Assembly: GCF_021049265.1 (NCBI RefSeq)
Contig: NZ_CP088018.1
Coordinates: forward strand, 2,914,001-2,978,000
From: Ruania suaedae
GTDB lineage: Bacteria > Actinomycetota > Actinomycetes > Actinomycetales > Beutenbergiaceae
DNA length: 64,000 bases
Direction: 5' to 3'
Shown here: positions 1 through 64,000 of the stretch, piece after piece
How the letters are laid out: the number at the start of each line of letters is the position of its first letter
Numbering within the stretch: the stretch's first letter is position 1
Notes under the pieces: model-generated
What the model was told of the DNA's origin: nothing
Databases searched by the model: none
Seen by the model: only the letters and a program-made list of their open reading frames with translations
Program-made: the position numbers and the translations under genes

Positions 1-324
1 GCCACCGGAGGAGGCGCACACGCCCATGGAGATGACCCACTTCGGGTCCGACATCTGGTCATAGACCGACCGGATCACCGGTGCCATCTTGTGGCTCAGC
101 CGGCCCGAGACGATCATCAGGTCCGCCTGGCGCGGGGAGGCGCGGAAGACCTCCATCCCCCACCGGGAGATGTCGAAGCGGGACGTACCTGCCGCCATCA
201 TCTCGATGGCGCAGCACGCCAGGCCCATGGTGACCGGCCACATCGATGACGACCGCACCCACCCGACCAGATCCTCGACCTTGCCGAGCATGAAGCCGGC
301 AGGCAGCTTGTCCTCGAGTCCCAT
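1..324 (-). CDS. nuoB: NADH-quinone oxidoreductase subunit B (NuoB), C-terminus cut by window edge
   Basis: This is the N-terminal 108 residues of the complex I subunit that carries the terminal [4Fe-4S] cluster N2, which passes electrons from NADH to menaquinone at the membrane. The tandem cysteines are visible in [10 protein letters not shown] and a third ligand in [10 protein letters not shown]; the fourth (PGCPP region) would lie beyond position 1. The stretch [18 protein letters not shown] is typical of the family. The ATG at 324 lies 12 bases after the nuoA stop and has an AGGAGCTGC ribosome site. It follows nuoA and menJ on the same strand, so the rest of the nuo operon presumably continues left of the window. 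Confidence 0.96.
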
Positions 325-336
325 TGCAGCTCCTTC

Positions 337-696
337 CTAGTCCCAGTCCAGCCCGCCACGGCGCCACTCGTACACGAATGGCACGGTGATGAGCAGGAGG
401 AACGCGATCATGGCGATCAGCCCGAACGTCGCGAGCTCGGTGAACGCCACCGCCCACGGGTAGAGGAAGACCACTTCGATGTCGAAGATGATGAAGGTCA
501 TCGCGACGATGTAGTACTTCACCGGGAAGCGCCCGGTCGCGGCGTGCGGGGACGGCTGGATCCCGCACTCATAGGCGTCGACCTTGATCCTGTTGTAGCG
601 CTTCGGGCCGATCACCATGCTGGAGAGGAGCCCGCCGAGGCCCAACACGAGCGCGAGCAGGCCCATGACCAGCAGCGGAACGTACGGGTTCGTCAT
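337..696 (-). CDS. nuoA: NADH-quinone oxidoreductase subunit A (NuoA)
   Basis: A 119-residue membrane subunit of complex I with three hydrophobic helices at about residues 6-30, 62-82 and 88-110. The family signature is present: KVDAYECGIQP in the first loop, then GRFPVKYYIVAMTFIIFDIE, with acidic residues at the start of helix 2. The ATG follows a GGAGG ribosome site with an 8-base spacer. It sits 46 bases downstream of menJ and 12 bases upstream of nuoB. It is therefore the first nuo gene and is probably co-transcribed with the menaquinone reductase gene, coupling quinone finishing to its main user. Confidence 0.97.
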   Translation of the reverse strand: MTNPYVPLLVMGLLALVLGLGGLLSSMVIGPKRYNRIKVDAYECGIQPSPHAATGRFPVKYYIVAMTFIIFDIEVVFLYPWAVAFTELATFGLIAMIAFLLLITVPFVYEWRRGGLDWD

Positions 697-742
697 GCGT
701 TCATCCTCCAGGTGTCCGACGGCGTCCGAGGTGCCCGGTCAG

Positions 743-2038
743 TCATGCCGCGGGCACCACCTTCGTCAGCGCCGTGATCACTCGATCGGTCACGTCCCCG
801 CCCTTGGTGTCGTAGCAGTCGGAGAGCAGTTTCAGCACGATCTTCATCAGCGTCGGGCGCGGCAGCCCGTACTTCGTGCACAGCCGCATCACCCGGGGGT
901 TCTCGATGATCGTCACGAAGGCCCGTCCCAGCGTGAAGTAGCCGCCGAGGTCCTCCCGCATCCGGTCCGCGTAGGTCGCGAGGGTGCGCTCGCGGGCCTC
1001 GTCGCTCGTACGGGCGAACGCCTGGGCGATCACATCCGCCGCCACGCGGCCGGCCTGCAGCCCGTAGGCGATGCCCTCCCCGTTGAACGGCGAGACCATG
1101 CCCCCGGAGTCGCCCACCAGCATGAGGCCGCGGGTGTACAGCGGCTGCCGGTTGAAGGCCATCGGCAGCGCCGCGCCACGGACCGGGCCCACCTGGTTCT
1201 CGGGGGTGAACTCCCACTCGGGCGGGGCGTTGCGCATCCACGCGGCCAGCAGCGAGCGGTAGTCGAGCTGGGTGGCCCTGGCCGTCGAGCTGACGGACCC
1301 GAGCCCGACGTTGGCCAGGCCGTTCCCGAGCGCGAAGATCCAGCCGTAGCCGGGCAGCAGCTGGGACCTGCCGGGCTCTCCGTCCCACAGCTCGAGGTGG
1401 GACTCCATCCACTCGTCGTCGTGGCGGGGGGTGCGGAAGTAGGTCCGCACCGCGACCCCCATCGGCCGGTCGTCCTTCTTGGCCAGGCCCAGTGCCGTCG
1501 CCATCCGGGCGGAGACGCCGTCGGCGCCGAGGACCACCGGGGCGCGGAACGTGAGCGGATCGGCGTCCACCCGGCGTCCCCGTGCGTCCACCACCTTGGC
1601 CTGCACGCCGATCACCCGGCCGGTGCGCTCGTCCAGGAGCGGACCGGTGACGTTGACGCCCTCCAGCAGCTTGGCCCCGGAACTGCGCGCGTGGAAGGCG
1701 AGCGTGGAGTCGAGGTCGGTGCGAGCCTTCGCCAGCCCGTAGCTCGGGTAGCGCTCGATCTCCGGCCAGGGCAGGTGGATCGTGTGGCCGCCGCCGATCA
1801 CGCGCAACCCGCGGTTGCGGATCCAGCCGTCCTCGGCGCGCATCGGTACGCCCATGCGCACCAGTTCGGCCACCGCTCGGGGCGTGAGGCCGTCGCCGCA
1901 GATCTTGTCCCGCGGGAAGGTTGCCTTCTCGAGCAGCAGCACCTCGAGGCCGGCCGAGGCGAGGTAGTGCGCGCTGGCCGCGCCGGCGGGGCCGGCGCCC
2001 ACGACGATCACGTCGGCGTCGTCGGCTGTGGTGCGCAC
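743..2038 (-). CDS. menJ: Geranylgeranyl reductase family protein, probable menaquinone reductase MenJ
   Basis: A 431-residue FAD-dependent reductase of the geranylgeranyl reductase family. The N-terminal dinucleotide fold is DVIVVGAGPAGAASAHYLAS, followed by FPRDKICGDGLTPRAV and a second FAD motif GDSGGMVSPFNGEGI near residue 300. In mycobacteria the orthologue MenJ saturates one isoprene unit of menaquinone; that role fits here because the gene stands with menG and immediately before nuoA. A GTG start at 2038 is chosen because a GGTGGGAGA ribosome site lies just upstream; no ATG is suitably placed. A -10-like TAGCCT near 2150 would give a leader of about 100 bases. The exact isoprene substrate is inferred, not seen. 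Confidence 0.88.
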   Translation of the reverse strand: MRTTADDADVIVVGAGPAGAASAHYLASAGLEVLLLEKATFPRDKICGDGLTPRAVAELVRMGVPMRAEDGWIRNRGLRVIGGGHTIHLPWPEIERYPSYGLAKARTDLDSTLAFHARSSGAKLLEGVNVTGPLLDERTGRVIGVQAKVVDARGRRVDADPLTFRAPVVLGADGVSARMATALGLAKKDDRPMGVAVRTYFRTPRHDDEWMESHLELWDGEPGRSQLLPGYGWIFALGNGLANVGLGSVSSTARATQLDYRSLLAAWMRNAPPEWEFTPENQVGPVRGAALPMAFNRQPLYTRGLMLVGDSGGMVSPFNGEGIAYGLQAGRVAADVIAQAFARTSDEARERTLATYADRMREDLGGYFTLGRAFVTIIENPRVMRLCTKYGLPRPTLMKIVLKLLSDCYDTKGGDVTDRVITALTKVVPAA

Positions 2039-2331
2039 GCTCTCCCACCCTGCATCTCGTCGTTGAATCCTGATGCCCTTCGGCTCTGCGCTTGCACGCG
2101 GCCAGGACGGAGCCCCGAACCTGCGTCCGCGGGTCGGTTCTCGGTGCCTAGGCTACCCCGAGCCGAGCGTGGGCTGAGACCACGCTCGGCCTGACTTTGG
2201 CCCGAATTCTCGCGGATTTTTTGCGACGCGTCAGTGTCGTAATTCACCGACGGGCGACGGCGTGGATCCTCCGAGACGCGAGGACGCCCAGGCCGCCACG
2301 GCACTCATGCGCGACCACGACGGCGTCCGGC
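2039..2331. other. menJ-menG intergenic region with hairpin and probable menJ promoter
   Basis: This 293-base gap is the longest non-coding stretch of the left half. It contains a perfect 11-bp inverted repeat at 2162-2172/2180-2190 (loop GCTGAGA), which may end the menG message. On the minus strand a TAGCCTAGGCA box near 2145-2155 is a plausible -10 for menJ-nuoA. A run of six T at about 2216-2221 (plus strand) follows no gene on that strand and is not assigned a function. Confidence 0.4.
2162..2190 (-). terminator. Hairpin downstream of menG
   Basis: The 11-base arms are perfectly complementary (GCCGAGCGTGG and its reverse complement) with a 7-base loop. It is read after menG and before the presumed menJ promoter on the same strand. 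No U-tract follows on the minus strand, as is common for actinobacterial terminators. Confidence 0.45.
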
Positions 2332-3024
2332 TCACGGGCGGCGTGCCCGGTGGAGCGCGACGATGCCGCCGCTGAGGTTGCGATAGCCGACACCGCGCCA
2401 GCCGGCCTCGTGCAGCAGGCCGGCGAGGCCGCGCTGGTCGGGCCAGTCGGCGATGGACTCCGAGAGGTAGGAGTAGGCATCGGTGTTCGAGCTCACCACC
2501 GACGCCACCCGCGGCAGGACATGGTCCCGATAGGTCCCGTACACCCCGCGCCAGAGCGGGTTCGGCGGCGTCGAGAACTCGCAGATCACCACGCGCCCCC
2601 CGGGCCTGGTGACCCGGAGCATCTCGGTGAGGGCCGTCGTCGTGTCGACCACGTTGCGCAACCCGAAGGAGATCGTGACCGCATCGAAGACCTCGTCGGC
2701 GAATGGCAGCGCGGTGGCATCCCCGACGACGAAGTTCAGGTCGGGACGCCGGCGCTTGCCGACGGCGACCATGCCGGCCGAGAAGTCGCACGGCACCACC
2801 TCGATGCCCGCGTCGGCGTACGCCTCGCTCGAGGTCCCCGTGCCGGCCGCCAGGTCGAGCACCCGCTCCCCCGGCACGGCGCCGACCGCCTCGCGGGTGC
2901 GGCGGCGCCACAGCCGGTCCATCCCCATCGACAGCACGTCGTTGGTGAGGTCGTAGGCGGGGGCGACGCCGTCGAACATGCCCGCGACCTCGCGCGGATC
3001 CTTGGCCAGGCTGGCTCGTGACAT
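2332..3024 (-). CDS. menG: Demethylmenaquinone methyltransferase (MenG/UbiE)
   Basis: A 230-residue class I SAM methyltransferase that methylates demethylmenaquinone to menaquinone, the last common step of the pathway. Family signatures are [20 protein letters not shown] (residues 17-36), the SAM-binding LDLAAGTGT (56-64) and the [19 protein letters not shown] block. Start chosen at the ATG at 3024 ([10 protein letters not shown]), just after GGGGGT; an in-frame ATG six codons upstream is less likely because it lacks a ribosome site. It is transcribed divergently from menF, with 88 bases between the two starts. Confidence 0.95.
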
Positions 3025-3098
3025 ACCCCCATCATCGCGCACCCCCGCGCGTGACCAGCATCACGAGCCCGGGCGGGCCCGGCCCCGCGCGCGCGGAA

Positions 3099-3104
3099 TA
3101 GGCT
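3099..3104 (+). promoter_or_regulatory. -10 box of menF, near-leaderless
   Basis: TAGGCT lies 8 bases before the menF ATG, so transcription should begin at or within two bases of the start codon. It is the same hexamer used at several other genes in the window. Confidence 0.55.
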
Positions 3105-3112
3105 GGAAAGCG

Positions 3113-4411
3113 ATGACCGACGCCGCCGTGGACCCCTGGCCACCGACCCTGCTCGCCCGCACCATCAGCGTGCCGGCGCAGGCGATCGGCGACCTGTTCG
3201 ACCTGCTCCCCTCCGCCGAGCCGGCGGACGCGCTCGCCTGGGTGCGCCGCGGCGAGGGGATCGTCGGATGGGGTGAGGCGCTACGGATCGAGACCTCGGG
3301 GGCCGATCGGTTCGCCGAGGCCGACCGCCGCTGGCGCGAGCTCGCCGGGCACATGGTCGTGCGCGACGAGGTCCGACAGCCGGGGACCGGACCGGTGGCA
3401 TTCGGCTCCTTCGCCTTCTCCGCCGGATCCGAGGCCGGTGGCGTGCTCGTGGTGCCGCGGGTGGTGGCGGGACGCCGCGGCTGCCACGCCTGGCTGACCA
3501 CCATCACCTCCGCCTCGGAGCTGCAGCCCCCGCCCAACCCGACGGCGCTGCGCACCTCCCGGCAGGAGCCGCTGCCGCGGCCGTCGGTCACCTACACCGA
3601 CGGCGCACTCGACCCCGGCACCTGGGGCGAAGCGGTGCGCGAGGTCGTGGAGCTGATCCGCTCCGGTGACGTGGCCAAGGTCGTGATGGCGCGCGACGTC
3701 ACCGCCCGGCTCGACGGCCCGCTGGATGTGCGGCGGCTGCTGGCCACGCTCGGCTCGGACTACCCGATGTGCTGGACGTTCGCCGTCGACTCGCTGGTGG
3801 GCGCCACCCCGGAACTGCTGGTGCGGCGCGAGCGCGGGCTGATCTCCTCGCGGGTGCTGGCCGGCACGATCCAGCGCACCGGTGACGACGAGGCCGACCT
3901 CGCCCGTGCCGCGTCGCTGGCGCGATCGTCCAAGGATCTCGAGGAGCACGAGTTCGCGGTCGACTCGCTGACGCGATCGCTGGAGCCCTACGCGGCCTCC
4001 ACCAACGCCCCGGACGCGCCATTCGTCCTGCACCTGCCGAACGTCATGCACCTGGCCAGCGACGTCACCGCGGTGCTGGACGAGCCCCACGGTGAGATGT
4101 CCTCGCTGCAGGTGGCCGCCGCGCTGCACCCGACGGCGGCGGTGTGCGGGACACCCACCGAGACCGCCGCCGAGGTCATCGGCCGCCACGAGCGGATGGA
4201 CCGCGCCCGCTACGCCGGCCCGGTCGGCTGGCTCGGCGCGGACGGTGACGGCGAGTGGGGAATCGCCCTGCGCTCGGCCGAGGTCGCCCCGGACGGCCGG
4301 TCGCTGCGGCTGTTCGCCGGGTGCGGGATCGTCGCCGCCTCCGATCCGGAGGCCGAGATCGCCGAGTCCGAGGCGAAGCTCGAACCCATGCGCACCGCAC
4401 TCGGCGACTGA
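3113..4411 (+). CDS. menF: Isochorismate synthase (MenF)
   Basis: A 432-residue chorismate-binding enzyme that converts chorismate to isochorismate, the first committed step of menaquinone synthesis. The C-terminal catalytic domain carries KVVMARDVTARL, the LHPTAAVCGTPT active-site loop (about residues 339-351) and DRARYAGPVGWLG (about 362-374), typical of MenF/EntC/DhbC. The open frame extends 45 codons upstream, but the ATG at 3113 is preferred because TAGGCT ends 8 bases before it and upstream codons would overlap the menG promoter. A salicylate or siderophore role is possible for the family; the men genes on both sides favour menaquinone. Confidence 0.92.
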   Translation: MTDAAVDPWPPTLLARTISVPAQAIGDLFDLLPSAEPADALAWVRRGEGIVGWGEALRIETSGADRFAEADRRWRELAGHMVVRDEVRQPGTGPVAFGSFAFSAGSEAGGVLVVPRVVAGRRGCHAWLTTITSASELQPPPNPTALRTSRQEPLPRPSVTYTDGALDPGTWGEAVREVVELIRSGDVAKVVMARDVTARLDGPLDVRRLLATLGSDYPMCWTFAVDSLVGATPELLVRRERGLISSRVLAGTIQRTGDDEADLARAASLARSSKDLEEHEFAVDSLTRSLEPYAASTNAPDAPFVLHLPNVMHLASDVTAVLDEPHGEMSSLQVAAALHPTAAVCGTPTETAAEVIGRHERMDRARYAGPVGWLGADGDGEWGIALRSAEVAPDGRSLRLFAGCGIVAASDPEAEIAESEAKLEPMRTALGD

Positions 4412-4433
4412 CCCCTCCGCGCCCTCAGGTCGA

Positions 4434-5804
4434 TCAGGCCGCGACGTCCTCGCGCGCCGCGAGCGTGGTCTCGACGGTCCGGGACTCGCCCTCGCGCACC
4501 ACGGTGAGGGTGACCGTCTCACCTGAGCCGTAGGTGCGCACATAGCCGGTGAGCGAGCTCGCGCCGCCGACCGCGTCGTCGTCGATCTGGACGATGACGT
4601 CGCCCGGGCGCAGTCCCGCCTCGGCCGCCGGCGTGCCCTCGAGGACCTCCTCGATCGCGGCACCGGCGCGGGTGACCCCGTCCGCCGTCACCGTCTCGTC
4701 GGAGAGAGCGACGCCGAGGTAGGCGTGCTCGGCGGTGCCGTCGGCGATGAGCTGGTCGGCGATGTCGGCGGCCAGGTCCACCGGGATCGAGAACCCGAGG
4801 CCGATGCTGCCGCTGGAGCTGCCGTCGGTGGCGATCGAGGACGTGATGCCGATGACGTGACCCGAGGAGTCGAACAACGGACCGCCGGAGTTACCGGGGT
4901 TGATGGCCGCGTCGACCTGGATCGCATTCGTCACCACCGGCTCGCGCGACCTCTGGTCCATGGCGGTCACGGGCCGGTCCAGCGCCGAGACGATTCCCGT
5001 GGTGACGGTGGAGTCCAGTCCCAGCGGGTTGCCCACGGCCATCACGTCCTGGCCGACGACGAGATCGTCGGAGGTCCCCAGTGTCGCCTGCGCGAGATCG
5101 TCCGGCGCGTCCTGCAGTGCCAGCACGGCCAGATCCGTGGCCGGATCGGTGCCGACGATCTCGGCCTCGTACATCCGCCCGTCCGTGAGGGTCACGGCCA
5201 GCTGCTCGGCACCCTCGACGACGTGGTTGTTGGTCAGTACGTAGCCGGCTCCGGCGTCGATGATCACGCCTGATCCTGCCCCCTGGCCCGCCTGCGAACG
5301 GGCCGCGATCGAGACCACGCTGGGGCGGACGGCGTCGGCCACGGCCTGCCAGTCCGCACTGCCGTCGGAGGCGGACTCGACGGTGGTCCCCGAGGACGAG
5401 ACCTGCGTCACGTCCGAGCCGGACTGCTGGGTCCCGTGCAGCACGGCGGCCGTCCCGCCGCTGGCGAGGACGGCGGCGAGCGCCGCGGAGGTCGCGACCA
5501 TCACCCAGGGGCGCTGGCGCTTGCCGCGTGGGGCCTGCGGCTGCTCGGGCCCTGCGGACGGGGCCGGCGCGTGGCCGGGGTGCTGCCAGGCGTACGGGTG
5601 GGGGCCGGCGAACTGCGGCTGCTGGTTCCGCCACCCCTCCGGCTGCTGCTGGGCCTGCTGGGGGTACTGACCGTACTGCGCGGCCGGGGCCGGCTGCTGC
5701 ACAGGGTCATGCGGCCGGGCCGGTGCCTGGAACGGGTTCTGCGGGGCCTGCCCCTGGTCGGGGTGCTGCCGGTCGTCAGGCTGGTGGGGGTGCTGCTCGT
5801 TCAT
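4434..5804 (-). CDS. Membrane-anchored HtrA-type serine protease with C-terminal PDZ domain
   Basis: A 456-residue S1C protease expected to degrade or chaperone misfolded proteins outside the membrane. Residues 1-95 are a cytoplasmic tail rich in Pro and Gln; a helix spans about 99-122. The trypsin-like domain shows the catalytic triad as H194 (TNNHVVEG), D224 (PATDLAVL) and S306 (NPGNSGGPLF). A PDZ domain follows, with GTPAAEAGLRPGDVIVQIDD. The ATG at 5804 has a GAGGAGGAACC ribosome site; the open frame continues far upstream, but that part is the antisense of menD. It stands 86 bases downstream of menD on the same strand and probably has its own promoter. Confidence 0.95.
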   Translation of the reverse strand: MNEQHPHQPDDRQHPDQGQAPQNPFQAPARPHDPVQQPAPAAQYGQYPQQAQQQPEGWRNQQPQFAGPHPYAWQHPGHAPAPSAGPEQPQAPRGKRQRPWVMVATSAALAAVLASGGTAAVLHGTQQSGSDVTQVSSSGTTVESASDGSADWQAVADAVRPSVVSIAARSQAGQGAGSGVIIDAGAGYVLTNNHVVEGAEQLAVTLTDGRMYEAEIVGTDPATDLAVLALQDAPDDLAQATLGTSDDLVVGQDVMAVGNPLGLDSTVTTGIVSALDRPVTAMDQRSREPVVTNAIQVDAAINPGNSGGPLFDSSGHVIGITSSIATDGSSSGSIGLGFSIPVDLAADIADQLIADGTAEHAYLGVALSDETVTADGVTRAGAAIEEVLEGTPAAEAGLRPGDVIVQIDDDAVGGASSLTGYVRTYGSGETVTLTVVREGESRTVETTLAAREDVAA

Positions 5805-5890
5805 GGTTCCTCCTCGCGGGGTGATGAGTCCATGAGAACTCGTGCACCTGCCGCGTGGCTGAACTGCACCTGGGAAGTGTCTGAGAACGT

Positions 5891-7531
5891 TCAGCCGAGC
5901 GCCGACCGGGCCGCCGTCCGGAGGCGCTCGGTCAGCTGCTGGTGACGCTCCCGGGCGGTCGCGCCGTCGAGCCGGACTTCGACCACGCTGCGTCCGGTCA
6001 CCGGGGCGGCAAGGATCTCGCGCAGGTGCGCGAGATCGTCGGCCTGCTGGTGGCTCGCGCCGAAGCCGGCCGCGAGGGCGGCCACGTCGAGACCCTGTGG
6101 GGTGCCGAAGATCCGGTCGAAGGTCTCGGCCCGCTCCCCGTGCTCGAGTGTGGCGAAGATGGATCCGCCGTCGTCGTTGACCACGATCACCTGCAGATCC
6201 GGCTCGCGTTCGAGCGGGCCGCAGGCGAGGCCTCCGACGTCGTGCTGGAAGGTGAGATCGCCGACGAGCACGCGGACCGACCGACCGGTGGCCAGGGCGA
6301 TCCCGGCACCGGTCGAGACCGTGCCGTCGATCCCGGCGAGGCCGCGGTTGGCGACGACGAGCGAGCCGGCGGCAGCCGGGGAATCGGGCCCGCTCGCGCA
6401 CACGAGATCGGCGTCGCGCACCGCCATCGAGGCGCCCAGCAGCACCGTGCCCCCGGCGCCGAGCACGGCGCCTGCCACCGCCGGGCCGTCGAGGGGGCGC
6501 GGGCGGCCGAGCGCGTCGGCGACGCCCCGGGCCGCCTCCGACCAGCGCGCCGCCCACTGCTGCTCCGGCCCCTGCGGTCGCCCGGTCACCGTGATGGCGT
6601 CCGCGATGGTCCCGGCGGTCCCGGCGACGTCGGTCCAGTCCGCGCCCCGGGTCAGCACCACGACCTCGACGTCGTCCCGGGCAAGCAGCCGGCTCACCGG
6701 ACGGCTCAAGGTGGGCCGCCCGAGCACCACCACCCGCTCGATCTCCTCGCCCAGCACGTCCAGCACCACCCGGCCGGCGAGGATCGCCGTCGGTAGGCGG
6801 GTCAGTCCGGAGGAGGGCTCGGCCAGGACGGGCCAGGCCCATGCGCCCACAACCTCCGGCCCGGCCACGTGTGCGGCGCCGTCGCCGGCCACCACGACCG
6901 TGCGGGGCCCGCGCGCGAGATCGACGGGCGTGCCGGCGCCCGGGGTGCTCACCTGCACCGGCTCCGGCGGTGCGCCGGGCGACCAGCCCTCGGCCGGGAC
7001 CAGCGGGTCGCGGAAGGCGACGTTGAGGTGGGCGGGCCCGGGGGCGCGGGTGCGCGCCCCGGTGGCGGCCGTCACCGCGCGGGTGATCGTCGAGGAGATC
7101 CCGCGCACGGGGGCGTCGTCGGCGGCGGGCAGCTCGGCGAAGAAGCGGACGGCCCCACCGAAGAGCCTGGTCTGGTCGGTGGTCTGGTTGGCGCCGACGC
7201 CACGCAGCTCGTGGGGCCGATCGGCGGTGATCGCGAGCAGCGGCAGGCCCGAGTGGGAGGCCTCCAGCATCGCCGGGTGCAGGTTGGCCGCGGCCGTACC
7301 GGAGGTCGTGACCACCGCGGCCGGGCGCACCCGGGCGATGCCGAGCGCGAGGAAGGCTGCCGAGCGTTCGTCGACGCGCACGTGCAGGCGCAGCCAGCCG
7401 GCGCGCTCGGCCGCGTGCAGGGCGTAGGCCAGCGGGGCGCTGCGCGACCCCGGGGCCAGGACCACATCGGCCACCCCGTGCGCCACCAGTGCCGTGACCA
7501 GCGCACGGGCGCGAGCGGTGGCGGCGGTCAT
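5891..7531 (-). CDS. menD: 2-succinyl-5-enolpyruvyl-6-hydroxy-3-cyclohexene-1-carboxylate synthase (MenD)
   Basis: A 546-residue thiamine diphosphate enzyme that joins isochorismate and 2-oxoglutarate in menaquinone synthesis. Visible are LAPGSRSAPLAYALH, the cofactor-activating region VDERSAAFLALGIAR, TTSGTAAANLHPAMLEA, and the ThDP-Mg site GDLTFQHDVGG followed by VVNDDGGSIF. Its ATG at 7531 overlaps the menC stop by four bases (ATGA), so translation is coupled to menC. Length and domain order are normal for the family. Confidence 0.96.
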   Translation of the reverse strand: MTAATARARALVTALVAHGVADVVLAPGSRSAPLAYALHAAERAGWLRLHVRVDERSAAFLALGIARVRPAAVVTTSGTAAANLHPAMLEASHSGLPLLAITADRPHELRGVGANQTTDQTRLFGGAVRFFAELPAADDAPVRGISSTITRAVTAATGARTRAPGPAHLNVAFRDPLVPAEGWSPGAPPEPVQVSTPGAGTPVDLARGPRTVVVAGDGAAHVAGPEVVGAWAWPVLAEPSSGLTRLPTAILAGRVVLDVLGEEIERVVVLGRPTLSRPVSRLLARDDVEVVVLTRGADWTDVAGTAGTIADAITVTGRPQGPEQQWAARWSEAARGVADALGRPRPLDGPAVAGAVLGAGGTVLLGASMAVRDADLVCASGPDSPAAAGSLVVANRGLAGIDGTVSTGAGIALATGRSVRVLVGDLTFQHDVGGLACGPLEREPDLQVIVVNDDGGSIFATLEHGERAETFDRIFGTPQGLDVAALAAGFGASHQQADDLAHLREILAAPVTGRSVVEVRLDGATARERHQQLTERLRTAARSALG

Positions 7532-8475
7532 GACGGCGATCCTGCCACGCGCTCGGCCCGGTCCTGCCAGCGCCGGCTCAGGTCGGCGGGCGCGGTGACC
7601 GCAGCGAGACGCTGCGCGGAGGGCTCCACCCGGCGCACGGGCAGCTCGCCGTCGACCGGAAGCAGCGGGTGGTCGGTGACGTCGTCGTCGAAGAGGTGCA
7701 CCGTGGCCAGCCCGCAGGCGTAGGGCAGCGTGGGCAGGGCGGCTGCGAGCGCCACCCCGGCGGCGATCCCCACCGAGGTCTCCAGCGCCGAGGAGACCAC
7801 CACGGGCAGCCCGATCTGCTCGGCGATGCGCAGCGACGCCCGGACGCCGCCGAGCGGCTGGACCTTGAGGACCACGACGTCGGCCGCCTCCAGCCGCGTG
7901 ACCTCGTAGGGGTCCTCGGCACGCCGGATCGACTCGTCGGCGGCGATGGGTATGTGACCGAGGCGCCGCAGGGCCGCGAGGTCGGCCACGGCGGCACAGG
8001 GCTGCTCGGCGTACTCCAGCCCGCCCGCGGCCCGGTCGAGGATCGGCAGGCGGCGGCGCGCCTCGTCCAGGTCCCAGGCGGCGTTGGCGTCGATGCGGAT
8101 CCTGCCGTCCGGGCCGAGGGCGTCGCGGACCGCCTCCAGGCGGGCCTGCTCGTCCGCCAGGTCCTGTCCGGGCTCGGCCACCTTGACCTTGGCGGTCCGG
8201 CAGCCCCCGCTCGCGAGGACGATCGCATGGGCGCGTTCGGGGGTGGTGGCCGGGACGGTGACGTTCACCGGGACGGTGCTGCGGACGGCGTCGGGGAAGG
8301 GCAGGTCGGCGGCCTCGCGGGCCGCGGCCCACCACGCGCGGGACTCGGCGATGTGGTACTCCCAGAACGGGGAGAACTCGCCCCACCCTGCCTCGCCCTC
8401 GAGCAGCATCCCGTCGCGGCGGTCCAGGCCGCGGAAGCGGGTCCGCAGGCCGATCGAGTAGCAGGTACGCCTCAC
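7528..8475 (-). CDS. menC: o-Succinylbenzoate synthase (MenC)
   Basis: A 315-residue enolase-superfamily dehydratase producing o-succinylbenzoate. Barrel motifs are in order: TAKVKVAEP (the paired lysines), RIRIDANAAWD, YAEQPC, IAADESI and VVLKVQPLGG, giving the metal ligands and catalytic lysines. A GTG start at 8475 is supported by a TAGGGT box ending 6 bases before it, meaning the mRNA is likely leaderless. It is the first gene of the menC-menD unit. Confidence 0.94.
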   Translation of the reverse strand: MRRTCYSIGLRTRFRGLDRRDGMLLEGEAGWGEFSPFWEYHIAESRAWWAAAREAADLPFPDAVRSTVPVNVTVPATTPERAHAIVLASGGCRTAKVKVAEPGQDLADEQARLEAVRDALGPDGRIRIDANAAWDLDEARRRLPILDRAAGGLEYAEQPCAAVADLAALRRLGHIPIAADESIRRAEDPYEVTRLEAADVVVLKVQPLGGVRASLRIAEQIGLPVVVSSALETSVGIAAGVALAAALPTLPYACGLATVHLFDDDVTDHPLLPVDGELPVRRVEPSAQRLAAVTAPADLSRRWQDRAERVAGSPS

Positions 8476-8481
8476 GCTCCC

Positions 8482-8487
8482 ACCCTA
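8482..8487 (-). promoter_or_regulatory. -10 box of menC, leaderless
   Basis: On the minus strand TAGGGT is followed by six bases (GGGAGC) and then the GTG start of menC, so the message probably starts at the initiation codon. Confidence 0.55.
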
Positions 8488-8536
8488 GAGCGCCGTGGCA
8501 GAGACCGCGTGCGCCCAGGAGGCAACCTTCGGGCGC

Positions 8537-8579
8537 GGACCGAGGGTCCGGGCTGGGTCGATCCCGGGAGCCTCGGTCC
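8537..8579 (-). terminator. Hairpin downstream of the tetR gene
   Basis: GGACCGAGG at 8537-8545 pairs with CCTCGGTCC at 8571-8579, with a further CCGGG/CCCGG pairing inside. It starts 10 bases past the tetR stop codon, separating that unit from menC. Confidence 0.5.
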
Positions 8580-8588
8580 ACCGGCGCC

Positions 8589-9137
8589 TCAGCGGGTGCT
8601 GCACTCGGCCTGCGCCAGGGCCTTCGCGAGCAGGTCCCGGGCGAGCACCACCGGATCGCGGCCCTCGCTGAGTGCGCTGACGGCGGCGCCGTCGATGATC
8701 GCCACGGCGAGGGCGGCGGGCAGGCCGAGCGGCCCGACGATCCTGGACATCGCGGCATCCACCCGTGGGCGGCCCCGGGCGTACGCCGCGGCGACCTCCG
8801 GGCTGTGCCCGGCTCCCGCGAGGTGCTCGTAGTGGCCGCGCACCTGGTCCGCCGGTGGCAGCAGCGCCTCGACCGCCGCCTCGATCCGGGCCGCATCGCC
8901 GGTGGCCTCGCGCGCGGCGACTTCCTCGGCCTGCTCGGCCCACCGGCGCGCCACCTCCGCCCCGGCCGCCGCCGCCAGCTCGCCCCGGGAGGCGAAGTAG
9001 TAGGTCGTGGCCGACAGCGAGCACCCGGCATGCGCGGCGACGGCGCGATGGGTCAGGCCGGCCGGGCCTTCCTGCCGCAGCAGGTCGGCTGCTGCCTGCA
9101 CGACGCTCGCGCGCCGCCGTCGCCCCTTGTCGTGCAC
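8589..9137 (-). CDS. TetR family transcriptional regulator
   Basis: A 182-residue regulator with an N-terminal helix-turn-helix (ASVVQAAADLL...GLTHRAVAAHAGCSLSATTYYFASR, residues about 10-50) and a helical ligand-binding half. The GTG start at 9137 follows the stop of the SMR gene after two bases, so both genes are one operon. Regulators paired in this way usually repress the efflux gene next to them, and an inverted repeat is present in the shared promoter (9538-9553). The ligand is unknown. Confidence 0.88.
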   Translation of the reverse strand: MHDKGRRRRASVVQAAADLLRQEGPAGLTHRAVAAHAGCSLSATTYYFASRGELAAAAGAEVARRWAEQAEEVAAREATGDAARIEAAVEALLPPADQVRGHYEHLAGAGHSPEVAAAYARGRPRVDAAMSRIVGPLGLPAALAVAIIDGAAVSALSEGRDPVVLARDLLAKALAQAECSTR

Positions 9138-9139
9138 GG

Positions 9140-9520
9140 TCAGTCCTCGTCCGCCGGAGCGTGCAACGCCGCAGCGGGCCCGGCGCCGGCCCCTCCGGTG
9201 TGCCCACCACCGGCGAGGTTGAGGCCCACCACCCCCGCGACGATCAGCACGAGGGAGACGATCTTCATCGCGTTGACACCTTCGGCGAGCCAGATCATGC
9301 CGATGATCGCGGTCAGGCTGGCCCCGATCCCGACCCAGACGGCGTAGGCCGTGCCGACCGGGAGCGTGCGCAGCGCGTACGCCAGACCGGCCATGCTCGC
9401 GGCGAGGGTGAGGAAGAAGATCACCGAGGGCCACAACCGCGTGAACCCCTCGGAGGCCTTCAGGCTCGTCGCCCACGCCGTCTCCAGCATGCCCGAGACG
9501 ATCAGCACCACCCATGCCAT
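9140..9520 (-). CDS. Small multidrug resistance (SMR) family efflux protein
   Basis: A 126-residue protein with four hydrophobic helices of the SMR type, which export cationic compounds or guanidinium in exchange for protons. The essential glutamate of helix 1 is at residue 13 (GMLETAWATSLK), followed by the family motifs WPSVIFFLTLAASM and GTAYAVWVGIGA. The C-terminus has an extra Gly/Ala tail. ATG at 9520 with TTGGAGGATGTC upstream; the longer in-frame start at 9562 would place codons on the promoter palindrome. Sequence resembles the SugE/QacE branch, but substrate cannot be told. Confidence 0.93.
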   Translation of the reverse strand: MAWVVLIVSGMLETAWATSLKASEGFTRLWPSVIFFLTLAASMAGLAYALRTLPVGTAYAVWVGIGASLTAIIGMIWLAEGVNAMKIVSLVLIVAGVVGLNLAGGGHTGGAGAGPAAALHAPADED

Positions 9521-9537
9521 GACATCCTCCAAGAAAA

Positions 9538-9553
9538 TAGTACTTTCGTACCA
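9538..9553 (-). promoter_or_regulatory. Probable TetR operator in the SMR-tetR promoter
   Basis: TGGTAC-GAAA-GTACTA is an inverted repeat with five of six matching pairs per arm, and its end also contains a TACTAT -10-like box 18 bases before the SMR start codon. A repressor bound here would block the promoter. Confidence 0.5.
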
Positions 9554-9587
9554 GTTTCTCACAGGTCGAGCAGTGGGTACGGCTCGC

Positions 9588-9593
9588 TACAGT
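9588..9593 (+). promoter_or_regulatory. -10 box of menB, leaderless
   Basis: TACAGT, then CGAGCC, then the GTG start at 9600: a 6-base gap as expected for a leaderless message. Confidence 0.55.
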
Positions 9594-9599
9594 CGAGCC

Positions 9600-10550
9600 G
9601 TGAGCGAGAACCCACCCCTGCCCGCCCCGGTCTCCGAGTTGTTCGACCCCCGGCGCTGGCGCGACATCGACGGCGTCGACTTCACCGACATCACCTATCA
9701 CCGGGGGGTCGACCGCTCGCCCGACGGCGGAGCCACCGATCTCCCGGTCGTGCGGATCGCCTTCGACCGCCCGCTGGTCCGCAACGCCTTCCGCCCCCAC
9801 ACCGTGGACGAGCTCTTCCGCGCGCTCGACCACGCCCGGATGAGTCCCGACGTCGCCGCCGTGCTGCTGACCGGCAACGGCCCGAGCCCCAAGGACGGCG
9901 GGTGGGCGTTCTGCTCCGGGGGCGATCAGCGCATCCGCGGCCGGGACGGGTACCGCTACGAGGGCGAGACGGCCGGGCAGGTGGACCCGGCGCGGGCGGG
10001 CCGCCTGCACATCCTGGAGGTGCAGCGACTGATGCGCACCATGCCCAAGCCGGTGATCGCCGTCGTCCCGGGGTGGGCCGCCGGAGGGGGCCACAGCCTG
10101 CACGTGGTGGCCGACCTGACGATCGCCTCGGCCGAGCACGCGAAGTTCATGCAGACCGACGCCAACGTCGGCTCCTTCGACGCCGGCTACGGCTCGGCGC
10201 TGCTGGCACGGCAGGTCGGGGACAAGCGGGCGCGGGAGATCTTCTTCCTGGCGCGGGAGTACTCCGCGGAGCAGGCCGAGCGGTGGGGCGCGATCAACGA
10301 GGCCGTCCCGCATGCGGAGCTGGAGGAGCGGGCGCTGGAGTACGCGCGGATCATCGCCACCAAGTCCCCGCAGGCGCTCCGGATGCTGAAGTTCGCCTTC
10401 AACCTCGCCGACGACGGGATGGCGGGCCAGCAGGTCTTCGCCGGGGAGGCGACCCGGATGGGCTACATGACCGACGAAGCGGTCGAGGGACGCGACGCGT
10501 TCCTGGCCAAGCGCGACCCGGACTGGTCGGCGTTCCCGTACTACTACTGA
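9600..10550 (+). CDS. menB: 1,4-dihydroxy-2-naphthoyl-CoA synthase (MenB)
   Basis: A 316-residue crotonase-family enzyme that cyclises o-succinylbenzoyl-CoA. It has the long N-terminal extension of actinobacterial MenB (FDPRRWRDIDGVDFTDITYH) and the oxyanion-hole segments FCSGGDQRIRG and VPGWAAGGGHSLHVV. It also has the MenB-specific VGSFDAGYGSALLARQVG with the catalytic aspartate/tyrosine region, and the C-terminal PDWSAFPYYY. The GTG at 9600 is chosen over the longer open frame because a TACAGT box sits exactly 6 bases before it. Divergent from the SMR-tetR unit. Confidence 0.95.
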   Translation: MSENPPLPAPVSELFDPRRWRDIDGVDFTDITYHRGVDRSPDGGATDLPVVRIAFDRPLVRNAFRPHTVDELFRALDHARMSPDVAAVLLTGNGPSPKDGGWAFCSGGDQRIRGRDGYRYEGETAGQVDPARAGRLHILEVQRLMRTMPKPVIAVVPGWAAGGGHSLHVVADLTIASAEHAKFMQTDANVGSFDAGYGSALLARQVGDKRAREIFFLAREYSAEQAERWGAINEAVPHAELEERALEYARIIATKSPQALRMLKFAFNLADDGMAGQQVFAGEATRMGYMTDEAVEGRDAFLAKRDPDWSAFPYYY

Positions 10551-10551
10551 C

Positions 10552-11484
10552 CTACTCCCGAACTGCAGCATCGGCGCGGAACCGTGCCGGCGCCACTCCG
10601 CGCACGCGCTTGAAGGCGGCACTGAACGTGAACGCATTCGCATAGCCGACCCGGCCGGCGATCGCTGCCAACGTCAGATCGGTGCCGGTCAGCAGATCGG
10701 CCGCAAGCACGAGGCGCCAACGCGTCAGGTATGCCAGCGGCGGCTCTCCCACCCGGGCGGCGAACCGGCGGGCGAAGGCCGCTCGTGACAGGGCGCACTC
10801 GCCGGCCAGTGCCGCCACGGTCCACGGCTGCTCGGGTCGCTCGTGGATCAGTCCCAGCGCCCGTGAGATCACCGGGTCCTGCTGGGCGGCCGGCCAGCCC
10901 TCCATGAGCTCACCGGCGTACGCGAAGCGCAGGGCGTGCACGAGCACCAGGTCGAGCAGTCGATCGAGGACGGCCACCTGGCCGGGCGCCTCGGTCACCA
11001 GCTCCTCCTCGAGCACCTCGATCACGGGCGAGCGCAGACCCGACAGCACGAGCACCTCCGGCAGGTGCGACAGCACGTGCGCACCGACCGAGGTCTCCTG
11101 CGCGTAGGTGCCGATGAGCATGGTGGTCGCCTCCGGGTCGGTGGTGTTTCCCCAGGTACGCACCCCCAGGTGCATCGATTCCTCGAGAAGCTGCCCGGTG
11201 GAGTCGACGCACACCTGACCGGGCAGGATCCGGATGCCGACAGGAGTGGATGCCGCGTCCGCCACGACATACGGCCGCGGTCCGCGGATCAGGACGACGT
11301 CCTCGGCCACCACCTGGCGCTGCTCGCCGACCGAGGTGACCACCGCCGAGCCGTGGACCACCACGATGACCGACAGGGCCGCCTGGTCCTCCACACCGAT
11401 CGACCACCGCCCGCCGAACATCGCCTTGAGCAGGAAGGCACGCTGTGCGCGTGGGCCGTCGAGCAGGGCGGCCACCACATCCAT
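10552..11484 (-). CDS. AraC family transcriptional regulator with cupin-type sensor domain
   Basis: A 310-residue regulator. Residues about 1-190 resemble the AraC-type cupin sensor domain (SIGVEDQAALSVIVVVHGSA...); the C-terminal 100 residues hold two helix-turn-helices, with WTVAALAGECALSRAAFARR and LTLAAIAGRVGYANAFTFSAAFKR. The ATG at 11484 (MDVVAALLDG) is chosen because conserved sequence begins there; the open frame runs 46 codons further up across the direct repeats described below. It converges on menB and is divergent from the DUF1772 gene, which is its likely target. Confidence 0.88.
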   Translation of the reverse strand: MDVVAALLDGPRAQRAFLLKAMFGGRWSIGVEDQAALSVIVVVHGSAVVTSVGEQRQVVAEDVVLIRGPRPYVVADAASTPVGIRILPGQVCVDSTGQLLEESMHLGVRTWGNTTDPEATTMLIGTYAQETSVGAHVLSHLPEVLVLSGLRSPVIEVLEEELVTEAPGQVAVLDRLLDLVLVHALRFAYAGELMEGWPAAQQDPVISRALGLIHERPEQPWTVAALAGECALSRAAFARRFAARVGEPPLAYLTRWRLVLAADLLTGTDLTLAAIAGRVGYANAFTFSAAFKRVRGVAPARFRADAAVRE

Positions 11485-11541
11485 GAGCGAGACGCTCGCA
11501 TATGCCCACGCGGGCGTCAACCATTCCAGAGTCGCGTAGGA

Positions 11542-11562
11542 GTCGACATGCTGGTCGACATG
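11542..11562. promoter_or_regulatory. Direct repeat in the araC/DUF1772 intergenic region
   Basis: GTCGACATG occurs twice in the same orientation, 12 bases start to start, separated by CTG. It ends 23 bases before the DUF1772 gene. AraC proteins often bind direct half-sites, so this may be the operator, though the spacing is shorter than the usual 21 bases. Confidence 0.4.
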
Positions 11563-11584
11563 AGCACATCCCTCCGGATCCCAC

Positions 11585-11995
11585 GTGGCTGAGCTGCACC
11601 TGCTGGGCGCCCGGCTCCTCACAGGGCTGCTCGGCGGCCTCTATCTCGGGTTCGCGGTGGCCGTCCTGCCCGGGTTGGCACGTCTCGACGACGAGACGTA
11701 CGTCAAGGCGTTCAACCACATCAACGCGGTGATCGTGAACCCGCTGTTCATGGTGGTGTTCCTCGGCTCGCCCGCCCTCGCGGCCACGCTCCCGCTCTGG
11801 GACCGGTCGCCCTCGGTCATCGCCGCGGCGGGGCTCTCGCTCGCCGCGCTGATCAGCACTCTCGTCCGCAACGTCCCGCTCAACAACGAGCTCGCCGCCG
11901 GGTGCCCCCGGGAGTCGTTCGAGTCACGATGGACGCGGTGGCACCACCTGCGGACGTGCGCGATGGTCGCCTCGGCAGCCATGCTCGCCTGGTGA
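11585..11995 (+). CDS. DUF1772 (anthrone oxygenase-like) membrane protein
   Basis: A 136-residue protein with four hydrophobic segments (about 8-30, 48-70, 75-95, 118-135) and the family's NxPLNNEL-type motif seen as RNVPLNNELAAG. DUF1772 proteins are small integral membrane proteins; a few are linked to anthrone oxygenation in polyketide pathways, but no polyketide genes are present here, so function is unassigned. The GTG start at 11585 is the first codon of the frame. Its stop codon lies inside a perfect hairpin (11981-12010). Confidence 0.75.
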   Translation: MAELHLLGARLLTGLLGGLYLGFAVAVLPGLARLDDETYVKAFNHINAVIVNPLFMVVFLGSPALAATLPLWDRSPSVIAAAGLSLAALISTLVRNVPLNNELAAGCPRESFESRWTRWHHLRTCAMVASAAMLAW

Positions 11996-12010
11996 CAACC
12001 AGGCGAGCAT
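11981..12010 (+). terminator. Perfect 13-bp hairpin spanning the DUF1772 stop codon
   Basis: ATGCTCGCCTGGT at 11981-11993 and its exact reverse complement at 11998-12010 enclose the loop GACA. The TGA stop (11993-11995) is at the stem/loop junction. No U-run follows. It may end the upstream transcript or protect its 3' end. Confidence 0.6.
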
Positions 12011-12057
12011 CGTCGCGTGAGAGCGTCGAACCGCCCGAGCGCGCGAGACGGCCCGGG

Positions 12058-12246
12058 TCAGCCGATGACGTACCCCGCCACGACGCGCACCACGGTCCCG
12101 GCGGCGATGGCGAAGCCGGTCAGCAGCGCCAGCACCGCGAGCAGGGAGAGCGTGGCGGGCAGCAGCGAGTCGCGCACCGGGTGCGGCGGCGTGGGCTCGG
12201 TGGACAGAGGGACGGTACCGGCACTGTGGGCATCGATCGTGGTCAT
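12058..12246 (-). CDS. Small hypothetical membrane protein
   Basis: A 62-residue protein: a hydrophilic N-terminus rich in Pro, Thr and Ser (1-25), then a hydrophobic stretch from about 27 to 60 (LLPATLSLLAVLALLTGFAIAAGTVV) that could form one long or two short helices. The ATG at 12246 has a weak GAGGATCGATCC ribosome site. No family is recognised. It lies alone between the DUF1772 and LLM genes. Confidence 0.55.
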   Translation of the reverse strand: MTTIDAHSAGTVPLSTEPTPPHPVRDSLLPATLSLLAVLALLTGFAIAAGTVVRVVAGYVIG

Positions 12247-12356
12247 GGATCGATCCTCGCCGCCGGCCCCGCCCCGGCACATCGGCCCCGGGGATCGACC
12301 TCAGCCCCCGCGCGTCCACCCGGCGGCCGGGCCCGCGTCATCCCTGGGGCGGAGAC

Positions 12357-13124
12357 TCAGCGGCGGGAGTCCCGCCACGCGAGCGCCGCGCGCACCTCGT
12401 CGAGGTCGTAGTCCGGCCCGCTGGTCCCGATGGTGAACAGCGTCGCTCCGGCGTCGACGAACGCCTCCGCCTGGTCCACCCCGGGCCAGCTGGTCGAGCG
12501 CTCGATCACGGCCGGGTCGCGGCCCACGTCGGCGCAGTGCCGCTCGAGCACCCCCGACTTGTGGGTGAAGGTCTCCAGGTCACCGAAGCCGTGCCAGATG
12601 TTCGCGTGCTCGGCCACCAGTCGTAGCGTCTTGCGCTCGCCGCCCCCACCGATCAGCAGCGGCAGGTCGCCCACCGGCGGCGGCGTCACCTGCTGCAACC
12701 GGCCGACGATCCGCGGCAGGTACTCCTTCAGCAGCGCCAGCCGGGTTCCGGGGGTACCGAACTCGTAGCCGTACTCGTCGTAGTCGCGCTCGTTCCAGCC
12801 GGCGCCCACGCCGAGGATGAGGCGCCCGTCGCTGATGTGGTCCACGGTCCGGGCCATATCGGCGAGCAGGTCGGGGTTGCGGTACCCCCCGCCGGTGACC
12901 AGGGCGCCGATCTGCACCCGCTCGGTCTGCTCGGCCCAGGCGCCGAGCATGGTCCAGCACTCGTAGTGATAGCCCTCCGGGTCACCGGTGAGCGGGAAGA
13001 AGTGGTCCCAGTTGAACACCACGTCCACCCCGGCCTCCTCCGAGCGCATCACCGCCTCGCGCATCAGGCGGTACTCCCCCGCGTGCTGGGGCTGGAGCTG
13101 GACGCCGATCCGTACCTCACCCAT
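12357..13124 (-). CDS. LLM class F420-dependent oxidoreductase
   Basis: A 255-residue luciferase-like TIM-barrel oxidoreductase. Typical segments are EEAGVDVVFNWDHFFPL, TERVQIGALVTGGGYRNP, LADMARTVDHISDGRLILGVGAGWNERDY and LPLLIGGGGERKTLRLVAEHAN; the last is characteristic of the F420-using branch. It is shorter than many family members (about 300) because it has a compact C-terminus. ATG at 13124 with a TGAGGAGGACCC ribosome site, 9 bases after the DUF3048 lipoprotein stop, so the two are probably co-transcribed. Substrate unknown. Confidence 0.88.
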   Translation of the reverse strand: MGEVRIGVQLQPQHAGEYRLMREAVMRSEEAGVDVVFNWDHFFPLTGDPEGYHYECWTMLGAWAEQTERVQIGALVTGGGYRNPDLLADMARTVDHISDGRLILGVGAGWNERDYDEYGYEFGTPGTRLALLKEYLPRIVGRLQQVTPPPVGDLPLLIGGGGERKTLRLVAEHANIWHGFGDLETFTHKSGVLERHCADVGRDPAVIERSTSWPGVDQAEAFVDAGATLFTIGTSGPDYDLDEVRAALAWRDSRR

Positions 13125-13133
13125 GGGTCCTCC

Positions 13134-14231
13134 TCAGGACACGCTGACGCCGGCGCCCGAGGTGGGCACCAGCTCGATCCAGGTGTTGCCGGGCGCGAGC
13201 AGGATCTCCTCGCCCTCGCCGGTGGTGAGCACGACCGGGTCGGTGGCGCTCTCCTTGCTCCAGGTGCCCTCGAGGACCTGCCCGCCGGTGGCCACCACCG
13301 CCTCACCACCGCCGGTCATGATCGTCTCGGGCACGTTCGCACCCGAGGGGTCCACGTAGGAGGTGGTGGTCACCTCCACCCGCAGCGCCACCACGTTCAC
13401 CGCACTGATCCGTCCGGTGTCCTCGGTGGTCGCCGGGGCGCCGTCCTCGCTGCGCAGCCAGGCCTGGCCGTCCCAGTCCCACGACGGCGTGGCCCGGGGG
13501 AAGGAGATGGTCAGCGCCTCCGCCGGGCTCCCGTCGGTGACGGCCGTCGCATCCTCGCCCCGGTGGGCGAAGGCGAGCTGCTCGGGCGGCGGGTCGGAGT
13601 GGGCGCCGTCGGCCTGGTCCACGAACAGTGACGGGGTGCCGTAGAGGTTGTGCGGAGCGAACCGTGCGCTGCTGCGGGTGAACCCGCCGTGCCCGAGGTC
13701 GTGGGTGAGCACCTGCAGACCCGCCTCCCGGGCGGCGCCGATGAACGGCGCCTGGCCACCGGAGGCCACGAGCAGACCGCCGTAGGGGGCCGACATCGCG
13801 GCGTCCATGGGGCGCACCGAGCGCACCGGGCCCACCTGCACCGGCAGGTCGGAGTGGTAGACGGCGTTGAAGCGGGTGATCCCGCCCTCGACCATCTCCT
13901 CCCAGACCACGTCCGCGGCCTGCAGACCGGTCTGCGGGCGCGCCGCCTCCGAGTTCTCGATCTTGATCGCCAGGGCGGGGCGGTCCGCGGCGTCCTCGCC
14001 CAGCGGTTCACCGGTGAGCGGCCACGTCGGCGCGACCTCGGGCTCCGGGGGGTGCTGCTTGTCGGCATCGGCCGGGGCGGTGGTCTCCGGCGTGGTGGTC
14101 GGGCTGGGCGTACCGGCCGGCTCGCCCGGGCTGGTGCAGGCGGCCAGCGTCAGCATCAGGGCTGCCGTTGCCGCGGCCGAGGAGCCGATCCGGCCCCGGC
14201 CCGCGCGGGTGAGAAGGCTCAGGTGAGGCAC
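13134..14231 (-). CDS. DUF3048 domain lipoprotein
   Basis: A 365-residue secreted lipoprotein. The signal peptide ends in the lipobox LTLAAC (about residues 26-31), followed by a Thr/Pro/Ser-rich linker to about residue 65. Then comes the DUF3048 core: RPALAIKIENSEAARPQTGL, ADVVWEEMVEGGITRFNAVYHSDLP, and GPVRSVRPMDAAM. The family (YerB-like) is membrane-associated and of uncertain function. The GTG at 14231 is preferred because a TACAGT box stands 6 bases upstream, although the frame is open much further. Divergent from menE. Confidence 0.87.
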   Translation of the reverse strand: MPHLSLLTRAGRGRIGSSAAATAALMLTLAACTSPGEPAGTPSPTTTPETTAPADADKQHPPEPEVAPTWPLTGEPLGEDAADRPALAIKIENSEAARPQTGLQAADVVWEEMVEGGITRFNAVYHSDLPVQVGPVRSVRPMDAAMSAPYGGLLVASGGQAPFIGAAREAGLQVLTHDLGHGGFTRSSARFAPHNLYGTPSLFVDQADGAHSDPPPEQLAFAHRGEDATAVTDGSPAEALTISFPRATPSWDWDGQAWLRSEDGAPATTEDTGRISAVNVVALRVEVTTTSYVDPSGANVPETIMTGGGEAVVATGGQVLEGTWSKESATDPVVLTTGEGEEILLAPGNTWIELVPTSGAGVSVS

Positions 14232-14237
14232 GGATCC

Positions 14238-14243
14238 ACTGTA
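14238..14243 (-). promoter_or_regulatory. -10 box of the DUF3048 gene, leaderless
   Basis: Minus-strand TACAGT, then GGATCC, then GTG: 6-base gap to the start codon, identical in layout to menB. Confidence 0.55.
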
Positions 14244-14280
14244 GACGCTGAGCCCGGCCGGGCCGCGGCACGCGCCCTCG

Positions 14281-14286
14281 TAGGCT
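14281..14286 (+). promoter_or_regulatory. -10 box of menE, leaderless
   Basis: TAGGCT, then GTCGGG, then GTG at 14293: 6-base gap. Confidence 0.6.
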
Positions 14287-14292
14287 GTCGGG

Positions 14293-15450
14293 GTGTCCGA
14301 ACCTGTCAGCGCCCTGCTCCCCCGGCTGACCCGGGCCCTCGACGGCGACGCCCCCGTCCTGCTCGGTCCCGCGGCGCAGGCCGTGGGCGACCAGGTGCGC
14401 GGGCTGCCCGGGACCGCCCTGGTGCTGTCCACCTCCGGCTCCACCGGCAACCCGCGGGCCGTGGCGCTGGGCGCCGAAGCCCTGCGGGCGAGCGCACGCG
14501 CCACCCACCGACGACTGCGCGGGCCGGGCCAGTGGCTGCTCACGCTGCCCGCCGACCACGTGGCGGGCGTCCAGGTGCTGGTGCGCTCGATCCTCGCCGG
14601 CACCGCCCCGGAGCTGACCGAGTCGGGCCCGTTCCGCCCCGCGGACCTGGCCGCCGCCATCGGCCGGATGCGCACCGACGTCCCTCGTTATGTCTCCCTC
14701 GTGCCCACCCAGCTGGTGCGCGTGCTCCAGGCCGACGACGGCGGAGCGTGCGTGGCCGCGCTGGGCACCTGCGCGGCAGTGCTGGTGGGCGGGGCCGCCA
14801 CGCCGCCGGATCTGCTGGACCGGGCGCGCGCGGCCGGGATCGCCGTCGTGACGACCTACGGGATGACCGAGACCTGCGGCGGCTGCGTCTACGACGGGCT
14901 GCCGCTGGAGGGTGTCCAGGTGCGCACGAGCGGGCCCTCGGGGCGGATCGAGATCGCCGGGCCGGTGCTGGCCACGGCCTATCTCTCCCCCGACGGGTCG
15001 GCGCCGGAGGAGCCGGCACCGGACGGCGGCTCGGAGCTGGTCGAGCAGGAGGGCCGACGGTGGCTGCGCACCACCGACTCCGGCCGCCTCGAGCAGGGCC
15101 GGCTGAGCGTGCTGGGCAGGCTCGATGACGTCCTCGTCACCGGTGGGCTGAACGTGCATCCGGCGGAGGTGGAGCGTCGCCTGGCCGCCGCCGGCTTCGG
15201 CGAGTGCGTCGTGGTCGGGGTGCCGGACGAGACGTGGGGTCAGCGCGTGACGGCCGTGGTGGCCGGGCCGGCGACCCTGGCGCAGGTGCGCGACGCCGTC
15301 GGGGGTGGGCCCCTGGCCCCGCAGGCCGTGGTGAGTGTGCCCGATCTGCCCCGCCGTGGCCCCGGCAAACCCGACCGGCGGGCCGCCACCGCCCTGGCGA
15401 CCCTCGCGGTGGCCGAGGGCAGCGCCGAGGTGCACCGGCCCCGCGGCTGA
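14293..15450 (+). CDS. menE: o-Succinylbenzoate-CoA ligase (MenE)
   Basis: A 385-residue AMP-forming acyl-CoA ligase, short for the superfamily as actinobacterial MenE proteins are. The P-loop-like motif is LVLSTSGSTGNPRAVAL (about residues 43-59). Later motifs are TTYGMTETCGGCVYDG, LRTTDSGRLEQG, the hinge GRLDDVLVTGGLNVHPAEVE and the C-terminal lysine in PRRGPGKPDRRAA. A GTG start at 14293 agrees with the TAGGCT box. It activates the MenC product for MenB. Confidence 0.94.
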   Translation: MSEPVSALLPRLTRALDGDAPVLLGPAAQAVGDQVRGLPGTALVLSTSGSTGNPRAVALGAEALRASARATHRRLRGPGQWLLTLPADHVAGVQVLVRSILAGTAPELTESGPFRPADLAAAIGRMRTDVPRYVSLVPTQLVRVLQADDGGACVAALGTCAAVLVGGAATPPDLLDRARAAGIAVVTTYGMTETCGGCVYDGLPLEGVQVRTSGPSGRIEIAGPVLATAYLSPDGSAPEEPAPDGGSELVEQEGRRWLRTTDSGRLEQGRLSVLGRLDDVLVTGGLNVHPAEVERRLAAAGFGECVVVGVPDETWGQRVTAVVAGPATLAQVRDAVGGGPLAPQAVVSVPDLPRRGPGKPDRRAATALATLAVAEGSAEVHRPRG

Positions 15451-15457
15451 TCCACCT

Positions 15458-15530
15458 GACCGGAGCGACACGGCTGCGTCGGTCTGCGGCAACCGGCTGT
15501 CCCACCTCGCGCCACCGTGTCTGGCCGGTC
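15458..15530. repeat. Intergenic repeat copy 1 (between menE and menA)
   Basis: The 34 bases at 15458-15491 match those at 41540-41573 with one mismatch. Here the reverse arm has decayed: 15459-15474 pairs with 15515-15530 at 13 of 16 positions. Both copies lie between same-strand genes directly downstream of a stop codon. Confidence 0.7.
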
Positions 15531-15577
15531 ATCCGCCGACTATCCTGCTGCGAGCCCCCTGCCCTGATCGGAGTCCC

Positions 15578-16447
15578 ATGCCCACCCTGCGCGACTGGGT
15601 GGGCGGCGCACGCCCGCGTACGCTGCCCGCTGCCCTCGCCCCCGTGCTCGCCGGGACCGGCGCCGCCGCCTACGACAACGCCGCCTCCCCGGTCCGGGCA
15701 CTGCTCGCCGCGGGGGTGGCCCTCGCCCTGCAAGTGGCCGTCAACTTCGCCAACGACTACTCCGACGGCGTCCGGGGCACCGACGACGTCCGGGTCGGCC
15801 CGGTGCGGCTCACCGCCTCGGGTGCGGTGGCCCCGGGAACCGTCAAGCGGGCCGCCTATGCCGCCTTCGCGGTGGCGGGCGTGCTCGGGGTGGTGCTGTG
15901 CGCCGTCGCCGGCACCTGGTGGCTGATCGCGGTGGGAGCCCTGTGTGTGCTCGCCGGCTGGTTCTACACCGGCGGGAAGAACCCCTACGGCTACCGCGGC
16001 CTCGGCGAGGTGGCGGTGTTCGTCTTCTTCGGGCTGGTGGCCACCCTCGGCACCACCTACACCCAAGCCGGTCGCCTCACGGTTCCGGCGGTGCTGGCCG
16101 CCTGTGCCATCGGTGCCCTGGCGTGCGCGCTGCTGATGGTCAACAACATCCGGGACATCCCCACCGACACCGTGGCCGGCAAGCGCACGCTGGCGGTACG
16201 GCTGGGCGATCGGCGCGCACGGGTGGCCTACACCGGGCTGCTCGTGGCCGCGCTGGTCTGCGCCGTGGCCATCGGCGGGTGGGCGCCGTGGGCGCTGCTG
16301 CTCACCGGCTTCGCGATCCCCGTGCTGCAGCTGGCCGGGCAGGTGCTCGGCGGCGCGAGCGGCCGGGAGCTGATCGTGGTGCTGGGCCGCACCGGGCTGC
16401 TGGAGCTAGCGCTCGGGGTCGGCCTGGCCGTGGTGCTCACGATCTGA
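15578..16447 (+). CDS. menA: 1,4-dihydroxy-2-naphthoate polyprenyltransferase (MenA)
   Basis: A 289-residue UbiA-superfamily membrane prenyltransferase attaching the polyprenyl tail to DHNA. The two Asp-rich Mg-diphosphate motifs are NFANDYSDGVRGTDD (residues about 51-65) and NNIRDIPTDTVAGKRTLAVRLG (about 188-209), between eight or so hydrophobic helices. ATG at 15578 with GGAG 5 bases upstream; the open frame continues upstream through the intergenic repeat and is not used. A TATCCT box at 15541 would give a leader of about 25-30 bases. The 3' end overlaps the convergent DUF4229 gene by 42 bases. Confidence 0.95.
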   Translation: MPTLRDWVGGARPRTLPAALAPVLAGTGAAAYDNAASPVRALLAAGVALALQVAVNFANDYSDGVRGTDDVRVGPVRLTASGAVAPGTVKRAAYAAFAVAGVLGVVLCAVAGTWWLIAVGALCVLAGWFYTGGKNPYGYRGLGEVAVFVFFGLVATLGTTYTQAGRLTVPAVLAACAIGALACALLMVNNIRDIPTDTVAGKRTLAVRLGDRRARVAYTGLLVAALVCAVAIGGWAPWALLLTGFAIPVLQLAGQVLGGASGRELIVVLGRTGLLELALGVGLAVVLTI

Positions 16448-16732
16448 GCTCTCGCTCGCGGGATCACCGCGCTGCCGGTCGACGTCCTCGTCCTCGGCGT
16501 CGGCATCGGCCCGCAGGCCCCGCCCGAACCGGCTCTCCTTGCCCGCCGCCCGCCGCTGCAGCCACAGCGCCGAGGCCTGCCGGAACCGGTCCAGCAGCAC
16601 GTAGGAGAGCGCGGCGCCGAGAAGCACCGCCGCCGCGACCAGCAGCACGCCCCGCATCCCGGCCAGGTAGAGCCCCGCCCCGGCGATGCCGATGAGGAGC
16701 AGCCGCAGGGCGCTGTAGACGATCACGGGCAT
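16406..16732 (-). CDS. DUF4229 domain protein
   Basis: A 108-residue protein with two hydrophobic helices (about 6-24 and 28-48: LLLIGIAGAGLYLAG and VLLVAAAVLLGAALSYVLL). These are followed by LLDRFRQASALWLQRRAAG and an acidic, low-complexity tail, the layout of DUF4229. Function unknown. The ATG at 16732 is preferred over a GTG two codons upstream because TACGCT ends 6 bases before it. The last 14 codons overlap the 3' end of menA on the opposite strand. Confidence 0.8.
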   Translation of the reverse strand: MPVIVYSALRLLLIGIAGAGLYLAGMRGVLLVAAAVLLGAALSYVLLDRFRQASALWLQRRAAGKESRFGRGLRADADAEDEDVDRQRGDPASESSDREHHGQADPER

Positions 16733-16738
16733 GCACAC

Positions 16739-16748
16739 AGCGTAGGCT
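16739..16748. promoter_or_regulatory. Overlapping divergent -10 boxes (DUF4229 and PLDc_N genes)
   Basis: Minus-strand TACGCT occupies 16739-16744 and plus-strand TAGGCT 16743-16748; they share two base pairs. The first lies 6 bases before the minus-strand ATG at 16732, the second 7 bases before the plus-strand ATG at 16756. Both mRNAs should be leaderless and start 24 bp apart. Confidence 0.6.
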
Positions 16749-16755
16749 GTCTGCG

Positions 16756-17130
16756 ATGAGGATCGTGATCGGGCTGGGCCTGCTGGCGCTCGCGGTGTAC
16801 TGCGTGATCGACTGCGTCGGCGGCGAGAAGCGGCGCCGCCTGGGCCTTCCCACGTGGCTGTGGGTGCTGGTGATCATCGCGCTTCCCGGGCTGGGGCCGC
16901 TGCTGTGGCTGCTGCTCTCCCGCACCTACGGCGGTGGCGCCTCGTCCCCGCGACGCCCGGCTCGGCCGGTGGCTCCCGACGACGATCCGGCCTTCCTGGC
17001 CGACCTCGACCGGCACAGCCGGCCCGGGACCGGCGAGGCGGCTCCCGAGGACCCGCCCTCCGGCGAGGAGCAGGGCACGGAAACGGGCACGGAGCAGGGC
17101 TCCGAGGACGACGACGGCCACACCCGCTGA
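16756..17130 (+). CDS. Small membrane protein with phospholipase D nuclease N-terminal (PLDc_N) domain
   Basis: A 124-residue protein. The first 60 residues match the PLDc_N pattern of two helices (IGLGLLALAVYCVIDCV and WLWVLVIIALPGLGPLLWLLL) with the conserved P-x-x-G-P-x-x-W segment. The rest is a low-complexity acidic tail. In larger proteins this domain precedes cardiolipin synthase-like domains; alone its role is unknown. Start set by the TAGGCT box. Convergent with resC. Confidence 0.8.
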   Translation: MRIVIGLGLLALAVYCVIDCVGGEKRRRLGLPTWLWVLVIIALPGLGPLLWLLLSRTYGGGASSPRRPARPVAPDDDPAFLADLDRHSRPGTGEAAPEDPPSGEEQGTETGTEQGSEDDDGHTR

Positions 17131-17151
17131 GACCCTCGGCGGCCCCGGGTG

Positions 17152-18117
17152 TCAGAGGCCCGAGTAGGAGTGGCGTCCGTTGAAGAAGATGTTGACGATG
17201 TAGAAGTTCGCCAGCAGCGCCACGAACCCGACGAGGGCGAAGTAGGCGAACTTGTTCGCGGCCCAGCCGGTGGTCACCCGTGCGTGCAGGTAGGCGGCGT
17301 AGATCACCCAGATGACGAAGGTCCAGGTCTCCTTCGGGTCCCACCCCCACGGGCGGCCCCAGGCGTGCTCGGCCCAGATCGCCCCGGCCACGAGCGTGAA
17401 CGTCCAGGCCACGAAGCCGACGGCGTTGAGCCGGTAGGCGATCCGCTCCAGATCGACCGAGGCGGGCAGTGCCTCGACCACCCGGCTGAGCGGGCTCACG
17501 CGGGTGGGTGCCTGCGCGGTGGCGACGCCGCCCACAGGAGCATCGGCCGCGGCCGGGACGCCACCGGACGCCTCCGGCTCCGGCGATCGGGGCCCGCCCT
17601 CACCGCGCCCCTTGACCAGCTGCAGGATCGAGAGCAGCGCGCTGACCCCGAACAGGCCGGTGGCGAGGGTGGCCACCGAGACGTGGATGACCAGCCAGTA
17701 GCTGTCCAGGGCCGGTTGGACGCCGTCGGCCTCGACGTAGAGCACCGCGGTGGCCAGGCCGAGGGCGAGCAGCGAGAGCAGCGTGACGCCGACGCCGATG
17801 TAGCGGATGTCGCGGCGCTGCTGGATGACGAGGAAGATCGCCGTCAGGAAGAAGGTGAACATCAGCGTGAACTCGTACATGTTCGCCCACGGCACCCGGC
17901 CGGCGGCCAGACCGCGCAGCAGTGTGCCGGCGGCCAGCACGAGCACGGCCAGCCACGTCAGGGCCATGCCGATGCCGGCGGCACGCCGGCGCCGGTCCTT
18001 GGCCGCGCCCGTCCCCAGGGCGGAGACGTCGACGGCGAAGGCCACCATCGCGACGGTGTAGCAGGCCATCGCGCCGTAGACGAGCAGCGTGCTCACGGTG
18101 CCCAGATCGGTGTTCAC
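17152..18117 (-). CDS. ccsB: Cytochrome c biogenesis protein ResC/CcsB (CcsA-type haem handler)
   Basis: A 321-residue multi-spanning protein that, with ResB, moves haem across the membrane and attaches it to apocytochrome c. The haem-binding tryptophan-rich motif is GRPWGWDPKETWTFVIW near residue 255, with conserved histidines in VIHVSV and YLHARVT. A long cytoplasmic loop (about 165-205) is low-complexity. The GTG start at 18117 overlaps the resB stop (GTGA). It is the last gene of the five-gene maturation operon. Confidence 0.94.
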   Translation of the reverse strand: MNTDLGTVSTLLVYGAMACYTVAMVAFAVDVSALGTGAAKDRRRRAAGIGMALTWLAVLVLAAGTLLRGLAAGRVPWANMYEFTLMFTFFLTAIFLVIQQRRDIRYIGVGVTLLSLLALGLATAVLYVEADGVQPALDSYWLVIHVSVATLATGLFGVSALLSILQLVKGRGEGGPRSPEPEASGGVPAAADAPVGGVATAQAPTRVSPLSRVVEALPASVDLERIAYRLNAVGFVAWTFTLVAGAIWAEHAWGRPWGWDPKETWTFVIWVIYAAYLHARVTTGWAANKFAYFALVGFVALLANFYIVNIFFNGRHSYSGL

Positions 18118-19763
18118 GGGTTCTCCTTCGTCTCCTGGCCGAGTGGGCTGAGCACCCGGTCCAGCTCGCGGCGCAGCCCGGGATCGTCCCCACGGGCCAG
18201 AGCAGCCGCCGTCACCACTGTAGTCCCGGCCGGCCCGGGGGCGATGCGCGCCCAGATCCGCCGGCGGGGCAGGAAGAGCGAGGCCGTCAGGCTCACGAAG
18301 GCCAGGCCGGCGAACACGCCCATCGAGATGATCGAGGGGTCGTAGCGTACGTCCAGCGCCGCGAACCGGGGCAGGTCCTCGAAGGTGATCGTGCCCAGAC
18401 CATCGGGCAGTTCGAGGGTCTCCCCCGGCCGCAGCACCAGCCGGACCGGGACCTCCTCGCCGCCGGAACCCTCCTCGAGCACCGGCTCCATGTTCGTGGT
18501 GTCGAGGGTAAACAGGTTCTGCGGCACCCCGTCGTCCAGGCCGAGGTCTCCGGTGAACAGGTTGAGCACCAGCACCGGGTCCAGGGCCTCGGGGTAGGCC
18601 GAGTCGATCGGGACGCCGCCCTCGGTCTCGACCACGGTGGGCAGCAGCACTCCGCTGAAGCCGTACTGCTGGCGGCCCCCGTTCGCGTCCGGCACCATGA
18701 TCACCCCGTTCGAGGTGTAGTTCAGATCGCCCGAGGGCAGGAACATCGTCGGTCCCTCGAAGGCCACCTCGCCGTCGGCGTCGGTGACGCTCACCTGCGG
18801 GGCGTACCCGTTGCCCGAGAGGTAGACGCGGGTGGAGTCGGTCTCCAGCGGGTGGTTCAGCCGGATGTCCTGCTCGCGCTGTGCGCCGTCGGGGGTCATC
18901 AGGGTGACCGAGGCGGTGAAGTCGCGCGGTTGCGCGTCGTCGGTGAACACGGAGGAGAACTCCTCCAGCCGGAGCCGGAACGGCTCCACCGAGTCCGCGT
19001 CGAACCATGCGCCGGTGTCGAAGGAGTCGTAGTCGAGCGGGGCGTTGACGAAGGTGCTGTCCTCGACCACCACGATCTGGCCGCGATAGTGCACCAGCTG
19101 GCCCCAGGCCGTCACCACCAGCAGCCCGACCAGGGCCAGGTGGAAGAGCAGGTTGCCCGTCTCCCGGCCCCGCCCGCGTTCGGCCGAGACGGTGCGCACG
19201 TCCACCTGGCTGCCGGACGCCGTCGCGCGCTCCTCGGTGCCGGTGCGGCGCGCGTAGCGCCGGCCGAGCGCCGCCATCAGCGCCTGCTCGGCCTCCTCCG
19301 GGCGCAGGCTTGTGCGCAGCTCCGAGCGCACCTCGAACCGGGAGAAGCGCCGCGGTACCCGGGTGGGCTCGGCGCGCAGGCTGCGGGCGTGGGCGAGGGT
19401 GCGCGGGATGATGCAGCCGATGAGGGAGGCGAACAGCAGCAGGTAGACCGCCGAGAACCACGGCGAGGAGTAGACGTCGAACAGGTGCAGCGAGTCCAGC
19501 ACCTCGGCGGTCTGGGGCGAGTCGCGGTAGTACTGGATGACCGCGTTCGGATCCACCGAACGCTGCGGGAAGAACGCCCCCGGCAGTGCGACCGCGGCGA
19601 GCAGCAGCAGCAGCATGAGCGCCACCCGCATACTCGTCAGCTGCCGCCAGGTCCAACGCAACCAGCCGCGCGCGCCCAGGCGCGGGCCCACCGGCTCCCG
19701 CGTGGTCTCGGTCTCGGCCGGGCCGGCGTCGGCCCGCAGCCCCTCCGGGCGGTAGCCGCTCAC
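18114..19763 (-). CDS. resB: Cytochrome c biogenesis protein ResB (Ccs1)
   Basis: A 549-residue partner of ResC. There are membrane helices near residues 45-66, 98-118 and 185-205, a large external domain (about 210-470), and a final helix near 485 (IISMGVFAGLAFVSLTASLF). The N-terminus carries the family's LTSMRVALMLLLLLAAVALPGAFFPQ, with the adjoining FDVYSSPWFSAVYLLLFASLIGC. GTG start at 19763 overlapping the ccdA stop (GTGA). Confidence 0.94.
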   Translation of the reverse strand: MSGYRPEGLRADAGPAETETTREPVGPRLGARGWLRWTWRQLTSMRVALMLLLLLAAVALPGAFFPQRSVDPNAVIQYYRDSPQTAEVLDSLHLFDVYSSPWFSAVYLLLFASLIGCIIPRTLAHARSLRAEPTRVPRRFSRFEVRSELRTSLRPEEAEQALMAALGRRYARRTGTEERATASGSQVDVRTVSAERGRGRETGNLLFHLALVGLLVVTAWGQLVHYRGQIVVVEDSTFVNAPLDYDSFDTGAWFDADSVEPFRLRLEEFSSVFTDDAQPRDFTASVTLMTPDGAQREQDIRLNHPLETDSTRVYLSGNGYAPQVSVTDADGEVAFEGPTMFLPSGDLNYTSNGVIMVPDANGGRQQYGFSGVLLPTVVETEGGVPIDSAYPEALDPVLVLNLFTGDLGLDDGVPQNLFTLDTTNMEPVLEEGSGGEEVPVRLVLRPGETLELPDGLGTITFEDLPRFAALDVRYDPSIISMGVFAGLAFVSLTASLFLPRRRIWARIAPGPAGTTVVTAAALARGDDPGLRRELDRVLSPLGQETKENP

Positions 19764-20554
19764 ACCAGCACCTCGAAGTCAGCGACCCAGCCCTGCAACC
19801 AGGCCGCCAGCTCGCTCCACAGTCCCGTCACCATCGCCAGACCCAGCAGGATGAGCAGGCCGCCCCCGATCCGCATGACGGCAAGCCGGTGGCGCCGCAG
19901 CCACGCCACCATCCGCTCCGAGGACCGCAGCCCGAGCGCGACCAGCACGAACGGCAGCCCCAGGCCCAGGCAGTACACCAGCACCAGGACCAGTGCGCGG
20001 CCGGGGTCGGCCCCACCGATCGCCAGCGTCTGCACGGCCGCGAGCGTGGGGCCGATGCACGGCGCCCACCCGATGCCGAAGACCACGCCGAGCAGCGGCG
20101 CCCCCCAGACCCCTGCGCGCGGGGACAGGTGCAGCCGTCGCTCGCGCTGCAGGAACGGCACCGCGCCGAGGAAAGCCAGTCCCATCAGCACCACCAGCAC
20201 GCCCAGGCCGCGCAACAGCTCGTCCTGCCAGCGCACCAGGGCCAGGCCGACCCCGGCCAGCGCCATCGTGGTGGCCGCGAACACGGCGGTGAACCCGGCC
20301 ACGAAGCCGAGCACGCCGATCACCAGCCGGGTGCGCGCGCGGCGCGAGACAGGTGCGCCCGCCGCGGGGCTGCCGCCCTGCTCCACGCCGACCATGCCGC
20401 CGACGTAGCCGAGATAGCCGGGTACGAGGGGCAGCACGCAGGGAGAGGCAAAGGAGATGAAGCCGGCCAGCAGCGCCACCGGGGCCGCCGCGAGCAGCGG
20501 TCCGGAGAAGACGGTCTCGGCGAAGGTGGCGCCGAGTTGCTCCCACCAGGTCAC
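19760..20554 (-). CDS. ccdA: Cytochrome c biogenesis protein CcdA
   Basis: A 264-residue, six-helix thiol reductant carrier that moves reducing power from cytoplasmic thioredoxin to the extracytoplasmic TlpA/ResA. The two redox cysteines are in SFASPCVLPLVPGYLGYVGG (helix 1) and GIGWAPCIGPTLAAV (helix 4). GTG start at 20554 overlapping the tlpA stop (GTGA). Confidence 0.95.
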   Translation of the reverse strand: MTWWEQLGATFAETVFSGPLLAAAPVALLAGFISFASPCVLPLVPGYLGYVGGMVGVEQGGSPAAGAPVSRRARTRLVIGVLGFVAGFTAVFAATTMALAGVGLALVRWQDELLRGLGVLVVLMGLAFLGAVPFLQRERRLHLSPRAGVWGAPLLGVVFGIGWAPCIGPTLAAVQTLAIGGADPGRALVLVLVYCLGLGLPFVLVALGLRSSERMVAWLRRHRLAVMRIGGGLLILLGLAMVTGLWSELAAWLQGWVADFEVLV

Positions 20555-21156
20555 GGCGCCTCGGCCAGGACGTCGTCGATCAGCCCGCTCAAGGTGCTCG
20601 CCTCGACCCGGCCGACCACGCGGGCCGCCACCCGGCCCTGCTGATCGAGCACGACCGTGCTGGGCATCGCCTGCAGTGGCACCACGCCCTGCATGGCGGC
20701 GACCCCCTCGGCGTCGCTGTCGTCGAGGCTGGGGTAGGGCACCTCGAAGCGCCGCTCGAACGCCAGCGCCGTGGCCGGTGCGTTGGTGTGGTTGACCCCG
20801 AGCAGGTGCACGCCCTGGCCGGAGTAGTCCTCGTGCACCTGAGCCAGGTCCGGCGCCTCGGCACGGCAGGGCGGGCACTCGGCGTACCAGAAGTTGAGCA
20901 CGACGACGTCGCCCCGCCAGTCGGCCAGGTCCACCGCCTCCTCGGTGTAGGTGACGCCGGCGAGGTCGACCACCTCACCACGCTCGGCCACCGGCCAGGT
21001 CTGGACGCTGCCGTCGCCGGAGACGTAGCCGGTACCCACCTCCGAGTCGGCGGTGGTCGTCGCGTCGCTGCTGCAGCCGGCCAGGGCCGTACCCGTCAGG
21101 CCGGCCGCAGCCAGCGCGGCGGTGAGCACGCGGCGCCGGGAGGGCGACTGGGTCAC
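20551..21156 (-). CDS. TlpA/ResA-like thioredoxin lipoprotein
   Basis: A 201-residue exported thiol-disulfide reductase that keeps apocytochrome c cysteines reduced for haem attachment. The signal has SRRRVLTAALAAAG (compatible with Tat export) and the lipobox LAGC with Cys28. The thioredoxin-fold active site is CPPC at 94-97 (NFWYAECPPCRAEAPDL), with the cis-proline loop LQAMPSTVVLD. GTG start at 21156 overlaps the stop of the upstream phosphatase gene (GTGA). Confidence 0.93.
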   Translation of the reverse strand: MTQSPSRRRVLTAALAAAGLTGTALAGCSSDATTTADSEVGTGYVSGDGSVQTWPVAERGEVVDLAGVTYTEEAVDLADWRGDVVVLNFWYAECPPCRAEAPDLAQVHEDYSGQGVHLLGVNHTNAPATALAFERRFEVPYPSLDDSDAEGVAAMQGVVPLQAMPSTVVLDQQGRVAARVVGRVEASTLSGLIDDVLAEAP

Positions 21157-21797
21157 GGGAGCACCGCCGTCGAGGGGTCCGGGAGCAGGTCCCGGCACGG
21201 CTCGGTGTAGTCGACGGTGATCAGCGTGCCGTCGTCGAAGGTCAGGGACGTGACCGAGGCCAGGGTGGTCCTGCGGCGGCGCGGGTCGTGCAACATGCTG
21301 CGGCCCTCGAGGTGGCGCCGCATCGTCCAGATCGGCAGCTGGTGGGAGACCAGGACCGCTTCGTGGCCCTCGGCACGCGCCCGGGCGTCCCGGATCGCCG
21401 CGGTCATCCGCTCGATCACCTCGGTGTAGGGCTCACCCCAGGAGGGCCGCCACGGGTTGTGCAGCCGCAGCATCCGGCCCGGTCGGAGCAGATGGCGCGG
21501 GTCCTTCGCCACGGACGTGCCCTCGAAGTAGTTGCCCGCCTCGATGACCCGGTCGTCGGTCCCCAGCGGCAGGCCGAAGGCCGCGGCGATCGGGGTCGCG
21601 GTCTCCTGCGCCCGCTGCAGCGGTGAGGCGGTCACGTCGATCACGTCGGAGCCCTGGTCCCGCAACGTCGCCGCCACTCGGTCGGCCATCTGCCGGCCAC
21701 GCTCGGACAAGGGGTAGCCCTCCAGGCGTCCGTACAGCACGCGATCGGGGTTGTAGACCTCGCCGTGCCGGATCAGATGGACCGTGGTGTAGACCAT
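21153..21797 (-). CDS. Histidine phosphatase family protein
   Basis: A 214-residue phosphoglycerate-mutase-like protein with the catalytic RHG at residues 10-12 (HLIRHGEVYNPDRVLYGR), the acid/base region IEAGNYFEGT and the second histidine in AVLVSHQLPIWTMRRHLEG. It heads the tlpA-ccdA-resB-resC chain; a similar gene stands at the same place (Rv0525) in Mycobacterium, by recall. Whether it acts in cytochrome maturation is unknown. Confidence 0.9.
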   Translation of the reverse strand: MVYTTVHLIRHGEVYNPDRVLYGRLEGYPLSERGRQMADRVAATLRDQGSDVIDVTASPLQRAQETATPIAAAFGLPLGTDDRVIEAGNYFEGTSVAKDPRHLLRPGRMLRLHNPWRPSWGEPYTEVIERMTAAIRDARARAEGHEAVLVSHQLPIWTMRRHLEGRSMLHDPRRRRTTLASVTSLTFDDGTLITVDYTEPCRDLLPDPSTAVLP

Positions 21798-21863
21798 GAC
21801 CCCAGTGTCGCAAATCCCGACGGCGTCCCTCGCCCCGGTCCCGGCCCACCCGCGTGAGGCCGG

Positions 21864-22352
21864 TCACCCCGCCCGGTGGGCCCGCCGGTCATCGCTGCCG
21901 GAGTCGATCTCCTGCACGACCAGGGCGAACGCCTCCCCGACCGCCTCGAGCTGCTCCGGCGTGAGCACGTCCACCAGGCGCCGTCGCACCGACTCCACAT
22001 GCCAGGGGGCGGCCGTCCGCAACCGGTCGAAGCCTTTCTCGGTGAGCACACAGTCGACCCCGCGCCCGTCGTCGGGGGCGCTGCGGCGTTCGACGAGGCC
22101 GGCCGCTTCCATCCGGCGGACGGTGTGTGTCAGCCTCGAACGGGAGGAGACCACGTCATGGGCGAGGCGGGACATCCGCATCGTCCGATCCTCGCTCTCA
22201 CTGAGGCGGACCATGACCTCGTACTCGTTCATCGACAGGTCGGCGGCGTCCTCGAGATCCCGGCCGAGCGCGTCGAAGAGCGACCACATCCCTGCGAGCA
22301 CCGAGCGCCAGTGACGCTGCTGCTCGACGTCCAGCCACCGCGGCTCTGCCAT
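21864..22352 (-). CDS. MarR family transcriptional regulator
   Basis: A 162-residue winged-helix regulator. The recognition region is TMRMSRLAHDVVSSRSRLTHTVRRMEAAGLVERR with the wing SAPDDGRGVDCVLTEKG. The ATG at 22352 is preceded by GAGAGGGACGAC; the frame is open a further 29 codons into the promoter. Divergent from yceI with a long inverted repeat between (22402-22430). MarR-YceI pairs are common in actinobacteria, and YceI is the presumed target. No conserved sensing cysteine is evident. Confidence 0.9.
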   Translation of the reverse strand: MAEPRWLDVEQQRHWRSVLAGMWSLFDALGRDLEDAADLSMNEYEVMVRLSESEDRTMRMSRLAHDVVSSRSRLTHTVRRMEAAGLVERRSAPDDGRGVDCVLTEKGFDRLRTAAPWHVESVRRRLVDVLTPEQLEAVGEAFALVVQEIDSGSDDRRAHRAG

Positions 22353-22401
22353 GTCGTCCCTCTCACACCCTTGTTCAGCACCGACCTCTTGACACCAGGA
22401 T

Positions 22402-22430
22402 AGTTGTAGCGCACAGTAATTGTTACAACT
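22402..22430. promoter_or_regulatory. Inverted repeat between marR and yceI, probable MarR operator
   Basis: AGTTGTA at 22402-22408 and TACAACT at 22424-22430 are perfect inverted arms 15 bases apart. A TTGACA -35 box lies just upstream at 22389-22394, so a bound MarR dimer would overlap the yceI promoter. Confidence 0.5.
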
Positions 22431-22466
22431 TTCAATCATTCGATCTCAACCCGAGGAGACGCCTCC

Positions 22467-23018
22467 ATGAGCACCATCCCCGCCGGCACCTACGCCATCG
22501 ACACCGTCCACAGCGAGGTCGGCTTCGTCGTCCGCCACTCCGGCATCTCCAAGGTGCGCGGTCGGTTCACCGAGTTCTCCGGCAGCATCACGATCGCCGA
22601 GAACTTCGCCGACTCCTCCGCGCAGGTCACCATCCAGTCCGGCTCGGTGCACACCGGCAACGAGCAGCGCGACGGTCACCTGACCAGCCCGGACTTCTGG
22701 GACGCCGCCGCCAACCCGGAGTGGACCTTCGTCTCCACCTCGGTCGAGGGAAGTGGCGACGAGTTCACCCTGCACGGTGACCTCACGGTCAACGGCGTCA
22801 CCAAGCCGGTGGCACTCGCGGTCGAGCTCGAGGGCGCCCTGGCCGACGCCGAGGGCGAGGAAAAGGTCGGCTTCTCCGCGCAGACCTCGATCTCCCGCAA
22901 GGACTACGGCCTGACCTGGAACGTCGCCCTCGAGGGCGGCGGGCTGCTGGTGGGCGACAAGGTCACCATCTCCATCGAGGTGCAGGCGGCCAAGCAGGCC
23001 GTCGCCGCCCAGGCCTGA
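22467..23018 (+). CDS. YceI family protein
   Basis: A 183-residue lipocalin-like beta-barrel protein of the YceI family, which binds polyisoprenoid-type lipids. It starts IPAGTYAIDTVHSEVGFVVRHSGISKVRGRF and contains RDGHLTSPDFWDAAANPEWTF and LTVNGVTKPVALAVE. No signal peptide is visible, so it is cytoplasmic, as in most actinobacteria. Given the menaquinone genes around it, an isoprenoid quinone ligand is conceivable but not shown. Confidence 0.92.
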   Translation: MSTIPAGTYAIDTVHSEVGFVVRHSGISKVRGRFTEFSGSITIAENFADSSAQVTIQSGSVHTGNEQRDGHLTSPDFWDAAANPEWTFVSTSVEGSGDEFTLHGDLTVNGVTKPVALAVELEGALADAEGEEKVGFSAQTSISRKDYGLTWNVALEGGGLLVGDKVTISIEVQAAKQAVAAQA

Positions 23019-23042
23019 CCCGGGCCGTCCCGAGAAACGAGG

Positions 23043-23071
23043 CTGGGCCGTCCGCGATGCGGGCGGCCCAG
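23043..23071 (+). terminator. Terminator hairpin after yceI
   Basis: CTGGGCCG/CGGCCCAG and CCGC/GCGG pair, with a single T-G opposition and a 3-base loop. It begins 25 bases after the yceI stop. Confidence 0.7.
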
Positions 23072-23094
23072 TGTCATGTCAGGGCCTGGCATGA

Positions 23095-23331
23095 TCAGCC
23101 CAGCGCCGACTCCAGGCGGGCCGGATCGATCCGGAAGTACCCCACCTGGGCACCGTCGACGACGACGACGGGCACCACCTCCCCGTACTGCGCCCTCAGC
23201 TGCGCATCGGTGTCGATGTCGACCTCCGCCCAGCCCACGCCCCGGCGTTCGCTGATCACCCGCACCACCCTTCTCGCGTCCTCGCAGAGATGGCAGCCGG
23301 CCCGGGAGTAGAGAATCACGCGTGCATCCAC
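23095..23331 (-). CDS. Glutaredoxin family protein
   Basis: A 78-residue thioredoxin-fold protein with the active site CHLC at residues 13-16 (LYSRAGCHLCEDARRVV) and the proline loop EVVPVVVVDG. Such small actinobacterial glutaredoxin-like proteins probably work with mycothiol or thioredoxin. It stands after bS22 on the same strand but is separated by a composite hairpin. Confidence 0.9.
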   Translation of the reverse strand: MDARVILYSRAGCHLCEDARRVVRVISERRGVGWAEVDIDTDAQLRAQYGEVVPVVVVDGAQVGYFRIDPARLESALG

Positions 23332-23354
23332 GCCCCCAGGGTACGCACGCGAAA

Positions 23355-23391
23355 GGCCGGACCGGCTCCGTGCAGGAGCTGCGATCCGGCC
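23355..23391 (-). terminator. Composite hairpin after the bS22 gene
   Basis: Outer arms GGCCGGA/TCCGGCC and inner arms GCTCC/GGAGC form a nested stem. On the minus strand it is followed by TTTCG and starts 15 bases past the bS22 stop. Confidence 0.6.
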
Positions 23392-23405
23392 GTGCGCTCG
23401 CGCGC

Positions 23406-23504
23406 CTACTTCTTGTTGCGGCGCTGGTGACGCGTCCTGCGGAGCAGCTTGCGGTGCTTCTTCTTCGCCATCCGCTTACGACGCTTCTTGATGACTGAAC
23501 CCAC
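23406..23504 (-). CDS. Small ribosomal protein bS22 (AURKAIP1/COX24 domain)
   Basis: A 32-residue, extremely basic protein: it begins GSVIKKRRKRMAKKKHRKLL after the start residue and ends in RHQRRNKK. This matches the actinobacterial 30S protein bS22 (Rv0500B type), which binds near the decoding region of the small subunit. GTG start at 23504 with GAGG upstream. It follows the BldC-like gene exactly as Rv0500B follows Rv0500A, which supports the call. Easily missed because of its size. Confidence 0.93.
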   Translation of the reverse strand: MGSVIKKRRKRMAKKKHRKLLRRTRHQRRNKK

Positions 23505-23520
23505 GGGACCTCACTACGAC

Positions 23521-23577
23521 TCAGGTGTTCACGCAAGCACTCCGGGAGAGTCCCGGTGCCCGCGTCGGACAGAACAT
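23521..23577 (-). CDS. Possible leaderless 18-residue ORF in the bS22 leader
   Basis: An ATG at 23577 lies 6 bases after the strong -10 box TAAGAT (23584-23589), so it would be the very 5' end of the bS22 transcript. The frame codes 18 residues (MFCPTRAPGLSRSACVNT) and stops 16 bases before the bS22 start codon. It may be a real leader peptide or only the transcription start of bS22. Confidence 0.25.
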   Translation of the reverse strand: MFCPTRAPGLSRSACVNT

Positions 23578-23583
23578 CGCTAC

Positions 23584-23589
23584 ATCTTA
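23584..23589 (-). promoter_or_regulatory. -10 box for the bS22 transcript
   Basis: Minus-strand TAAGAT is the best -10 match in the gap between the BldC-like gene and bS22. The inferred transcription start at about 23577 would give a 73-base leader. Confidence 0.5.
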
Positions 23590-23632
23590 CCTGCCCGCGA
23601 GGGCGATGCCCGCCGGACGGCGGGACGGGACG

Positions 23633-23848
23633 TCAGTGCCCCGACGCCGTCCGCGGGTCGTTCCACTCGCCGAGGCTGCCGGAGAGCATCTCCTCGGCAG
23701 CCGCCTGCGGGACGCGATAGGACTTACCGACCCGGATAGCCGGCAGCTCGCCGGAGTGCACCATGCGGTAGACCGTCATCCGGGAGACCCTGGCCATCTC
23801 GGCCACCTCGGCAACCGTGAGGAAGCGCGGTGCACCGTCATCGGCCAT
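23633..23848 (-). CDS. BldC-like helix-turn-helix protein
   Basis: A 71-residue MerR-type/excisionase-like DNA-binding protein consisting almost only of one winged helix: FLTVAEVAEMARVSRMTVYR, then MVHSGELPAIRVGKSYRVP. It corresponds to Rv0500A of Mycobacterium and resembles the developmental regulator BldC. The ATG at 23848 has a GGGAGAGACG ribosome site; the longer frame (15 more codons) lacks one. Confidence 0.9.
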   Translation of the reverse strand: MADDGAPRFLTVAEVAEMARVSRMTVYRMVHSGELPAIRVGKSYRVPQAAAEEMLSGSLGEWNDPRTASGH

Positions 23849-23982
23849 CGTCTCTCCCTCAATCGGTCCGGTCGGCGCCGGCGGCGCGTCCACCGCCGCT
23901 CGCCGGACGCCGGTGTGCTCTCAGTCGAGCATCTTAGGGGTAAAGGAGCCGGAACGGGAACCGCTCGGGGCCAACTGGGCGA

Positions 23983-25164
23983 TCACTCCGCCGTGAGCGG
24001 GTCCAGGCCGCGCCACGGGAAGGCGGCCCGGCGGGTGGCGGCGATCGCCTGATCGACCGGATCGGCAGGGTCGTATCCCTCGGTCCAGCGGCGGAAGCCG
24101 GCCGCACCGCCGTCGGACATCGTGCCCGGGCCCTCGCCGTCCACGAGGACGAGCACACGCTCGACCCATGCGGGAGGGAGCTCGGTGGCAGCCGGTATCG
24201 GCACACCCGCGCTGACGGCGAGCAGGTGGGCCCAGGACCGGGGAACCGTCCAGAGCACGTCGTATCCCCCACCACCGGTGGCCAGCCAGCGCCCGTCGGT
24301 GTGCGCGACCGCCCATTCCTCGATCATCACCGCGGCCGCACGCTGGGCGTCGATCGTGATGTCGAGCCCGGTGAGCGGATCCCGGCGGTGGGTGTCGCAC
24401 CCGTGCTGGCTCACGATCACCTGCGGGGCGAACTGACCCACGACCGGTCCGGCGACGGCCTCGATCCCCCGCAACCATGCCTCGTCCCCGGTACCCTCGG
24501 GCAGCGCCAGGTTGACTGCCGAGCCCCGTGCGTGCGGACCGCCGACGTCCTGGGCGAACCCGGTGCCCGGGAACAACGTCTGCCCGCTCTGGTGGATCGA
24601 GATCGTCACCACGCGCGGGTCGTCCCAGAAGGCACGTTCGACGCCGTCACCGTGGTGGGCGTCGATGTCGAGGTAGAGGACCCGCTCGCACCCGGCGTCC
24701 AGCAACCAGGAGATCGCCACCGCGGCGTCGTTGTAGATGCAGAAGCCCCCGGCACGTCCGGGCATCGCATGATGCATCCCCCCGGCGATGCTCACGGCCC
24801 TCGCCGGCGTCTCCTGCCACACGGCGCGCGCACCGGTGAGGGTCGCACCCACGATGCGCGCGGCGGCCTCGTGCATCCCGGCGAAGATCGGGTCATCGGT
24901 GGTGCCCAGTCCCCGGGAGCGGTCCGGCACCCCTGCCGAGGCCGCCCGCACCGCGGCGATGTAGGCACGCTCGTGCACCCGCGCCAGCTCCTCGTCCGAG
25001 GCCGGCCTGGCTTCGACCACCTCGACGCCAGGGGCCTGCAGCAGCCCGAGCTCGGACATCAGCTCGACGGTCAGGCGCAGCCGGACGGGAGCCATCGGGT
25101 GCCCGGGCCCGAAATCGTAGGAGAGCAGCTCCTCGCTCCAGGGCAGCGTGACGGGGCAGGGCAT
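23983..25164 (-). CDS. AcuC-like histone deacetylase family hydrolase
   Basis: A 393-residue zinc-dependent deacetylase-fold protein. Motifs: ISIAGGMHHAMPGRAGGFCIYND (catalytic histidines), RVLYLDIDAHHGDGVERAFW (Asp/His metal ligands), ISIHQSG, SQHGCDTHRRDPLTG and LATGGGGYD. The family includes AcuC, which deacetylates acetyl-CoA synthetase, and polyamine deacetylases. No acs gene is adjacent, so the substrate is uncertain. The ATG at 25164 follows TAACGT by 5 bases with GAGG between, so it is possibly leaderless. Confidence 0.9.
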   Translation of the reverse strand: MPCPVTLPWSEELLSYDFGPGHPMAPVRLRLTVELMSELGLLQAPGVEVVEARPASDEELARVHERAYIAAVRAASAGVPDRSRGLGTTDDPIFAGMHEAAARIVGATLTGARAVWQETPARAVSIAGGMHHAMPGRAGGFCIYNDAAVAISWLLDAGCERVLYLDIDAHHGDGVERAFWDDPRVVTISIHQSGQTLFPGTGFAQDVGGPHARGSAVNLALPEGTGDEAWLRGIEAVAGPVVGQFAPQVIVSQHGCDTHRRDPLTGLDITIDAQRAAAVMIEEWAVAHTDGRWLATGGGGYDVLWTVPRSWAHLLAVSAGVPIPAATELPPAWVERVLVLVDGEGPGTMSDGGAAGFRRWTEGYDPADPVDQAIAATRRAAFPWRGLDPLTAE

Positions 25165-25169
25165 ACCTC

Positions 25170-25175
25170 ACGTTA
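25170..25175 (-). promoter_or_regulatory. -10 box of the AcuC-like gene
   Basis: Minus-strand TAACGT, then five bases (GAGGT), then ATG at 25164. Confidence 0.45.
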
Positions 25176-25258
25176 GCGCGCCGGAGGCGCGCGCCACTGC
25201 GGGTGGGCGGCGACGTGGCACAGTAGGCACGTCCCGACCGCAGGCACCCAGGAGAGAC

Positions 25259-26656
25259 GTGGCACGCGTGCGCACCCCTAGCCCCGGCGACGACGCCGGC
25301 GTGCTCACCCGGGTGAGGGAGCGGGTCGACGCCGTCGCCAGGCACTCCCCGGCTCGCCTGACCCTGATGGTGTTCGCTTCGGTGATCGGGCTCGTCACCA
25401 CCCTGCTCTCGCTGCCCCTCGCCACCAGCGACGGCGACCGCGCCCCCTTTGTGGACGCCCTCTTCACCGCCACCTCCGCGGTGTGCGTCACCGGCCTCGT
25501 CACTGTCGACACCGCCACCTACTGGTCCCCGTTCGGGCAGGCGGTCATCCTGATCGGCATCCAGATCGGCGGACTCGGCGTGATGACGCTCGCCTCGATC
25601 CTCGGCCTGGCCGTCTCCCGCCGGATCGGTCTGACGCAGAAGCTGCTGGCCGCGGCCGAGACCAAGACCACCCGCCTGGGGGAGGTCGGCTCACTGCTGC
25701 GGGTGGTGCTGGTGACGATCGCGGTGATCGAGACCGCGCTGTGGATCGTGCTCTTCCCGAAGTTCCTGCTGATCGGGTACTCGTTCGGCGAGGCGCTGTG
25801 GCACAGCCTGTTCCAGGCCGTCTCGATCTTCAACAACGCCGGCTTCATCATCGAGGAAGGCGGCCTGGGCCAGTACGCCGGGGACTGGTGGATGGTGCTG
25901 CCGATCATCATCGGTGGCTTCATCGGGGCACTCGGCTTTCCGGCGATCCTCTCGGTCGCTCGCAGCTGGCGCCGGCCCGGCCGCTGGTCGCTGCATGCGA
26001 AGCTGACCGTGGCGACCAGCGCCCTGCTGTGGGCAGCAGGAGCCCTGCTGATCGGTGCGCTGGAGTGGGGCAACCCGCGCTCCTTCGGCCCGCTGCCCGT
26101 CGCCGACAAGATCCTGAACGCGATGCTCGCGGGAATGACGCCCCGATCCTCCGGCTTCTCCACGGTCGACATCGCCTCGATGACCGAGAGCACCTGGCTG
26201 GTCCAGGACGCGCTGATGTTCGTCGGGGGCGGCAGCGCCTCCACTGCCGGCGGGATCAAGGTGACCACCTTCGCCGTCATGGTGCTGGCGATCCTGGCAG
26301 AGGCGCGAGGCGACCCGGACATCGAGGCGTTCGGACGGCGCATCGCCCCGACCGTGCTACGTCTGGCCGTGGCGGTGGCGTTCGTCGGCGCAAGCCTGGT
26401 GGGCGCCGGGACGCTGGCGCTGCTGGTACTGACCGACCTGCACCTGGACGTCATCCTGTTCGAGGTGATCTCGGCCTTCGCCACGTGCGGCCTGAGTACC
26501 GGGATCACCGCCAACCTTCCCGACTCCGCGAAGTACGTGCTGAGCGCCCTGATGTTCACCGGGCGGTTGGGCACGATGACCATGGCGGCGGCGCTGGCCG
26601 TCCGGGACCGCCGCCGCGTGATCCGACTCCCCGAGGAGAGGCCGACCATTGGATAA
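25259..26656 (+). CDS. TrkH/KtrB-type potassium channel subunit
   Basis: A 465-residue potassium uptake channel subunit with four pore loops each bearing a selectivity-filter glycine. These are FTATSAVCVTGLVTVDTATY, VSIFNNAGFIIEEGG, LAGMTPRSSGFSTVD and SAFATCGLSTGITANL, separated by paired helices. GTG start at 25259 with an AGGAGAGAC ribosome site; the open frame is 37 codons longer but overlaps the promoter region of the divergent AcuC gene. The cognate RCK gene overlaps its 3' end. Confidence 0.95.
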   Translation: MARVRTPSPGDDAGVLTRVRERVDAVARHSPARLTLMVFASVIGLVTTLLSLPLATSDGDRAPFVDALFTATSAVCVTGLVTVDTATYWSPFGQAVILIGIQIGGLGVMTLASILGLAVSRRIGLTQKLLAAAETKTTRLGEVGSLLRVVLVTIAVIETALWIVLFPKFLLIGYSFGEALWHSLFQAVSIFNNAGFIIEEGGLGQYAGDWWMVLPIIIGGFIGALGFPAILSVARSWRRPGRWSLHAKLTVATSALLWAAGALLIGALEWGNPRSFGPLPVADKILNAMLAGMTPRSSGFSTVDIASMTESTWLVQDALMFVGGGSASTAGGIKVTTFAVMVLAILAEARGDPDIEAFGRRIAPTVLRLAVAVAFVGASLVGAGTLALLVLTDLHLDVILFEVISAFATCGLSTGITANLPDSAKYVLSALMFTGRLGTMTMAAALAVRDRRRVIRLPEERPTIG

Positions 26657-27344
26657 GAAGTTCTCGCGTGGGAACGCTCCGCAGGTGGACCAGGGGGCGG
26701 ACGCCAGCGTGCTGGTGATCGGCCTGGGCCGCTTCGGCGGTTCGCTCGCCGCCACCCTCGACGAGCTCGGACGCGACGTGCTCGCCGTCGAACGCGACCC
26801 GGCCCTGATCCGGGACTGGACCGGACGCATCCCGCTGGTGGAGGCGGACGCCTCCAATCCCGTCGCCCTCGAGCAGCTCGGGGTCCAGGACTTCCCCATC
26901 GCGGTGGTCGGGGTGGGGACCTCGCTGGAGGCGAGCGTGCTCATCACGGGCAACCTCGTCGACCTCGGCACGCCCTTGATCTGGGCGAAGGCCATCTCCG
27001 CCGAGCACGGGCGGATCCTGCAGCGCATCGGCGCCCACCACGTGGTCTATCCCGAGCACGACGCCGGCGCGCGGGTGGCGCACCTGGTCTCGGGGCGGAT
27101 GCTCGACTTCATCGAGCTGGAGGACGGCTTCACGATCGTCAAGATGCGCCCGCCGAAGGAGACGCACGGGTTCACCGTGGGCGAGACGGAGATCAAGAGC
27201 AAGTACGGCGTGACGGTGATCGGGGTGAAGCAGCCCGGTCAACCGTTCGAGTACGCCTCGGCGGAGACCCGTATCGATGCCGGGGACACCCTGATCCTCT
27301 CCGGCGACACCGCCCTGCTCGAGAAGTTCGCGGCGCGGCCCTAG
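26649..27344 (+). CDS. TrkA/KtrA-type potassium uptake regulator (RCK domain)
   Basis: A 231-residue cytoplasmic gating subunit. The Rossmann nucleotide site is VLVIGLGRFGGSLAA (residues 21-35) with acidic ends of strands 2 and 3 (AVERDP, EADASN). A TrkA_C domain follows from about residue 150. A rare TTG start at 26649 overlaps the channel gene stop by eight bases, so translation is coupled and the two are made together. Confidence 0.94.
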   Translation: MDKKFSRGNAPQVDQGADASVLVIGLGRFGGSLAATLDELGRDVLAVERDPALIRDWTGRIPLVEADASNPVALEQLGVQDFPIAVVGVGTSLEASVLITGNLVDLGTPLIWAKAISAEHGRILQRIGAHHVVYPEHDAGARVAHLVSGRMLDFIELEDGFTIVKMRPPKETHGFTVGETEIKSKYGVTVIGVKQPGQPFEYASAETRIDAGDTLILSGDTALLEKFAARP

Positions 27345-27377
27345 CGACCCGTCGCGACGCCGAGGGCCGGCGGGCTC

Positions 27378-28190
27378 TCAGTCGCCCAGCTCGCGGCCCA
27401 TCTCGATCGAGCGCAGCCGGACGGTCTCGGCGGCAGCGATCACGGCGGCGCGCACGCCCCGCTCGTCGAGCTCACGGATGGCCGCCACGGTCGTCCCGGC
27501 CGGTGAGCTGACCCGTTCGCGCAGCACGACCGGGTGCTCGCCGGTCTGCTGGGCCATCGCCCCGGCCCCGGCGACGGTCTGCACCGCGAGCTCGCGGGCG
27601 AGGTCGCGGCTGAGACCCCCGAGCACGCCGGCCTCGGCGAGGGCATCGATGAGATAGAAGACGTAGGCAGGACCCGAACCGGAGATCGCGGTGACGGCGT
27701 CCTGGTAGGTCTCCTGCACGCGGTGGACCGCACCGGTCCCGGCCAGCAGCCGGGCGACCTGGTCCAGGTGCTCGTCGGTGGCGTGCTCGCCGGCGCTCAG
27801 CACGCTGACGCCGGCGCCGATCGTGGCCGGGGTGTTGGGCATCACCCGCACCACCGCGGTGCCGGCGGGCAGGCGGGAGCCGAGGTACGCCGTCGAGATA
27901 CCGGCAGCGACGCTCACCACCACCGCGCCGGGCTGGAGTGCGGGGGCGATCTCGGCGGCGACGTCACCGATGTCCTTGGGCTTGACGGCGAGGATCACCA
28001 CATCCGCGCCGGCGACGGCGTCACGGTTGCCGTCGGCCGCCTGCACCCCGAGAGCCTCGGCACGGGCACGGGCGTGCTCGGGCCGGCCGTCAGCCACGCG
28101 AACGCCGCCGGCGTCCACGGTCGGCAGCATCGAGGTCAGGATCGCCTCCCCCATCACACCGATGCCGATGAGGGTGATGCGTTCTGCCAT
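27378..28190 (-). CDS. proC: Pyrroline-5-carboxylate reductase (ProC)
   Basis: A 270-residue NAD(P)H-dependent enzyme making proline from pyrroline-5-carboxylate. N-terminal fold ERITLIGIGVMGEAILTSML (the usual GxGxMG region), ADVVILAVKPKD, VRVMPNTPATIGAGVSVL, and the C-terminal signature AISGSGPAYVFYLIDALAEA and RERVSSPAGTT. ATG at 28190 with GGGAG upstream; the longer frame is not needed. Confidence 0.95.
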   Translation of the reverse strand: MAERITLIGIGVMGEAILTSMLPTVDAGGVRVADGRPEHARARAEALGVQAADGNRDAVAGADVVILAVKPKDIGDVAAEIAPALQPGAVVVSVAAGISTAYLGSRLPAGTAVVRVMPNTPATIGAGVSVLSAGEHATDEHLDQVARLLAGTGAVHRVQETYQDAVTAISGSGPAYVFYLIDALAEAGVLGGLSRDLARELAVQTVAGAGAMAQQTGEHPVVLRERVSSPAGTTVAAIRELDERGVRAAVIAAAETVRLRSIEMGRELGD

Positions 28191-28230
28191 GGCGGGCTCC
28201 CGTCGCTCGTGCTCGGTCAACAACGTCTCC

Positions 28231-28869
28231 TCACAGAGGGTAGGCGCGATAGAAGGCGCTCGCGGTCTCCACATCGGGCGTCTCGGCGACGAGGACGACC
28301 GTGGCGTTGGTCCAGGCCACGCGGGCGCCGTCGCCGGCCTCGGTGATGACGTATCGGCCGGCGGGCTCACCCTCGACCTCCACCTCACCGGACTCGACCG
28401 GCTCGACGCCCTCGGTCAGCGCTGCCAGCGTCTCCTCGGCCTCCTCGGGGTCCTCCCACTGGCCGACGCGGACGCCGACGGCGTCCTCGGGTCCGGTGTA
28501 GGTCAGCCGCCAGCTCTCGAGGGCGTTCACCCCGAGCGGCTCAGGGTCGGACTCCTGCGCGGTGACGGCGAAATCCTCGGCCCCGTGCACGACGTCGGGC
28601 AGGGCCGCGAGCAGCGCGGTGGAGGCGTCCCGCTCGATGGGCTCGGGCGCAGCGGAGCCTGTCTCCGTGCCCGCCTGGGTGGCCGGTGAGGGCGAGGGCT
28701 CGTCCCCACCGAACAGGACCGGGCGAAGGAGCAGGCCGAGCACGACGAGCAACACGACCACCGCGGCCACGAGCACCGGCAGCAGCCAGCGTGGCCGCCG
28801 GCGGCGTGGCCTGATGGTCCCCGTAGCCCCGCCGGCCTCGTGCGGCCGGCCGACCTGCGTGCTCGACAT
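28231..28869 (-). CDS. Hypothetical membrane-anchored protein
   Basis: A 212-residue protein with a basic cytoplasmic N-terminus (RPRRRRPRW), one helix at about residues 29-52 (LLPVLVAAVVVLLVVLGLLL) and an external part starting with a Ser/Pro/Thr linker. The external domain (about 80-212) has an alternating strand pattern but no recognised family. ATG at 28869 is chosen because the frame upstream contains no ribosome site; 40 bases separate its stop from proC, the next gene downstream. Confidence 0.7.
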   Translation of the reverse strand: MSSTQVGRPHEAGGATGTIRPRRRRPRWLLPVLVAAVVVLLVVLGLLLRPVLFGGDEPSPSPATQAGTETGSAAPEPIERDASTALLAALPDVVHGAEDFAVTAQESDPEPLGVNALESWRLTYTGPEDAVGVRVGQWEDPEEAEETLAALTEGVEPVESGEVEVEGEPAGRYVITEAGDGARVAWTNATVVLVAETPDVETASAFYRAYPL

Positions 28870-29048
28870 CTCGTGGCTCCCACCCGCTCGTGCTGCGCCC
28901 GGCCCGGGCATGTGCCCGGTCACTGTACGCGGCTGAGCGCTCCGGCACACCGGCCGGCGCGCGGACGATCGCCGTGGCGTGCCCGCACCGGCGGTCGCTG
29001 TCGGAGGGGGCGGCTACGGTGTGCGGGACGGACCGAGAGGGGCAACGG

Positions 29049-30515
29049 ATGAAGGCACGAACCACGTTTGCGTGCTCGGGCTGCGGCGCCGAGTACACGA
29101 AGTGGTACGGCCGCTGCCAGCGATGCGGCGCCTACGCCACCATCGAGGAGAGCAGCTCGGCCGCCGCGAGCGCCGGCCTGCGATCCACCCGGACCACGCG
29201 TGCGCCGGCGCGGCCGGCGCGCCGCGTGCACGAGATCGAGGCGGACTCGCGCCAGGAGCGCACGTCCACCGGTCTGCGCGAGCTCGACCGGGTGCTGGGC
29301 GGCGGACTGGTGCCCGGTCAGGTGGTGCTGCTCGCCGGTGAGCCCGGGGCCGGCAAGTCCACGCTGCTGCTCACTGCCGCCGATGCGGTGGCCTCGGCCA
29401 CCGGTCGCCCGGTCCTCTACGTCTCCGGCGAGGAGTCGGTCCAGCAGCTGGCCGCACGCGCCCACCGGATCGAGGCGACCAGCGAGCACCTGCTGCTCGC
29501 CGACAGCAACGAGCTGGGTGAGGCGCTCGGTCACCTGGAGGCGGTGGAGGGCGATCCGGCGCTGTTCATCGTCGACTCGGTGCAGGCCATCGCCTCCGCC
29601 GAGGTGGACGGCCGCGCCGGCGGAGTGGCCCAGGTCATGGAGGTCGCCTCCACGATCACCCGGCTGGCGAAGTCGCGGAACCTGCCCGTGTTCCTGGTGG
29701 GTCAGGTGACCAAGGAGTCCACGCTCGCCGGCCCCCGCGCGCTCGAGCACATCGCCGACACCACGCTCTCGCTGGAGGGCGAGAAGCAGACGCCGCTGCG
29801 GTTGCTGCGGACCATCAAGAACCGCTTCGGTCCCGCCGATGAGGTCGCCTGCTTCGAGCAGACCGACGGCGGGATCGTCGAGGTGCCCGATCCCAGCAGC
29901 CTGTTCCGCAGCCTCCGGGCCGCGCCGGTACCGGGCACGTGCCTGAGCGTGACGGTCGAGGGCCGGCGACCGATGATCGCCGAGATGCAGGCGCTGGTCT
30001 CACCCAGCACCACACCCAACCCGCGGCGCGGGGTGAGCGGGCTCGACACCTCCCGGGTCTCCATGCTGATCGCCATCACCGAGCGGCTCGGTGGGGTGCG
30101 CCTGGGCGACAAGGACGTCTTCGCCGCGACGGTCGGCGGGATGCGCTCGAGTGACCCGGCGACGGACCTGGCCGTCTGCCTCGCGATCGCCTCCGCCGCG
30201 CACGAGCTCGTCCTGCCACTGGACGTCGCGGCGATCGGTGAGGTCTCACTCTCCGGAGATATCCGCCGGGTGGGCATGATGGCGCAGCGCCTGGCCGAGG
30301 CGGGCCGGCTCGGGTACCGGCGGGTGCTCGTACCGGCGGGTACCGCGAGCACGCTGGGACCGACACCCGCCGGGGTGGAGCTGATGGAGGTCGCGGCGAT
30401 CCAGGACGCACTGCGGCGTCTGGAAGGCCTGCAGCCCGCCGCGCGCGTCGCGCAGCCGACTACCATGAGCCAAGAGCCGGATCGGCTCACCTCGATCGAT
30501 CCCGTCGAGGCGTGA
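29049..30515 (+). CDS. radA: DNA repair protein RadA (Sms)
   Basis: A 488-residue RecA-like branch-migration ATPase. N-terminal zinc finger with C9, C12, C23 and C26 ([20 protein letters not shown]), Walker A GEPGAGKS at 97-104, Walker B LFIVDSVQ, the RadA-specific KNRFG motif in [12 protein letters not shown] and a C-terminal Lon-like domain ([20 protein letters not shown]). ATG at 29049 with GAGAGGGG upstream; the frame is open earlier, but the zinc finger marks the true start. Coupled to disA by a GTGA overlap. Confidence 0.96.
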
Positions 30516-31627
30516 GTGCCGCCGCCGCACATCAGAAAGGCCACCGGGTGCCCGCTTCCACACTTCCACCGCTCCTGCGGGAGACGCTGCGCGCCGTCGC
30601 ACCGGGGACCGAGCTGCGCGACGGTCTCGAGCGCATCCTGCGGGGCCGGACCGGTGCGTTGATCGTGCTCGGCTACGACGAGACGGTCGCGCAGATCTGC
30701 TCGGGTGGGTTCGAGCTGGACGTCCCGTTCTCCTCCACCCGGCTGCGCGAGCTCGCCAAGATGGACGGGGCGATCGTGGTCGACCACCGCGCCGGGCGGA
30801 TCCTGCGCGCCGCCGTGCAGATGCTCCCCGACGCCTCCATCGAGACCACCGAGTCCGGCACCCGGCACCGCACGGCCGAGCGGACGGCGAAGCAGACAGG
30901 GTTCCCGGTGATCTCGGTGAGCCAGTCGATGCGCATCGTCGCCCTGTACGTGGGCGGGCAGCGGTACGTGCTGGAGGACTCCGACATCATCCTTTCCCGG
31001 GCGAACCAGGCACTGGCGACGCTGGAGCGGTACAAGTCCCGGCTCGACGAGGTCAGCGGGACGTTGTCGGCGCTGGAGATCGAGGACCTCGTCACGGTCC
31101 GCGACGTCGCCGCGGTGGTGCAGCGCCTGGAGATGGTGCGGCGCATCTCGGCGGAGATCTCCGACTACGTGGTCGAGCTCGGCACGAACGGCCGGCTGCT
31201 CTCGCTGCAGTTCGACGAGATGATCGGTGGCGTGGGGCCCGACCTCGAGCTGGTGGTGCGCGACTACCTCGACACGCGCAGCGCTCGTTCGCTGGAGGAT
31301 GTGCTCGAGGCGCTCGGCAATCTGGACTCGACCCAGCTCATCGACCTCACCCAGCTCGCGCGCATCCTCGGCCTCGGCGGGCGCCAGGGCGAATCACTGG
31401 ACTCCGCCCTCTCCCCCCGCGGCTATCGGATGCTGCACCGGATCCCGCGCCTGCCGATGAGCGTCGTCAACGACCTGGTCGGCCACTTCGGGTCGCTGCA
31501 GAAGATGCTGGCCGCCACCACCGACGATCTCGAGGTGGTCGACTCGGTCGGGGCCCAGCGAGCGCGGGCCGTGCGCGAGGGCCTGTCCCGGCAGGCCGAG
31601 TCCTCGCTGCTCGAACGCTTCGCCTGA
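30512..31627 (+). CDS. disA: DNA integrity scanning diadenylate cyclase (DisA)
   Basis: A 371-residue enzyme that makes cyclic di-AMP while scanning DNA. The catalytic DGA is at 85-87 ([13 protein letters not shown]) and RHR at 118-120 ([16 protein letters not shown]). A helical linker follows, then a C-terminal helix-hairpin-helix ([20 protein letters not shown]...[14 protein letters not shown]). The GTG at 30512 overlaps the radA stop; a second GTG at 30548 ([10 protein letters not shown]) behind AGAAAGG is an equally good start and nearer to the usual length. Because c-di-AMP controls potassium channels elsewhere, the TrkH/TrkA genes nearby are notable. Confidence 0.95.
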
Positions 31628-31657
31628 ACGGTCCGCGCACCGAGGGCGGTCAACGGG

Positions 31658-32476
31658 TCAACGCAGCGTGAGCGCCTGCTCCTGGGCCACGAGCGTCTCC
31701 CCGACGTCGAGCGCGGCCTCGACGACGTAGGTTCCGGCCTCGGCGACGGCGGAGTCGCCGGGGCAGTCCTGCGCACTGCGGCGTCCGCTCCAGACGAGCG
31801 TGGCCTCCTCCTGCGCTCCGGTATCGAGCAGGACGGGCGTCTCTCCGGGCCCGGCCGGGCACTGCACACTGCTCCAGACCTGATCCTCACCCGAGGTGAC
31901 GGTCAGGGTGAGGTCCTCGTGACCGACGTCGAGCAGACACGGCACCTGACCGCGGTTGGTGACGGTGACCGCCGCCGTGACATCCGAGCCGGCCGCCGGG
32001 CTCGTCGAGTCGAGTGCGAGCGCAAGCTCGACCGCCTCGGCACGGCAGGCGACAGGGTTGGCGAGCGCCTCCTCGTCCGGTGGGGCATCGGTCGTCGCGG
32101 AGAGGGTGGGCTCTTCCGGAGATGGGCTCGGGTCCTCCGCTCCGGCCGCTCCGCCGAAGCGGTCCATGAGGGCGCGGACGCCAAGGGTGCCGGCGAAGGC
32201 GAGCCCCGCGATGAGCACCAGCACGACGACTCCCACCACCATGCGCCGCCGGCGGTAGATGGCGCGGTCGGCCGCGCTCGTCCGGGCAGGTGGGCGCTTC
32301 ATCGACGATGCTGCGCGCGCGGAGCTGCCCGTGGGCCGACCGGTCCGGGCCGGACGGGCGCCGGCGGCGCGTGACCCGCTGGCGGCGCTGCGTCCGCCTC
32401 CGGGCGCGCCGGCGGGACCGCCGCGGCGGTCGCTGCGCGGACGGCGCGCAGAGTCACGGGGGTTCTGCTTCGGCAC
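31658..32476 (-). CDS. Hypothetical membrane protein of the disA-mutY neighbourhood (Rv3587c-like position)
   Basis: A 272-residue protein: a long basic, low-complexity N-terminus (1-75, Arg/Gly/Ala), one membrane helix at about 79-100 (MVVGVVVLVLIAGLAFAGTL), an acidic Pro/Ser linker and a beta-rich external domain with cysteine pairs (NPVACRAEAVELAL...VPCLLDVG and VQCPAGP...QDCPGDS). Mycobacterium has a membrane protein gene (Rv3587c) in the same place between disA and mutY, but sequence kinship is only presumed. A GTG start at 32476 is supported by TACCGT 6 bases upstream. Function unknown. Confidence 0.72.
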   Translation of the reverse strand: MPKQNPRDSARRPRSDRRGGPAGAPGGGRSAASGSRAAGARPARTGRPTGSSARAASSMKRPPARTSAADRAIYRRRRMVVGVVVLVLIAGLAFAGTLGVRALMDRFGGAAGAEDPSPSPEEPTLSATTDAPPDEEALANPVACRAEAVELALALDSTSPAAGSDVTAAVTVTNRGQVPCLLDVGHEDLTLTVTSGEDQVWSSVQCPAGPGETPVLLDTGAQEEATLVWSGRRSAQDCPGDSAVAEAGTYVVEAALDVGETLVAQEQALTLR

Positions 32477-32482
32477 GCCCCG

Positions 32483-32488
32483 ACGGTA
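32483..32488 (-). promoter_or_regulatory. -10 box of the Rv3587c-position gene, leaderless
   Basis: Minus-strand TACCGT, then CGGGGC, then the GTG start at 32476. Confidence 0.5.
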
Positions 32489-32559
32489 TCCCGGGACGGC
32501 GAGATGCTGATGGAGCCACGGCGAGCGCCGGGCAGACTACCGGCGCTCTCCCCGGCAGG

Positions 32560-32967
32560 CTAGGGGTGGGGAGGAGACGACGGGCTGGGGCGCGATCGGC
32601 GAGCCGCTTCGTTCTCGCGGCGGCGCTCGTCCTGGGACCGCGTGTCCTCCTGGACCGTCCGCTCGGTCACCAGCCACTGCGGCGGGTCCGCGCGGAGCGC
32701 GTCGATCTCGGCCGTGGTGAGCGCACCCTCGATGCCCGCGCGGACGAGACCGGAGATCGAGATGCCGAGGCGACCGGCCACGACGGGGCGCGGGTGCGGG
32801 CCGTTCCGGCGCAGATCGGCCAGCCAGTCCGGGGGGTTGCGTTCGAGCTGTTCCAGTTCCGGGCGGGTGAACTGACCCTCCTGGAACTCCTGCGGCGTGG
32901 CCGGAAGGTACACGCCGAGCTTCTTCGCGGCGGTGATCGCCTTCATGCGTTGTTGATCGGCTCCCAT
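32560..32967 (-). CDS. DUF5997 family protein
   Basis: A 135-residue basic protein beginning MKAITAAKKLGVYLPATPQE, with a helical core (PDWLADLRRNGPHPRPVVAGRLGISISGLVRAGI) that includes a helix-turn-helix-like segment, and a highly charged tail. This matches DUF5997, an actinobacterial family regularly found beside the LysR-like gene seen here. ATG at 32967. The two genes are divergent with 32 bases between starts. Confidence 0.82.
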   Translation of the reverse strand: MGADQQRMKAITAAKKLGVYLPATPQEFQEGQFTRPELEQLERNPPDWLADLRRNGPHPRPVVAGRLGISISGLVRAGIEGALTTAEIDALRADPPQWLVTERTVQEDTRSQDERRRENEAARRSRPSPSSPPHP

Positions 32968-32987
32968 GAGAGCAGTATGCCGGTCGC

Positions 32988-32993
32988 TAGGCT
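32988..32993 (+). promoter_or_regulatory. -10 box of the LysR-like gene, leaderless
   Basis: TAGGCT, then GGCGGC, then GTG at 33000. Confidence 0.6.
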
Positions 32994-32999
32994 GGCGGC

Positions 33000-33731
33000 G
33001 TGACCTCTCCCGCCTTCCGCCTCGGCTACGTACCCGGGGTGACCCCGGCGAAATGGGCCACGATCTGGCGCGAGCGGCACCGCACCGGGCTCGAACTCGT
33101 CCCCCTCGACGTCCTCGACGCCGAACGGGCCGTCCGGGAGGGAGAGGTCGCCGCTGCGCTGCTACGCCCGCCGGTGGACCGGGAGGTGCTGAGCGCGATC
33201 GTGCTCTACGAGGAGGCGAGCGTGGTGGTCGTCCCGGCGGACCACGTGGTCGCTGCTCTCGAGCGCGACGAACCGGTCCAGCCCGCCGATCTGTCCGAGG
33301 AGCCGGTGTTCCATCCCATCGAGGACATCCTCGGGGTGCCACCCGGCCGGGTGCTCGAGTACCGGCCACCCACGATCGCCGAGGCGATCCCCCTGGTCGC
33401 GGCGGGCACCGGGGTGCTGGTGGTGCCGCAGTCCCTGGCCCGCCTGCACCATCGGCGCGATCTCACCTACCGCTTCCTCGCCGAGGGCCCGCTCGCCCCG
33501 GTCGCGCTGTGCTGGCCGACCGAGCGCACCACCGACGAGGTGGAGGACCTCATCGGGGTCGTGCGGGGCCGGACCGTGAACTCCTCCCGTGGGCGGACCC
33601 AGCAGCCGACACCATCGAGTCCGCGACCACGCGCCGGCGGGGGCAAGGCGGGACCTGCGCGCACCCACACCCGGCGCTCACCGCGCAAGGGCCGCCCAGG
33701 GGGCGGTGGTCAGCGCCGCGGCCGCGGCTGA
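33000..33731 (+). CDS. LysR substrate-binding-domain protein lacking the DNA-binding domain
   Basis: A 243-residue protein. Residues 5-195 look like the periplasmic-binding fold of LysR regulators (FRLGYVPGVTPAKWATIWRE, AALLRPPVDREVLSAIVLYEEASVVVV, AEAIPLVAAGTGVLVVPQSLARL) and residues 196-243 are a basic low-complexity tail. No N-terminal winged helix is encoded: the leaderless start and the divergent DUF5997 start leave no room for it. DUF5997, transcribed divergently, could supply DNA contact; that is inference only. Confidence 0.83.
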   Translation: MTSPAFRLGYVPGVTPAKWATIWRERHRTGLELVPLDVLDAERAVREGEVAAALLRPPVDREVLSAIVLYEEASVVVVPADHVVAALERDEPVQPADLSEEPVFHPIEDILGVPPGRVLEYRPPTIAEAIPLVAAGTGVLVVPQSLARLHHRRDLTYRFLAEGPLAPVALCWPTERTTDEVEDLIGVVRGRTVNSSRGRTQQPTPSSPRPRAGGGKAGPARTHTRRSPRKGRPGGGGQRRGRG

Positions 33732-33822
33732 CGCGACACGACCGGCCCGCCGTGAGACGGTGGTGAGAGCGCACTCAGACGCGGCATCCACCGCCGCGCC
33801 CCGCGACGAGCCGGGAGGACTC

Positions 33823-34413
33823 ATGACTGCGATCACACGACGCACCACCGCCGCACTGGTGGCCGCCGGCGCGGCCCTGGCGCTCTCCGCCTGCGTGGGT
33901 CACGGCCCAGGCAACGACGGCGATGAAGACCTGGCCCCCGGTGGTGAGCCGCGGGTCACCGAGACCGGAGAGGGCGGTGCGGGTCAGGACCAGGCTGACA
34001 TGGTCACCCTGGAGGAGGGCTGGATGGCCGCCACCCTGGAGACGACCAGCGCGGCCTATGGGACGTTGTCGAACGGGTCCGACGAGCCGGTGACGATCAC
34101 CGCGGCCACGAGCTCGGTCGCCTCGGAAGTGCAACTGCACGAGATGGCGCCCGAGGGCGAGGACGGCATGCAGGTGGCCGAGGACGGATTCACGCTCCCT
34201 GCCGGCGGGGAGGTCGTGCTCGAGCCCGGCGCAGAGCACCTGATGATGCTCGGTCTGATCCAGCCGCTAGAGCCGGGCGCCGAAGCCACGATCGAGCTCA
34301 CCACGGCGGACGGCAGAACGACCTCGGTCACGGTCGTCGCCCAGGACGTCCCCGCCAACCAGGGCGGTCGGGCCGACGGCGACGACGACGACACCCAAGC
34401 GGGCGAGGACTGA
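33823..34413 (+). CDS. PCu(A)C family copper chaperone lipoprotein
   Basis: A 196-residue exported protein with lipobox LSAC (Cys24). The copper-binding core is recognisable: VQLHEMAPEGEDGMQVAED, then FTLPAGGEVVLEPGAEHLMMLGL, giving the His/Met ligands of the H-x2-M...M...H-x-M pattern. The family delivers Cu(I) to the CuA site of cytochrome c oxidase. Long acidic linkers flank the core. ATG at 33823 with GGGAGGACTC upstream; the larger open frame is not coding before that. Confidence 0.9.
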   Translation: MTAITRRTTAALVAAGAALALSACVGHGPGNDGDEDLAPGGEPRVTETGEGGAGQDQADMVTLEEGWMAATLETTSAAYGTLSNGSDEPVTITAATSSVASEVQLHEMAPEGEDGMQVAEDGFTLPAGGEVVLEPGAEHLMMLGLIQPLEPGAEATIELTTADGRTTSVTVVAQDVPANQGGRADGDDDDTQAGED

Positions 34414-34464
34414 GCGGCTACGAGCCGACTGGACCGATCAGCCCGAGTTCACCCACGCAACGCC

Positions 34465-34470
34465 TACGCT
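34465..34470 (+). promoter_or_regulatory. -10 box of mutY, leaderless
   Basis: TACGCT, then seven bases, then ATG at 34478. Confidence 0.55.
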
Positions 34471-34477
34471 GTGGGCG

Positions 34478-35383
34478 ATGACTGCCGCCCCGGATCCGAC
34501 CGTTCTGCGCAGTGCCGTCCTGGGCTGGTACGAGGAGAATGCCCGCGACCTGCCGTGGCGCAGTCCCGCAGCGACACCATGGGCAGTGCTGGTCAGCGAG
34601 ATCATGCTGCAGCAGACTCCCGTGGCGCGCGTGGAGCCCGCCTGGCGGGCCTGGCTGCACCGCTGGCCCACCCCGGCTGACCTCGCGCGGGCCACCCCGG
34701 CCGAGGTGCTCCGCGCCTGGGACCGGCTCGGATATCCGCGCCGGGCACTGCGGCTGCGGGAGGCGGCGCGCGCCCTCGTCGCCGAGCACGGCGGCGCTGT
34801 GCCCTCCGATGAGGAGTCGCTGCGCGGGCTGCCCGGCATCGGTGCCTACACCGCAGCAGCGGTCAGCGCCTTCGCCTACCGGCAGCGCGCGGTCGTACTC
34901 GACACCAACGTCCGCCGGGTCCTCGGCCGTGTGGTCGACGGGATCGCCCTTCCGCCGCCCTCACAGCGACGCACCGAGTCCGTGACAGCACAGTCCCTGC
35001 TCCCGGAGGATCCGGAGACCTCCGCGCGCTGGAACGTGGCGGTGATGGAGCTCGGCGCCCTGGTGTGCACGGCGCGCGCGCCGCGCTGCGAGCAGTGCCC
35101 GGTGGCCTCCGCCTGCCGCTGGCGGGCCGCCGGCATGCCCGAGGATGCGTTCGCGGCGACCCGGCGACGGCAGGCCTGGCACGGCACCGACCGGCAGGCT
35201 CGCGGCACGGTGCTGGCCGCCCTGCGCGAGCAGGAGGTGCTGCGCCCGGACCAGGTGAACGACCTGTGGCCCGACCGCGCGCAGTTGAACCGGGTGCTCA
35301 GCGGGCTGCGCCACGACTCGCTGATCGCGGCCGAGACCGACCTCGACGGCGTCGTGACGGGCTACCGGCTGCCACAGGCGTGA
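34478..35383 (+). CDS. mutY: A/G-specific adenine glycosylase (MutY)
   Basis: A 301-residue base-excision repair enzyme removing adenine opposite 8-oxoguanine. Catalytic Glu41 in VSEIMLQQTPVARV, helix-hairpin-helix LPGIGAYTAAAVSAFAY (118-134), catalytic Asp142 in VVLDTNVRRVLG, and a [4Fe-4S] site C197-x6-C204-x2-C207-x5-C213. The C-terminal Nudix-like domain is reduced to a short winged segment, as in many actinobacterial MutY proteins. Start fixed by the leaderless promoter. Confidence 0.95.
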   Translation: MTAAPDPTVLRSAVLGWYEENARDLPWRSPAATPWAVLVSEIMLQQTPVARVEPAWRAWLHRWPTPADLARATPAEVLRAWDRLGYPRRALRLREAARALVAEHGGAVPSDEESLRGLPGIGAYTAAAVSAFAYRQRAVVLDTNVRRVLGRVVDGIALPPPSQRRTESVTAQSLLPEDPETSARWNVAVMELGALVCTARAPRCEQCPVASACRWRAAGMPEDAFAATRRRQAWHGTDRQARGTVLAALREQEVLRPDQVNDLWPDRAQLNRVLSGLRHDSLIAAETDLDGVVTGYRLPQA

Positions 35384-35390
35384 CGGGCCT

Positions 35391-35396
35391 TAGGCT
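35391..35396 (+). promoter_or_regulatory. -10 box of the 35403 gene, leaderless
   Basis: TAGGCT starts 8 bases after the mutY stop codon and is followed by six bases and ATG. Confidence 0.6.
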
Positions 35397-35402
35397 TCCG
35401 GC

Positions 35403-35921
35403 ATGTCCTCCGATCCCGGCACGCTGCCCCCCGATGTCGCCATCGCACGGGCCCTGCGGGCCCACACCCGCACGCTGGTGGCGATGTGCGCCCTGGTGCT
35501 GGTGCTCACGCTGATCGGTGCGGGCGCCCTGAGCATGGCCGGTGGCGGCGCCGACGACCCACGCGTCCAGGCGGGTCTCACCCTGCTCGGCTCCGGTCAG
35601 CTGGTCGCGCTCCTCGCGGCAGCGGTCGCGGGCGCGGGCTGGCTCACCGTGGTCAGATCGGTGGGCGCGCCCGGGAGCGACGTGAGCGTGCGCGCGGTGG
35701 CCGCAGGCGTCCCGCGCGCGCAGGTCGAGGCGACCGGCCGCCGTCTGGCATGGGCGATGCGGTCTGCGGTTGCCGTCGCGGTGCTCGGAGTGTGCGCCTG
35801 GGCGGTCTTCGCCGTCGACGCCGTGGTCGGCGCGGCCGTCGGCGCCGTCCTGGTCGTGCAGGTGGCGCTCGTCATCGCGTTGGTGCGCCACCACCTGCTC
35901 CTGCACCCGCGCCGTCCTTGA
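35403..35921 (+). CDS. Hypothetical four-helix membrane protein
   Basis: A 172-residue protein with hydrophobic helices at about residues 25-45, 56-80, 116-136 and 138-160. A basic loop in the middle (GVPRAQVEATGRRLAWAMRS) suggests a cytoplasmic face. No family is recognised. Start fixed by TAGGCT six bases upstream. It lies 17 bases past mutY but has its own promoter. Confidence 0.75.
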   Translation: MSSDPGTLPPDVAIARALRAHTRTLVAMCALVLVLTLIGAGALSMAGGGADDPRVQAGLTLLGSGQLVALLAAAVAGAGWLTVVRSVGAPGSDVSVRAVAAGVPRAQVEATGRRLAWAMRSAVAVAVLGVCAWAVFAVDAVVGAAVGAVLVVQVALVIALVRHHLLLHPRRP

Positions 35922-35969
35922 GAGTCAGTCCTGAGAGCTGACCCTGAGAGTCGGCCCTGGGATCAGGCG
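35918..35969. repeat. Four imperfect 13-bp tandem repeats
   Basis: Units CTTGAGAGTCAGT, CCTGAGAGCTGAC, CCTGAGAGTCGGC and CCTGGGATCAGGC follow each other without gaps. They span the stop codons of two convergent genes (35403 gene and the ketopantoate reductase gene). Confidence 0.6.
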
Positions 35970-36967
35970 CCGGCAGCGGCGCGGACCTGGTCCACGCTGA
36001 AGGCTCCCGGACCGAAGCCCTCCCGGGCTGCCCGCCCCGCGAGCTCGACGAGCGCGGCATTGACCGGGGTCGCCACCGCGTGCGCACGGCCGAGCGCAAC
36101 GATCTCGCCGTTCAGGTAGTCCACCTCGATCGATCCGGTTCCCCGTTGCAGCGACTGCCAGCTGGAGCCGCCCCCGCGCTGATGGCCGGGGATCTCGCCG
36201 AGCCGTGAGCGCGGCTGGGTCTTCTCCTCCTCCGGCGTGGCGAAGCCGATCCCGGCGGCGGCCAGCGCCTGCTCGCCCTCGCTCCGCGCCTGCGCGGCCA
36301 GGTCTCGCGCGTCCTCGCCCTGGAGCGAGCCGACCAGAGCCTCGACGGCGTTCGCCAGGTTGCCGAGCAGCTTGGCGTACTTCCAGCGCATGACGTCCTC
36401 GCGCACCGGCGCGAGGAACCCGCTCGCCTGCAGATCGGCGGACACCTGGTGGTCCGTCTCATCGGCGCCCTCGGGCCACCGCCCCAGATGCAGGACGCCG
36501 CGGTAGGGCTCACCCTCGGCGGCCACGACACCCGGCTGCAGGTGGGTGGCCGGCAGCCACACGCACACACCGTGCACGCGGGTGAAGACGCGCGCGGCGG
36601 CGGGCTCGTTCGCCACGCCGTTCTGGGCACACAGCAGCGGCAACCGTTCGGCGGCCGTTCCGCCCGTGACGAGCGGGACCTGCGCCCATGCGTCCACGGC
36701 GGCGCTGGTGTCCTGCCCCTTGACGGCCAGGACCAGGACGTCGTCCTCCCGCAACCCGTCCTCGGCGGCGACCAGCTCCTGCGGGCCGGTCACCACGGGC
36801 GGGCGGACGGTGCTGGTGCCCTCCGGCGTGAGCAGCGTCAGTCCGTCGGAGGCCATCACCCGGGCGTGCTCCCCGCGCGCGACGAGCACCACCTCGTGCC
36901 CGTCCGCGCACAACTGTCCGCCGATCGTGCCGCCGACGGCACCTGCCCCGATCACCACATAGCGCAT
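35963..36967 (-). CDS. panE: 2-Dehydropantoate 2-reductase family protein
   Basis: A 334-residue NADPH-dependent ketopantoate reductase-like protein. Rossmann motif RYVVIGAGAVGGTIGGQL at the N-terminus, DDVLVLAVKGQDT, LCAQNGVANE and the C-terminal domain with WKYAKLLGNLANAVEAL (catalytic lysine region) and IEVDYLNGEIVALGRAHAV. The ApbA/PanE family also contains enzymes for other 2-oxo acids, so pantothenate synthesis is probable rather than certain. Confidence 0.82.
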   Translation of the reverse strand: MRYVVIGAGAVGGTIGGQLCADGHEVVLVARGEHARVMASDGLTLLTPEGTSTVRPPVVTGPQELVAAEDGLREDDVLVLAVKGQDTSAAVDAWAQVPLVTGGTAAERLPLLCAQNGVANEPAAARVFTRVHGVCVWLPATHLQPGVVAAEGEPYRGVLHLGRWPEGADETDHQVSADLQASGFLAPVREDVMRWKYAKLLGNLANAVEALVGSLQGEDARDLAAQARSEGEQALAAAGIGFATPEEEKTQPRSRLGEIPGHQRGGGSSWQSLQRGTGSIEVDYLNGEIVALGRAHAVATPVNAALVELAGRAAREGFGPGAFSVDQVRAAAGA

Positions 36968-37004
36968 GCCGCCAGCATCCCACCGCTGCCGCCCGCGGGG
37001 TACC

Positions 37005-37280
37005 TCAACCGGCGGTGAGTGCCCAGAGCACGATCAGCACGATGACGACGACGAGCACGGCCCACCACGAGCCCCCGCCTGCCGCGGGACGCCGACGGTC
37101 ACGGCTGGAGTATCCGCCCGTGGACCACGTGCGACGACGCGAGCTCGACCGCGAGACCCGCCCGAAGGAGGAGGACGACCCGCGCGAGCGGCGCGCCGAC
37201 CCGAAGGATCGGCCACTGGAACGCCGGCCGAAGGAGCCGCCACCCGAGCGGCGTCCGATGCTGCCCATTCGTTTGCCCAT
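37005..37280 (-). CDS. Hypothetical Ser/Arg/Gly-rich protein with one membrane helix
   Basis: A 91-residue protein: residues 1-67 are low complexity (SFGRRSSGRSFGSARRSRGS and similar) and residues 70-88 form a hydrophobic helix (SWWAVLVVVIVLIVLWALT). Such tail-anchored basic proteins are common and unclassified in actinobacteria. The ATG at 37280 is supported by a minus-strand TAGGTT box 6 bases upstream. Confidence 0.6.
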   Translation of the reverse strand: MGKRMGSIGRRSGGGSFGRRSSGRSFGSARRSRGSSSSFGRVSRSSSRRRTWSTGGYSSRDRRRPAAGGGSWWAVLVVVIVLIVLWALTAG

Positions 37281-37286
37281 GCGCTG

Positions 37287-37292
37287 AACCTA
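37287..37292 (-). promoter_or_regulatory. -10 box of the 37005-37280 gene, leaderless
   Basis: Minus-strand TAGGTT, then CAGCGC, then ATG at 37280. Confidence 0.5.
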
Positions 37293-37354
37293 GCCCTGGG
37301 TGGGCGCGCCGGACACCCGTGCGGGCGGACGCGGGAGGGGAGAACTCCCCTGCC

Positions 37355-37864
37355 TCAGACCAGCCGGCGCAGCATCCGCGTGTTGCCGAGCGTGTTCGGC
37401 TTCACCCGCGCGAGGTCGAGGAACTCGGCGATCCCGTCGTCGCGGGAGAGCAGCATCTCCTGATAGACCTGCTGATCGACGACATCGCCGTCGATCTCGG
37501 CGAAACCGTGCCTGGCGAAGAAGTCCACCTCGAAGGTCAGGCAGAAGACCCGCGCGAGGCCGAATTCACGGGCACGCTCGAGCAGCGCCTCGACCAGGGC
37601 GTGGCCCACCCCGTGGCCGCGCACGTCCGGCCGCACGGCCAGGGTGCGTACCTCCCCCAGGTCCTCCCACATCACGTGCAGTGCCCCGCATCCGACGACG
37701 GCGTCCGCTCTGGTCGCCACGAGGAACTCCTGGACCGACTCGTAGTAGCCGACCATGTCCTTGGCGAGCAGGATCCGCTCGTCGGCGTAGGGCTCCACCA
37801 GTGCGCGGATCGCGCTGACATCGGCCGGCCGGGCCGGCCGGATCTCGATCGATGTGTCGGTCAT
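37355..37864 (-). CDS. argA: Amino-acid N-acetyltransferase of the ArgA (Rv2747) type
   Basis: A 169-residue GNAT enzyme closely following the short actinobacterial glutamate N-acetyltransferase. Visible are IRPARPADVSAIRALVEPYA, VVGCGALHVMWEDLGEVRTL, the acetyl-CoA loop VRPDVRGHGVGHALVEALL, and the ending AEFLDLARVKPNTLGNTRML. It would make N-acetylglutamate for arginine synthesis. ATG at 37864 (MTDTSIEIRP); no other arg gene is in the window. Confidence 0.88.
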   Translation of the reverse strand: MTDTSIEIRPARPADVSAIRALVEPYADERILLAKDMVGYYESVQEFLVATRADAVVGCGALHVMWEDLGEVRTLAVRPDVRGHGVGHALVEALLERAREFGLARVFCLTFEVDFFARHGFAEIDGDVVDQQVYQEMLLSRDDGIAEFLDLARVKPNTLGNTRMLRRLV

Positions 37865-37907
37865 GGGTCCATCATCTCCCGTTCGCGGCTCTGCCCTCGC
37901 CCCGGCG

Positions 37908-38870
37908 CTAGGACCTGCCTGGGCCACGCAGCCGGTCCAACAACGCCCGCGCGGTCGTCTCGTCGATGATCAGGTCGGTGGCCACCCGGGCGCGCAGCGC
38001 ACCCAGGAGGGCGGGCACCTTGGCCTCCCCGACCGCCACGCACACCCGGCGGCCGAGGTGGCGAAGGTCTCCCGGCGAGGGTCCGGTGGCACGGGCGTTG
38101 ATCGCCACGTCACGGTAGCTGCCGTCCTCGCGGAGGAACACGGTGCACACGTCGCCCACCACCCGGTCCGTCTTGAGCTGGGCCATGTCGGCCTCTTCCA
38201 GGTAGCCGGCGTTGTACACGTGCGAGGGCACGTCGGACTCGACGGCTCCCACCCCGAACAGCGCGATGTCGACGCGGCGCTGCACGTCCAGCACCCGTCG
38301 CACGCTGCGCTCGCGCCACATCGCGGCCTTGGTCTCGGCGAAGTCGAAGAAGGCGGGCACCGGGAACAGGTAGGGCGTGGCGTCGAAGGCGGCGGCGAAG
38401 CCGGCGATCAGGTCACCGGCGTAGGTGACGCCGCCGGCCAGGGTGCTCGCCGCACCGTTGAGCTGGACCACCGCACTGCCGCGCACCGGCGTCGGGGTCA
38501 GGTGCCGGGCGATCGCCGTGACGGTCGTCCCCCAGGCGACGCCGAGGACCATCTGCGGCGTGGCCCAGTCCGCGAGCAGCCGCGCGGCGACCATCGCCAC
38601 CTGCTCCAGCCGGTGCACCTCGCTGGCGTGCTCACGCACGGGGACCACGTGCGTCTTGATCCCGAAGGTCGCCGAGAGCCGATGGCCGAGGTTCATCCCA
38701 CTGCCGCTGGGCTGGCGCACGGAGATCCGGACCACGCCCTCCTCCCGGGCGGCCTTGATCAACCGGGACACGGTCGAGCGCGAGACCCCGAGGGTCTTGG
38801 CGATGACCTCCATGGTCTGATCCTGCAGGTAGTACATCGTCGCTGCCCGGTAGGCGTCGTCCTCACGCAC
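37908..38870 (-). CDS. SorC/DeoR-type sugar-binding transcriptional regulator (probable glycerol regulon repressor)
   Basis: A 320-residue regulator with an N-terminal sigma-like helix-turn-helix (AATMYYLQDQTMEVIAKTLGVSRSTVSRLIKAAREEGVV) and a SorC effector domain (VLGVAWGTTVTAIARHL, FPVPAFFDF, DIALFGVGAVESD, INARATGPSPGDL). GTG at 38870 preceded by GGAGGGTGAGA; the frame is open 35 more codons over the operator region. Divergent from glpF-glpK, with nested palindromes between, so glycerol or glycerol-3-phosphate response is inferred. Confidence 0.88.
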   Translation of the reverse strand: MREDDAYRAATMYYLQDQTMEVIAKTLGVSRSTVSRLIKAAREEGVVRISVRQPSGSGMNLGHRLSATFGIKTHVVPVREHASEVHRLEQVAMVAARLLADWATPQMVLGVAWGTTVTAIARHLTPTPVRGSAVVQLNGAASTLAGGVTYAGDLIAGFAAAFDATPYLFPVPAFFDFAETKAAMWRERSVRRVLDVQRRVDIALFGVGAVESDVPSHVYNAGYLEEADMAQLKTDRVVGDVCTVFLREDGSYRDVAINARATGPSPGDLRHLGRRVCVAVGEAKVPALLGALRARVATDLIIDETTARALLDRLRGPGRS

Positions 38871-38891
38871 TCTCACCCTCCGCCGTCCGTG

Positions 38892-38941
38892 GTGCACATC
38901 TGTGCACGATGGTTGCGCACTCGTGCGCGGACGGCAACCAT
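38892..38941. promoter_or_regulatory. Cluster of nested inverted repeats between the SorC-type regulator and glpF
   Basis: Three symmetric elements: GTGCAC-ATCT-GTGCAC at 38892-38907, GCGCAC-TC-GTGCGC at 38915-38928, and an outer pair ATGGTTGC (38909-38916)/GCAACCAT (38934-38941). They begin 22 bases upstream of the regulator start and are the best operator candidates. Confidence 0.5.
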
Positions 38942-39007
38942 GGCGGCGAGAGGGGGCGTCGCCAACGGCGCACACCCCTCCCTCACGACTCGAAGGGGAG
39001 AGGACAC

Positions 39008-39085
39008 GTGCCCATCAGGCTCCGACGACGGAACCGAACGAGCAGTTGTCACGCCCCGAGCCGTGAGCGCGGCTCTGGGGGCTGA
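39008..39085 (+). CDS. Possible 25-residue leader ORF upstream of glpF
   Basis: GTG at 39008 stands 7 bases after AAGGGGAG, a strong ribosome site, and opens a frame of 25 residues (starting VPIRLRRRNRTSSCH) that stops 41 bases before the glpF start. Its last codons lie in a hairpin (CCCCGAGCC at 39054-39062 with GGCTCTGGGG at 39071-39080). It may be a regulatory leader or simply a decayed start. Confidence 0.3.
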   Translation: MPIRLRRRNRTSSCHAPSRERGSGG

Positions 39086-39126
39086 TCCCGCCGCGTCCAC
39101 CTCCTGAAGAGAAAGTGAGACAGGTC

Positions 39127-39870
39127 GTGAACTTTTCCGCGATCTTCGTCCCGGAGCTGTTCGGCACCATGATGCTGACGCTGCTGGGCTGCGGTGTCGT
39201 AGCGAACGCGTCACTGCCGGGCACCAAGGGCAACGGCGGCGGGTTCCTGATGGTCAACTTCGGCTGGGGCCTGGCCGTCTTCGCCGGTGTCTTCGTCGCC
39301 ATCTCCAGTGGTGCCCACATCAACCCGGCCGTGACGATCGGGCTCATCGCCAACGGTGCCGAGGAGTTCGCCGATGGGGTCCCGGTCTCGGCGGCCAACA
39401 CCCTCATCTACATCCTCGCGCAGATGGTCGGTGCCCTCCTCGGTGCCGTCTTCTGCTGGCTGGCCTACAAGACCCACTTCGATGCCGACTCCGACGGCGC
39501 CACCAAGCTCGGCGTCTTCTCCACCGGCCCAGCGATCCGCTCCTATGGCTGGAACGTGGTGACCGAGGTGATCGGCACGTTCGTACTCGTGTTCGTGGTG
39601 ATCTCGTTCGGCTTCGCCGGCGAGCCGGCCACCGCGATCGGCTCCCCGCTCGCCGTCGGACTGCTCGTGGTCGGCATCGGCGCCAGCCTCGGCGGGCCCA
39701 CCGGCTACGCCATCAACCCCGCCCGTGACCTCGGGCCCCGTATCGCCCACGCGCTGCTGCCGATCAAGGGCAAGGGCTCCAGCGACTGGAGCTATGCCTG
39801 GGTGCCGGTGGTCGGCCCCCTCATCGGCGGCATCATCGGCGGTCTCGCCGCCGCGGCGATCTTCGTCTGA
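39127..39870 (+). CDS. glpF: Glycerol facilitator (GlpF), aquaglyceroporin family
   Basis: A 247-residue MIP channel with both half-helix NPA boxes (SSGAHINPAVTIG near residue 65 and GYAINPARDLGPR near 195) and six membrane helices. The Asp after the second NPA (NPARD) marks the glycerol-conducting branch. A GTG at 39127 is preferred (AGACAGG upstream, MNFSAIFVPELFG is the normal N-terminus); a GTG at 39115 would add four residues. Followed by glpK after 80 bases. Confidence 0.94.
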   Translation: MNFSAIFVPELFGTMMLTLLGCGVVANASLPGTKGNGGGFLMVNFGWGLAVFAGVFVAISSGAHINPAVTIGLIANGAEEFADGVPVSAANTLIYILAQMVGALLGAVFCWLAYKTHFDADSDGATKLGVFSTGPAIRSYGWNVVTEVIGTFVLVFVVISFGFAGEPATAIGSPLAVGLLVVGIGASLGGPTGYAINPARDLGPRIAHALLPIKGKGSSDWSYAWVPVVGPLIGGIIGGLAAAAIFV

Positions 39871-39950
39871 CCCCCAGGTGTGGCGGGTGAGACCGCCGCA
39901 CCGTCTCGCACGGTCCGCTGCTGCGGACACACCACCACCGAAGGAGAATC

Positions 39951-41465
39951 ATGGCGGACTACGTCCTCGCCATCGACCAGGGCACCACGAGCACCCGGGC
40001 GATCGTCTTCAACCACGCGGGTGAGATCGTCGACAGCGGTCAGCTCGAGCACGAGCAGATCTTCCCGAAGGCGGGCTGGGTCGAGCACGACCCGATGGAG
40101 ATCTGGCGCAACACCCGCGAGGTCGTGGGCCTGGCGCTCACCCGTGCGAACATCACCTCCACCGACCTCGCCGCCGTCGGTATCACCAACCAGCGCGAGA
40201 CCGCGGTGGTCTGGGACAAGAACACCGGCGAGCCGGTCTACAACGCGATCGTCTGGCAGGACACCCGCACCCAGAAGATCGCCGACGAGCTCGCCGGTGA
40301 CGAGGGCGCCGAACGGTACAAGTCGATCTGCGGTCTCCCGCTCGCCACCTACTTCTCCGGGCCGAAGGTCAAGTGGATCCTCGACAACGTCGAGGGGGCC
40401 CGGGCCAAGGCCGAGGCGGGCGATCTGCTCTTCGGCAACACCGACACCTGGTTGCTGTGGAACATGACTGGGGGCACCGACGGCGGCAAGCACATCACCG
40501 ACGTCACCAACGCCTCCCGCACCATGCTCATGGATCTGACCACCCTCGACTGGCACGAAGGCATCGCCTCGGACATGGGCATCCCGCTGTCGATGCTGCC
40601 CGAGATCAAGTCCTCCTCGGAGATCTACGGCGAGGGCAGGCCCAAGGGGATGATCCCCGGGATCCCGATCGCCGGGATCCTTGGCGACCAGCAGGCGGCC
40701 ACGTTCGGGCAGGCGTGCTTCGAGATCGGCCAGGCCAAGAACACCTACGGCACCGGCAACTTCATGCTGATCAACACCGGGGAGGAGATCGTCCCCTCGG
40801 AGAACGGCCTGCTGACCACGGTCGCCTACAAGCTGGGCGAGGCCAAGCCGATCTACGCGCTCGAGGGGTCGATCGCCGTCACCGGCTCGCTCATCCAGTG
40901 GCTGCGGGACAACCTGGGCATGATCTCCTCCGCCCCGCAGGTGGAGGACCTGGCCAAGACGGTCGAGGACAACGGTGGCGCGTACTTCGTCCCCGCGTTC
41001 TCCGGCCTGTTCGCCCCGTACTGGCGCGGCGACGCCCGCGGGGTGCTGGTGGGCCTGACCCGGTTCGTCAACAAGGGCCACATCGCGCGCGCCGCTCTGG
41101 AAGCGACCGCCTTCCAGACCCGCGAGGTGCTCGATGCCATGAACGCCGACTCCGGTGTCGATCTCACCGAGCTCAAGGTCGACGGCGGCATGATCGCCAA
41201 CGAGACCCTGATGCAGTTCCAGGCCGACATCCTCGGCGTGCCGGTGGTCCGCCCGAAGGTGGCCGAGACGACGGCGCTCGGTGCCGCGTACGCGGCGGGG
41301 ATCGCCGTCGGGTTCTGGTCCGGTGAGCAGGACGTCATCGACAACTGGGCCGAGGACAAGCGCTGGGAGCCGGCGATGGACGCCGACGAGCGCGAGCGCC
41401 AGTACCGGTTGTGGAAGAAGGCTGTGACCAAGTCCTTCGACTGGGTCGACGACGACAGCGAGTGA
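39951..41465 (+). CDS. glpK: Glycerol kinase (GlpK)
   Basis: A 504-residue FGGY kinase phosphorylating glycerol. N-terminal [19 protein letters not shown], substrate region [33 protein letters not shown] and the C-terminal ATP-binding [23 protein letters not shown] at 39951 with a GAAGGAGAATC ribosome site. Full length. A strong terminator follows. Confidence 0.97.
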
Positions 41466-41479
41466 GCTTCGCCCCTGCC

Positions 41480-41516
41480 ACGGCGGCCCGTCCCCGACTC
41501 GGGGGCGGGCCGCCGT
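41480..41516 (+). terminator. glpK terminator hairpin
   Basis: ACGGCGGCCCG at 41480-41490 pairs perfectly with CGGGCCGCCGT at 41506-41516, and the inner TCCCC/GGGGG extends the stem. It starts 15 bases past the stop codon. Confidence 0.75.
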
Positions 41517-41539
41517 CATGTGCGGTGGGCAGGCCCGGT

Positions 41540-41608
41540 GACCGGATCGACACGGCTGCGTCGGTCTGCGGCACGATGGCCCGGCAGACCGACGCAGTCG
41601 TGTCGATC
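41540..41608. repeat. Intergenic repeat copy 2 with a 25-bp hairpin
   Basis: Arms at 41545-41569 and 41584-41608 are complementary at 24 of 25 positions, the exception being a G-T pair that becomes a G-U wobble in RNA. The left arm plus flank (41540-41573) is the sequence also found at 15458-15491. It lies between glpK and the next LacI gene. Confidence 0.7.
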
Positions 41609-41663
41609 CCGTCAGGAGCTTCGTCGCAGAGCCGGGAGGTGGCCGCAGCAACCGGTTTCTCCC

Positions 41664-41669
41664 TAGGAT
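41664..41669 (+). promoter_or_regulatory. -10 box of the LacI-AEC unit
   Basis: TAGGAT overlaps the in-frame ATG at 41668, which argues that this ATG is not the start and that the message begins near 41676, about 34 bases before GTG 41710. Confidence 0.45.
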
Positions 41670-41709
41670 GGGCTCGCACAGCACTCCGACCACCCCGGGC
41701 AGGACATCC

Positions 41710-42714
41710 GTGAGCAGCGACGGCGTCACCACCATCGCTGAGGTGGCCCGCCACGCCGGGGTCTCCCGGGCGACGGTCTCCCGGGTGATGAACGGGCGCG
41801 CCAGCGTCGATCCGGCACTGGCGGAGCGGGTGCGGCAGGTGGCCACCCGCCTGAACTACTCCCCCAGCCGGGTGGCGCGCAGCCTCTCGCTGGGCCGCAC
41901 GCAGACGATCGGGCTGCTCGTGCCCGACCTGGGCAACCCCATGTTTCAGCAGGTGCTCCGTGGTGCGAACCAGGCAGCCCGACGCTCCGGCTACCGGATC
42001 CTGGTGGCCGACAGCATCGAGGAACCGCAGCGCGAGGCCGAGCTCGCGATCGAGGCGCGGCGGCGCTGCGACGCGCTCATCCTGTGCTCGCCCCGGATGC
42101 CCGAGACCGAGCTGATCAGCGTGCTGCAGGCCACCCGCCCGGTGGTGCTGGTCAACCGGGAGCTGGCCGCGTCGGCCGTGCCCACGCTCACCGTCGACTA
42201 CGTGCACGGCATCCGCGCGGCGGCCCAGCACCTGCTCGATCTCGGCCACCGCCGCCTCCTCTATCTCGCCGGCCCGGCCCAGAGCGCCTCCAACGCCGCC
42301 CGGGTGGGCGGGCTGCGGGACTTCCAGCGCGAGCATCCGGAGGCCGCCATCGAGTTCCTGGCGTGCGGATCGATGATCGAGGACGGCCACCGAGCGGGCC
42401 GAGCAGTCCTCGAGTCGGGCGCGAGCGCCGTGCTCGCCTTCAACGACCTCGTCGCCTTCGGCCTGCTCGGTGCGCTGGACGAGGCCGGGGCGGACGTGCC
42501 CGGGGACCTGTCGGTGGTCGGCTTCGACGACATCGACTTCGCACGCTACGCGCGCCCCTCCCTCACGACGATGCACGTGCCGCAGGCCGAGCTCGGCCAC
42601 CGGGCCTGGGAGCACCTGCACGATCTTCTCGAGCCGGGCGAGGGCAGCACACCGCCGACGCAGTACTACCGCCCCACGCTGATCGCGCGCGGCAGCACCG
42701 GCGCACCACCATGA
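41710..42714 (+). CDS. LacI family transcriptional regulator
   Basis: A 334-residue repressor. DNA-binding headpiece TTIAEVARHAGVSRATVSRVMNGRASV and hinge LNYSPSRVARSLSLGRT, then a periplasmic-binding-type sugar domain (IGLLVPDLGNPMFQQVLRGA, TLTVDYVHGIRAAAQHLLDLGHRRL, VVGFDDIDFARYARPSLTTM). GTG 41710 with AGGACATCC upstream is favoured over ATG 41668. It is coupled by an ATGA overlap to the AEC permease gene, its probable partner. Confidence 0.9.
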   Translation: MSSDGVTTIAEVARHAGVSRATVSRVMNGRASVDPALAERVRQVATRLNYSPSRVARSLSLGRTQTIGLLVPDLGNPMFQQVLRGANQAARRSGYRILVADSIEEPQREAELAIEARRRCDALILCSPRMPETELISVLQATRPVVLVNRELAASAVPTLTVDYVHGIRAAAQHLLDLGHRRLLYLAGPAQSASNAARVGGLRDFQREHPEAAIEFLACGSMIEDGHRAGRAVLESGASAVLAFNDLVAFGLLGALDEAGADVPGDLSVVGFDDIDFARYARPSLTTMHVPQAELGHRAWEHLHDLLEPGEGSTPPTQYYRPTLIARGSTGAPP

Positions 42715-43655
42715 GCGCGGTCCTGTCCGCCCTTGCGACGATGGCAGTGATCGCCTTCGCCGGCTGGGTGCTGGCGACCTTCCGGGTCCTCGGACCCGGC
42801 GCCCAGCAGGTCCTGGCGCGGCTGGTCTTCGCGCTGGCGACGCCGTCGCTACTGATCACCACGATCGGTGAGGCGAACCTGTCCCTGCTGCTCACGCGCA
42901 CCGCGGCCACCACGGTCGTGAGCACGATGACAGTGGCCACGCTCGCAGCTGTGCTCTTCGGCGCGGTCCTGCGCCGTGGCCGCGGGCAGGCCACCGTGGC
43001 CACGCTGGCCGCCAGCTACGTCAACGCCGGCAACATCGGGATCCCGGTGGCCATCTATGTGCTCTCCGACGCCCTGGCCGTGGTGCCCACGATGCTGATG
43101 CAGTTGCTCGTGCTCGCCCCGGTGGCCTACGCCGTGCTGGACACCGCCGGCGCGCGGCGCCGCGAACTCGTGCTGCGTCCGTTGCGCAGCCCGCTCACGG
43201 TCGGGGCGCTGATCGGTCTGACCCTCGCCATCGTGCCGTGGACGCCACCCGATGTGGTGCTCGAGCCGCTGCGGCTGGTCGGCAGCATCGCGGCCCCACT
43301 GGCGCTGCTCACGCTCGGGATGTCCTTCGCCCCCGTGCGCCGCGGCGACACCCCGACGGCATCCTCGACCCCGCCCCCCGGCCCGGCGCCAGGTCACTGG
43401 TTGGACGTGGGGATCGTGGCCGTGCTGCGCGGCCTGATCCATCCGGCGCTGACCCTCGGCGTGGCCCTCGCCCTCGGTGTGGGAGGCCCGGCCCTGCTGG
43501 CCGTCGTCCTGATGGCCGCTCTCCCGACGGCGCAGAACGTGCTGGTCTACGCCCTGCAGTTTGACCGTGGGCTCCGGATCGCGCGGGACTCGCAGGTGAT
43601 CACCACGGCGGTCTCGATCCCGCTGCTGGTCGGCGTGGTGGCGCTGCTGGCCTGA
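42711..43655 (+). CDS. AEC family transporter
   Basis: A 314-residue protein with about ten hydrophobic helices of the auxin efflux carrier family, which move organic acids. Characteristic are ASYVNAGNIGIPVAIYVL (the N-x-G-N motif with G-x-P) in the first half and VVLMAALPTAQNVLVYALQF in the second. A Pro/Ser loop at about 205-225 separates the halves. Its ATG overlaps the lacI stop. Confidence 0.9.
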   Translation: MSAVLSALATMAVIAFAGWVLATFRVLGPGAQQVLARLVFALATPSLLITTIGEANLSLLLTRTAATTVVSTMTVATLAAVLFGAVLRRGRGQATVATLAASYVNAGNIGIPVAIYVLSDALAVVPTMLMQLLVLAPVAYAVLDTAGARRRELVLRPLRSPLTVGALIGLTLAIVPWTPPDVVLEPLRLVGSIAAPLALLTLGMSFAPVRRGDTPTASSTPPPGPAPGHWLDVGIVAVLRGLIHPALTLGVALALGVGGPALLAVVLMAALPTAQNVLVYALQFDRGLRIARDSQVITTAVSIPLLVGVVALLA

Positions 43656-43702
43656 GGGCGGTGCGGTGGCTCAGCCGGACTCCGCCGAGCCGGCAGGAGC
43701 GA

Positions 43703-44545
43703 CTATCGGTGGTCACGCCAGGAGTGCGCGGGGGCGTAGCCCAGCACGCGTCGAGCCTTCTCGATGGAGAGCATGGTGGTGTGCTCCCCGAGCTCGCCAC
43801 GGATCGGCACGTCCGGGAACACCTCGGCCACCAGGTCCGCGTTGGTACGGGTCATCACGGTGTCCGGGGAGGCGATGATGAACCGGTCGAAGCCCGGGGT
43901 GTCGTACTCCAGGGCCTTGAGGACCGCCTGGGCGCCATCGCGGGCATCGATGTAGGACCACAAGTTCCACTTGCGGGTGCGCGCATCGTCGTCGAAAGGG
44001 AACTGCTCGTAGTCCTGCGGATACATCACGTTGGAGAAGCGCAGCGCAATGATGCTGAGCTCGGGGTCCCACCGGGTGAGCTCGACCGCCATCGTCTCCT
44101 CGAGGTGCTTGACCAGCGAGTACGTCGACTCCGGCCGCCCCGGGTACTCCTCGTCCACCGGGATATAGGGCGGAGGGGTGTCGAACGGAAGACCGAGAAC
44201 CGTCTCACTGGAGGCCGTGACGACTTTCCGGATCCCCAGACGACGGGCCGCGGTGAGCACGTGATACGTCGAGAGCATGTTGTTGCGGAAGGTGGCGACA
44301 TCGCTACTCAACCCAGGCGCCGGGATAGCCGCGAGGTGGACCACCGCGTCGACACCATCGGACTGGTCATCGATGTGCGCCAGCGCATCGATGACCTGGC
44401 CGTAGTCGGTCAGGTCGACGCGGGTGAAGCCCGCCGCTCGTTCCCCGAGTGCGTCCAGCGCTCGGACGGTGTGCCCGGCCTCGCGCAGATGGTTGACGAC
44501 GACGCGGCCCAGCTTTCCTGAACTTCCTGTCACGGCGATTCGCAT
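43703..44545 (-). CDS. NAD-dependent epimerase/dehydratase family protein
   Basis: A 280-residue extended SDR enzyme: GSSGKLGRVVVNHL nucleotide motif (TGxxGxxG type), VVHLAAIPAPG, VTASSETVLGLPF and the catalytic YSLVK (STYSLVKHLEETMAVEL). Similar proteins are annotated as UDP-glucose 4-epimerase-like or uronate dehydrogenases. The ATG at 44545 is six bases after a CAGGCT box. It stands between the AEC permease (convergent) and xylB (same strand). Confidence 0.85.
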   Translation of the reverse strand: MRIAVTGSSGKLGRVVVNHLREAGHTVRALDALGERAAGFTRVDLTDYGQVIDALAHIDDQSDGVDAVVHLAAIPAPGLSSDVATFRNNMLSTYHVLTAARRLGIRKVVTASSETVLGLPFDTPPPYIPVDEEYPGRPESTYSLVKHLEETMAVELTRWDPELSIIALRFSNVMYPQDYEQFPFDDDARTRKWNLWSYIDARDGAQAVLKALEYDTPGFDRFIIASPDTVMTRTNADLVAEVFPDVPIRGELGEHTTMLSIEKARRVLGYAPAHSWRDHR

Positions 44546-44625
44546 GTCTCGAGCCTGCGTGCTCACTCCCCGCACGGCAAATCGGCCGCCGCCTTGCGTG
44601 AACCAGCCGCACAGGCTGGGCCTCC

Positions 44626-46107
44626 TCAGGCGCCGAAGGTCATCTCCCGCGCCTGCGCGTAGCGGCCGGGCAGGGTGTCATCGCGCTCGTCAGGGACCGC
44701 GAAGTCCTTCGCACCGGACAGGCCCCACTCCGGCGGGGAGTCCGCACCGGAGAGAGCCCACGCGGCCTGGCGGGCGGCGCCGTCGGCCACGTACTCCCCC
44801 GGCTGCGGCACGGTGACCGGGATGCCCAGCACGGCGGGGGCGATTTGGCGCACCGCCTTCGACTGAGCGGCGCCACCGATCAGGAGCACCCGCTCCACGG
44901 GCACCCCACGGGCCTGCAGCGCGGCGAGCCCGTCGGCCAACGAGCACAGCACCCCCTCGACGGCGGCCCTCGCCAGGTGCGCGGGCGTCGTGTTGCCCAG
45001 GCGCACCCCGTGCAGGGCGCCGCTGGCGTCCGGCTTGTTCGGGGTGCGCTCCCCCTCGAGGTAGGGCACGAAGGTGAGTCCGTCCGCCCCCGCCGGGGCG
45101 GACAGGGCCAGCTCGGCGAACTGGTGGTGGTCGACCCCGAGGAGCCGGCCGACCGCGTCGAAGACCCGGCTGCCGTTGAGGGTGCAGGCCAGCGGCAGGT
45201 ATCGACCGGTGGCGTCGGCGAAGCCGGCCACCAGTCCCTCGGGATCGGCGACGGGCGCCTCGCTGACGGCGCTGACCACGCCGGAGGTCCCGATGGAGAT
45301 CGCGACGTCCCCGGGGCGCATCCCCAGCCCGAGGGCGGCGCCGGCATTGTCACCGGCGCCGGCGCCCAGGACGAAGGTGTCGCTTCGCCGGGCCACCGCC
45401 CCCGGCTCGACCACGGCCGGCACCCCGATGCGGCGGCCGAAGGCCCGCTCGAGCAGCTCCAGGTCGTAGCCGCCGCCGGCGGCGTCGAAGTAGCCGGTCC
45501 CGGAGGCGTCCGAGCGGTCGGTGGTGAGCCGCTCGAGCCCGGCCGGACCGCTGCCCGGCCCGTCGCCGGCCAGCCGCCAGGTGAGCCAGTCGTGCGGGAG
45601 GGCCACGGCGGCCACCCGCGCGGCGTTGTCCGGCTCGTGCTCGGCGAGCCAGCGCAGCTTGGTGATCGTGAACGAGGCCACCGGCACGATGCCGACGCGC
45701 TCGGCCCAGGCCTGGGCTCCGGCGTCGGGGTCACCATCGCCGAGCTCGTCGATGAGGTCCAGGGCCGCCTGGGCACTGCGGGTGTCGTTCCACAGCAGCG
45801 CCGGGCGGACCACCTCTCCGGTCTCGTCGAGCGCGACCATGCCGTGCTGCTGACCGCCCACGGCCACGGCCTCGACGTCGTCGAGGCCCCCGGCGGCCGA
45901 CGCCGCCACCTGCAGCGCCTCCCACCAGGCGGCCGGATCGACCTCGGTGCCCTCCGGATGGGGCGCCGAACCGAAGCGCTTGAGCGCACCGGTCCCGGCG
46001 TCCCGGATCACCACCTTGCAGGACTGGGTGGAGGAATCGATCCCCGCGACGAGGCGACCCGTGAGGGAGGAGGCGGACGGCTGCTCAGGCGTCGTCGCTG
46101 TCATCAT
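44626..46107 (-). CDS. xylB: Xylulokinase (XylB)
   Basis: A 493-residue FGGY kinase acting on D-xylulose. [19 protein letters not shown] at the N-terminus, [16 protein letters not shown] (the xylulokinase GQMHG-like site), [22 protein letters not shown], and the ATP site [20 protein letters not shown]. Two adjacent ATGs (46107 and 46104) follow AGGG; either may be used. Nine bases downstream of xylA, clearly one operon. Confidence 0.95.
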
Positions 46108-46116
46108 GGCCCTAGT

Positions 46117-47298
46117 TCACCCGATCAGGTGGCGCAGGGCCAACTGGTTCAGGCGGACGAAGCCGGCGTTGCGCTCACCGGAGGCGTCGGCGTCGAAGTC
46201 CTCGAAGGCGGTGCGGTCGGCGAGCAGGTCGGTCAACGACTCGCCGGCGCCGAGTGTCGGCTCGGACAGCTCGAGCACCCCGGCAGCCTCGAGTGCGGCC
46301 TGCACCTCGGGGTCGGCTCGATAGGCCCTGGCCTTCTCCGCCAACAGGAGATAGGTCTCCATGTTCGCGGCTGCCGAGTCCCACACACCCTCGAAGCCCT
46401 CAGTGCGGGAGGGCTTGTAGTCGAAGTGGCGCGGGCCGTCGTAAGTGGGGCCACCACCCGGGAAACCGTTCTCGAGCAGGTCGACGGTGAAGAACGCCGA
46501 GAGCAGGTCGCCGTGACCGAAGACCAGGTCCTGGTCGTACTTGATGGACCGCTGGCCGTTGAGGTCGATGTGGAAGAGCTTGCCCGCCCACAGCGCCTGC
46601 GCGATGCCGTGGGTGAAGTTCAGGCCGGCCATCTGCTCGTGCCCGGTCTCGGGGTTGAGGCCGACGATGTCGCCGTGCTCGAGCTCGGCGATGAAGCCGA
46701 GGGCGTGGCCGACCGTGGGCAGCAGGATGTCCCCGCGCGGCTCGTTCGGCTTCGGCTCCAGGGCGATCGTGAGGTCGTACCCCTGGGACTTGATGTAGGC
46801 GGCGACGGTGTCCACACCCTCGCGGTAGCGGTCCAGGGCGGCGTTGACGTCCTTGACGCCGTCGTACTCGCTGCCCTCGCGCCCGCCCCACATCACGAAG
46901 GTGGAGGCACCCATCGAGGCGGCCAGGTCGACGTTGCGCAGCACCTTGCGCAGACCGAAGCGCCGCACGGAGCGGTCGTTCGCGGTGAAGCCGCCGTCCT
47001 TGAAGACTGGGTGGGAGAAGAGGTTGGTGGTGACCATCTCGATGGTCAGCCCGGCGGCGTCGGCGGCCTTCTTGAAGTCGGCGAAGCCCTTCTCACGGGT
47101 GGCGTCGTCGGCACCGAAGGGGACGACGTCGTCGTCGTGGAAGGTCACGCCCCAGGCGCCGGCCTCGGCGAGGTGGGGCAGGTACTCGGTCGGGTCCAGG
47201 GCGGGGCGGGTGGCCTGGCCGAACTGGTCCTGGGCCGCCCAGCCGACGGTCCACAGACCGAAGGAGAACTTGTCGTCGGGAAGGGGTGTGCGCACCAT
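46117..47298 (-). CDS. xylA: Xylose isomerase (XylA)
   Basis: A 393-residue metal-dependent TIM-barrel isomerase of the short actinobacterial class I type, converting D-xylose to D-xylulose. [17 protein letters not shown], catalytic His in [44 protein letters not shown] and [19 protein letters not shown] (metal ligands). The ATG at 47298 has GAGGAGCC upstream; an earlier ATG (47316) has none. Divergent from the ROK regulator. Confidence 0.96.
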
Positions 47299-47332
47299 CG
47301 CGGGGCTCCTCGTCACAGCGGATCACGGGTTT

Positions 47333-47347
47333 GTTGTATGGCACAAC
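47333..47347. promoter_or_regulatory. Probable XylR operator between xylA and xylR
   Basis: GTTGT-ATGGC-ACAAC is a perfect inverted repeat 35 bases upstream of the xylA start and 33 bases upstream of the regulator start. Similar GTTTGTT/AACAAAC-type sites are known for ROK-type XylR. Confidence 0.5.
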
Positions 47348-47365
47348 TTATCCCGCGCTCTCGGA

Positions 47366-47371
47366 TAGGGT
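47366..47371 (+). promoter_or_regulatory. -10 box of the ROK regulator gene
   Basis: TAGGGT, then eight bases, then ATG 47380. Confidence 0.45.
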
Positions 47372-47379
47372 CAACACCC

Positions 47380-48567
47380 ATGGAGGCCGACACCACTGCG
47401 AGCGCCGCCCGGCAGCAGAGCCTGCGCGAGCACAATCTCGCCTTGGTGGCCCGCACCGTGCTGCGGGCCGGCACGCCCCCCTCGCGCGCTGCGGTGGCCG
47501 CCGGCACGGGCCTGAATCGCGCGACCGTCTCCCGGCTGGTCGCCGAACTGGTGGCCGGCGGCCTGGTCGCGGAGGAAGCGCCGGTCTCGGCGGGAGCCGG
47601 CCGCCCGGCCACGCCGTTGCGACCGGCCAGCGGGACGGTCGCCGGCCTGGGCCTGGAGGTGAACGTGGACTTCGTCGGGGCGAGGCTGGTGGATCTGGCG
47701 GGCGAGGTGGTGGCCGAGCAGATCGAGACCGGTGACCGCCGCGGCGCCGATCCCGCCGCCACGCTCTCCCGCCTGGCCCACCTGGCCCGGGCCGTGATCG
47801 CACAGGCGCCGCGAGTGCGGATCGCCGGAGCCGGGGTGGCGCTGCCCGGTCTGGTGCGCCACGACCACCTGCTGACCGCCCCGAACCTGGGGTGGCAGGA
47901 ACTCAGGCCGCGTGCGCTGGTCCTCGAGGCCGCGCCGGAGCTCGGCCATCTTCCGATGGTGCTGGGCAACGAGGCCCGGTTCGCCGCGCTCGCCGAGCTG
48001 GCCGCCGGACCCGACGAGTCCTTCCTCTACGTCTCCGGTGAAGTGGGGATCGGTGCGGCCATCATCAAGGGCGGCACCTTCTTCACCGGCCTGCACGGTT
48101 TCAGTGGCGAGCTGGGCCACGTGAGCGTGGAGCCGTCCGGGCCCCGTTGCCGGTGTGGTGCGCGCGGCTGCCTGGAGACCTTCGCCGGCACGCAGGCCAT
48201 GGGCTCGGCGGCCGGGCTCCCTCCCGGGGCGACGCCGGCGGATCTCGCCTCACGGCTCGCCGCGGGCGATGTGGATGCTCGCGCGGCAACCCACCGAGCC
48301 GCCGTCGCGCTCGGCATCGCGCTCGCCTCGTTCGTGAACCTGGTGGACGTCGGCCAGATCGTGCTCGGCAACGAGCTCGGCACGCTCACCGAGCACCTAC
48401 GGCCGGACGTCGAGGCCGAGCTGGCAGGCCGGGTCCTGGCTGCGAGATGGGCGCCACCGACTGTGCGGGCGGCCACGGCGGCGACACATCCGGCCCTGAC
48501 CGGCGCCGCACGCGCGGCGCTCGAGCCGGTGATCGCCGACCCGAGTGCGTGGATCGCCCAGGGCTGA
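47380..48567 (+). CDS. xylR: ROK family transcriptional regulator, probable XylR
   Basis: A 395-residue repressor. N-terminal winged helix (LREHNLALVARTVLRAGTPPSRAAVAAGTGLNRATVSRLVAELV), then a ROK sugar-kinase-like domain with GVALPGLV, VLGNEARFAALAELA, YVSGEVGIGAAIIKGG and the zinc site GELGHVSVEPSGPRCRCGARGCLETFAG. The frame is open for 845 codons upstream because it runs antisense to xylA/xylB; the start is set by the winged helix and the TAGGGT box. D-xylose is the likely inducer from the divergent xylAB. Confidence 0.92.
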   Translation: MEADTTASAARQQSLREHNLALVARTVLRAGTPPSRAAVAAGTGLNRATVSRLVAELVAGGLVAEEAPVSAGAGRPATPLRPASGTVAGLGLEVNVDFVGARLVDLAGEVVAEQIETGDRRGADPAATLSRLAHLARAVIAQAPRVRIAGAGVALPGLVRHDHLLTAPNLGWQELRPRALVLEAAPELGHLPMVLGNEARFAALAELAAGPDESFLYVSGEVGIGAAIIKGGTFFTGLHGFSGELGHVSVEPSGPRCRCGARGCLETFAGTQAMGSAAGLPPGATPADLASRLAAGDVDARAATHRAAVALGIALASFVNLVDVGQIVLGNELGTLTEHLRPDVEAELAGRVLAARWAPPTVRAATAATHPALTGAARAALEPVIADPSAWIAQG

Positions 48568-48587
48568 CGCGCCGACGGGCCGAGCAC

Positions 48588-49175
48588 TCAGTCCGCGAGG
48601 GGTAGCGGGAAGGCGTCGTAGTACATCCGCACCCGGCGCTCACCCGAGGAGGCCTCCGGGTCGCTCTCGCGGCGTTGTTTCGCACGCCCGATGTGCTCCT
48701 CCAGCACCTCCTGGACCGCCTCGTTCATGGTGGCGAGCTCGTCGGCGGTGAGGGAGGCGGTCGTGGCCTGCTGCAGACTCGCCTGTACCCAGGGCTGCGG
48801 TGCATCGACGTCCTCGGACCAGGTCCGCAGTGCCAGCATCCGCTGTTCGAGCAGCCCGGCCAGCACCGTCCCGGCGAGGGAGCGCAGCACCGGGTCCTCC
48901 CGCGCCTGCGTGTCCGGGATGCTGAAGGAGGAGGCCTGCCACCATCGCTCCCGGCCGGTGCCGCGCTCGGCGTCCTCCTCCACCAGGCCGTGCCGGGCGA
49001 GCTGGCGCAGGTGGTAGCTCGTCTGGGCGCTGCTCTCGCCGAACCGGTCGGCCAGCTGGGTGGCGGTGGCCGCGCCGACGTCGGTCAGATGAGCGAACAT
49101 CCGGATGCGCAGCGGATGGGCGAACGCCTTCATCGCGGCATGGTCCAACGGCGCCTCCCGTCGGGGCTCGGACAT
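48588..49175 (-). CDS. ArsR-type winged-helix transcriptional regulator
   Basis: A 195-residue regulator. Winged helix: [62 protein letters not shown]. The rest is a helical domain without recognisable metal ligands (no CxC motif), so a small-molecule or other signal is likely. The ATG at 49175 is preceded by GAGGGAGAG. Three 14-bp spaced repeats lie 33-70 bases upstream. It faces a small ORF and cds1 on the other strand. Confidence 0.85.
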
Positions 49176-49207
49176 GGCGACCCACTCTCCCTCTAGACAT
49201 GCAGACT

Positions 49208-49245
49208 TTTCTCTGCAAAACTTTCTCTGCAGACATTCCTCTGCA
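49208..49245. repeat. Three 14-bp-spaced direct repeats upstream of the ArsR-type gene
   Basis: TTTCTCTGCA at 49208-49217 and 49222-49231 and TTCCTCTGCA at 49236-49245 recur with an exact 14-base period. A degenerate fourth unit ending ATGCA is in register at 49194-49203. The array lies in the gap between divergent genes. Confidence 0.75.
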
Positions 49246-49268
49246 ACCAGAGTACCGGGAGAGACACC

Positions 49269-49427
49269 ATGAACCCCCTGATCCACGCCGAGACACCCGG
49301 ATCGACCCACCGCTGGTCCTCCCTGGACCCGCAGCGACCCAGCCGACCGGAAGCGCCCTGGGCTCCCCAGCGACTGCCGCGGCGGGGCCTTGCCCGACGT
49401 CGGGGCCGGAGCCGTCTGGGAGACTGA
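49269..49427 (+). CDS. Possible small ORF (52 residues)
   Basis: An ATG behind GGGAGAGACACC opens a frame of 52 residues beginning [20 protein letters not shown] and ending in an Arg-rich stretch ([13 protein letters not shown]). The stop is 5 bases before the cds1 ATG. No homologue is recognised. The good ribosome site and position right after the repeats favour expression, but the Arg/Pro-rich composition could be chance in GC-rich DNA, or the remnant of a lost gene. Confidence 0.3.
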
Positions 49428-49432
49428 CGCGC

Positions 49433-50521
49433 ATGAGCGAATCGGCCCGCGGCCCTGCCGCCGACCGCACCTGGTGCGACGAGGCGATCCGGCGGGTGCA
49501 GGCCGATGCCCAGCGCTCCGCCGACACCCACCTGCACCAGCTGCCGCTACCTGCGGACTGGGGCATCGACGTCTATCTCAAGGACGAGTCGGTACATCCG
49601 ACGGGGAGCCTCAAGCACCGGCTCGCGCGCTCGCTGTTCCTCTACGCGCTGGCGAACGGATGGCTGCGCGAGGGCACCACCGTCATCGAGGCGACCAGTG
49701 GCAACACCGCGGTCTCGGAGGCCTACTTCGCGCGGATGCTCGGGCTGGAGTACATCGCGGTGATGCCGCGCACCACCTCGACCACCAAGATCGCCCGGAT
49801 CGAGTCCTACGGCGGCCACTGCCACTTCGTGGACTCCTCCTCCGACGTCTATGCCGAGGCCGAGCGGCTCGCCGAGGACACCGGCGGCCGCTATCTGGAC
49901 CAGTTCACCTACGCCGAGCGCGCCACGGACTGGCGCGGGAACAACAACATCGCCGAGTCGATCTTCGAGCAGATGAGCGCCGAGCGGCACCCGGTGCCCA
50001 CGTGGATCGTCGCGGCCGCGGGCACGGGCGGGACCTCCTCGACGATCGGGCGCTACCTGCGCTACCGCCGGTACCCGACCGCGCTGGCCGTGGTCGACCC
50101 CGAGAACTCCGCCTACTACCCCGGCTGGGCGCAGGGGGTCTCGGACTACGCCACCGGTATGCCCTCCCGGATCGAGGGGATCGGGCGGCCACGCACCGAA
50201 CCGAGCTTCGTACCCTCGGTCATCGACACCATGCTCGCCGTGCCCGACGCCGCCAGCGTCGCCGCCATGCAGCACCTGGACGAGCGGTTCGGGCGGCGCG
50301 CGGGCGCCTCCACCGGCACCTGCCTGTGGGGGGTGTGGACCCTCGCCGAGCAGATGCGCGATGCGGGGCAGACCGGCAGCATCGTCAGTCTGCTGTGCGA
50401 CTCCGGCGAGATGTACGCGTCCACCTACTACGACTCCGCCTGGCTGGCCGAGCAGGGGATGGATCCCTCCCCGTACCGGGCACGGCTGGAGCAATTCCTC
50501 GACGGCGGCGCGCTGGGCTGA
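49433..50521 (+). CDS. cds1: L-cysteine desulfhydrase of the Cds1 type (PLP-dependent cysteine synthase family)
   Basis: A 362-residue fold-type II PLP enzyme. The PLP lysine is Lys61 ([22 protein letters not shown]), the substrate loop [15 protein letters not shown], the phosphate-binding [20 protein letters not shown]. The stretches [21 protein letters not shown] and [19 protein letters not shown] are nearly those of mycobacterial Cds1 (Rv3684), which releases sulfide from cysteine. The ATG at 49433 is chosen; the frame is open earlier. Product activity is inferred from this similarity. Confidence 0.88.
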
Positions 50522-50652
50522 CGTGCGGGCGCCTCGTGAACCGAGACGACGCCCTGGAGCACCACCGTGCCGTAGTCGGCACACCGGCACTGTGGCCCGT
50601 CACTCGCGTACGCCTGCGGAACGACTGCCGCCCGGTACGCCTCCTCAGCGCT

Positions 50653-50668
50653 GGTGAGAGCGCTTACC
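50653..50668. promoter_or_regulatory. LacI-type operator overlapping the promoter of the 50677 regulator
   Basis: GGTGAGAGCGCTTACC is a palindrome matching at six of eight positions around a central GCGC, close to the general LacI/GalR pattern TGNAANCGNTNNCA. Its end overlaps the -10 box TACCAT (50665-50670), suggesting autorepression. Confidence 0.55.
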
Positions 50669-50670
50669 AT
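50665..50670 (+). promoter_or_regulatory. -10 box of the LacI gene at 50677, leaderless
   Basis: TACCAT, then GTGCCC, then ATG 50677. Confidence 0.55.
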
Positions 50671-50676
50671 GTGCCC

Positions 50677-51705
50677 ATGGCCTCGGTGACGCTCAGTGAT
50701 GTGGCCCGCGAGGCGGGCGTCTCCCTGGCGACGGCGTCGCGCGCCATCAACGGCAGTGCCAACCGCACCGTGCGGCCCGAGCTGCAGCAACGCGTGCTCG
50801 CCACCGCCGCCCGGCTCGGCTACTCCCCCGACGCGAACGCCCAGGCGATGGCACGCGGACGCACCTCCACGCTCGGTCTCATCGTGCACGACATCGCCGA
50901 CCCGTACTTCTCCTCGATCGCCGCCGGCGTGACGACAGCCGCGGAGGCCGCGGGCCTGATGGTCACGCTCGCCAGCACCGGACACCGGCCGGAGAAGGAG
51001 CTGGCGTTCGTCGACGTGCTGCAGAGTCAGCGGGCCCGGGCGATCGTGATCGCCGGTGGCCGTCAGGACGACCAGGAGGTCAACGAGCGGCTGCGCGCCG
51101 CCCTGTCCACCTACCGGTCCCGCGGTGGCACCGTCGCGGCGATCGGGCAGTCGATCCTGGACGTGCACACGGTGGCCATCCACAACGTCGGCGGGGCGGG
51201 CGACCTGGCGCGGGCACTGCACGGACGTGGGTACCGCGACTTCGCCGTGCTCACCGGCCCCGGACCGCACCTGACCGCCCGGGAGCGCACCGAAGGATTC
51301 ACGACGGCGCTGGCCGAGCTCGGCACGAACGTCCGGGCAGACCGTGTGGTCGCCTCGGAGTTCACCCGCGACGGCGGCTACCGGGCGATGACGGATCTGA
51401 TCGCCCGGGTGGGCCGCGAGGGTCTTGCCGCCTGCGCGGTCTTCGCCGTCAACGACGTGATGGCGATGGGGGCCATGGCCGCCGCGCGGGAGGCCGGTCT
51501 GCGCGTGGGTGAGAGCGTGGGGATCGCCGGGTTCGACGACATCGTCACCCTGCGGGACATCACGCCCGGGTTGAGTACGGTCGCGGTCCCGCTGGTGGAC
51601 GCGGGCGTGCGTGCCACGCGAATGGCCCTGGACTCCGACGGCGAGATCGTCGTGGAGCAGCTGGACGCCACGGTCGTTCTGCGGGACTCGACCCCAGGCC
51701 CGTGA
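50677..51705 (+). CDS. LacI family transcriptional regulator
   Basis: A 342-residue repressor with headpiece VTLSDVAREAGVSLATASRAINGSANRTV and hinge LGYSPDANAQAMARGRTSTLGL. The effector domain follows: VHDIADPYFSSIAAGVTTAAE, VAIHNVGGAGDLARALHGRGYRD, VFAVNDVMAMGAMAAARE, AGFDDIVTLRDITPGLSTV. Start fixed by the leaderless promoter. Operator-like palindromes at its own promoter and before the next operon suggest it controls both; the inducing sugar is unknown. Confidence 0.9.
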   Translation: MASVTLSDVAREAGVSLATASRAINGSANRTVRPELQQRVLATAARLGYSPDANAQAMARGRTSTLGLIVHDIADPYFSSIAAGVTTAAEAAGLMVTLASTGHRPEKELAFVDVLQSQRARAIVIAGGRQDDQEVNERLRAALSTYRSRGGTVAAIGQSILDVHTVAIHNVGGAGDLARALHGRGYRDFAVLTGPGPHLTARERTEGFTTALAELGTNVRADRVVASEFTRDGGYRAMTDLIARVGREGLAACAVFAVNDVMAMGAMAAAREAGLRVGESVGIAGFDDIVTLRDITPGLSTVAVPLVDAGVRATRMALDSDGEIVVEQLDATVVLRDSTPGP

Positions 51706-51728
51706 CCCGACGCCCTCGAGGGCGATGC

Positions 51729-51757
51729 TTGACCGTGCCGAAGCAGAACCGTATGCT
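51729..51757 (+). promoter_or_regulatory. Promoter of the Gfo/Idh/MocA operon
   Basis: TTGACC at 51729-51734 and TATGCT at 51752-51757 are separated by exactly 17 bases. This is the clearest -35/-10 pair in the window. Confidence 0.7.
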
Positions 51758-51775
51758 GCGGAAAGCGCATTCCGC
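51758..51775. promoter_or_regulatory. LacI-type operator at the start of the Gfo/Idh/MocA transcript
   Basis: GCGGAA-AGCGCA-TTCCGC is a perfect inverted repeat in its six-base arms and shares the central AGCGC with the operator at 50653-50668. It abuts the -10 box, covering the presumed transcription start. Confidence 0.65.
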
Positions 51776-51830
51776 CCTGGCTGGTCCACGGGCGAGACCG
51801 CCCCGCACCCCCGATCCTTCAGGAGCACCC

Positions 51831-52994
51831 ATGAGCACCCGCACTCTGCGCATCGCGATGAACGGCATCACCGGCCGGATGGGCTACCGCCAGCACCTTC
51901 TCCGCTCGATCCTGCCGATCCGCGACCAGGGCGGGATCACCCTCGCCGACGGCACCAAGGTGCAGGTGGAGCCGATCCTGGTGGGCCGCCGCGAGAATGC
52001 CCTCGCCGAGATCGCCGCCGAGCACGGCATCGCCGAGTACACCACCGACCTGGACGCCATCGTCACCGACGAGCGCACCGACATCGTCTTCGACGCCTCG
52101 ATGACCAGCCTGCGCCCGGCCACCCTGACCAAGGCGATGAAGGCCGGCAAGCACATCTTCACCGAGAAGCCCACCGCCGAGACCCTGGAGGAGGCCATCG
52201 AGCTGGCCCGCCTGCAGGCCGAGACCGGCGTCACCGCCGGCGTCGTCCACGACAAGCTGTACCTGCCGGGACTGGTCAAGCTGCGCCGTCTGGTGGACGA
52301 GGGCTTCTTCGGCCGCATCCTCTCCCTGCGCGGGGAGTTCGGCTACTGGGTGTTCGAGGGTGAGCACCAGGCGGCCCAGCGCCCGAGCTGGAACTACCGC
52401 AAGGAGGACGGCGGCGGCATGACCACCGACATGTTCTGCCACTGGAACTACGTGCTCGAGGGCATCCTCGGCTCGGTCAAGTCGGTCACCGCGAAGACCA
52501 TCACCCACATCCCCACCCGATGGGACGAGAAGGGCGCCGAGTACGCCGCCACCGCCGACGACGCCGCCTACGGCATCTTCGAGGTCGCCGGCCCCGACGG
52601 CGAGGACATCATCGCCCAGATCAACTCCTCCTGGGCGGTCCGCGTCTACCGCGACGAGCTGGTCGAGTTCCAGATCGACGGCACCCACGGTTCGGCCGTC
52701 GCGGGTCTGAACAAGTGCGTCGCCCAGCAGCGCGGCCACACCCCCAAGCCCGTCTGGAACCCCGACCTGCCGGTCACCGAGTCTTTCCGCGACCAGTGGA
52801 TGGAGGTGCCCGCCAACGGTGACCTCGACAACGGCTTCAAGGCCCAGTGGGAGGAGTTCCTGCGCGATGTGCTCGCCGGCCGCGAGCACCGCTACGACCT
52901 CCTCTCGGCCGCGCGCGGCGTGCAGCTGGCCGAGGCGGGACTGGCCTCCTCCGCCGAGGGCAAGCGCATCGCGCTCGACCCGATCACGCTGTGA
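51831..52994 (+). CDS. Gfo/Idh/MocA family oxidoreductase
   Basis: A 387-residue NAD(P)-dependent sugar or cyclitol dehydrogenase. N-terminal Rossmann segment TLRIAMNGITGRMGYRQHL (a variant glycine pattern), VFDASMTSLRPATLTKAM, the EKP motif in HIFTEKPTAETLEEAI, and VVHDKLYLPGLVKLRRLV at the domain junction. AGGAGCACCC precedes the ATG. It is coupled (GTGA) to a TIM-barrel isomerase, a pairing typical of inositol-like or rare sugar catabolism. Confidence 0.92.
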   Translation: MSTRTLRIAMNGITGRMGYRQHLLRSILPIRDQGGITLADGTKVQVEPILVGRRENALAEIAAEHGIAEYTTDLDAIVTDERTDIVFDASMTSLRPATLTKAMKAGKHIFTEKPTAETLEEAIELARLQAETGVTAGVVHDKLYLPGLVKLRRLVDEGFFGRILSLRGEFGYWVFEGEHQAAQRPSWNYRKEDGGGMTTDMFCHWNYVLEGILGSVKSVTAKTITHIPTRWDEKGAEYAATADDAAYGIFEVAGPDGEDIIAQINSSWAVRVYRDELVEFQIDGTHGSAVAGLNKCVAQQRGHTPKPVWNPDLPVTESFRDQWMEVPANGDLDNGFKAQWEEFLRDVLAGREHRYDLLSAARGVQLAEAGLASSAEGKRIALDPITL

Positions 52995-53893
52995 CCGCCA
53001 CCCACGACGGCGGAGCCTCCGTGACCGATCTGTCCCGCCTCTCCCTCAACACGGCCACCACCAAGGCCCTGACCCTCGCCCAGGCGGTCGACGTGGCCGC
53101 CGGGGCCGGGCTGGGCGCCGTCGGCCTCTGGCGGGATCGGGTGGCCGAGGCGGGCCTGGAGAACGCCGCGAGGATCGTGGCCGACGCCGGTCTGCGGGTC
53201 TCCTCGCTGTGCCGGGGCGGCTTCCTGACGGCAGCCGAGCCGTCCGGCCAGTCGGACGCCCTCGAGGACAACCGTGCCGCGATCGTCGAGGCCGCCACGC
53301 TCGGCACGTCCGAGCTGATCATGGTGGTCGGCGGGCTCCCGGCGGCCACCACACCCGGTGGGCCCGCCGAGCCCCACGGCGACAAGGACATCGTCGCGGC
53401 CCGCGCCCGGGTGGCGCACCGGATCGGCGAACTTGCGCCGTTCGCAGCCCAGCACGGGGTGCGCCTGGTGCTGGAGCCGTTGCACCCGATCTTCGCCGCC
53501 GACCGCGCGGTGCTGTCCACCCTCGGGCAGTGCCTGGACCTGGCCGCCGAGTTCCCGCCCGAGCAGGTCGGCGTGGTCGTCGACACCTATCACGTGTGGT
53601 GGGACCCGACGCTGCGTGAGCAGATCGCGCGTGCCGGCCGCGAGGACCGGATCGCCTCCTATCAGGTGTGCGACTGGATCCTGCCGCTGGCGGTCGACCC
53701 GCTGCTCTCACGAGGGTTCATGGGTGATGGCTACATCGACTTCCCCACCATCACCCGGTGGGTGAGCGAGGCCGGCTACGCCGGTGACGTCGAGGTGGAG
53801 ATCTTCAATCAGGAGATCTGGGACGCGCCCGGTGCTCAGACGGTGGCGACCATGGCCGAACGCTACGCCACGCTGGTCCAGCCCTACCTGTGA
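52991..53893 (+). CDS. Sugar phosphate isomerase/epimerase (AP endonuclease family 2 TIM barrel)
   Basis: A 300-residue TIM-barrel protein of the xylose isomerase-like group (IolE/IolH/hydroxypyruvate isomerase relatives). Metal-site segments include HGVRLVLEPLHPIF, VGVVVDTYHVWWDP, ASYQVCDWILPL, GDGYIDFPTITRWV and GDVEVEIFNQEIWD. GTG at 52991 overlaps the upstream stop. It presumably isomerises the product or substrate of the adjacent dehydrogenase. Confidence 0.9.
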   Translation: MTATHDGGASVTDLSRLSLNTATTKALTLAQAVDVAAGAGLGAVGLWRDRVAEAGLENAARIVADAGLRVSSLCRGGFLTAAEPSGQSDALEDNRAAIVEAATLGTSELIMVVGGLPAATTPGGPAEPHGDKDIVAARARVAHRIGELAPFAAQHGVRLVLEPLHPIFAADRAVLSTLGQCLDLAAEFPPEQVGVVVDTYHVWWDPTLREQIARAGREDRIASYQVCDWILPLAVDPLLSRGFMGDGYIDFPTITRWVSEAGYAGDVEVEIFNQEIWDAPGAQTVATMAERYATLVQPYL

Positions 53894-53920
53894 CCGGGCC
53901 CGGCTCCGAGTGGCGAGTGC

Positions 53921-53942
53921 TCTCATCCTGCCTAGGATGAGA
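53921..53942. promoter_or_regulatory. Inverted repeat with -10 box upstream of the PRC-like gene
   Basis: TCTCATCC (53921-53928) and GGATGAGA (53935-53942) are perfect 8-bp arms; the -10-like TAGGAT (53933-53938) lies across the right arm. Either an operator or a terminator of the preceding operon. Confidence 0.4.
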
Positions 53943-54014
53943 GGACGGGACGTTGCCGGGGACATGCACAGACCCCGGGCAACGCCCCATCGCAGACACA
54001 ACAAGGAGGCGACG

Positions 54015-54377
54015 ATGACGGACGCAACTGGTAGCACCGGGCCGATCACCGAGGTTCGCGAGGGCATGACGGTCTTCGATTCCGGCGGTGAGAAGGTCGG
54101 CACCGTCCGTGACATCCAGATGGGCGACCCGGGTGCGACCACCTCCGCAGGACAGGAGAACGACCGCGGCAACAGCCTGGTCGGGAACGTGGCCGACGCG
54201 CTGCGGATCGACTCCCTTCCCGAGGCTGCCCGCGAGCGCCTCATGCGCGTGGGGTTCGTGCGTGTGGACTCCAGTGGCCTCTTCCACCGGGACCGCTACG
54301 CCGCCAGCGACGAGATCGGCGCGGTGAAGGACGATGCCGTGCACCTCACGGTCGCCGGCGACCATCTCCTGCACTGA
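54015..54377 (+). CDS. Hypothetical protein with PRC-barrel-like N-terminus
   Basis: A 120-residue soluble protein. The segment ITEVREGMTVFDSGGEKVGTVRDIQMGDP is like the PRC-barrel/DUF2171 pattern (a strand-turn motif with VFDxxGEKVGTV), and the C-terminus FVRVDSSGLFHRDRYAASDEIGAV matches the second half of such proteins. Role unknown; relatives are often stress-related. A strong AAGGAGG site precedes the ATG, and a terminator follows directly. Confidence 0.75.
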   Translation: MTDATGSTGPITEVREGMTVFDSGGEKVGTVRDIQMGDPGATTSAGQENDRGNSLVGNVADALRIDSLPEAARERLMRVGFVRVDSSGLFHRDRYAASDEIGAVKDDAVHLTVAGDHLLH

Positions 54378-54383
54378 CCCCGG

Positions 54384-54410
54384 CCTGGGCGCACCGGCGG
54401 TGCGCCCAGG
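54384..54410 (+). terminator. Terminator hairpin after the PRC-like gene
   Basis: CCTGGGCGCACC at 54384-54395 pairs perfectly with GGTGCGCCCAGG at 54399-54410 over a three-base loop. It starts 7 bases past the stop. Confidence 0.75.
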
Positions 54411-54427
54411 ACACTCGTCAGTACGAC

Positions 54428-54465
54428 CGACACCGCGTAGGCCCGTCGTGGCCTGCGCGGTGTCG
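54428..54465 (+). promoter_or_regulatory. Second strong hairpin, 30 bases upstream of the beta-propeller array
   Basis: Arms at 54428-54443 and 54450-54465 pair at 15 of 16 positions, the exception being a T-G (U-G in RNA), with loop CGTCGT. A second terminator, a reverse-strand element or a leader structure of the array are all possible. Confidence 0.55.
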
Positions 54466-54494
54466 TGCGTGCGTGCGGCACCGGGTGAGCGCCG

Positions 54495-55778
54495 GTGAAG
54501 GAGCCGGTGGAGGAGTTCACCCTCGAGATCGGCGAGGGCTTGAACGTCTCGCCCGGGTCCGCCCGAGCCGCGGGCGCCGCGCCCCGGCGACGGCGCAGCT
54601 CTCCCTGGCCCTGGGTCGCTGCGGCACTCGCGCTCGCCGTGTCCGGTGTGGCGATCTCCCCCGGCGGTGAGCGCCCGGATCCTCGCCCGCCCCAGACAGC
54701 GTGGACCCATCCGTCGACGCCGGGTCGCGCACCAGGCGCTTGGACGCTCGAGGGGGCCCCGGTGGTCGCGAGCTCGACCGGCGTCGCCGCGTTCGAGCCC
54801 ACGACCGGTGCCGAGCTCTGGTCGGTGCCGCTGGACGATCCGGCGTGCACCGCTGCCGCAGAACAGCTGACCTGCGTGCACGGCCAGGGCGAGGGCGCGA
54901 TGATGGCGACGATCAGCGCCTCCGGAACACTCCACGAGGAGCCACTCCCCGGAGCCGATATCGCGATGGCGTACGACGGCGATCTCCTCGTCGGTGGCCT
55001 CGAACCCGAACGCCCGTGGCTGGGCCGGTTCACCGCGGAGCAGCCGCGCCGGGAGATCTGGCGCGTGCGCGCCGAGCGCCCCTCCGATGCGATGCGCTGG
55101 CAGGGAATGACACTGAGCCAGGGGGTGGCGACCGTCCACTCGGGGCGCGACGCCGACGGCTGGGCCCGGTTCGGGATGGCCGCCGAGGTCGAGACCGGCG
55201 AGATGACGACGGCCATCGTGCTCGCCCCCGGAGGCAGCTCCGGGTTCGGCGCCGGGCCACCGCTGGGAGCCGATCCGGACATGCTGCTCCCGCTCGCCGG
55301 CCCGGGTCTCGATGTCCCCGGCCGGCCGGAGGCGGTGGTCAACCGGCGCGGGGTCTTCACCGAAGCCGACGGTGATCCGTTGCTGGAGGTCAACGGCTTC
55401 TCGCTGGCCGCCTATGGCGACGACATCGTCGCCTTCACCGCCGACCCCGGCGCACCGCCCGAGCACCGGGAGGTGCGGATCGAACGCCTCGACGTGCGCA
55501 CCGGTGAGTCGCTGTGGGCGATCCCGCTCGATCTGGTGGCGACCTGCCCATGCGCCCGGAGCGCGGACACGTTAGTGCTCACCGACCTGGTCGAGCGCGA
55601 GGATCCCCCGGAGTTCACCAGCCCGGTGCGGGTTCGGGCACTGCTCGGCGTCGACCCCGAGGCAGGGCTGCTCCGCTGGCGCCTGCCGGTGACCGGACCG
55701 CCCGACGCCTTCACCGCCGATGTGGGCCGGTTGTACGTCCTGGCCGAGGGCACCCTGACGGCCTACGCGACACGTTGA
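54495..55778 (+). CDS. Membrane-anchored PQQ-like beta-propeller protein, array copy 1
   Basis: A 427-residue protein. A cytoplasmic tail with EEFTLEIGEG is followed by APRRRRSSPWPW and one helix (about 37-55: WVAAALALAVSGVAI) ending SPGGERP. The external part has propeller blades of the A-x-D-x-x-TG-x-x-x-W kind: EPTTGAELWSVPL, DVRTGESLWAIPL, DPEAGLLRWRLPV. Cysteines: C-x8-C in DPACTAAAEQLTCVHG and CPC in ATCPCARSADTLV. PQQ ligands are not evident, so a scaffold role is more likely than an enzyme. GTG 54495 used; GTG 54507 (VEEFTL) is an alternative with AAGGAG close by. Confidence 0.85.
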   Translation: MKEPVEEFTLEIGEGLNVSPGSARAAGAAPRRRRSSPWPWVAAALALAVSGVAISPGGERPDPRPPQTAWTHPSTPGRAPGAWTLEGAPVVASSTGVAAFEPTTGAELWSVPLDDPACTAAAEQLTCVHGQGEGAMMATISASGTLHEEPLPGADIAMAYDGDLLVGGLEPERPWLGRFTAEQPRREIWRVRAERPSDAMRWQGMTLSQGVATVHSGRDADGWARFGMAAEVETGEMTTAIVLAPGGSSGFGAGPPLGADPDMLLPLAGPGLDVPGRPEAVVNRRGVFTEADGDPLLEVNGFSLAAYGDDIVAFTADPGAPPEHREVRIERLDVRTGESLWAIPLDLVATCPCARSADTLVLTDLVEREDPPEFTSPVRVRALLGVDPEAGLLRWRLPVTGPPDAFTADVGRLYVLAEGTLTAYATR

Positions 55779-55795
55779 CTCCGGGTGAGAATGGG

Positions 55796-57085
55796 ATGAT
55801 GGTGAGCGGTCGGACCGACGAGTTCACCCTCGATGGCGAGGGGCCACCCGGCACGGCGGCGCCCGGCGAGCCCCGACGACGCGGGCCGGCTCGGACCGCA
55901 GGCTCACCCTGGCCATGGGTCGCCGCGGCGATGGCTCTGCTCGCGGCCGGGGTGGTGGTCTCCCCCGGCGGGGAGCGCCCGGCGGCCGGTCCGCCGCCGG
56001 CGGCGTGGACGCGTGAGGTGCCCGCCGGCCGTGCCCCGTCGGTCTGGGTGAGCGGTGAGCGCACCCTCGTGGCGTCCGCGACCTCGGTCTCCGGCCTCGA
56101 GGCAGCCACCGGGGAGGACCTCTGGTCGGTCCCGCTGGACGATCCAGCCTGCACCGAGCAGGCCGGGCAGCTGACCTGCGTGCACGGCGAGGGCGAGGAC
56201 GCCGTGATCGCCACCGTCACCGCCGAGGGCGACGTCAGCGAGCGCCCCTTCCCGGGCGCGAGCGTGGCCCACGCCGCCGGCGACGCCCTGCTGGTGGCCG
56301 GGCTGACCGAGTCGGGCGTGCCGTTCGTGGACCGCTACGAGGAAGGCGTGGCACAGCGCACCTGGCGCACGGCACTGGACCAGCCGTTCGGTGAGCACCC
56401 CTTCGGTCGGGCCACCGTGAGCCAGGGCGTCGCGACGTTCTACCGGACGCTGAGCGACCCCTACCCGTTCCTCGCGGTCGAGGTCGCGACCGGTGAGCAA
56501 CAGCCGACCGTCATCCTGACCCCGCGGGGCCGGATGGTGGGGATGAACGACGGTGTCGAGTCGGGCGACCTGCAGATCGTGCCGGTGCCGGGGCCGGGGC
56601 TGGACCTGCCCGATCACCCCGACGCGGTCGTCACCACCTCCGGGGTCACGACTCCCGGGGGCGAGATGGAGTACGCCAGCGTCTCCGGCACCATCGTCGC
56701 GGCGCTCGGCCAGGACGTGCTGGAGTGGGGCTTCGCCCCGCCGGACGCCCCCTACGATCCGGCGTCGCCGCCCACCGGCCTCCCGGGCACGTTGGCCAGG
56801 GTCGACGTGTTCGGCCGAGGGCGGTCGTGGAGCACGCCGACCGACGGGATCCTGGGGTGCCCGTGCGCCGTCAGCGAGAACACTGCAGCCTTGCTCACCA
56901 GTCGCTGGGTCCAGGATTCCGACCAGCCCGACCTCGAGCCGTATGCGATCCACGGCTTCGACCTGGGCGACGGTTCGACCCGCTGGTCGATACCGCTCAC
57001 CACCGCACCCGACGGCGTCGCCGCCGGGCCCGACCACCTCTACGTCCTCAGCGAGGGCACCCTGACCGCCTACGTCGATCGCTGA
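55796..57085 (+). CDS. Membrane-anchored PQQ-like beta-propeller protein, array copy 2
   Basis: A 429-residue paralogue 17 bases after copy 1. TDEFTLDGEG tail, AGSPWPW before the helix (WVAAAMALLAAGVVV), then SPGGERP. Blades: EAATGEDLWSVPLDDPAC, DLGDGSTRWSIPL. The cysteines keep their positions: ACTEQAGQLTCVHG (C-x8-C) and GCPCAVSENTAAL. It is closest to copy 1, including long identical DNA stretches around the C-x8-C region. Two adjacent ATGs (55796, 55799) follow GGGTGAG; either may start. Function unknown. Confidence 0.85.
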   Translation: MMVSGRTDEFTLDGEGPPGTAAPGEPRRRGPARTAGSPWPWVAAAMALLAAGVVVSPGGERPAAGPPPAAWTREVPAGRAPSVWVSGERTLVASATSVSGLEAATGEDLWSVPLDDPACTEQAGQLTCVHGEGEDAVIATVTAEGDVSERPFPGASVAHAAGDALLVAGLTESGVPFVDRYEEGVAQRTWRTALDQPFGEHPFGRATVSQGVATFYRTLSDPYPFLAVEVATGEQQPTVILTPRGRMVGMNDGVESGDLQIVPVPGPGLDLPDHPDAVVTTSGVTTPGGEMEYASVSGTIVAALGQDVLEWGFAPPDAPYDPASPPTGLPGTLARVDVFGRGRSWSTPTDGILGCPCAVSENTAALLTSRWVQDSDQPDLEPYAIHGFDLGDGSTRWSIPLTTAPDGVAAGPDHLYVLSEGTLTAYVDR

Positions 57086-57106
57086 CGGCTGGGTGATGAT
57101 GGGGTG

Positions 57107-58315
57107 ATGGGAGCACGCGGCACCGAGGAGTTCACCCTCGGTGCGCCGCGCGCCGGGACGACACCCCCGCACCGGCCCACCGGCCGGGCGCGGGCCTGGC
57201 CGGTGCTGCCCTGGGTGGCATGCGCGCTCGCGCTCATCGTGGCCGCCGTCGCCGTGGCTCCCGCACCCCCGCCCGGGGTCAGCCCGTGGGGGTACCTGCC
57301 GCACCTGCGGGAGCGGCCAGAGCTCGCCTGGCAGCTGGAGAGCACCGAGGTGACCGGGGCCTGGGCGTTCGGTGGGGTGCTCGCCGTCGCCGATCTGAGC
57401 GGGGTCGCCGGGATGGACGCCAGGTCGGGTCGGGAACGCTGGCGGCTCGATGCCCGGGCCCCGCGATGCACCTCCGACGGCACCCTGCTGACCTGCCTGA
57501 CCCGGCGTGAGGACGCCGTGCTCGTCGTCGACCCCGACAGCGGGGCGACCAACCGGTGGGACGTGCCGGACGCCGTGGCCGCCATCGCGTACGAGGACGG
57601 CGTCGTCGCCGTCACCACCTCCGGCCTCACCCGGATCGATGCCGACGGGCGCGCTCTGTGGACGCAACCCCGCACCCTCGGCGCCCCGGTGGCCGAGGGA
57701 CCCGCGGTCATCGATGGCTGGTTGTTCGTCAGCGTCCTCGGTCCGGTCGGAGGCCTGGTACCCCTCGACGTCGAGACCGGTGAGCCGGGCGACCTGGAGG
57801 TCGTCGGGCGGTCGGTCTCCCGCGTCCGCGAGGGGCTGTGGACCTCCTCGGCCGATGGGACGATCCGGCTGTTCGCGCGCGATCAGCAGCAGCACCAGGT
57901 CGGTGACCCGCGGGACTACGTCGCCACCGTGAGCGACCCCGCCCTGCTCGCGGAGCCGCTCCCCCGCACGCAGTCGCAGTGGTCCCCCCTGGCCCTGCTG
58001 CCGGGAGTCGCGCTCGGGAGCGTCGACGGCACCAGGGTCGCCGCGCTGGACACCAGCACCGGGCACGAGCTCTGGCGCCGGGAGCTCGTGATGGGCTGGA
58101 TCGAGACGCCGTTGGTGGACGAGGAGACGATGGTCACCACCGTGCTCGACCCGGCGACGGGGAGTCGATCCACCGTGCAGGCGATCGACGCCCGGACCGG
58201 AGCGGACCGGTGGCGGCTGGAACGCCCCGGCCACATCCGCACGATGATCGGCGGCAACCGGCACCTGTACCTGCTCGACGCCTTCGGCGTCACCGCGTGG
58301 GAGCTGAGCCGCTGA
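57107..58315 (+). CDS. Membrane-anchored PQQ-like beta-propeller protein, array copy 3
   Basis: A 402-residue paralogue. TEEFTLGAPR tail, helix about 32-50 (LPWVACALALIVAAVAVA) and a different linker (GVSPWGYLPHLRERPELAWQ) shared only with copy 4. Blades: DARSGRERWRLDA, DTSTGHELWRREL, DARTGADRWRLERP. C-x8-C kept (PRCTSDGTLLTC); no CPC motif. It begins 21 bases after copy 2 and its stop overlaps the next start (TGATG). Confidence 0.85.
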   Translation: MGARGTEEFTLGAPRAGTTPPHRPTGRARAWPVLPWVACALALIVAAVAVAPAPPPGVSPWGYLPHLRERPELAWQLESTEVTGAWAFGGVLAVADLSGVAGMDARSGRERWRLDARAPRCTSDGTLLTCLTRREDAVLVVDPDSGATNRWDVPDAVAAIAYEDGVVAVTTSGLTRIDADGRALWTQPRTLGAPVAEGPAVIDGWLFVSVLGPVGGLVPLDVETGEPGDLEVVGRSVSRVREGLWTSSADGTIRLFARDQQQHQVGDPRDYVATVSDPALLAEPLPRTQSQWSPLALLPGVALGSVDGTRVAALDTSTGHELWRRELVMGWIETPLVDEETMVTTVLDPATGSRSTVQAIDARTGADRWRLERPGHIRTMIGGNRHLYLLDAFGVTAWELSR

Positions 58316-59493
58316 TGCGCACCGACGAGTTCGAGCCGGCGCCGCCGCCACGAGAACTCCCACCCCGACGGCGACCCCGGACCTGGTCGGGCCCGTGGCC
58401 CTGGGCGATGGTCGCCGTCGTGCTCGTGGTGGGCGCGGTCCTGACCGCGCCCCGGCCCGGGCCGGTGGTCGACCCGTGGGGGCGGGTGCCGGACCTCGCG
58501 AGCACGCCCGAGCTCATGTGGGAGATCGAGCAGTCCGACATCGACGACCTGTGGCTCTTCGACGGGGTGATCGCCTTCGTCGCCCGTGGTGACGTCGTCG
58601 GGCTCGACATCGGGACCGGTGAGCGGCGGTGGGAGGTGAGCGCCACGATCCCCCGGTGCACCTCGACCGGCACCTCGCTGGTGTGTGCCACGGACGGCAC
58701 CACCGTGCTGGAGATCGACCCCCGCAGCGGCCGCGTGGACGAGCACCGCATCGACGGGGTGGTGGCCGCCACCCGACACGAGGGCGATCTGATCGCCGTG
58801 ACCGAGACGGCGATGATCCGCCTGGACGACGAGGGCGAGGTCCGATGGCGGGTGCCCGAGGGCGGTATGGAGCCGAGCCTGTGGTTCGCAGGGCCGGCCG
58901 TGGTGGGAGGGCAGGTGGTGGCGATCCGCTCCGACCTCTACGAGCGGCCCGACGCCCCGGCCGCTGTCGATCCGGAGACCGGCGACACCCTCGGCGGCCC
59001 CGGTGGCTACCCACTCCCCCTGCGGGACGGCGTGTGGACGTTCGGCAGAGGCAGCCCCTCCACGCACTACCTGCTGCGCGGAGAGCCGGCCCCCCTGGTG
59101 AGCGCACTCCCTGTCGTCGCCACCGACGCGCCGCAGCAGCTGTCCGCGAGCGAGTTCACCACGGGCACGGACCTCCCGTTCGCACTGGTCGACGACGTCC
59201 GGGTCGACACCCTGACCGGCGGCGGTGAGGGCGGCACAGCCGCCACGGACGTGAGCACCGGGGAGACGCTCTGGCAGACGGATCAACTCGGCGGACTGGG
59301 CCAGAACACGCTGATCGACAACCGCACGGTGGCCTATCTGTCCTCCACCGAGGACGAGTACGTGTACACCGCCCGCGACGTGCGCACCGGCCGGGAGCAC
59401 TGGAGCATCGCCGGTCAGCTCACCGTCGACACCGACGGTGAGCATCTCCTCGGCAGGACCTCCACCAGCGTGACGGCGTGGGAGCTCGGATGA
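58315..59493 (+). CDS. Membrane-anchored PQQ-like beta-propeller protein, array copy 4
   Basis: A 392-residue paralogue. RTDEFEPAPPP tail, PRRRPRTWSGPWPW, helix about 30-48 (AMVAVVLVVGAVLTA), then VVDPWGRVPDLASTPELMWE as in copy 3. Blades: DIGTGERRWEVSA, DVSTGETLWQTDQL, DVRTGREHWSIAG. C-x8-C kept (PRCTSTGTSLVC), CPC absent. The anchor-coding DNA is nearly the same as in copy 5. Start overlaps the previous stop; stop overlaps the next start (ATGA). Confidence 0.85.
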   Translation: MRTDEFEPAPPPRELPPRRRPRTWSGPWPWAMVAVVLVVGAVLTAPRPGPVVDPWGRVPDLASTPELMWEIEQSDIDDLWLFDGVIAFVARGDVVGLDIGTGERRWEVSATIPRCTSTGTSLVCATDGTTVLEIDPRSGRVDEHRIDGVVAATRHEGDLIAVTETAMIRLDDEGEVRWRVPEGGMEPSLWFAGPAVVGGQVVAIRSDLYERPDAPAAVDPETGDTLGGPGGYPLPLRDGVWTFGRGSPSTHYLLRGEPAPLVSALPVVATDAPQQLSASEFTTGTDLPFALVDDVRVDTLTGGGEGGTAATDVSTGETLWQTDQLGGLGQNTLIDNRTVAYLSSTEDEYVYTARDVRTGREHWSIAGQLTVDTDGEHLLGRTSTSVTAWELG

Positions 59494-60776
59494 GCAAGAA
59501 CGACGAGTTCACCATCTCCGGTGAGGGCGCGGCACACGCCGGCACCGAACCACCACGACGGCGACCCCGGGCCGGGTCGGGCCCGTGGCCCTGGGCGTTG
59601 CTCGCCGTCGTGCTGCTGGTGGGCGCTGTGCTGACCTCGCCCGGCGGGGAGCGACCGGTGGCGGAGGCCTGGTCGGTGGCGGTCGAGGACGCGGCCGCGG
59701 CCGGTGTCTGGGTCCTCGGCTCAGAGGTGGTCGCCACGGTCGAGGGGGACGAGGTCGTCGCTCGCGGCACCGGCGACGGGCACGAGCAGTGGCGGATCTC
59801 CGTGCGCGAGCCCCACTGCTCCGCCGACGGCGACCGGCTGGCGTGCGTCGCCTCCGGCCCGCCCTCGCGGTCCACGCCCGGAGCGATCACGCTCGTCGAC
59901 GCCGCCGGGCAGACGACGGTGATGCAGCTCGAGGGAGCACACCTGGCGGTGCCCCTGGGCGAGGACGTCGTGGTGGCGGGCGGGTCCGGCGCCGACGAGC
60001 GCTGGCTGGCCCGGATCGACCCCGACGGCGCCGAGGTCTGGCGCACCGTGGTCGAGGAGGCGTCCTCGAACCGTTCGGTGCCGCTGACCTTCGCCGAGCT
60101 CACGCTCACGCCACGGCAGATCGTCTGGCGCTACGGCCCGGACGAGTTCGCACCGCCCGATCCGGGCATGGTGGACCCGGCCACCGGCGAACGGCTCCCG
60201 ACCCTCAGCGCCGCGCCCTACACCTCGAGCCTGCCGCTGGAGTTCGAACGCACGCTCATCCACCTCGCGGCTGACTCCCGTGCCCCCGACGGCGAGATCG
60301 CCGTGATGACCGGTGGCGTCGCCGAGGGCGCCGAGGGCGACTGGCTGTGGCGCTGGGACGTCGACGAGATGCCGCTGGCGGTCTCGGAGTCCCACGTGAG
60401 GACCATGGTGAACGCCGACCTCGCCGCGTCATTCGCGGGCGGGCCGCTCGGATACGCGGCGCTGCGCACACGCACCCTGCAGGAGGGCCGGATCGAGGAG
60501 TCGACGACGTCCTACCGATCGATCGGCTGCCCCTGCGCGTGGGCGGGCGGGACGCTGGTGGCTCACGGCTACGCGGTGGCCGACCGCGAGGCACTGGCGC
60601 AGGGCCCGTACCGGCTCGATGTGCTGATGATCGAGGGCACCGAGGTGGTGGCCAGCTTTCCGCGCCAGACCCTCATGCCGGCCGACCAGGGCGCCCGGCC
60701 GGCCGGCCTCGCCACCGACGGCTCGACGGTGTTCCTGCGCCAGGACGGGCGGCTGCTGGCGCTGGACACCCCCTGA
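59490..60776 (+). CDS. Membrane-anchored PQQ-like beta-propeller protein, array copy 5
   Basis: A 428-residue paralogue, last of the array. NDEFTISGEG tail, PRRRPRAGSGPWPW and helix LLAVVLLVGAVLTSP like copy 4, but the post-helix SPGGERP and the cysteines (EPHCSADGDRLACVAS, C-x8-C; GCPCAWAGGTLV) like copies 1 and 2, so it appears mosaic. Fewer clear blades than the others (GTGDGHEQWRISV, DPDGAEVWRTVV). Ends 10 bases from the convergent SDR gene. Confidence 0.84.
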   Translation: MSKNDEFTISGEGAAHAGTEPPRRRPRAGSGPWPWALLAVVLLVGAVLTSPGGERPVAEAWSVAVEDAAAAGVWVLGSEVVATVEGDEVVARGTGDGHEQWRISVREPHCSADGDRLACVASGPPSRSTPGAITLVDAAGQTTVMQLEGAHLAVPLGEDVVVAGGSGADERWLARIDPDGAEVWRTVVEEASSNRSVPLTFAELTLTPRQIVWRYGPDEFAPPDPGMVDPATGERLPTLSAAPYTSSLPLEFERTLIHLAADSRAPDGEIAVMTGGVAEGAEGDWLWRWDVDEMPLAVSESHVRTMVNADLAASFAGGPLGYAALRTRTLQEGRIEESTTSYRSIGCPCAWAGGTLVAHGYAVADREALAQGPYRLDVLMIEGTEVVASFPRQTLMPADQGARPAGLATDGSTVFLRQDGRLLALDTP

Positions 60777-60786
60777 GTTCGGGCCG

Positions 60787-61545
60787 TCACAGCGTCGTCA
60801 TACCGCCGTCCACCCGGAACTCCGCCCCGGTGGCGAACGCGCCGTCCTCGCTCGCCAGGAAGACCATGATGCCCTCGACGTCGCGTGCTGTCCCGGCCCG
60901 GCCGAGGGGGATGCGGCCGACGATGGCCGCCCGGGCGTCCGGGTCGTCGGAGATGGTCGTGACCAGTGGGGTCTCGGTGTATCCGGGCACGACGACGTTG
61001 ACCCGGATCCCGTCGCTCGCATAGGCCGCCGCGGCGGCGCGGGCGAGCCCGTGACCACCGGCCTTGGACGAGCTGTAGGCGCTGAAGTCCTGACCCTCGC
61101 CGTTGAGCGCCGTCGGGCTGCCGGTCACGATGATCGAACCACCACCGCAGACCTGCAGGGAACGGACAGCGTGCTTGAGCGTGAGGAAGGTGCCGGTGAG
61201 ATTGACCTCGATCGTCCGGCGCCAGACCTCAAGGTCCAGATCGCCCACCTTTGCGTCCTGACCGAAGAGCTGGACTCCGGCATTGGCGACCACGACATCC
61301 GGACGCCAGCCGGCCTCCGCGAGTTCGGCGAAACCTCGCTCGACACTGGCCTCGTCCGCGATGTCGACCGTCAGCGGCCGTCCGTGGGGGCCGGTGCCCG
61401 CCGCCTCGACGGCACCCTCGTGGTCGCGGTCAGCGTAGACCACCCGCGCGCCCTCGGCGAGGAACCGGTCGGCGACCGCTCGGCCGATACCCGCTGCCGC
61501 ACCGGTGACCAGCGCCGTCCGGCCCACCAATCGTCCCTGGTTCAT
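60787..61545 (-). CDS. Short-chain dehydrogenase/reductase (SDR)
   Basis: A 252-residue classical SDR: cofactor site ALVTGAAAGIGRAVADRFL, an acidic residue after strand 2 (VVYADRDHEG) favouring NAD, VVANAGVQ, catalytic serine in IIVTGSPTAL and YSSSKAGG with the Tyr-Lys pair. The C-terminal EFRVDGGMTTL is typical. AAGGGTG precedes the ATG. It follows the flavoprotein gene by 20 bases and is co-transcribed with it. Confidence 0.93.
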   Translation of the reverse strand: MNQGRLVGRTALVTGAAAGIGRAVADRFLAEGARVVYADRDHEGAVEAAGTGPHGRPLTVDIADEASVERGFAELAEAGWRPDVVVANAGVQLFGQDAKVGDLDLEVWRRTIEVNLTGTFLTLKHAVRSLQVCGGGSIIVTGSPTALNGEGQDFSAYSSSKAGGHGLARAAAAAYASDGIRVNVVVPGYTETPLVTTISDDPDARAAIVGRIPLGRAGTARDVEGIMVFLASEDGAFATGAEFRVDGGMTTL

Positions 61546-61565
61546 GACCGCACCCTTCGTCCGGC

Positions 61566-63719
61566 TCAGTGGACGTTGCCGTCCTCACGGTAGGCCTTCC
61601 ACACGTTCTCGAAGAAGTCGTCCCCCGTGGGCAGGGGACGGACCGGCCGCCACCGGAACACGGGCAGCCCGGCCGGGTCGGCGCCCTCCCGGGCGAGGAT
61701 CTCGGAGAAGGCCGGCTCCGCCGTCGGGATCTCGGAGGGGGCGCAGGCGCCGGAGGCATCGCCGGCCGGGGCGACCCACGCGGTCTCCTGCACCTCGTGG
61801 GCCAGGGCTCCGCCGTCGAGGGTGAACCGGAACAGCTCCGGCAGGTCGAGCTCGGCCTCGGCGTTCTCCCCGTAACCCACCAGCGGCAGCTGTCCCTGCG
61901 GATCGGTGTAGAGCACCGAACCACGGGACTTGCCGCCGTGACCGACGTAGTCGGCCATCGCGGACAGGTAGATGTAGGCGGTGGTGAGGATGTCGCGCAC
62001 CAGGAAGGTGCGGTTCATCGAGCGCCGCGAGGTCTGGTCGGCGCTGATGAGATCCGAGTACGTACTGAGCCATTCGTGCACCTGCACGAGCGCCTCCTGG
62101 ATCGACTCCGGCGAGCGGACCGGCCCGGCCTTGGCGCTCATCAGTTCCTGCACCTGGGTCAGCAGATCGCCGGTGTTGTCGGGGGCACCACCGGCCCGGC
62201 GGGCGGCCGCGGTCTCGGCGAGCGCGATCGCCCCGGCGACCACGGGCTCAGCGGCGCCGGCGAAGGCGTCCGGGTCCACCGGGTCGTCGGTGCGGCGGGC
62301 GGCGATGAACTGCGCCGCCCGGGTCGCCCCCACCTGGCCGCTGTTGAGCGCGGCGCCGCCGGGGCGGTAGACCCCGTGCGCACCGCCGGCCTCCCCCACC
62401 GGGAAGAAACCCGTGATGTTGGACTGCCACCACGCGTCCACCAGCAGACCGCCATTGTTGTGCTGGGCGCACACGTCCACCTCGAGCATCTCCTGCTCGA
62501 GATCCACGTAGGGGTTCTTGTCCAGGTAGAACTGGTAGGCGGGCTCGTTCATGTGCCGCAGCCGTTCGATCGGGGTACCGAAGAGCACCCCGGCCTTCTC
62601 CAGGTACTCCAGCGCCTCCGGCTCGAGCTCGGCGTGGTCGAAGGTCTCCCGCACCGGGTTGGAGCGGAAGTCCAGGAACACCCGGCGCCCCCGCAGCACC
62701 GTCTCGCGGTAGACGAGCAGGTCGATGAGACTGGAGCCGTCCCGGGCCTTGCGGATGTCGAAGGGCCACTGGTAGCCCTTGAGAAAGACCAGGGTGAGCA
62801 TCCGGCCGTAATCGGGAATCGCCTCGGTGAGGAACTCGCGCTCGTCGCCCCCGTCGGCGTCGGTGGAGACGAACCGCGGGACCACCTGCATGTAGGTGCC
62901 CGAGACGTTCCAGCGGGGCTTCGTCGAGGCCAGGCCGAACTGCCACTCGGTGAGGTTCTTGCCGTGCACTCCCGCGCGGTAGGCGGCCCCGGAGGCCCCC
63001 CACTGCCCGTTCGGGAACACCCGGGTGGCGTAGATGCCGGCCGGGCCACCGGTGGCATAGACGACGTTCGTGCAGCGCACCAGCAGGAAGGGTGAGCGTT
63101 CGCCGTCGTGCGGGACGTCGGTGCGCAGCAGCAGGATGCCTCGTACAGCACTGCTCCTGCCCTCGTGATCTACCACCAGATCGACCACACGGCAGTCGTC
63201 GTAGATCGGGGTGCCGTTGCGGGCGACCTTCTTCTCCAGCTGCTCGACCATCGAGCGGGAGGTGTACGGGCCCACGCTGGTGCCGCGGCGGCGGGGATCG
63301 TGGTCGGTCTTGTAGCCGACGAACTCCCCGTACCGGCTCTGCGGGAAGGGCACGCCGAGGTCGCACAGCCGCAGGAACCCTCGGGCCGAGAGCGCCGCCT
63401 CGGCGAGGGCGTTGTCACCATCCATGGCGCCGCCGGAGAAGAGGGTCTGGGCCATCTCGTCCACCGAGTCGGCCTCGGCACCGGACAGGCTCAGCTTGTA
63501 ATAGGTCTGCTTGTCCGAGCCGGCGTTGCGGCTGGCGCCGGCGCCGACCTTGTCGGTGACCATGACGATGTCGTCGGTGCCGAGCTCCCAGAGCCGGTCG
63601 GCGGCACAGAACCCGGCCGAGCCGGTGCCCACCACCACCGTGTTCGCGGTGATGACGGGGATGTCGGTGCCGGCGATGGTGTGGAGCTCGGCCCCGGGGA
63701 CGTCGGTGGTGGCGGTCAT
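61566..63719 (-). CDS. FAD-binding protein of the fumarate reductase/succinate dehydrogenase flavoprotein type
   Basis: A 717-residue flavoprotein. FAD site TVVVGTGSAGFCAADRLWEL (28-47), ASRNAGSDKQTYYKLSLSGA, NVVYATGGPAGIYATRVFPN and the C-terminal FAD loop FFPVGEAGGAHGVYRPGGAALNSGQVGA. Partner iron-sulfur or membrane subunits are absent nearby, so it is probably a stand-alone dehydrogenase or oxidase of a catabolic route with the two SDRs. Two adjacent ATGs (63722, 63719) follow AAGGACC. Substrate unknown. Confidence 0.87.
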   Translation of the reverse strand: MTATTDVPGAELHTIAGTDIPVITANTVVVGTGSAGFCAADRLWELGTDDIVMVTDKVGAGASRNAGSDKQTYYKLSLSGAEADSVDEMAQTLFSGGAMDGDNALAEAALSARGFLRLCDLGVPFPQSRYGEFVGYKTDHDPRRRGTSVGPYTSRSMVEQLEKKVARNGTPIYDDCRVVDLVVDHEGRSSAVRGILLLRTDVPHDGERSPFLLVRCTNVVYATGGPAGIYATRVFPNGQWGASGAAYRAGVHGKNLTEWQFGLASTKPRWNVSGTYMQVVPRFVSTDADGGDEREFLTEAIPDYGRMLTLVFLKGYQWPFDIRKARDGSSLIDLLVYRETVLRGRRVFLDFRSNPVRETFDHAELEPEALEYLEKAGVLFGTPIERLRHMNEPAYQFYLDKNPYVDLEQEMLEVDVCAQHNNGGLLVDAWWQSNITGFFPVGEAGGAHGVYRPGGAALNSGQVGATRAAQFIAARRTDDPVDPDAFAGAAEPVVAGAIALAETAAARRAGGAPDNTGDLLTQVQELMSAKAGPVRSPESIQEALVQVHEWLSTYSDLISADQTSRRSMNRTFLVRDILTTAYIYLSAMADYVGHGGKSRGSVLYTDPQGQLPLVGYGENAEAELDLPELFRFTLDGGALAHEVQETAWVAPAGDASGACAPSEIPTAEPAFSEILAREGADPAGLPVFRWRPVRPLPTGDDFFENVWKAYREDGNVH

Positions 63720-63762
63720 CATGTGGTCCTTCGTGGTGCTGGTGAGGGGCGGGCCGGGGGCA

Positions 63763-64000
63763 TCACAGGCGGGGGATGTGCATCCCGCCGTCGACGTTGA
63801 TGACCTCACCGGTGGAGTAGGGCATCCGCCCCGCCGAGAGCTGGACGACGGCGCCCGCGACGTCCGACGCCGCACCCCACCTCGGCATGGGGGCCAGACC
63901 GTCCGCGAACTGTGCGTCGTACTTCTCCTTGACACCGGCGGTCATGTCCGTGGCGATCACGCCGGGCCGGACCTCGTAGACCACGATGCCTTCGGGGGCC
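63763..64000 (-). CDS. SDR family oxidoreductase, N-terminus outside the window
   Basis: The C-terminal 78 residues of a short-chain dehydrogenase: [20 protein letters not shown] (the usual PG-x-I-x-T-x-M after the active site), [43 protein letters not shown]. It ends 41 bases before the flavoprotein start, so these three genes form one leftward operon. Confidence 0.9.

What the first reader, a model, noticed from the sequence alone, without database searches (positions are those of the whole stretch)
54495..60776. Five-gene tandem array of anchored beta-propeller paralogues
Five consecutive same-strand genes of 392-429 residues share one design: an acidic EF(T/E) cytoplasmic tail, a Pro-Trp anchor, a single helix and an extracytoplasmic PQQ-like propeller. 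They are spaced by 17 and 21 bases or overlap (TGATG, ATGA), so they are made as a set. No enzyme, transporter or regulator is inserted. This suggests a hetero-oligomeric or combinatorial surface complex whose short conserved tails recruit a common cytoplasmic partner. I know of no named system of this form, but cannot search.
Basis: partly seen in the sequence, partly recalled or inferred. Interest (0 to 1): 0.75.

Follow-up and report, generated by a model that had tools for sequence, protein, structure and literature searches.

The report
Tandem tail-anchored propeller gene array
A Ruania bacterium carries five side-by-side genes for surface propeller proteins that share one short inner tail but differ in their outer parts; in related species tail and outer part have been exchanged between neighbouring genes, so the set looks like an evolving repertoire rather than a fixed machine.

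Summary
In detail: five same-strand genes (54495-60776) encode 392-429 residue single-pass proteins with an acidic [DE]EFx[LIV] tail, a basic stretch, a Pro-Trp anchor, one helix and a BamB-like propeller (g2 and g3 modelled, pLDDT 83 and 77). The genome belongs to the genus Ruania. All 8 held Ruania genomes and 16 of 24 held genomes of the family have such genes; no intact tail was seen outside the family in samples of 198 order and 296 class genomes. Tail plus anchor behaves as an exchangeable module: against another Ruania, a R. rhizosphaerae gene joins the tail and helix of one paralogue to the propeller of the next, and g4 and g5 of the window share only a 97-column anchor block at DNA level. 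In related genera the same tail and helix also sit on small proteins without a recognisable propeller. None of the five has a clear one-to-one orthologue in all Ruania genomes, which speaks against a fixed hetero-oligomer and for a birth-and-death repertoire. A common cytoplasmic partner is inferred, not found. Most likely these are extracytoplasmic docking scaffolds or receptors. No named system was found in the libraries and paper listings searched.

The parts
54495..55778 (+). g1, tail-anchored propeller protein, 427 aa, tail VEEFTLEI, PWPW anchor
   Evidence: PQQ_2 29.9 bits, cut-off 27.6; not modelled
55796..57085 (+). g2, tail-anchored propeller protein, 429 aa, tail TDEFTLDG, PWPW anchor
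   Evidence: PQQ_2 20.2 bits, under cut-off; model of the 428 aa form, pLDDT 82.6, helix 39-53, strands 68-426
57107..58315 (+). g3, tail-anchored propeller protein, 402 aa, tail TEEFTLGA, LPW anchor
   Evidence: PQQ_2 57.6 bits; model pLDDT 76.6, helix 35-50, strands 72-399, residues 257-290 under 50
58315..59493 (+). g4, tail-anchored propeller protein, 392 aa, tail TDEFEPAP, PWPW anchor
   Evidence: PQQ_2 50.8 bits; start overlaps g3 stop (TGATG); not modelled
59490..60776 (+). g5, tail-anchored propeller protein, 428 aa, tail NDEFTISG, PWPW anchor
   Evidence: PQQ_2 18.8 bits, under cut-off; start overlaps g4 stop (ATGA); not modelled
58360..58456 (+). anchor homology block in g4, 88.7% identical to the block in g5 over 97 columns
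   Evidence: blastn E 3e-29; the only match between g4 and g5 at E 1e-4, word 9
59550..59645 (+). anchor homology block in g5 (partner of the g4 block)
54384..54472 (+). two strong hairpins (12 and 16 or more pairs) between the upstream PRC-barrel-like gene and g1, possible transcription boundary
   Evidence: -84.2 kcal/mol, z -5.3 for 54375-54500; the terminator scan found none with a T-run there, so the boundary is inference

Best explanation
This is a birth-and-death tandem family of type II (N-in, C-out) single-pass membrane proteins. A constant N-terminal module (acidic [DE]EFx[LIV] tail, basic stretch, Pro-Trp anchor, one helix) holds a faster-changing propeller outside the membrane. The tail most likely docks each copy on one common cytoplasmic partner encoded elsewhere, and the propellers act as non-enzymatic docking scaffolds or receptors, each for a different extracytoplasmic protein or envelope polymer. 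Copies arise and are lost in tandem, and recombination at the anchor block puts the constant module on different propellers. Shown: anatomy, motif, predicted fold of two of the five, distribution, exchange events. Inferred: topology, tail binding, propeller ligands, function.
Against: No partner was identified and no gene linked to all arrays was seen. The tail region as a whole is not slower than the propeller (pooled dN/dS 0.31 against 0.35); only the EF core is strict. General homogenisation of anchors within genomes is not significant (permutation p 0.151), so exchange is shown for particular genes only. dN/dS is under 1: no proof of diversifying selection. One orphan copy lacks the EF tail, one is lipoprotein-type and two of genus g7 have a changed motif, so the tail is not indispensable for every copy. 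Ligands are unknown. Many unrelated eukaryotic propellers score nearly as high in the fold comparison.
Confidence: 0.42

Rival explanations
1. The five form one hetero-oligomeric surface complex of defined composition.
For: Overlapping genes and short gaps suggest co-translation; one shared tail. The g1/g2 clade has a member in all 8 Ruania genomes (tree).
Against: The rest of the set differs between species: no one of the five has a clear one-to-one orthologue in all 7 other Ruania genomes, and G002, G005 and G007 have a clade that the window lacks. Apparently broken copies occur.
Confidence: 0.15
2. Immunity or decoy array: tandem recombining paralogues that each neutralise a variant toxin or phage protein at the surface, as in T7SS esaG or tipC arrays.
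For: Array form, copy loss, and recombination through conserved blocks resemble what the abstract of PMC9484751 reports for esaG and tipC.
Against: No secreted-toxin gene was recognised beside the arrays, by eye, from the starts of the called genes; the toxin-like genes that were seen, PIN and VapB in G007, are of the intracellular kind. No PADLOC hit for the five. WXG100 genes are in 23 of 24 family genomes, with or without arrays, and none was found in G018, which has 6 tail matches. Immunity would not need a conserved cytoplasmic tail.
Confidence: 0.12
3. Lineage-specific tandem duplicates of one BamB-like scaffold with no combinatorial meaning; the tail is needed only for translation, membrane insertion or stability.
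For: Restricted to one family as far as sampled, apparently broken copies, propeller and tail region both evolving fast.
Against: An E-F pair with acidic and aliphatic neighbours (D or E at -1 in 55 of 59, L, I or V at +3 in 56 of 59; EF itself 55 of 58 without selection) is stricter than insertion or translation should need, and it is kept on small proteins without a recognisable propeller.
Confidence: 0.25
4. PQQ-dependent or other enzymes at the surface.
For: PQQ_2 and weaker PQQ hits.
Against: Dehydrogenase models are far below cut-off (TIGR03075 17 against 480 bits for g3); catalytic residues were not examined one by one.
Confidence: 0.04

Closest known systems
BamB (YfgL), outer membrane assembly scaffold
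   Same: Extracytoplasmic PQQ-like propeller; top solved match of both models
   Different: BamB is a lipoprotein of Gram-negative bacteria without a cytoplasmic tail (recalled); curated model far from met (40.1 against 285.2 bits)
Rv3035 / MMAR_1667, mycobacterial propeller found with FecB and AftB
   Different: Not among the 50 rows for g2; no sequence match; MMAR_1667 is described as a predicted lipoprotein (Rv3035 without a conventional lipobox), and no tail or array is mentioned in the passages read
Rv3212 family (NF050114)
   Same: Weak local match over about 50 residues of g3 and g1
   Different: 25.9 bits at best against a cut-off of 150
GpsB and its cytoplasmic mini-domain clients
   Same: Short cytoplasmic tails of several envelope proteins bind one cytosolic adaptor (passages of PMC6335420)
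   Different: Motif there is basic, SRxxR(R/K)-like, and clients are not a tandem paralogue array; here the conserved motif is acidic and the partner unknown
esaG and tipC T7SS immunity arrays
   Same: Tandem non-identical paralogues that recombine through conserved blocks (abstract of PMC9484751)
   Different: Immunity to secreted toxins; no such toxin recognised here

Membership tests
PQQ_2 (PF13360) | Pfam gathering score | tested here: inconclusive
   g1, g3, g4 over 27.6 bits, g2 20.2 and g5 18.8 under
PQQ_2 / BamB-like propeller fold | Propeller structure | tested here: met
BamB equivalog (TIGR03300) | Curated score 285.2 | tested here: not met
   Best 40.1 bits, g3
PQQ-dependent dehydrogenases (TIGR03075) | Curated score 480 | tested here: not met
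   17 bits, g3
PQQ-dependent dehydrogenases (TIGR03075) | Catalytic and metal-binding residues | not tested
   No residue-by-residue check was made
Rv3212 family (NF050114) | Curated score 150 | tested here: not met
   25.9 bits at best, g3
Rv3035-type FecB/AftB scaffold | Propeller fold | tested here: met
Rv3035-type FecB/AftB scaffold | Sequence relationship | tested here: inconclusive
   Not among profile matches to E 0.01 or E 1
Rv3035-type FecB/AftB scaffold | Binding to FecB-like lipoprotein and glycosyltransferase | not testable with these tools
   Needs interaction data
T7SS immunity array | Linked secreted-toxin gene | tested here: inconclusive
   None recognised by eye in the gene lists of the window and 26 loci; only 10 neighbours of relatives were scanned with Pfam
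GpsB client tails | SRxxR(R/K)-type basic motif | tested here: inconclusive
   The conserved motif is acidic [DE]EFx[LIV]; the basic run before the helix was not scored for SRxxR

The most novel reading that the evidence does not exclude
A modular surface repertoire in one Gram-positive family: a constant cytoplasmic docking tail and helix, exchanged by recombination among tandem genes that carry different propellers and sometimes a different small ectodomain, so that many outside binding specificities report to, or are placed by, one hidden cytoplasmic hub.
Probability: 0.3. Interest if true: 0.75.

Novelty: new variant of a known kind. Interest (0 to 1): 0.5.

Why it matters
If the tail is a docking motif, it is a direct bait for an unknown cytoplasmic hub of actinobacterial envelope organisation, and the arrays are a natural set of tail and ectodomain swaps. 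They would show how a Gram-positive cell diversifies surface binding while keeping one inner connection. If the tail proves dispensable, the locus is an ordinary lineage-specific expansion of BamB-like scaffolds.

Tried and rejected
Phosphothreonine switch on EFT: rejected as a general mechanism, because the residue after EF is T in only 18 of 59 members. Genome-wide anchor homogenisation: tested, not significant (p 0.151; of 37 Ruania rows, 3 shorter than 380 aa and 3 without a recognised anchor pattern were left out, 31 used). Full-length profile A2 over class and order: no usable answer twice, so the distribution outside the family rests on the 64-position tail-plus-anchor profile A3 and on profile A1 in 59 genomes. 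Linked common partner: the PRC-barrel-like gene upstream was seen in loci of G000, G001, G003 and G006, not in those of G002, G004, G005, G007 or in the Occultella loci (by gene starts), so it is not the general partner. The 80 named loci (best 80 of 590) were found by the neighbouring Gfo/Idh gene, not by the array; the family profile matches L064, L065, L066 (Ruania) and L073 (Occultella), plus one ORF of L085 (Cellulomonas aerilata, E 3e-17) without the motif in its first 250 residues. The sixth PQQ match of the own genome (E 0.01) looks like an unrelated multi-helix protein. Rv3212 papers (listing only) gave nothing of use. Paper searches for such a system; no description of this array was seen in their listings (one search showed 20 of 41 papers, 20 of 383, 6 of 30), and the library holds open-licence PubMed Central papers only.

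Rows dropped: 65 of 66 members entered the tree (one under 300 aa); 59 of 66 entered the motif table, because only rows with EF or DF in the first 20 residues of the chosen start could be aligned. Of the other seven, one (L042_5) has an EF tail from a GTG start, two look like fragments of frameshifted genes with a tail in another frame, two (G013) have DE[IV]ELDI, one is lipoprotein-type and one is tail-less. Members were taken at E 1e-8 with profile A1, so at least one further member (L055:9082-10182) and the short proteins are not among the 66. Some of the matches counted per genome are partial and lack the tail positions (in G001, G005, G021). Apparent frameshifts can be assembly errors, most of all in the 360-contig G007.
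Full report
What is there. The window lies in a 3.56 Mb single-contig genome. Genomes of the same genus hold contigs whose lengths equal those of Ruania rhizosphaerae (G006), R. albidiflava DSM 18029 (G005) and Candidatus R. gallistercoris (G007), so it is a Ruania (Micrococcales, Ruaniaceae). Five same-strand genes run from 54495 to 60776 with gaps of 17 and 21 bases and TGATG and ATGA overlaps; no other gene was called between them. The upstream PRC-barrel/DUF2171-like gene (54015-54377; scores just under the Pfam cut-offs) is separated from g1 by two strong hairpins (z -5.3). The downstream short-chain dehydrogenase gene is convergent, 10 bases from the g5 stop. In the own genome the profile of the five finds only these five and one weak PQQ protein that looks unrelated.

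Distribution. Profile A1 found members in 16 of 59 genomes (own included), all in the family. The tail-plus-anchor profile found matches in 16 of all 24 held family genomes: genera g1 (Ruania) 8 of 8, g4 (Occultella, named through G023) 4 of 4, g8 3 of 3, g7 1 of 1, and 0 of 8 genomes in six other genera; 3 to 8 matches each, some partial. In samples of 198 order and 296 class genomes no intact tail was seen outside the family. The tandem runs of Ruania, Occultella and g8 lie downstream of a Gfo/Idh plus sugar-isomerase-like gene pair. On the far side lie flavoprotein and short-chain dehydrogenase genes in G000, G002, G005, G007, in the Occultella loci L047, L053 and L061 and in the g8 loci L051, L055 and L060, but other genes in G001, G003, G004 and G006. 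The same flanks without the array occur in Cellulomonas timonensis (L079), so the metabolic neighbours are not dedicated partners. Single members away from this place also exist, for example L048, L052, L054, L056 and L059.

The tail is a separate module. The motif is [DE]EFx[LIV], a median of 31 residues before the helix (range 20-69), with D or E at -1 in 55 of 59 and L, I or V at +3 in 56 of 59. With the helix placed from the propeller alone, EF precedes it in 55 of 58 located cases, against 0 and 1 of 58 in the other frames. In Occultella and genus g8 small proteins of about 145-184 residues have the same tail and helix but no Pfam match (0 of 5) and no recognised propeller. In R. rhizosphaerae the gene L045:6730-7965 matches one G003 paralogue over nt 1-146 (96%) and the next over nt 144-1236 (93%); the two arrays are collinear there except for one step of about 1.3 kb, as if tail and helix of one gene had been joined to the propeller of its neighbour by recombination. 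In 3 of 5 orthologue pairs between G003 and G006, this one included, tail-plus-helix and propeller differ in synonymous divergence (uncorrected p 0.003, 0.0001, 0.0097). In the window, g4 and g5 share no DNA similarity except a 97-column anchor block at 88.7%, while their propellers are 18 to 22% identical. A general test for within-genome homogenisation was not significant (p 0.151), and the tail region as a whole does not evolve more slowly than the propeller.

A repertoire, not a fixed set. In the tree of 65 members and by direct comparison, g2 has clear orthologues in G001, G003 and G006, g5 in G001, G003, G004 and G006, g3 in G003 and G006, g4 in G004, and g1 none that is one-to-one. The clade of g1 and g2 together has a member in all 8 Ruania genomes; G002, G005 and G007 have it next to a clade that the window lacks. 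Fragments and apparently frameshifted copies occur in G001, G007, G017 and G020. Propeller dN/dS is 0.35 pooled over 5 pairs, against 0.055 and 0.10 for the flanking Gfo/Idh and sugar-isomerase-like genes: fast, but still purifying on average.

How it most likely works. Basic residues before the helix (50 of 59) and a lipoprotein-type variant in Ca. R. gallistercoris support an N-in, C-out protein. The strict EF core on different ectodomains is best explained by binding to one common cytoplasmic partner. A precedent for such tails is GpsB, which binds cytoplasmic mini-domains of several envelope proteins (passages of PMC6335420); a precedent for an actinobacterial extracytoplasmic propeller as scaffold is the Rv3035 orthologue found with FecB and AftB (passages of PMC12802301). 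Neither shows that the present proteins do this. The partner was not found. The rivals, a defined hetero-oligomer, an immunity-type array, and plain duplication with a tail needed only for insertion, are weighed in their sections.

Novelty. The parts are known; a recombining tandem array with one strict cytoplasmic tail was not seen in Pfam, NCBIfam or PADLOC or in the listings of the paper searches. The library lacks most subscription journals and holds no bioRxiv preprints, so this is a weak negative.

Noticed in passing
window 54384-54472: Two long hairpins (12 and 16 or more pairs) between the PRC-barrel-like gene and g1, without a T-run; folding z-score -5.3.
   Followed up: partly
L046:6523-7674 (Ca. 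Ruania gallistercoris): One array member has a lipoprotein-type start (MRVRR...AVTGC) in place of the EF tail and anchor.
   Followed up: partly
L053:9887-10354, L061:8609-9085, L047:8487-8942, L051:5756-6310, L063:9631-10068: Small proteins with the same tail and helix but a short ectodomain without Pfam match, in Occultella and genus g8.
   Followed up: partly
L049 and L050 (G013): Members of genus g7 have tails DE[IV]ELDI or DVEFDLDL; the copy in L050 lies beside a PP2C phosphatase and a protein kinase gene (Pfam), a third neighbour had no Pfam match.
   Followed up: partly
L046:3356-4077 and 7719-8126 (Ca. Ruania gallistercoris): A VapB-like and PIN-domain gene pair near the array and another PIN-domain gene between two members.
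   Followed up: partly
L079 (Cellulomonas timonensis) 10001-16614: The Gfo/Idh, sugar-isomerase-like, flavoprotein and short-chain dehydrogenase genes that flank the array in the window occur there without it.
   Followed up: partly
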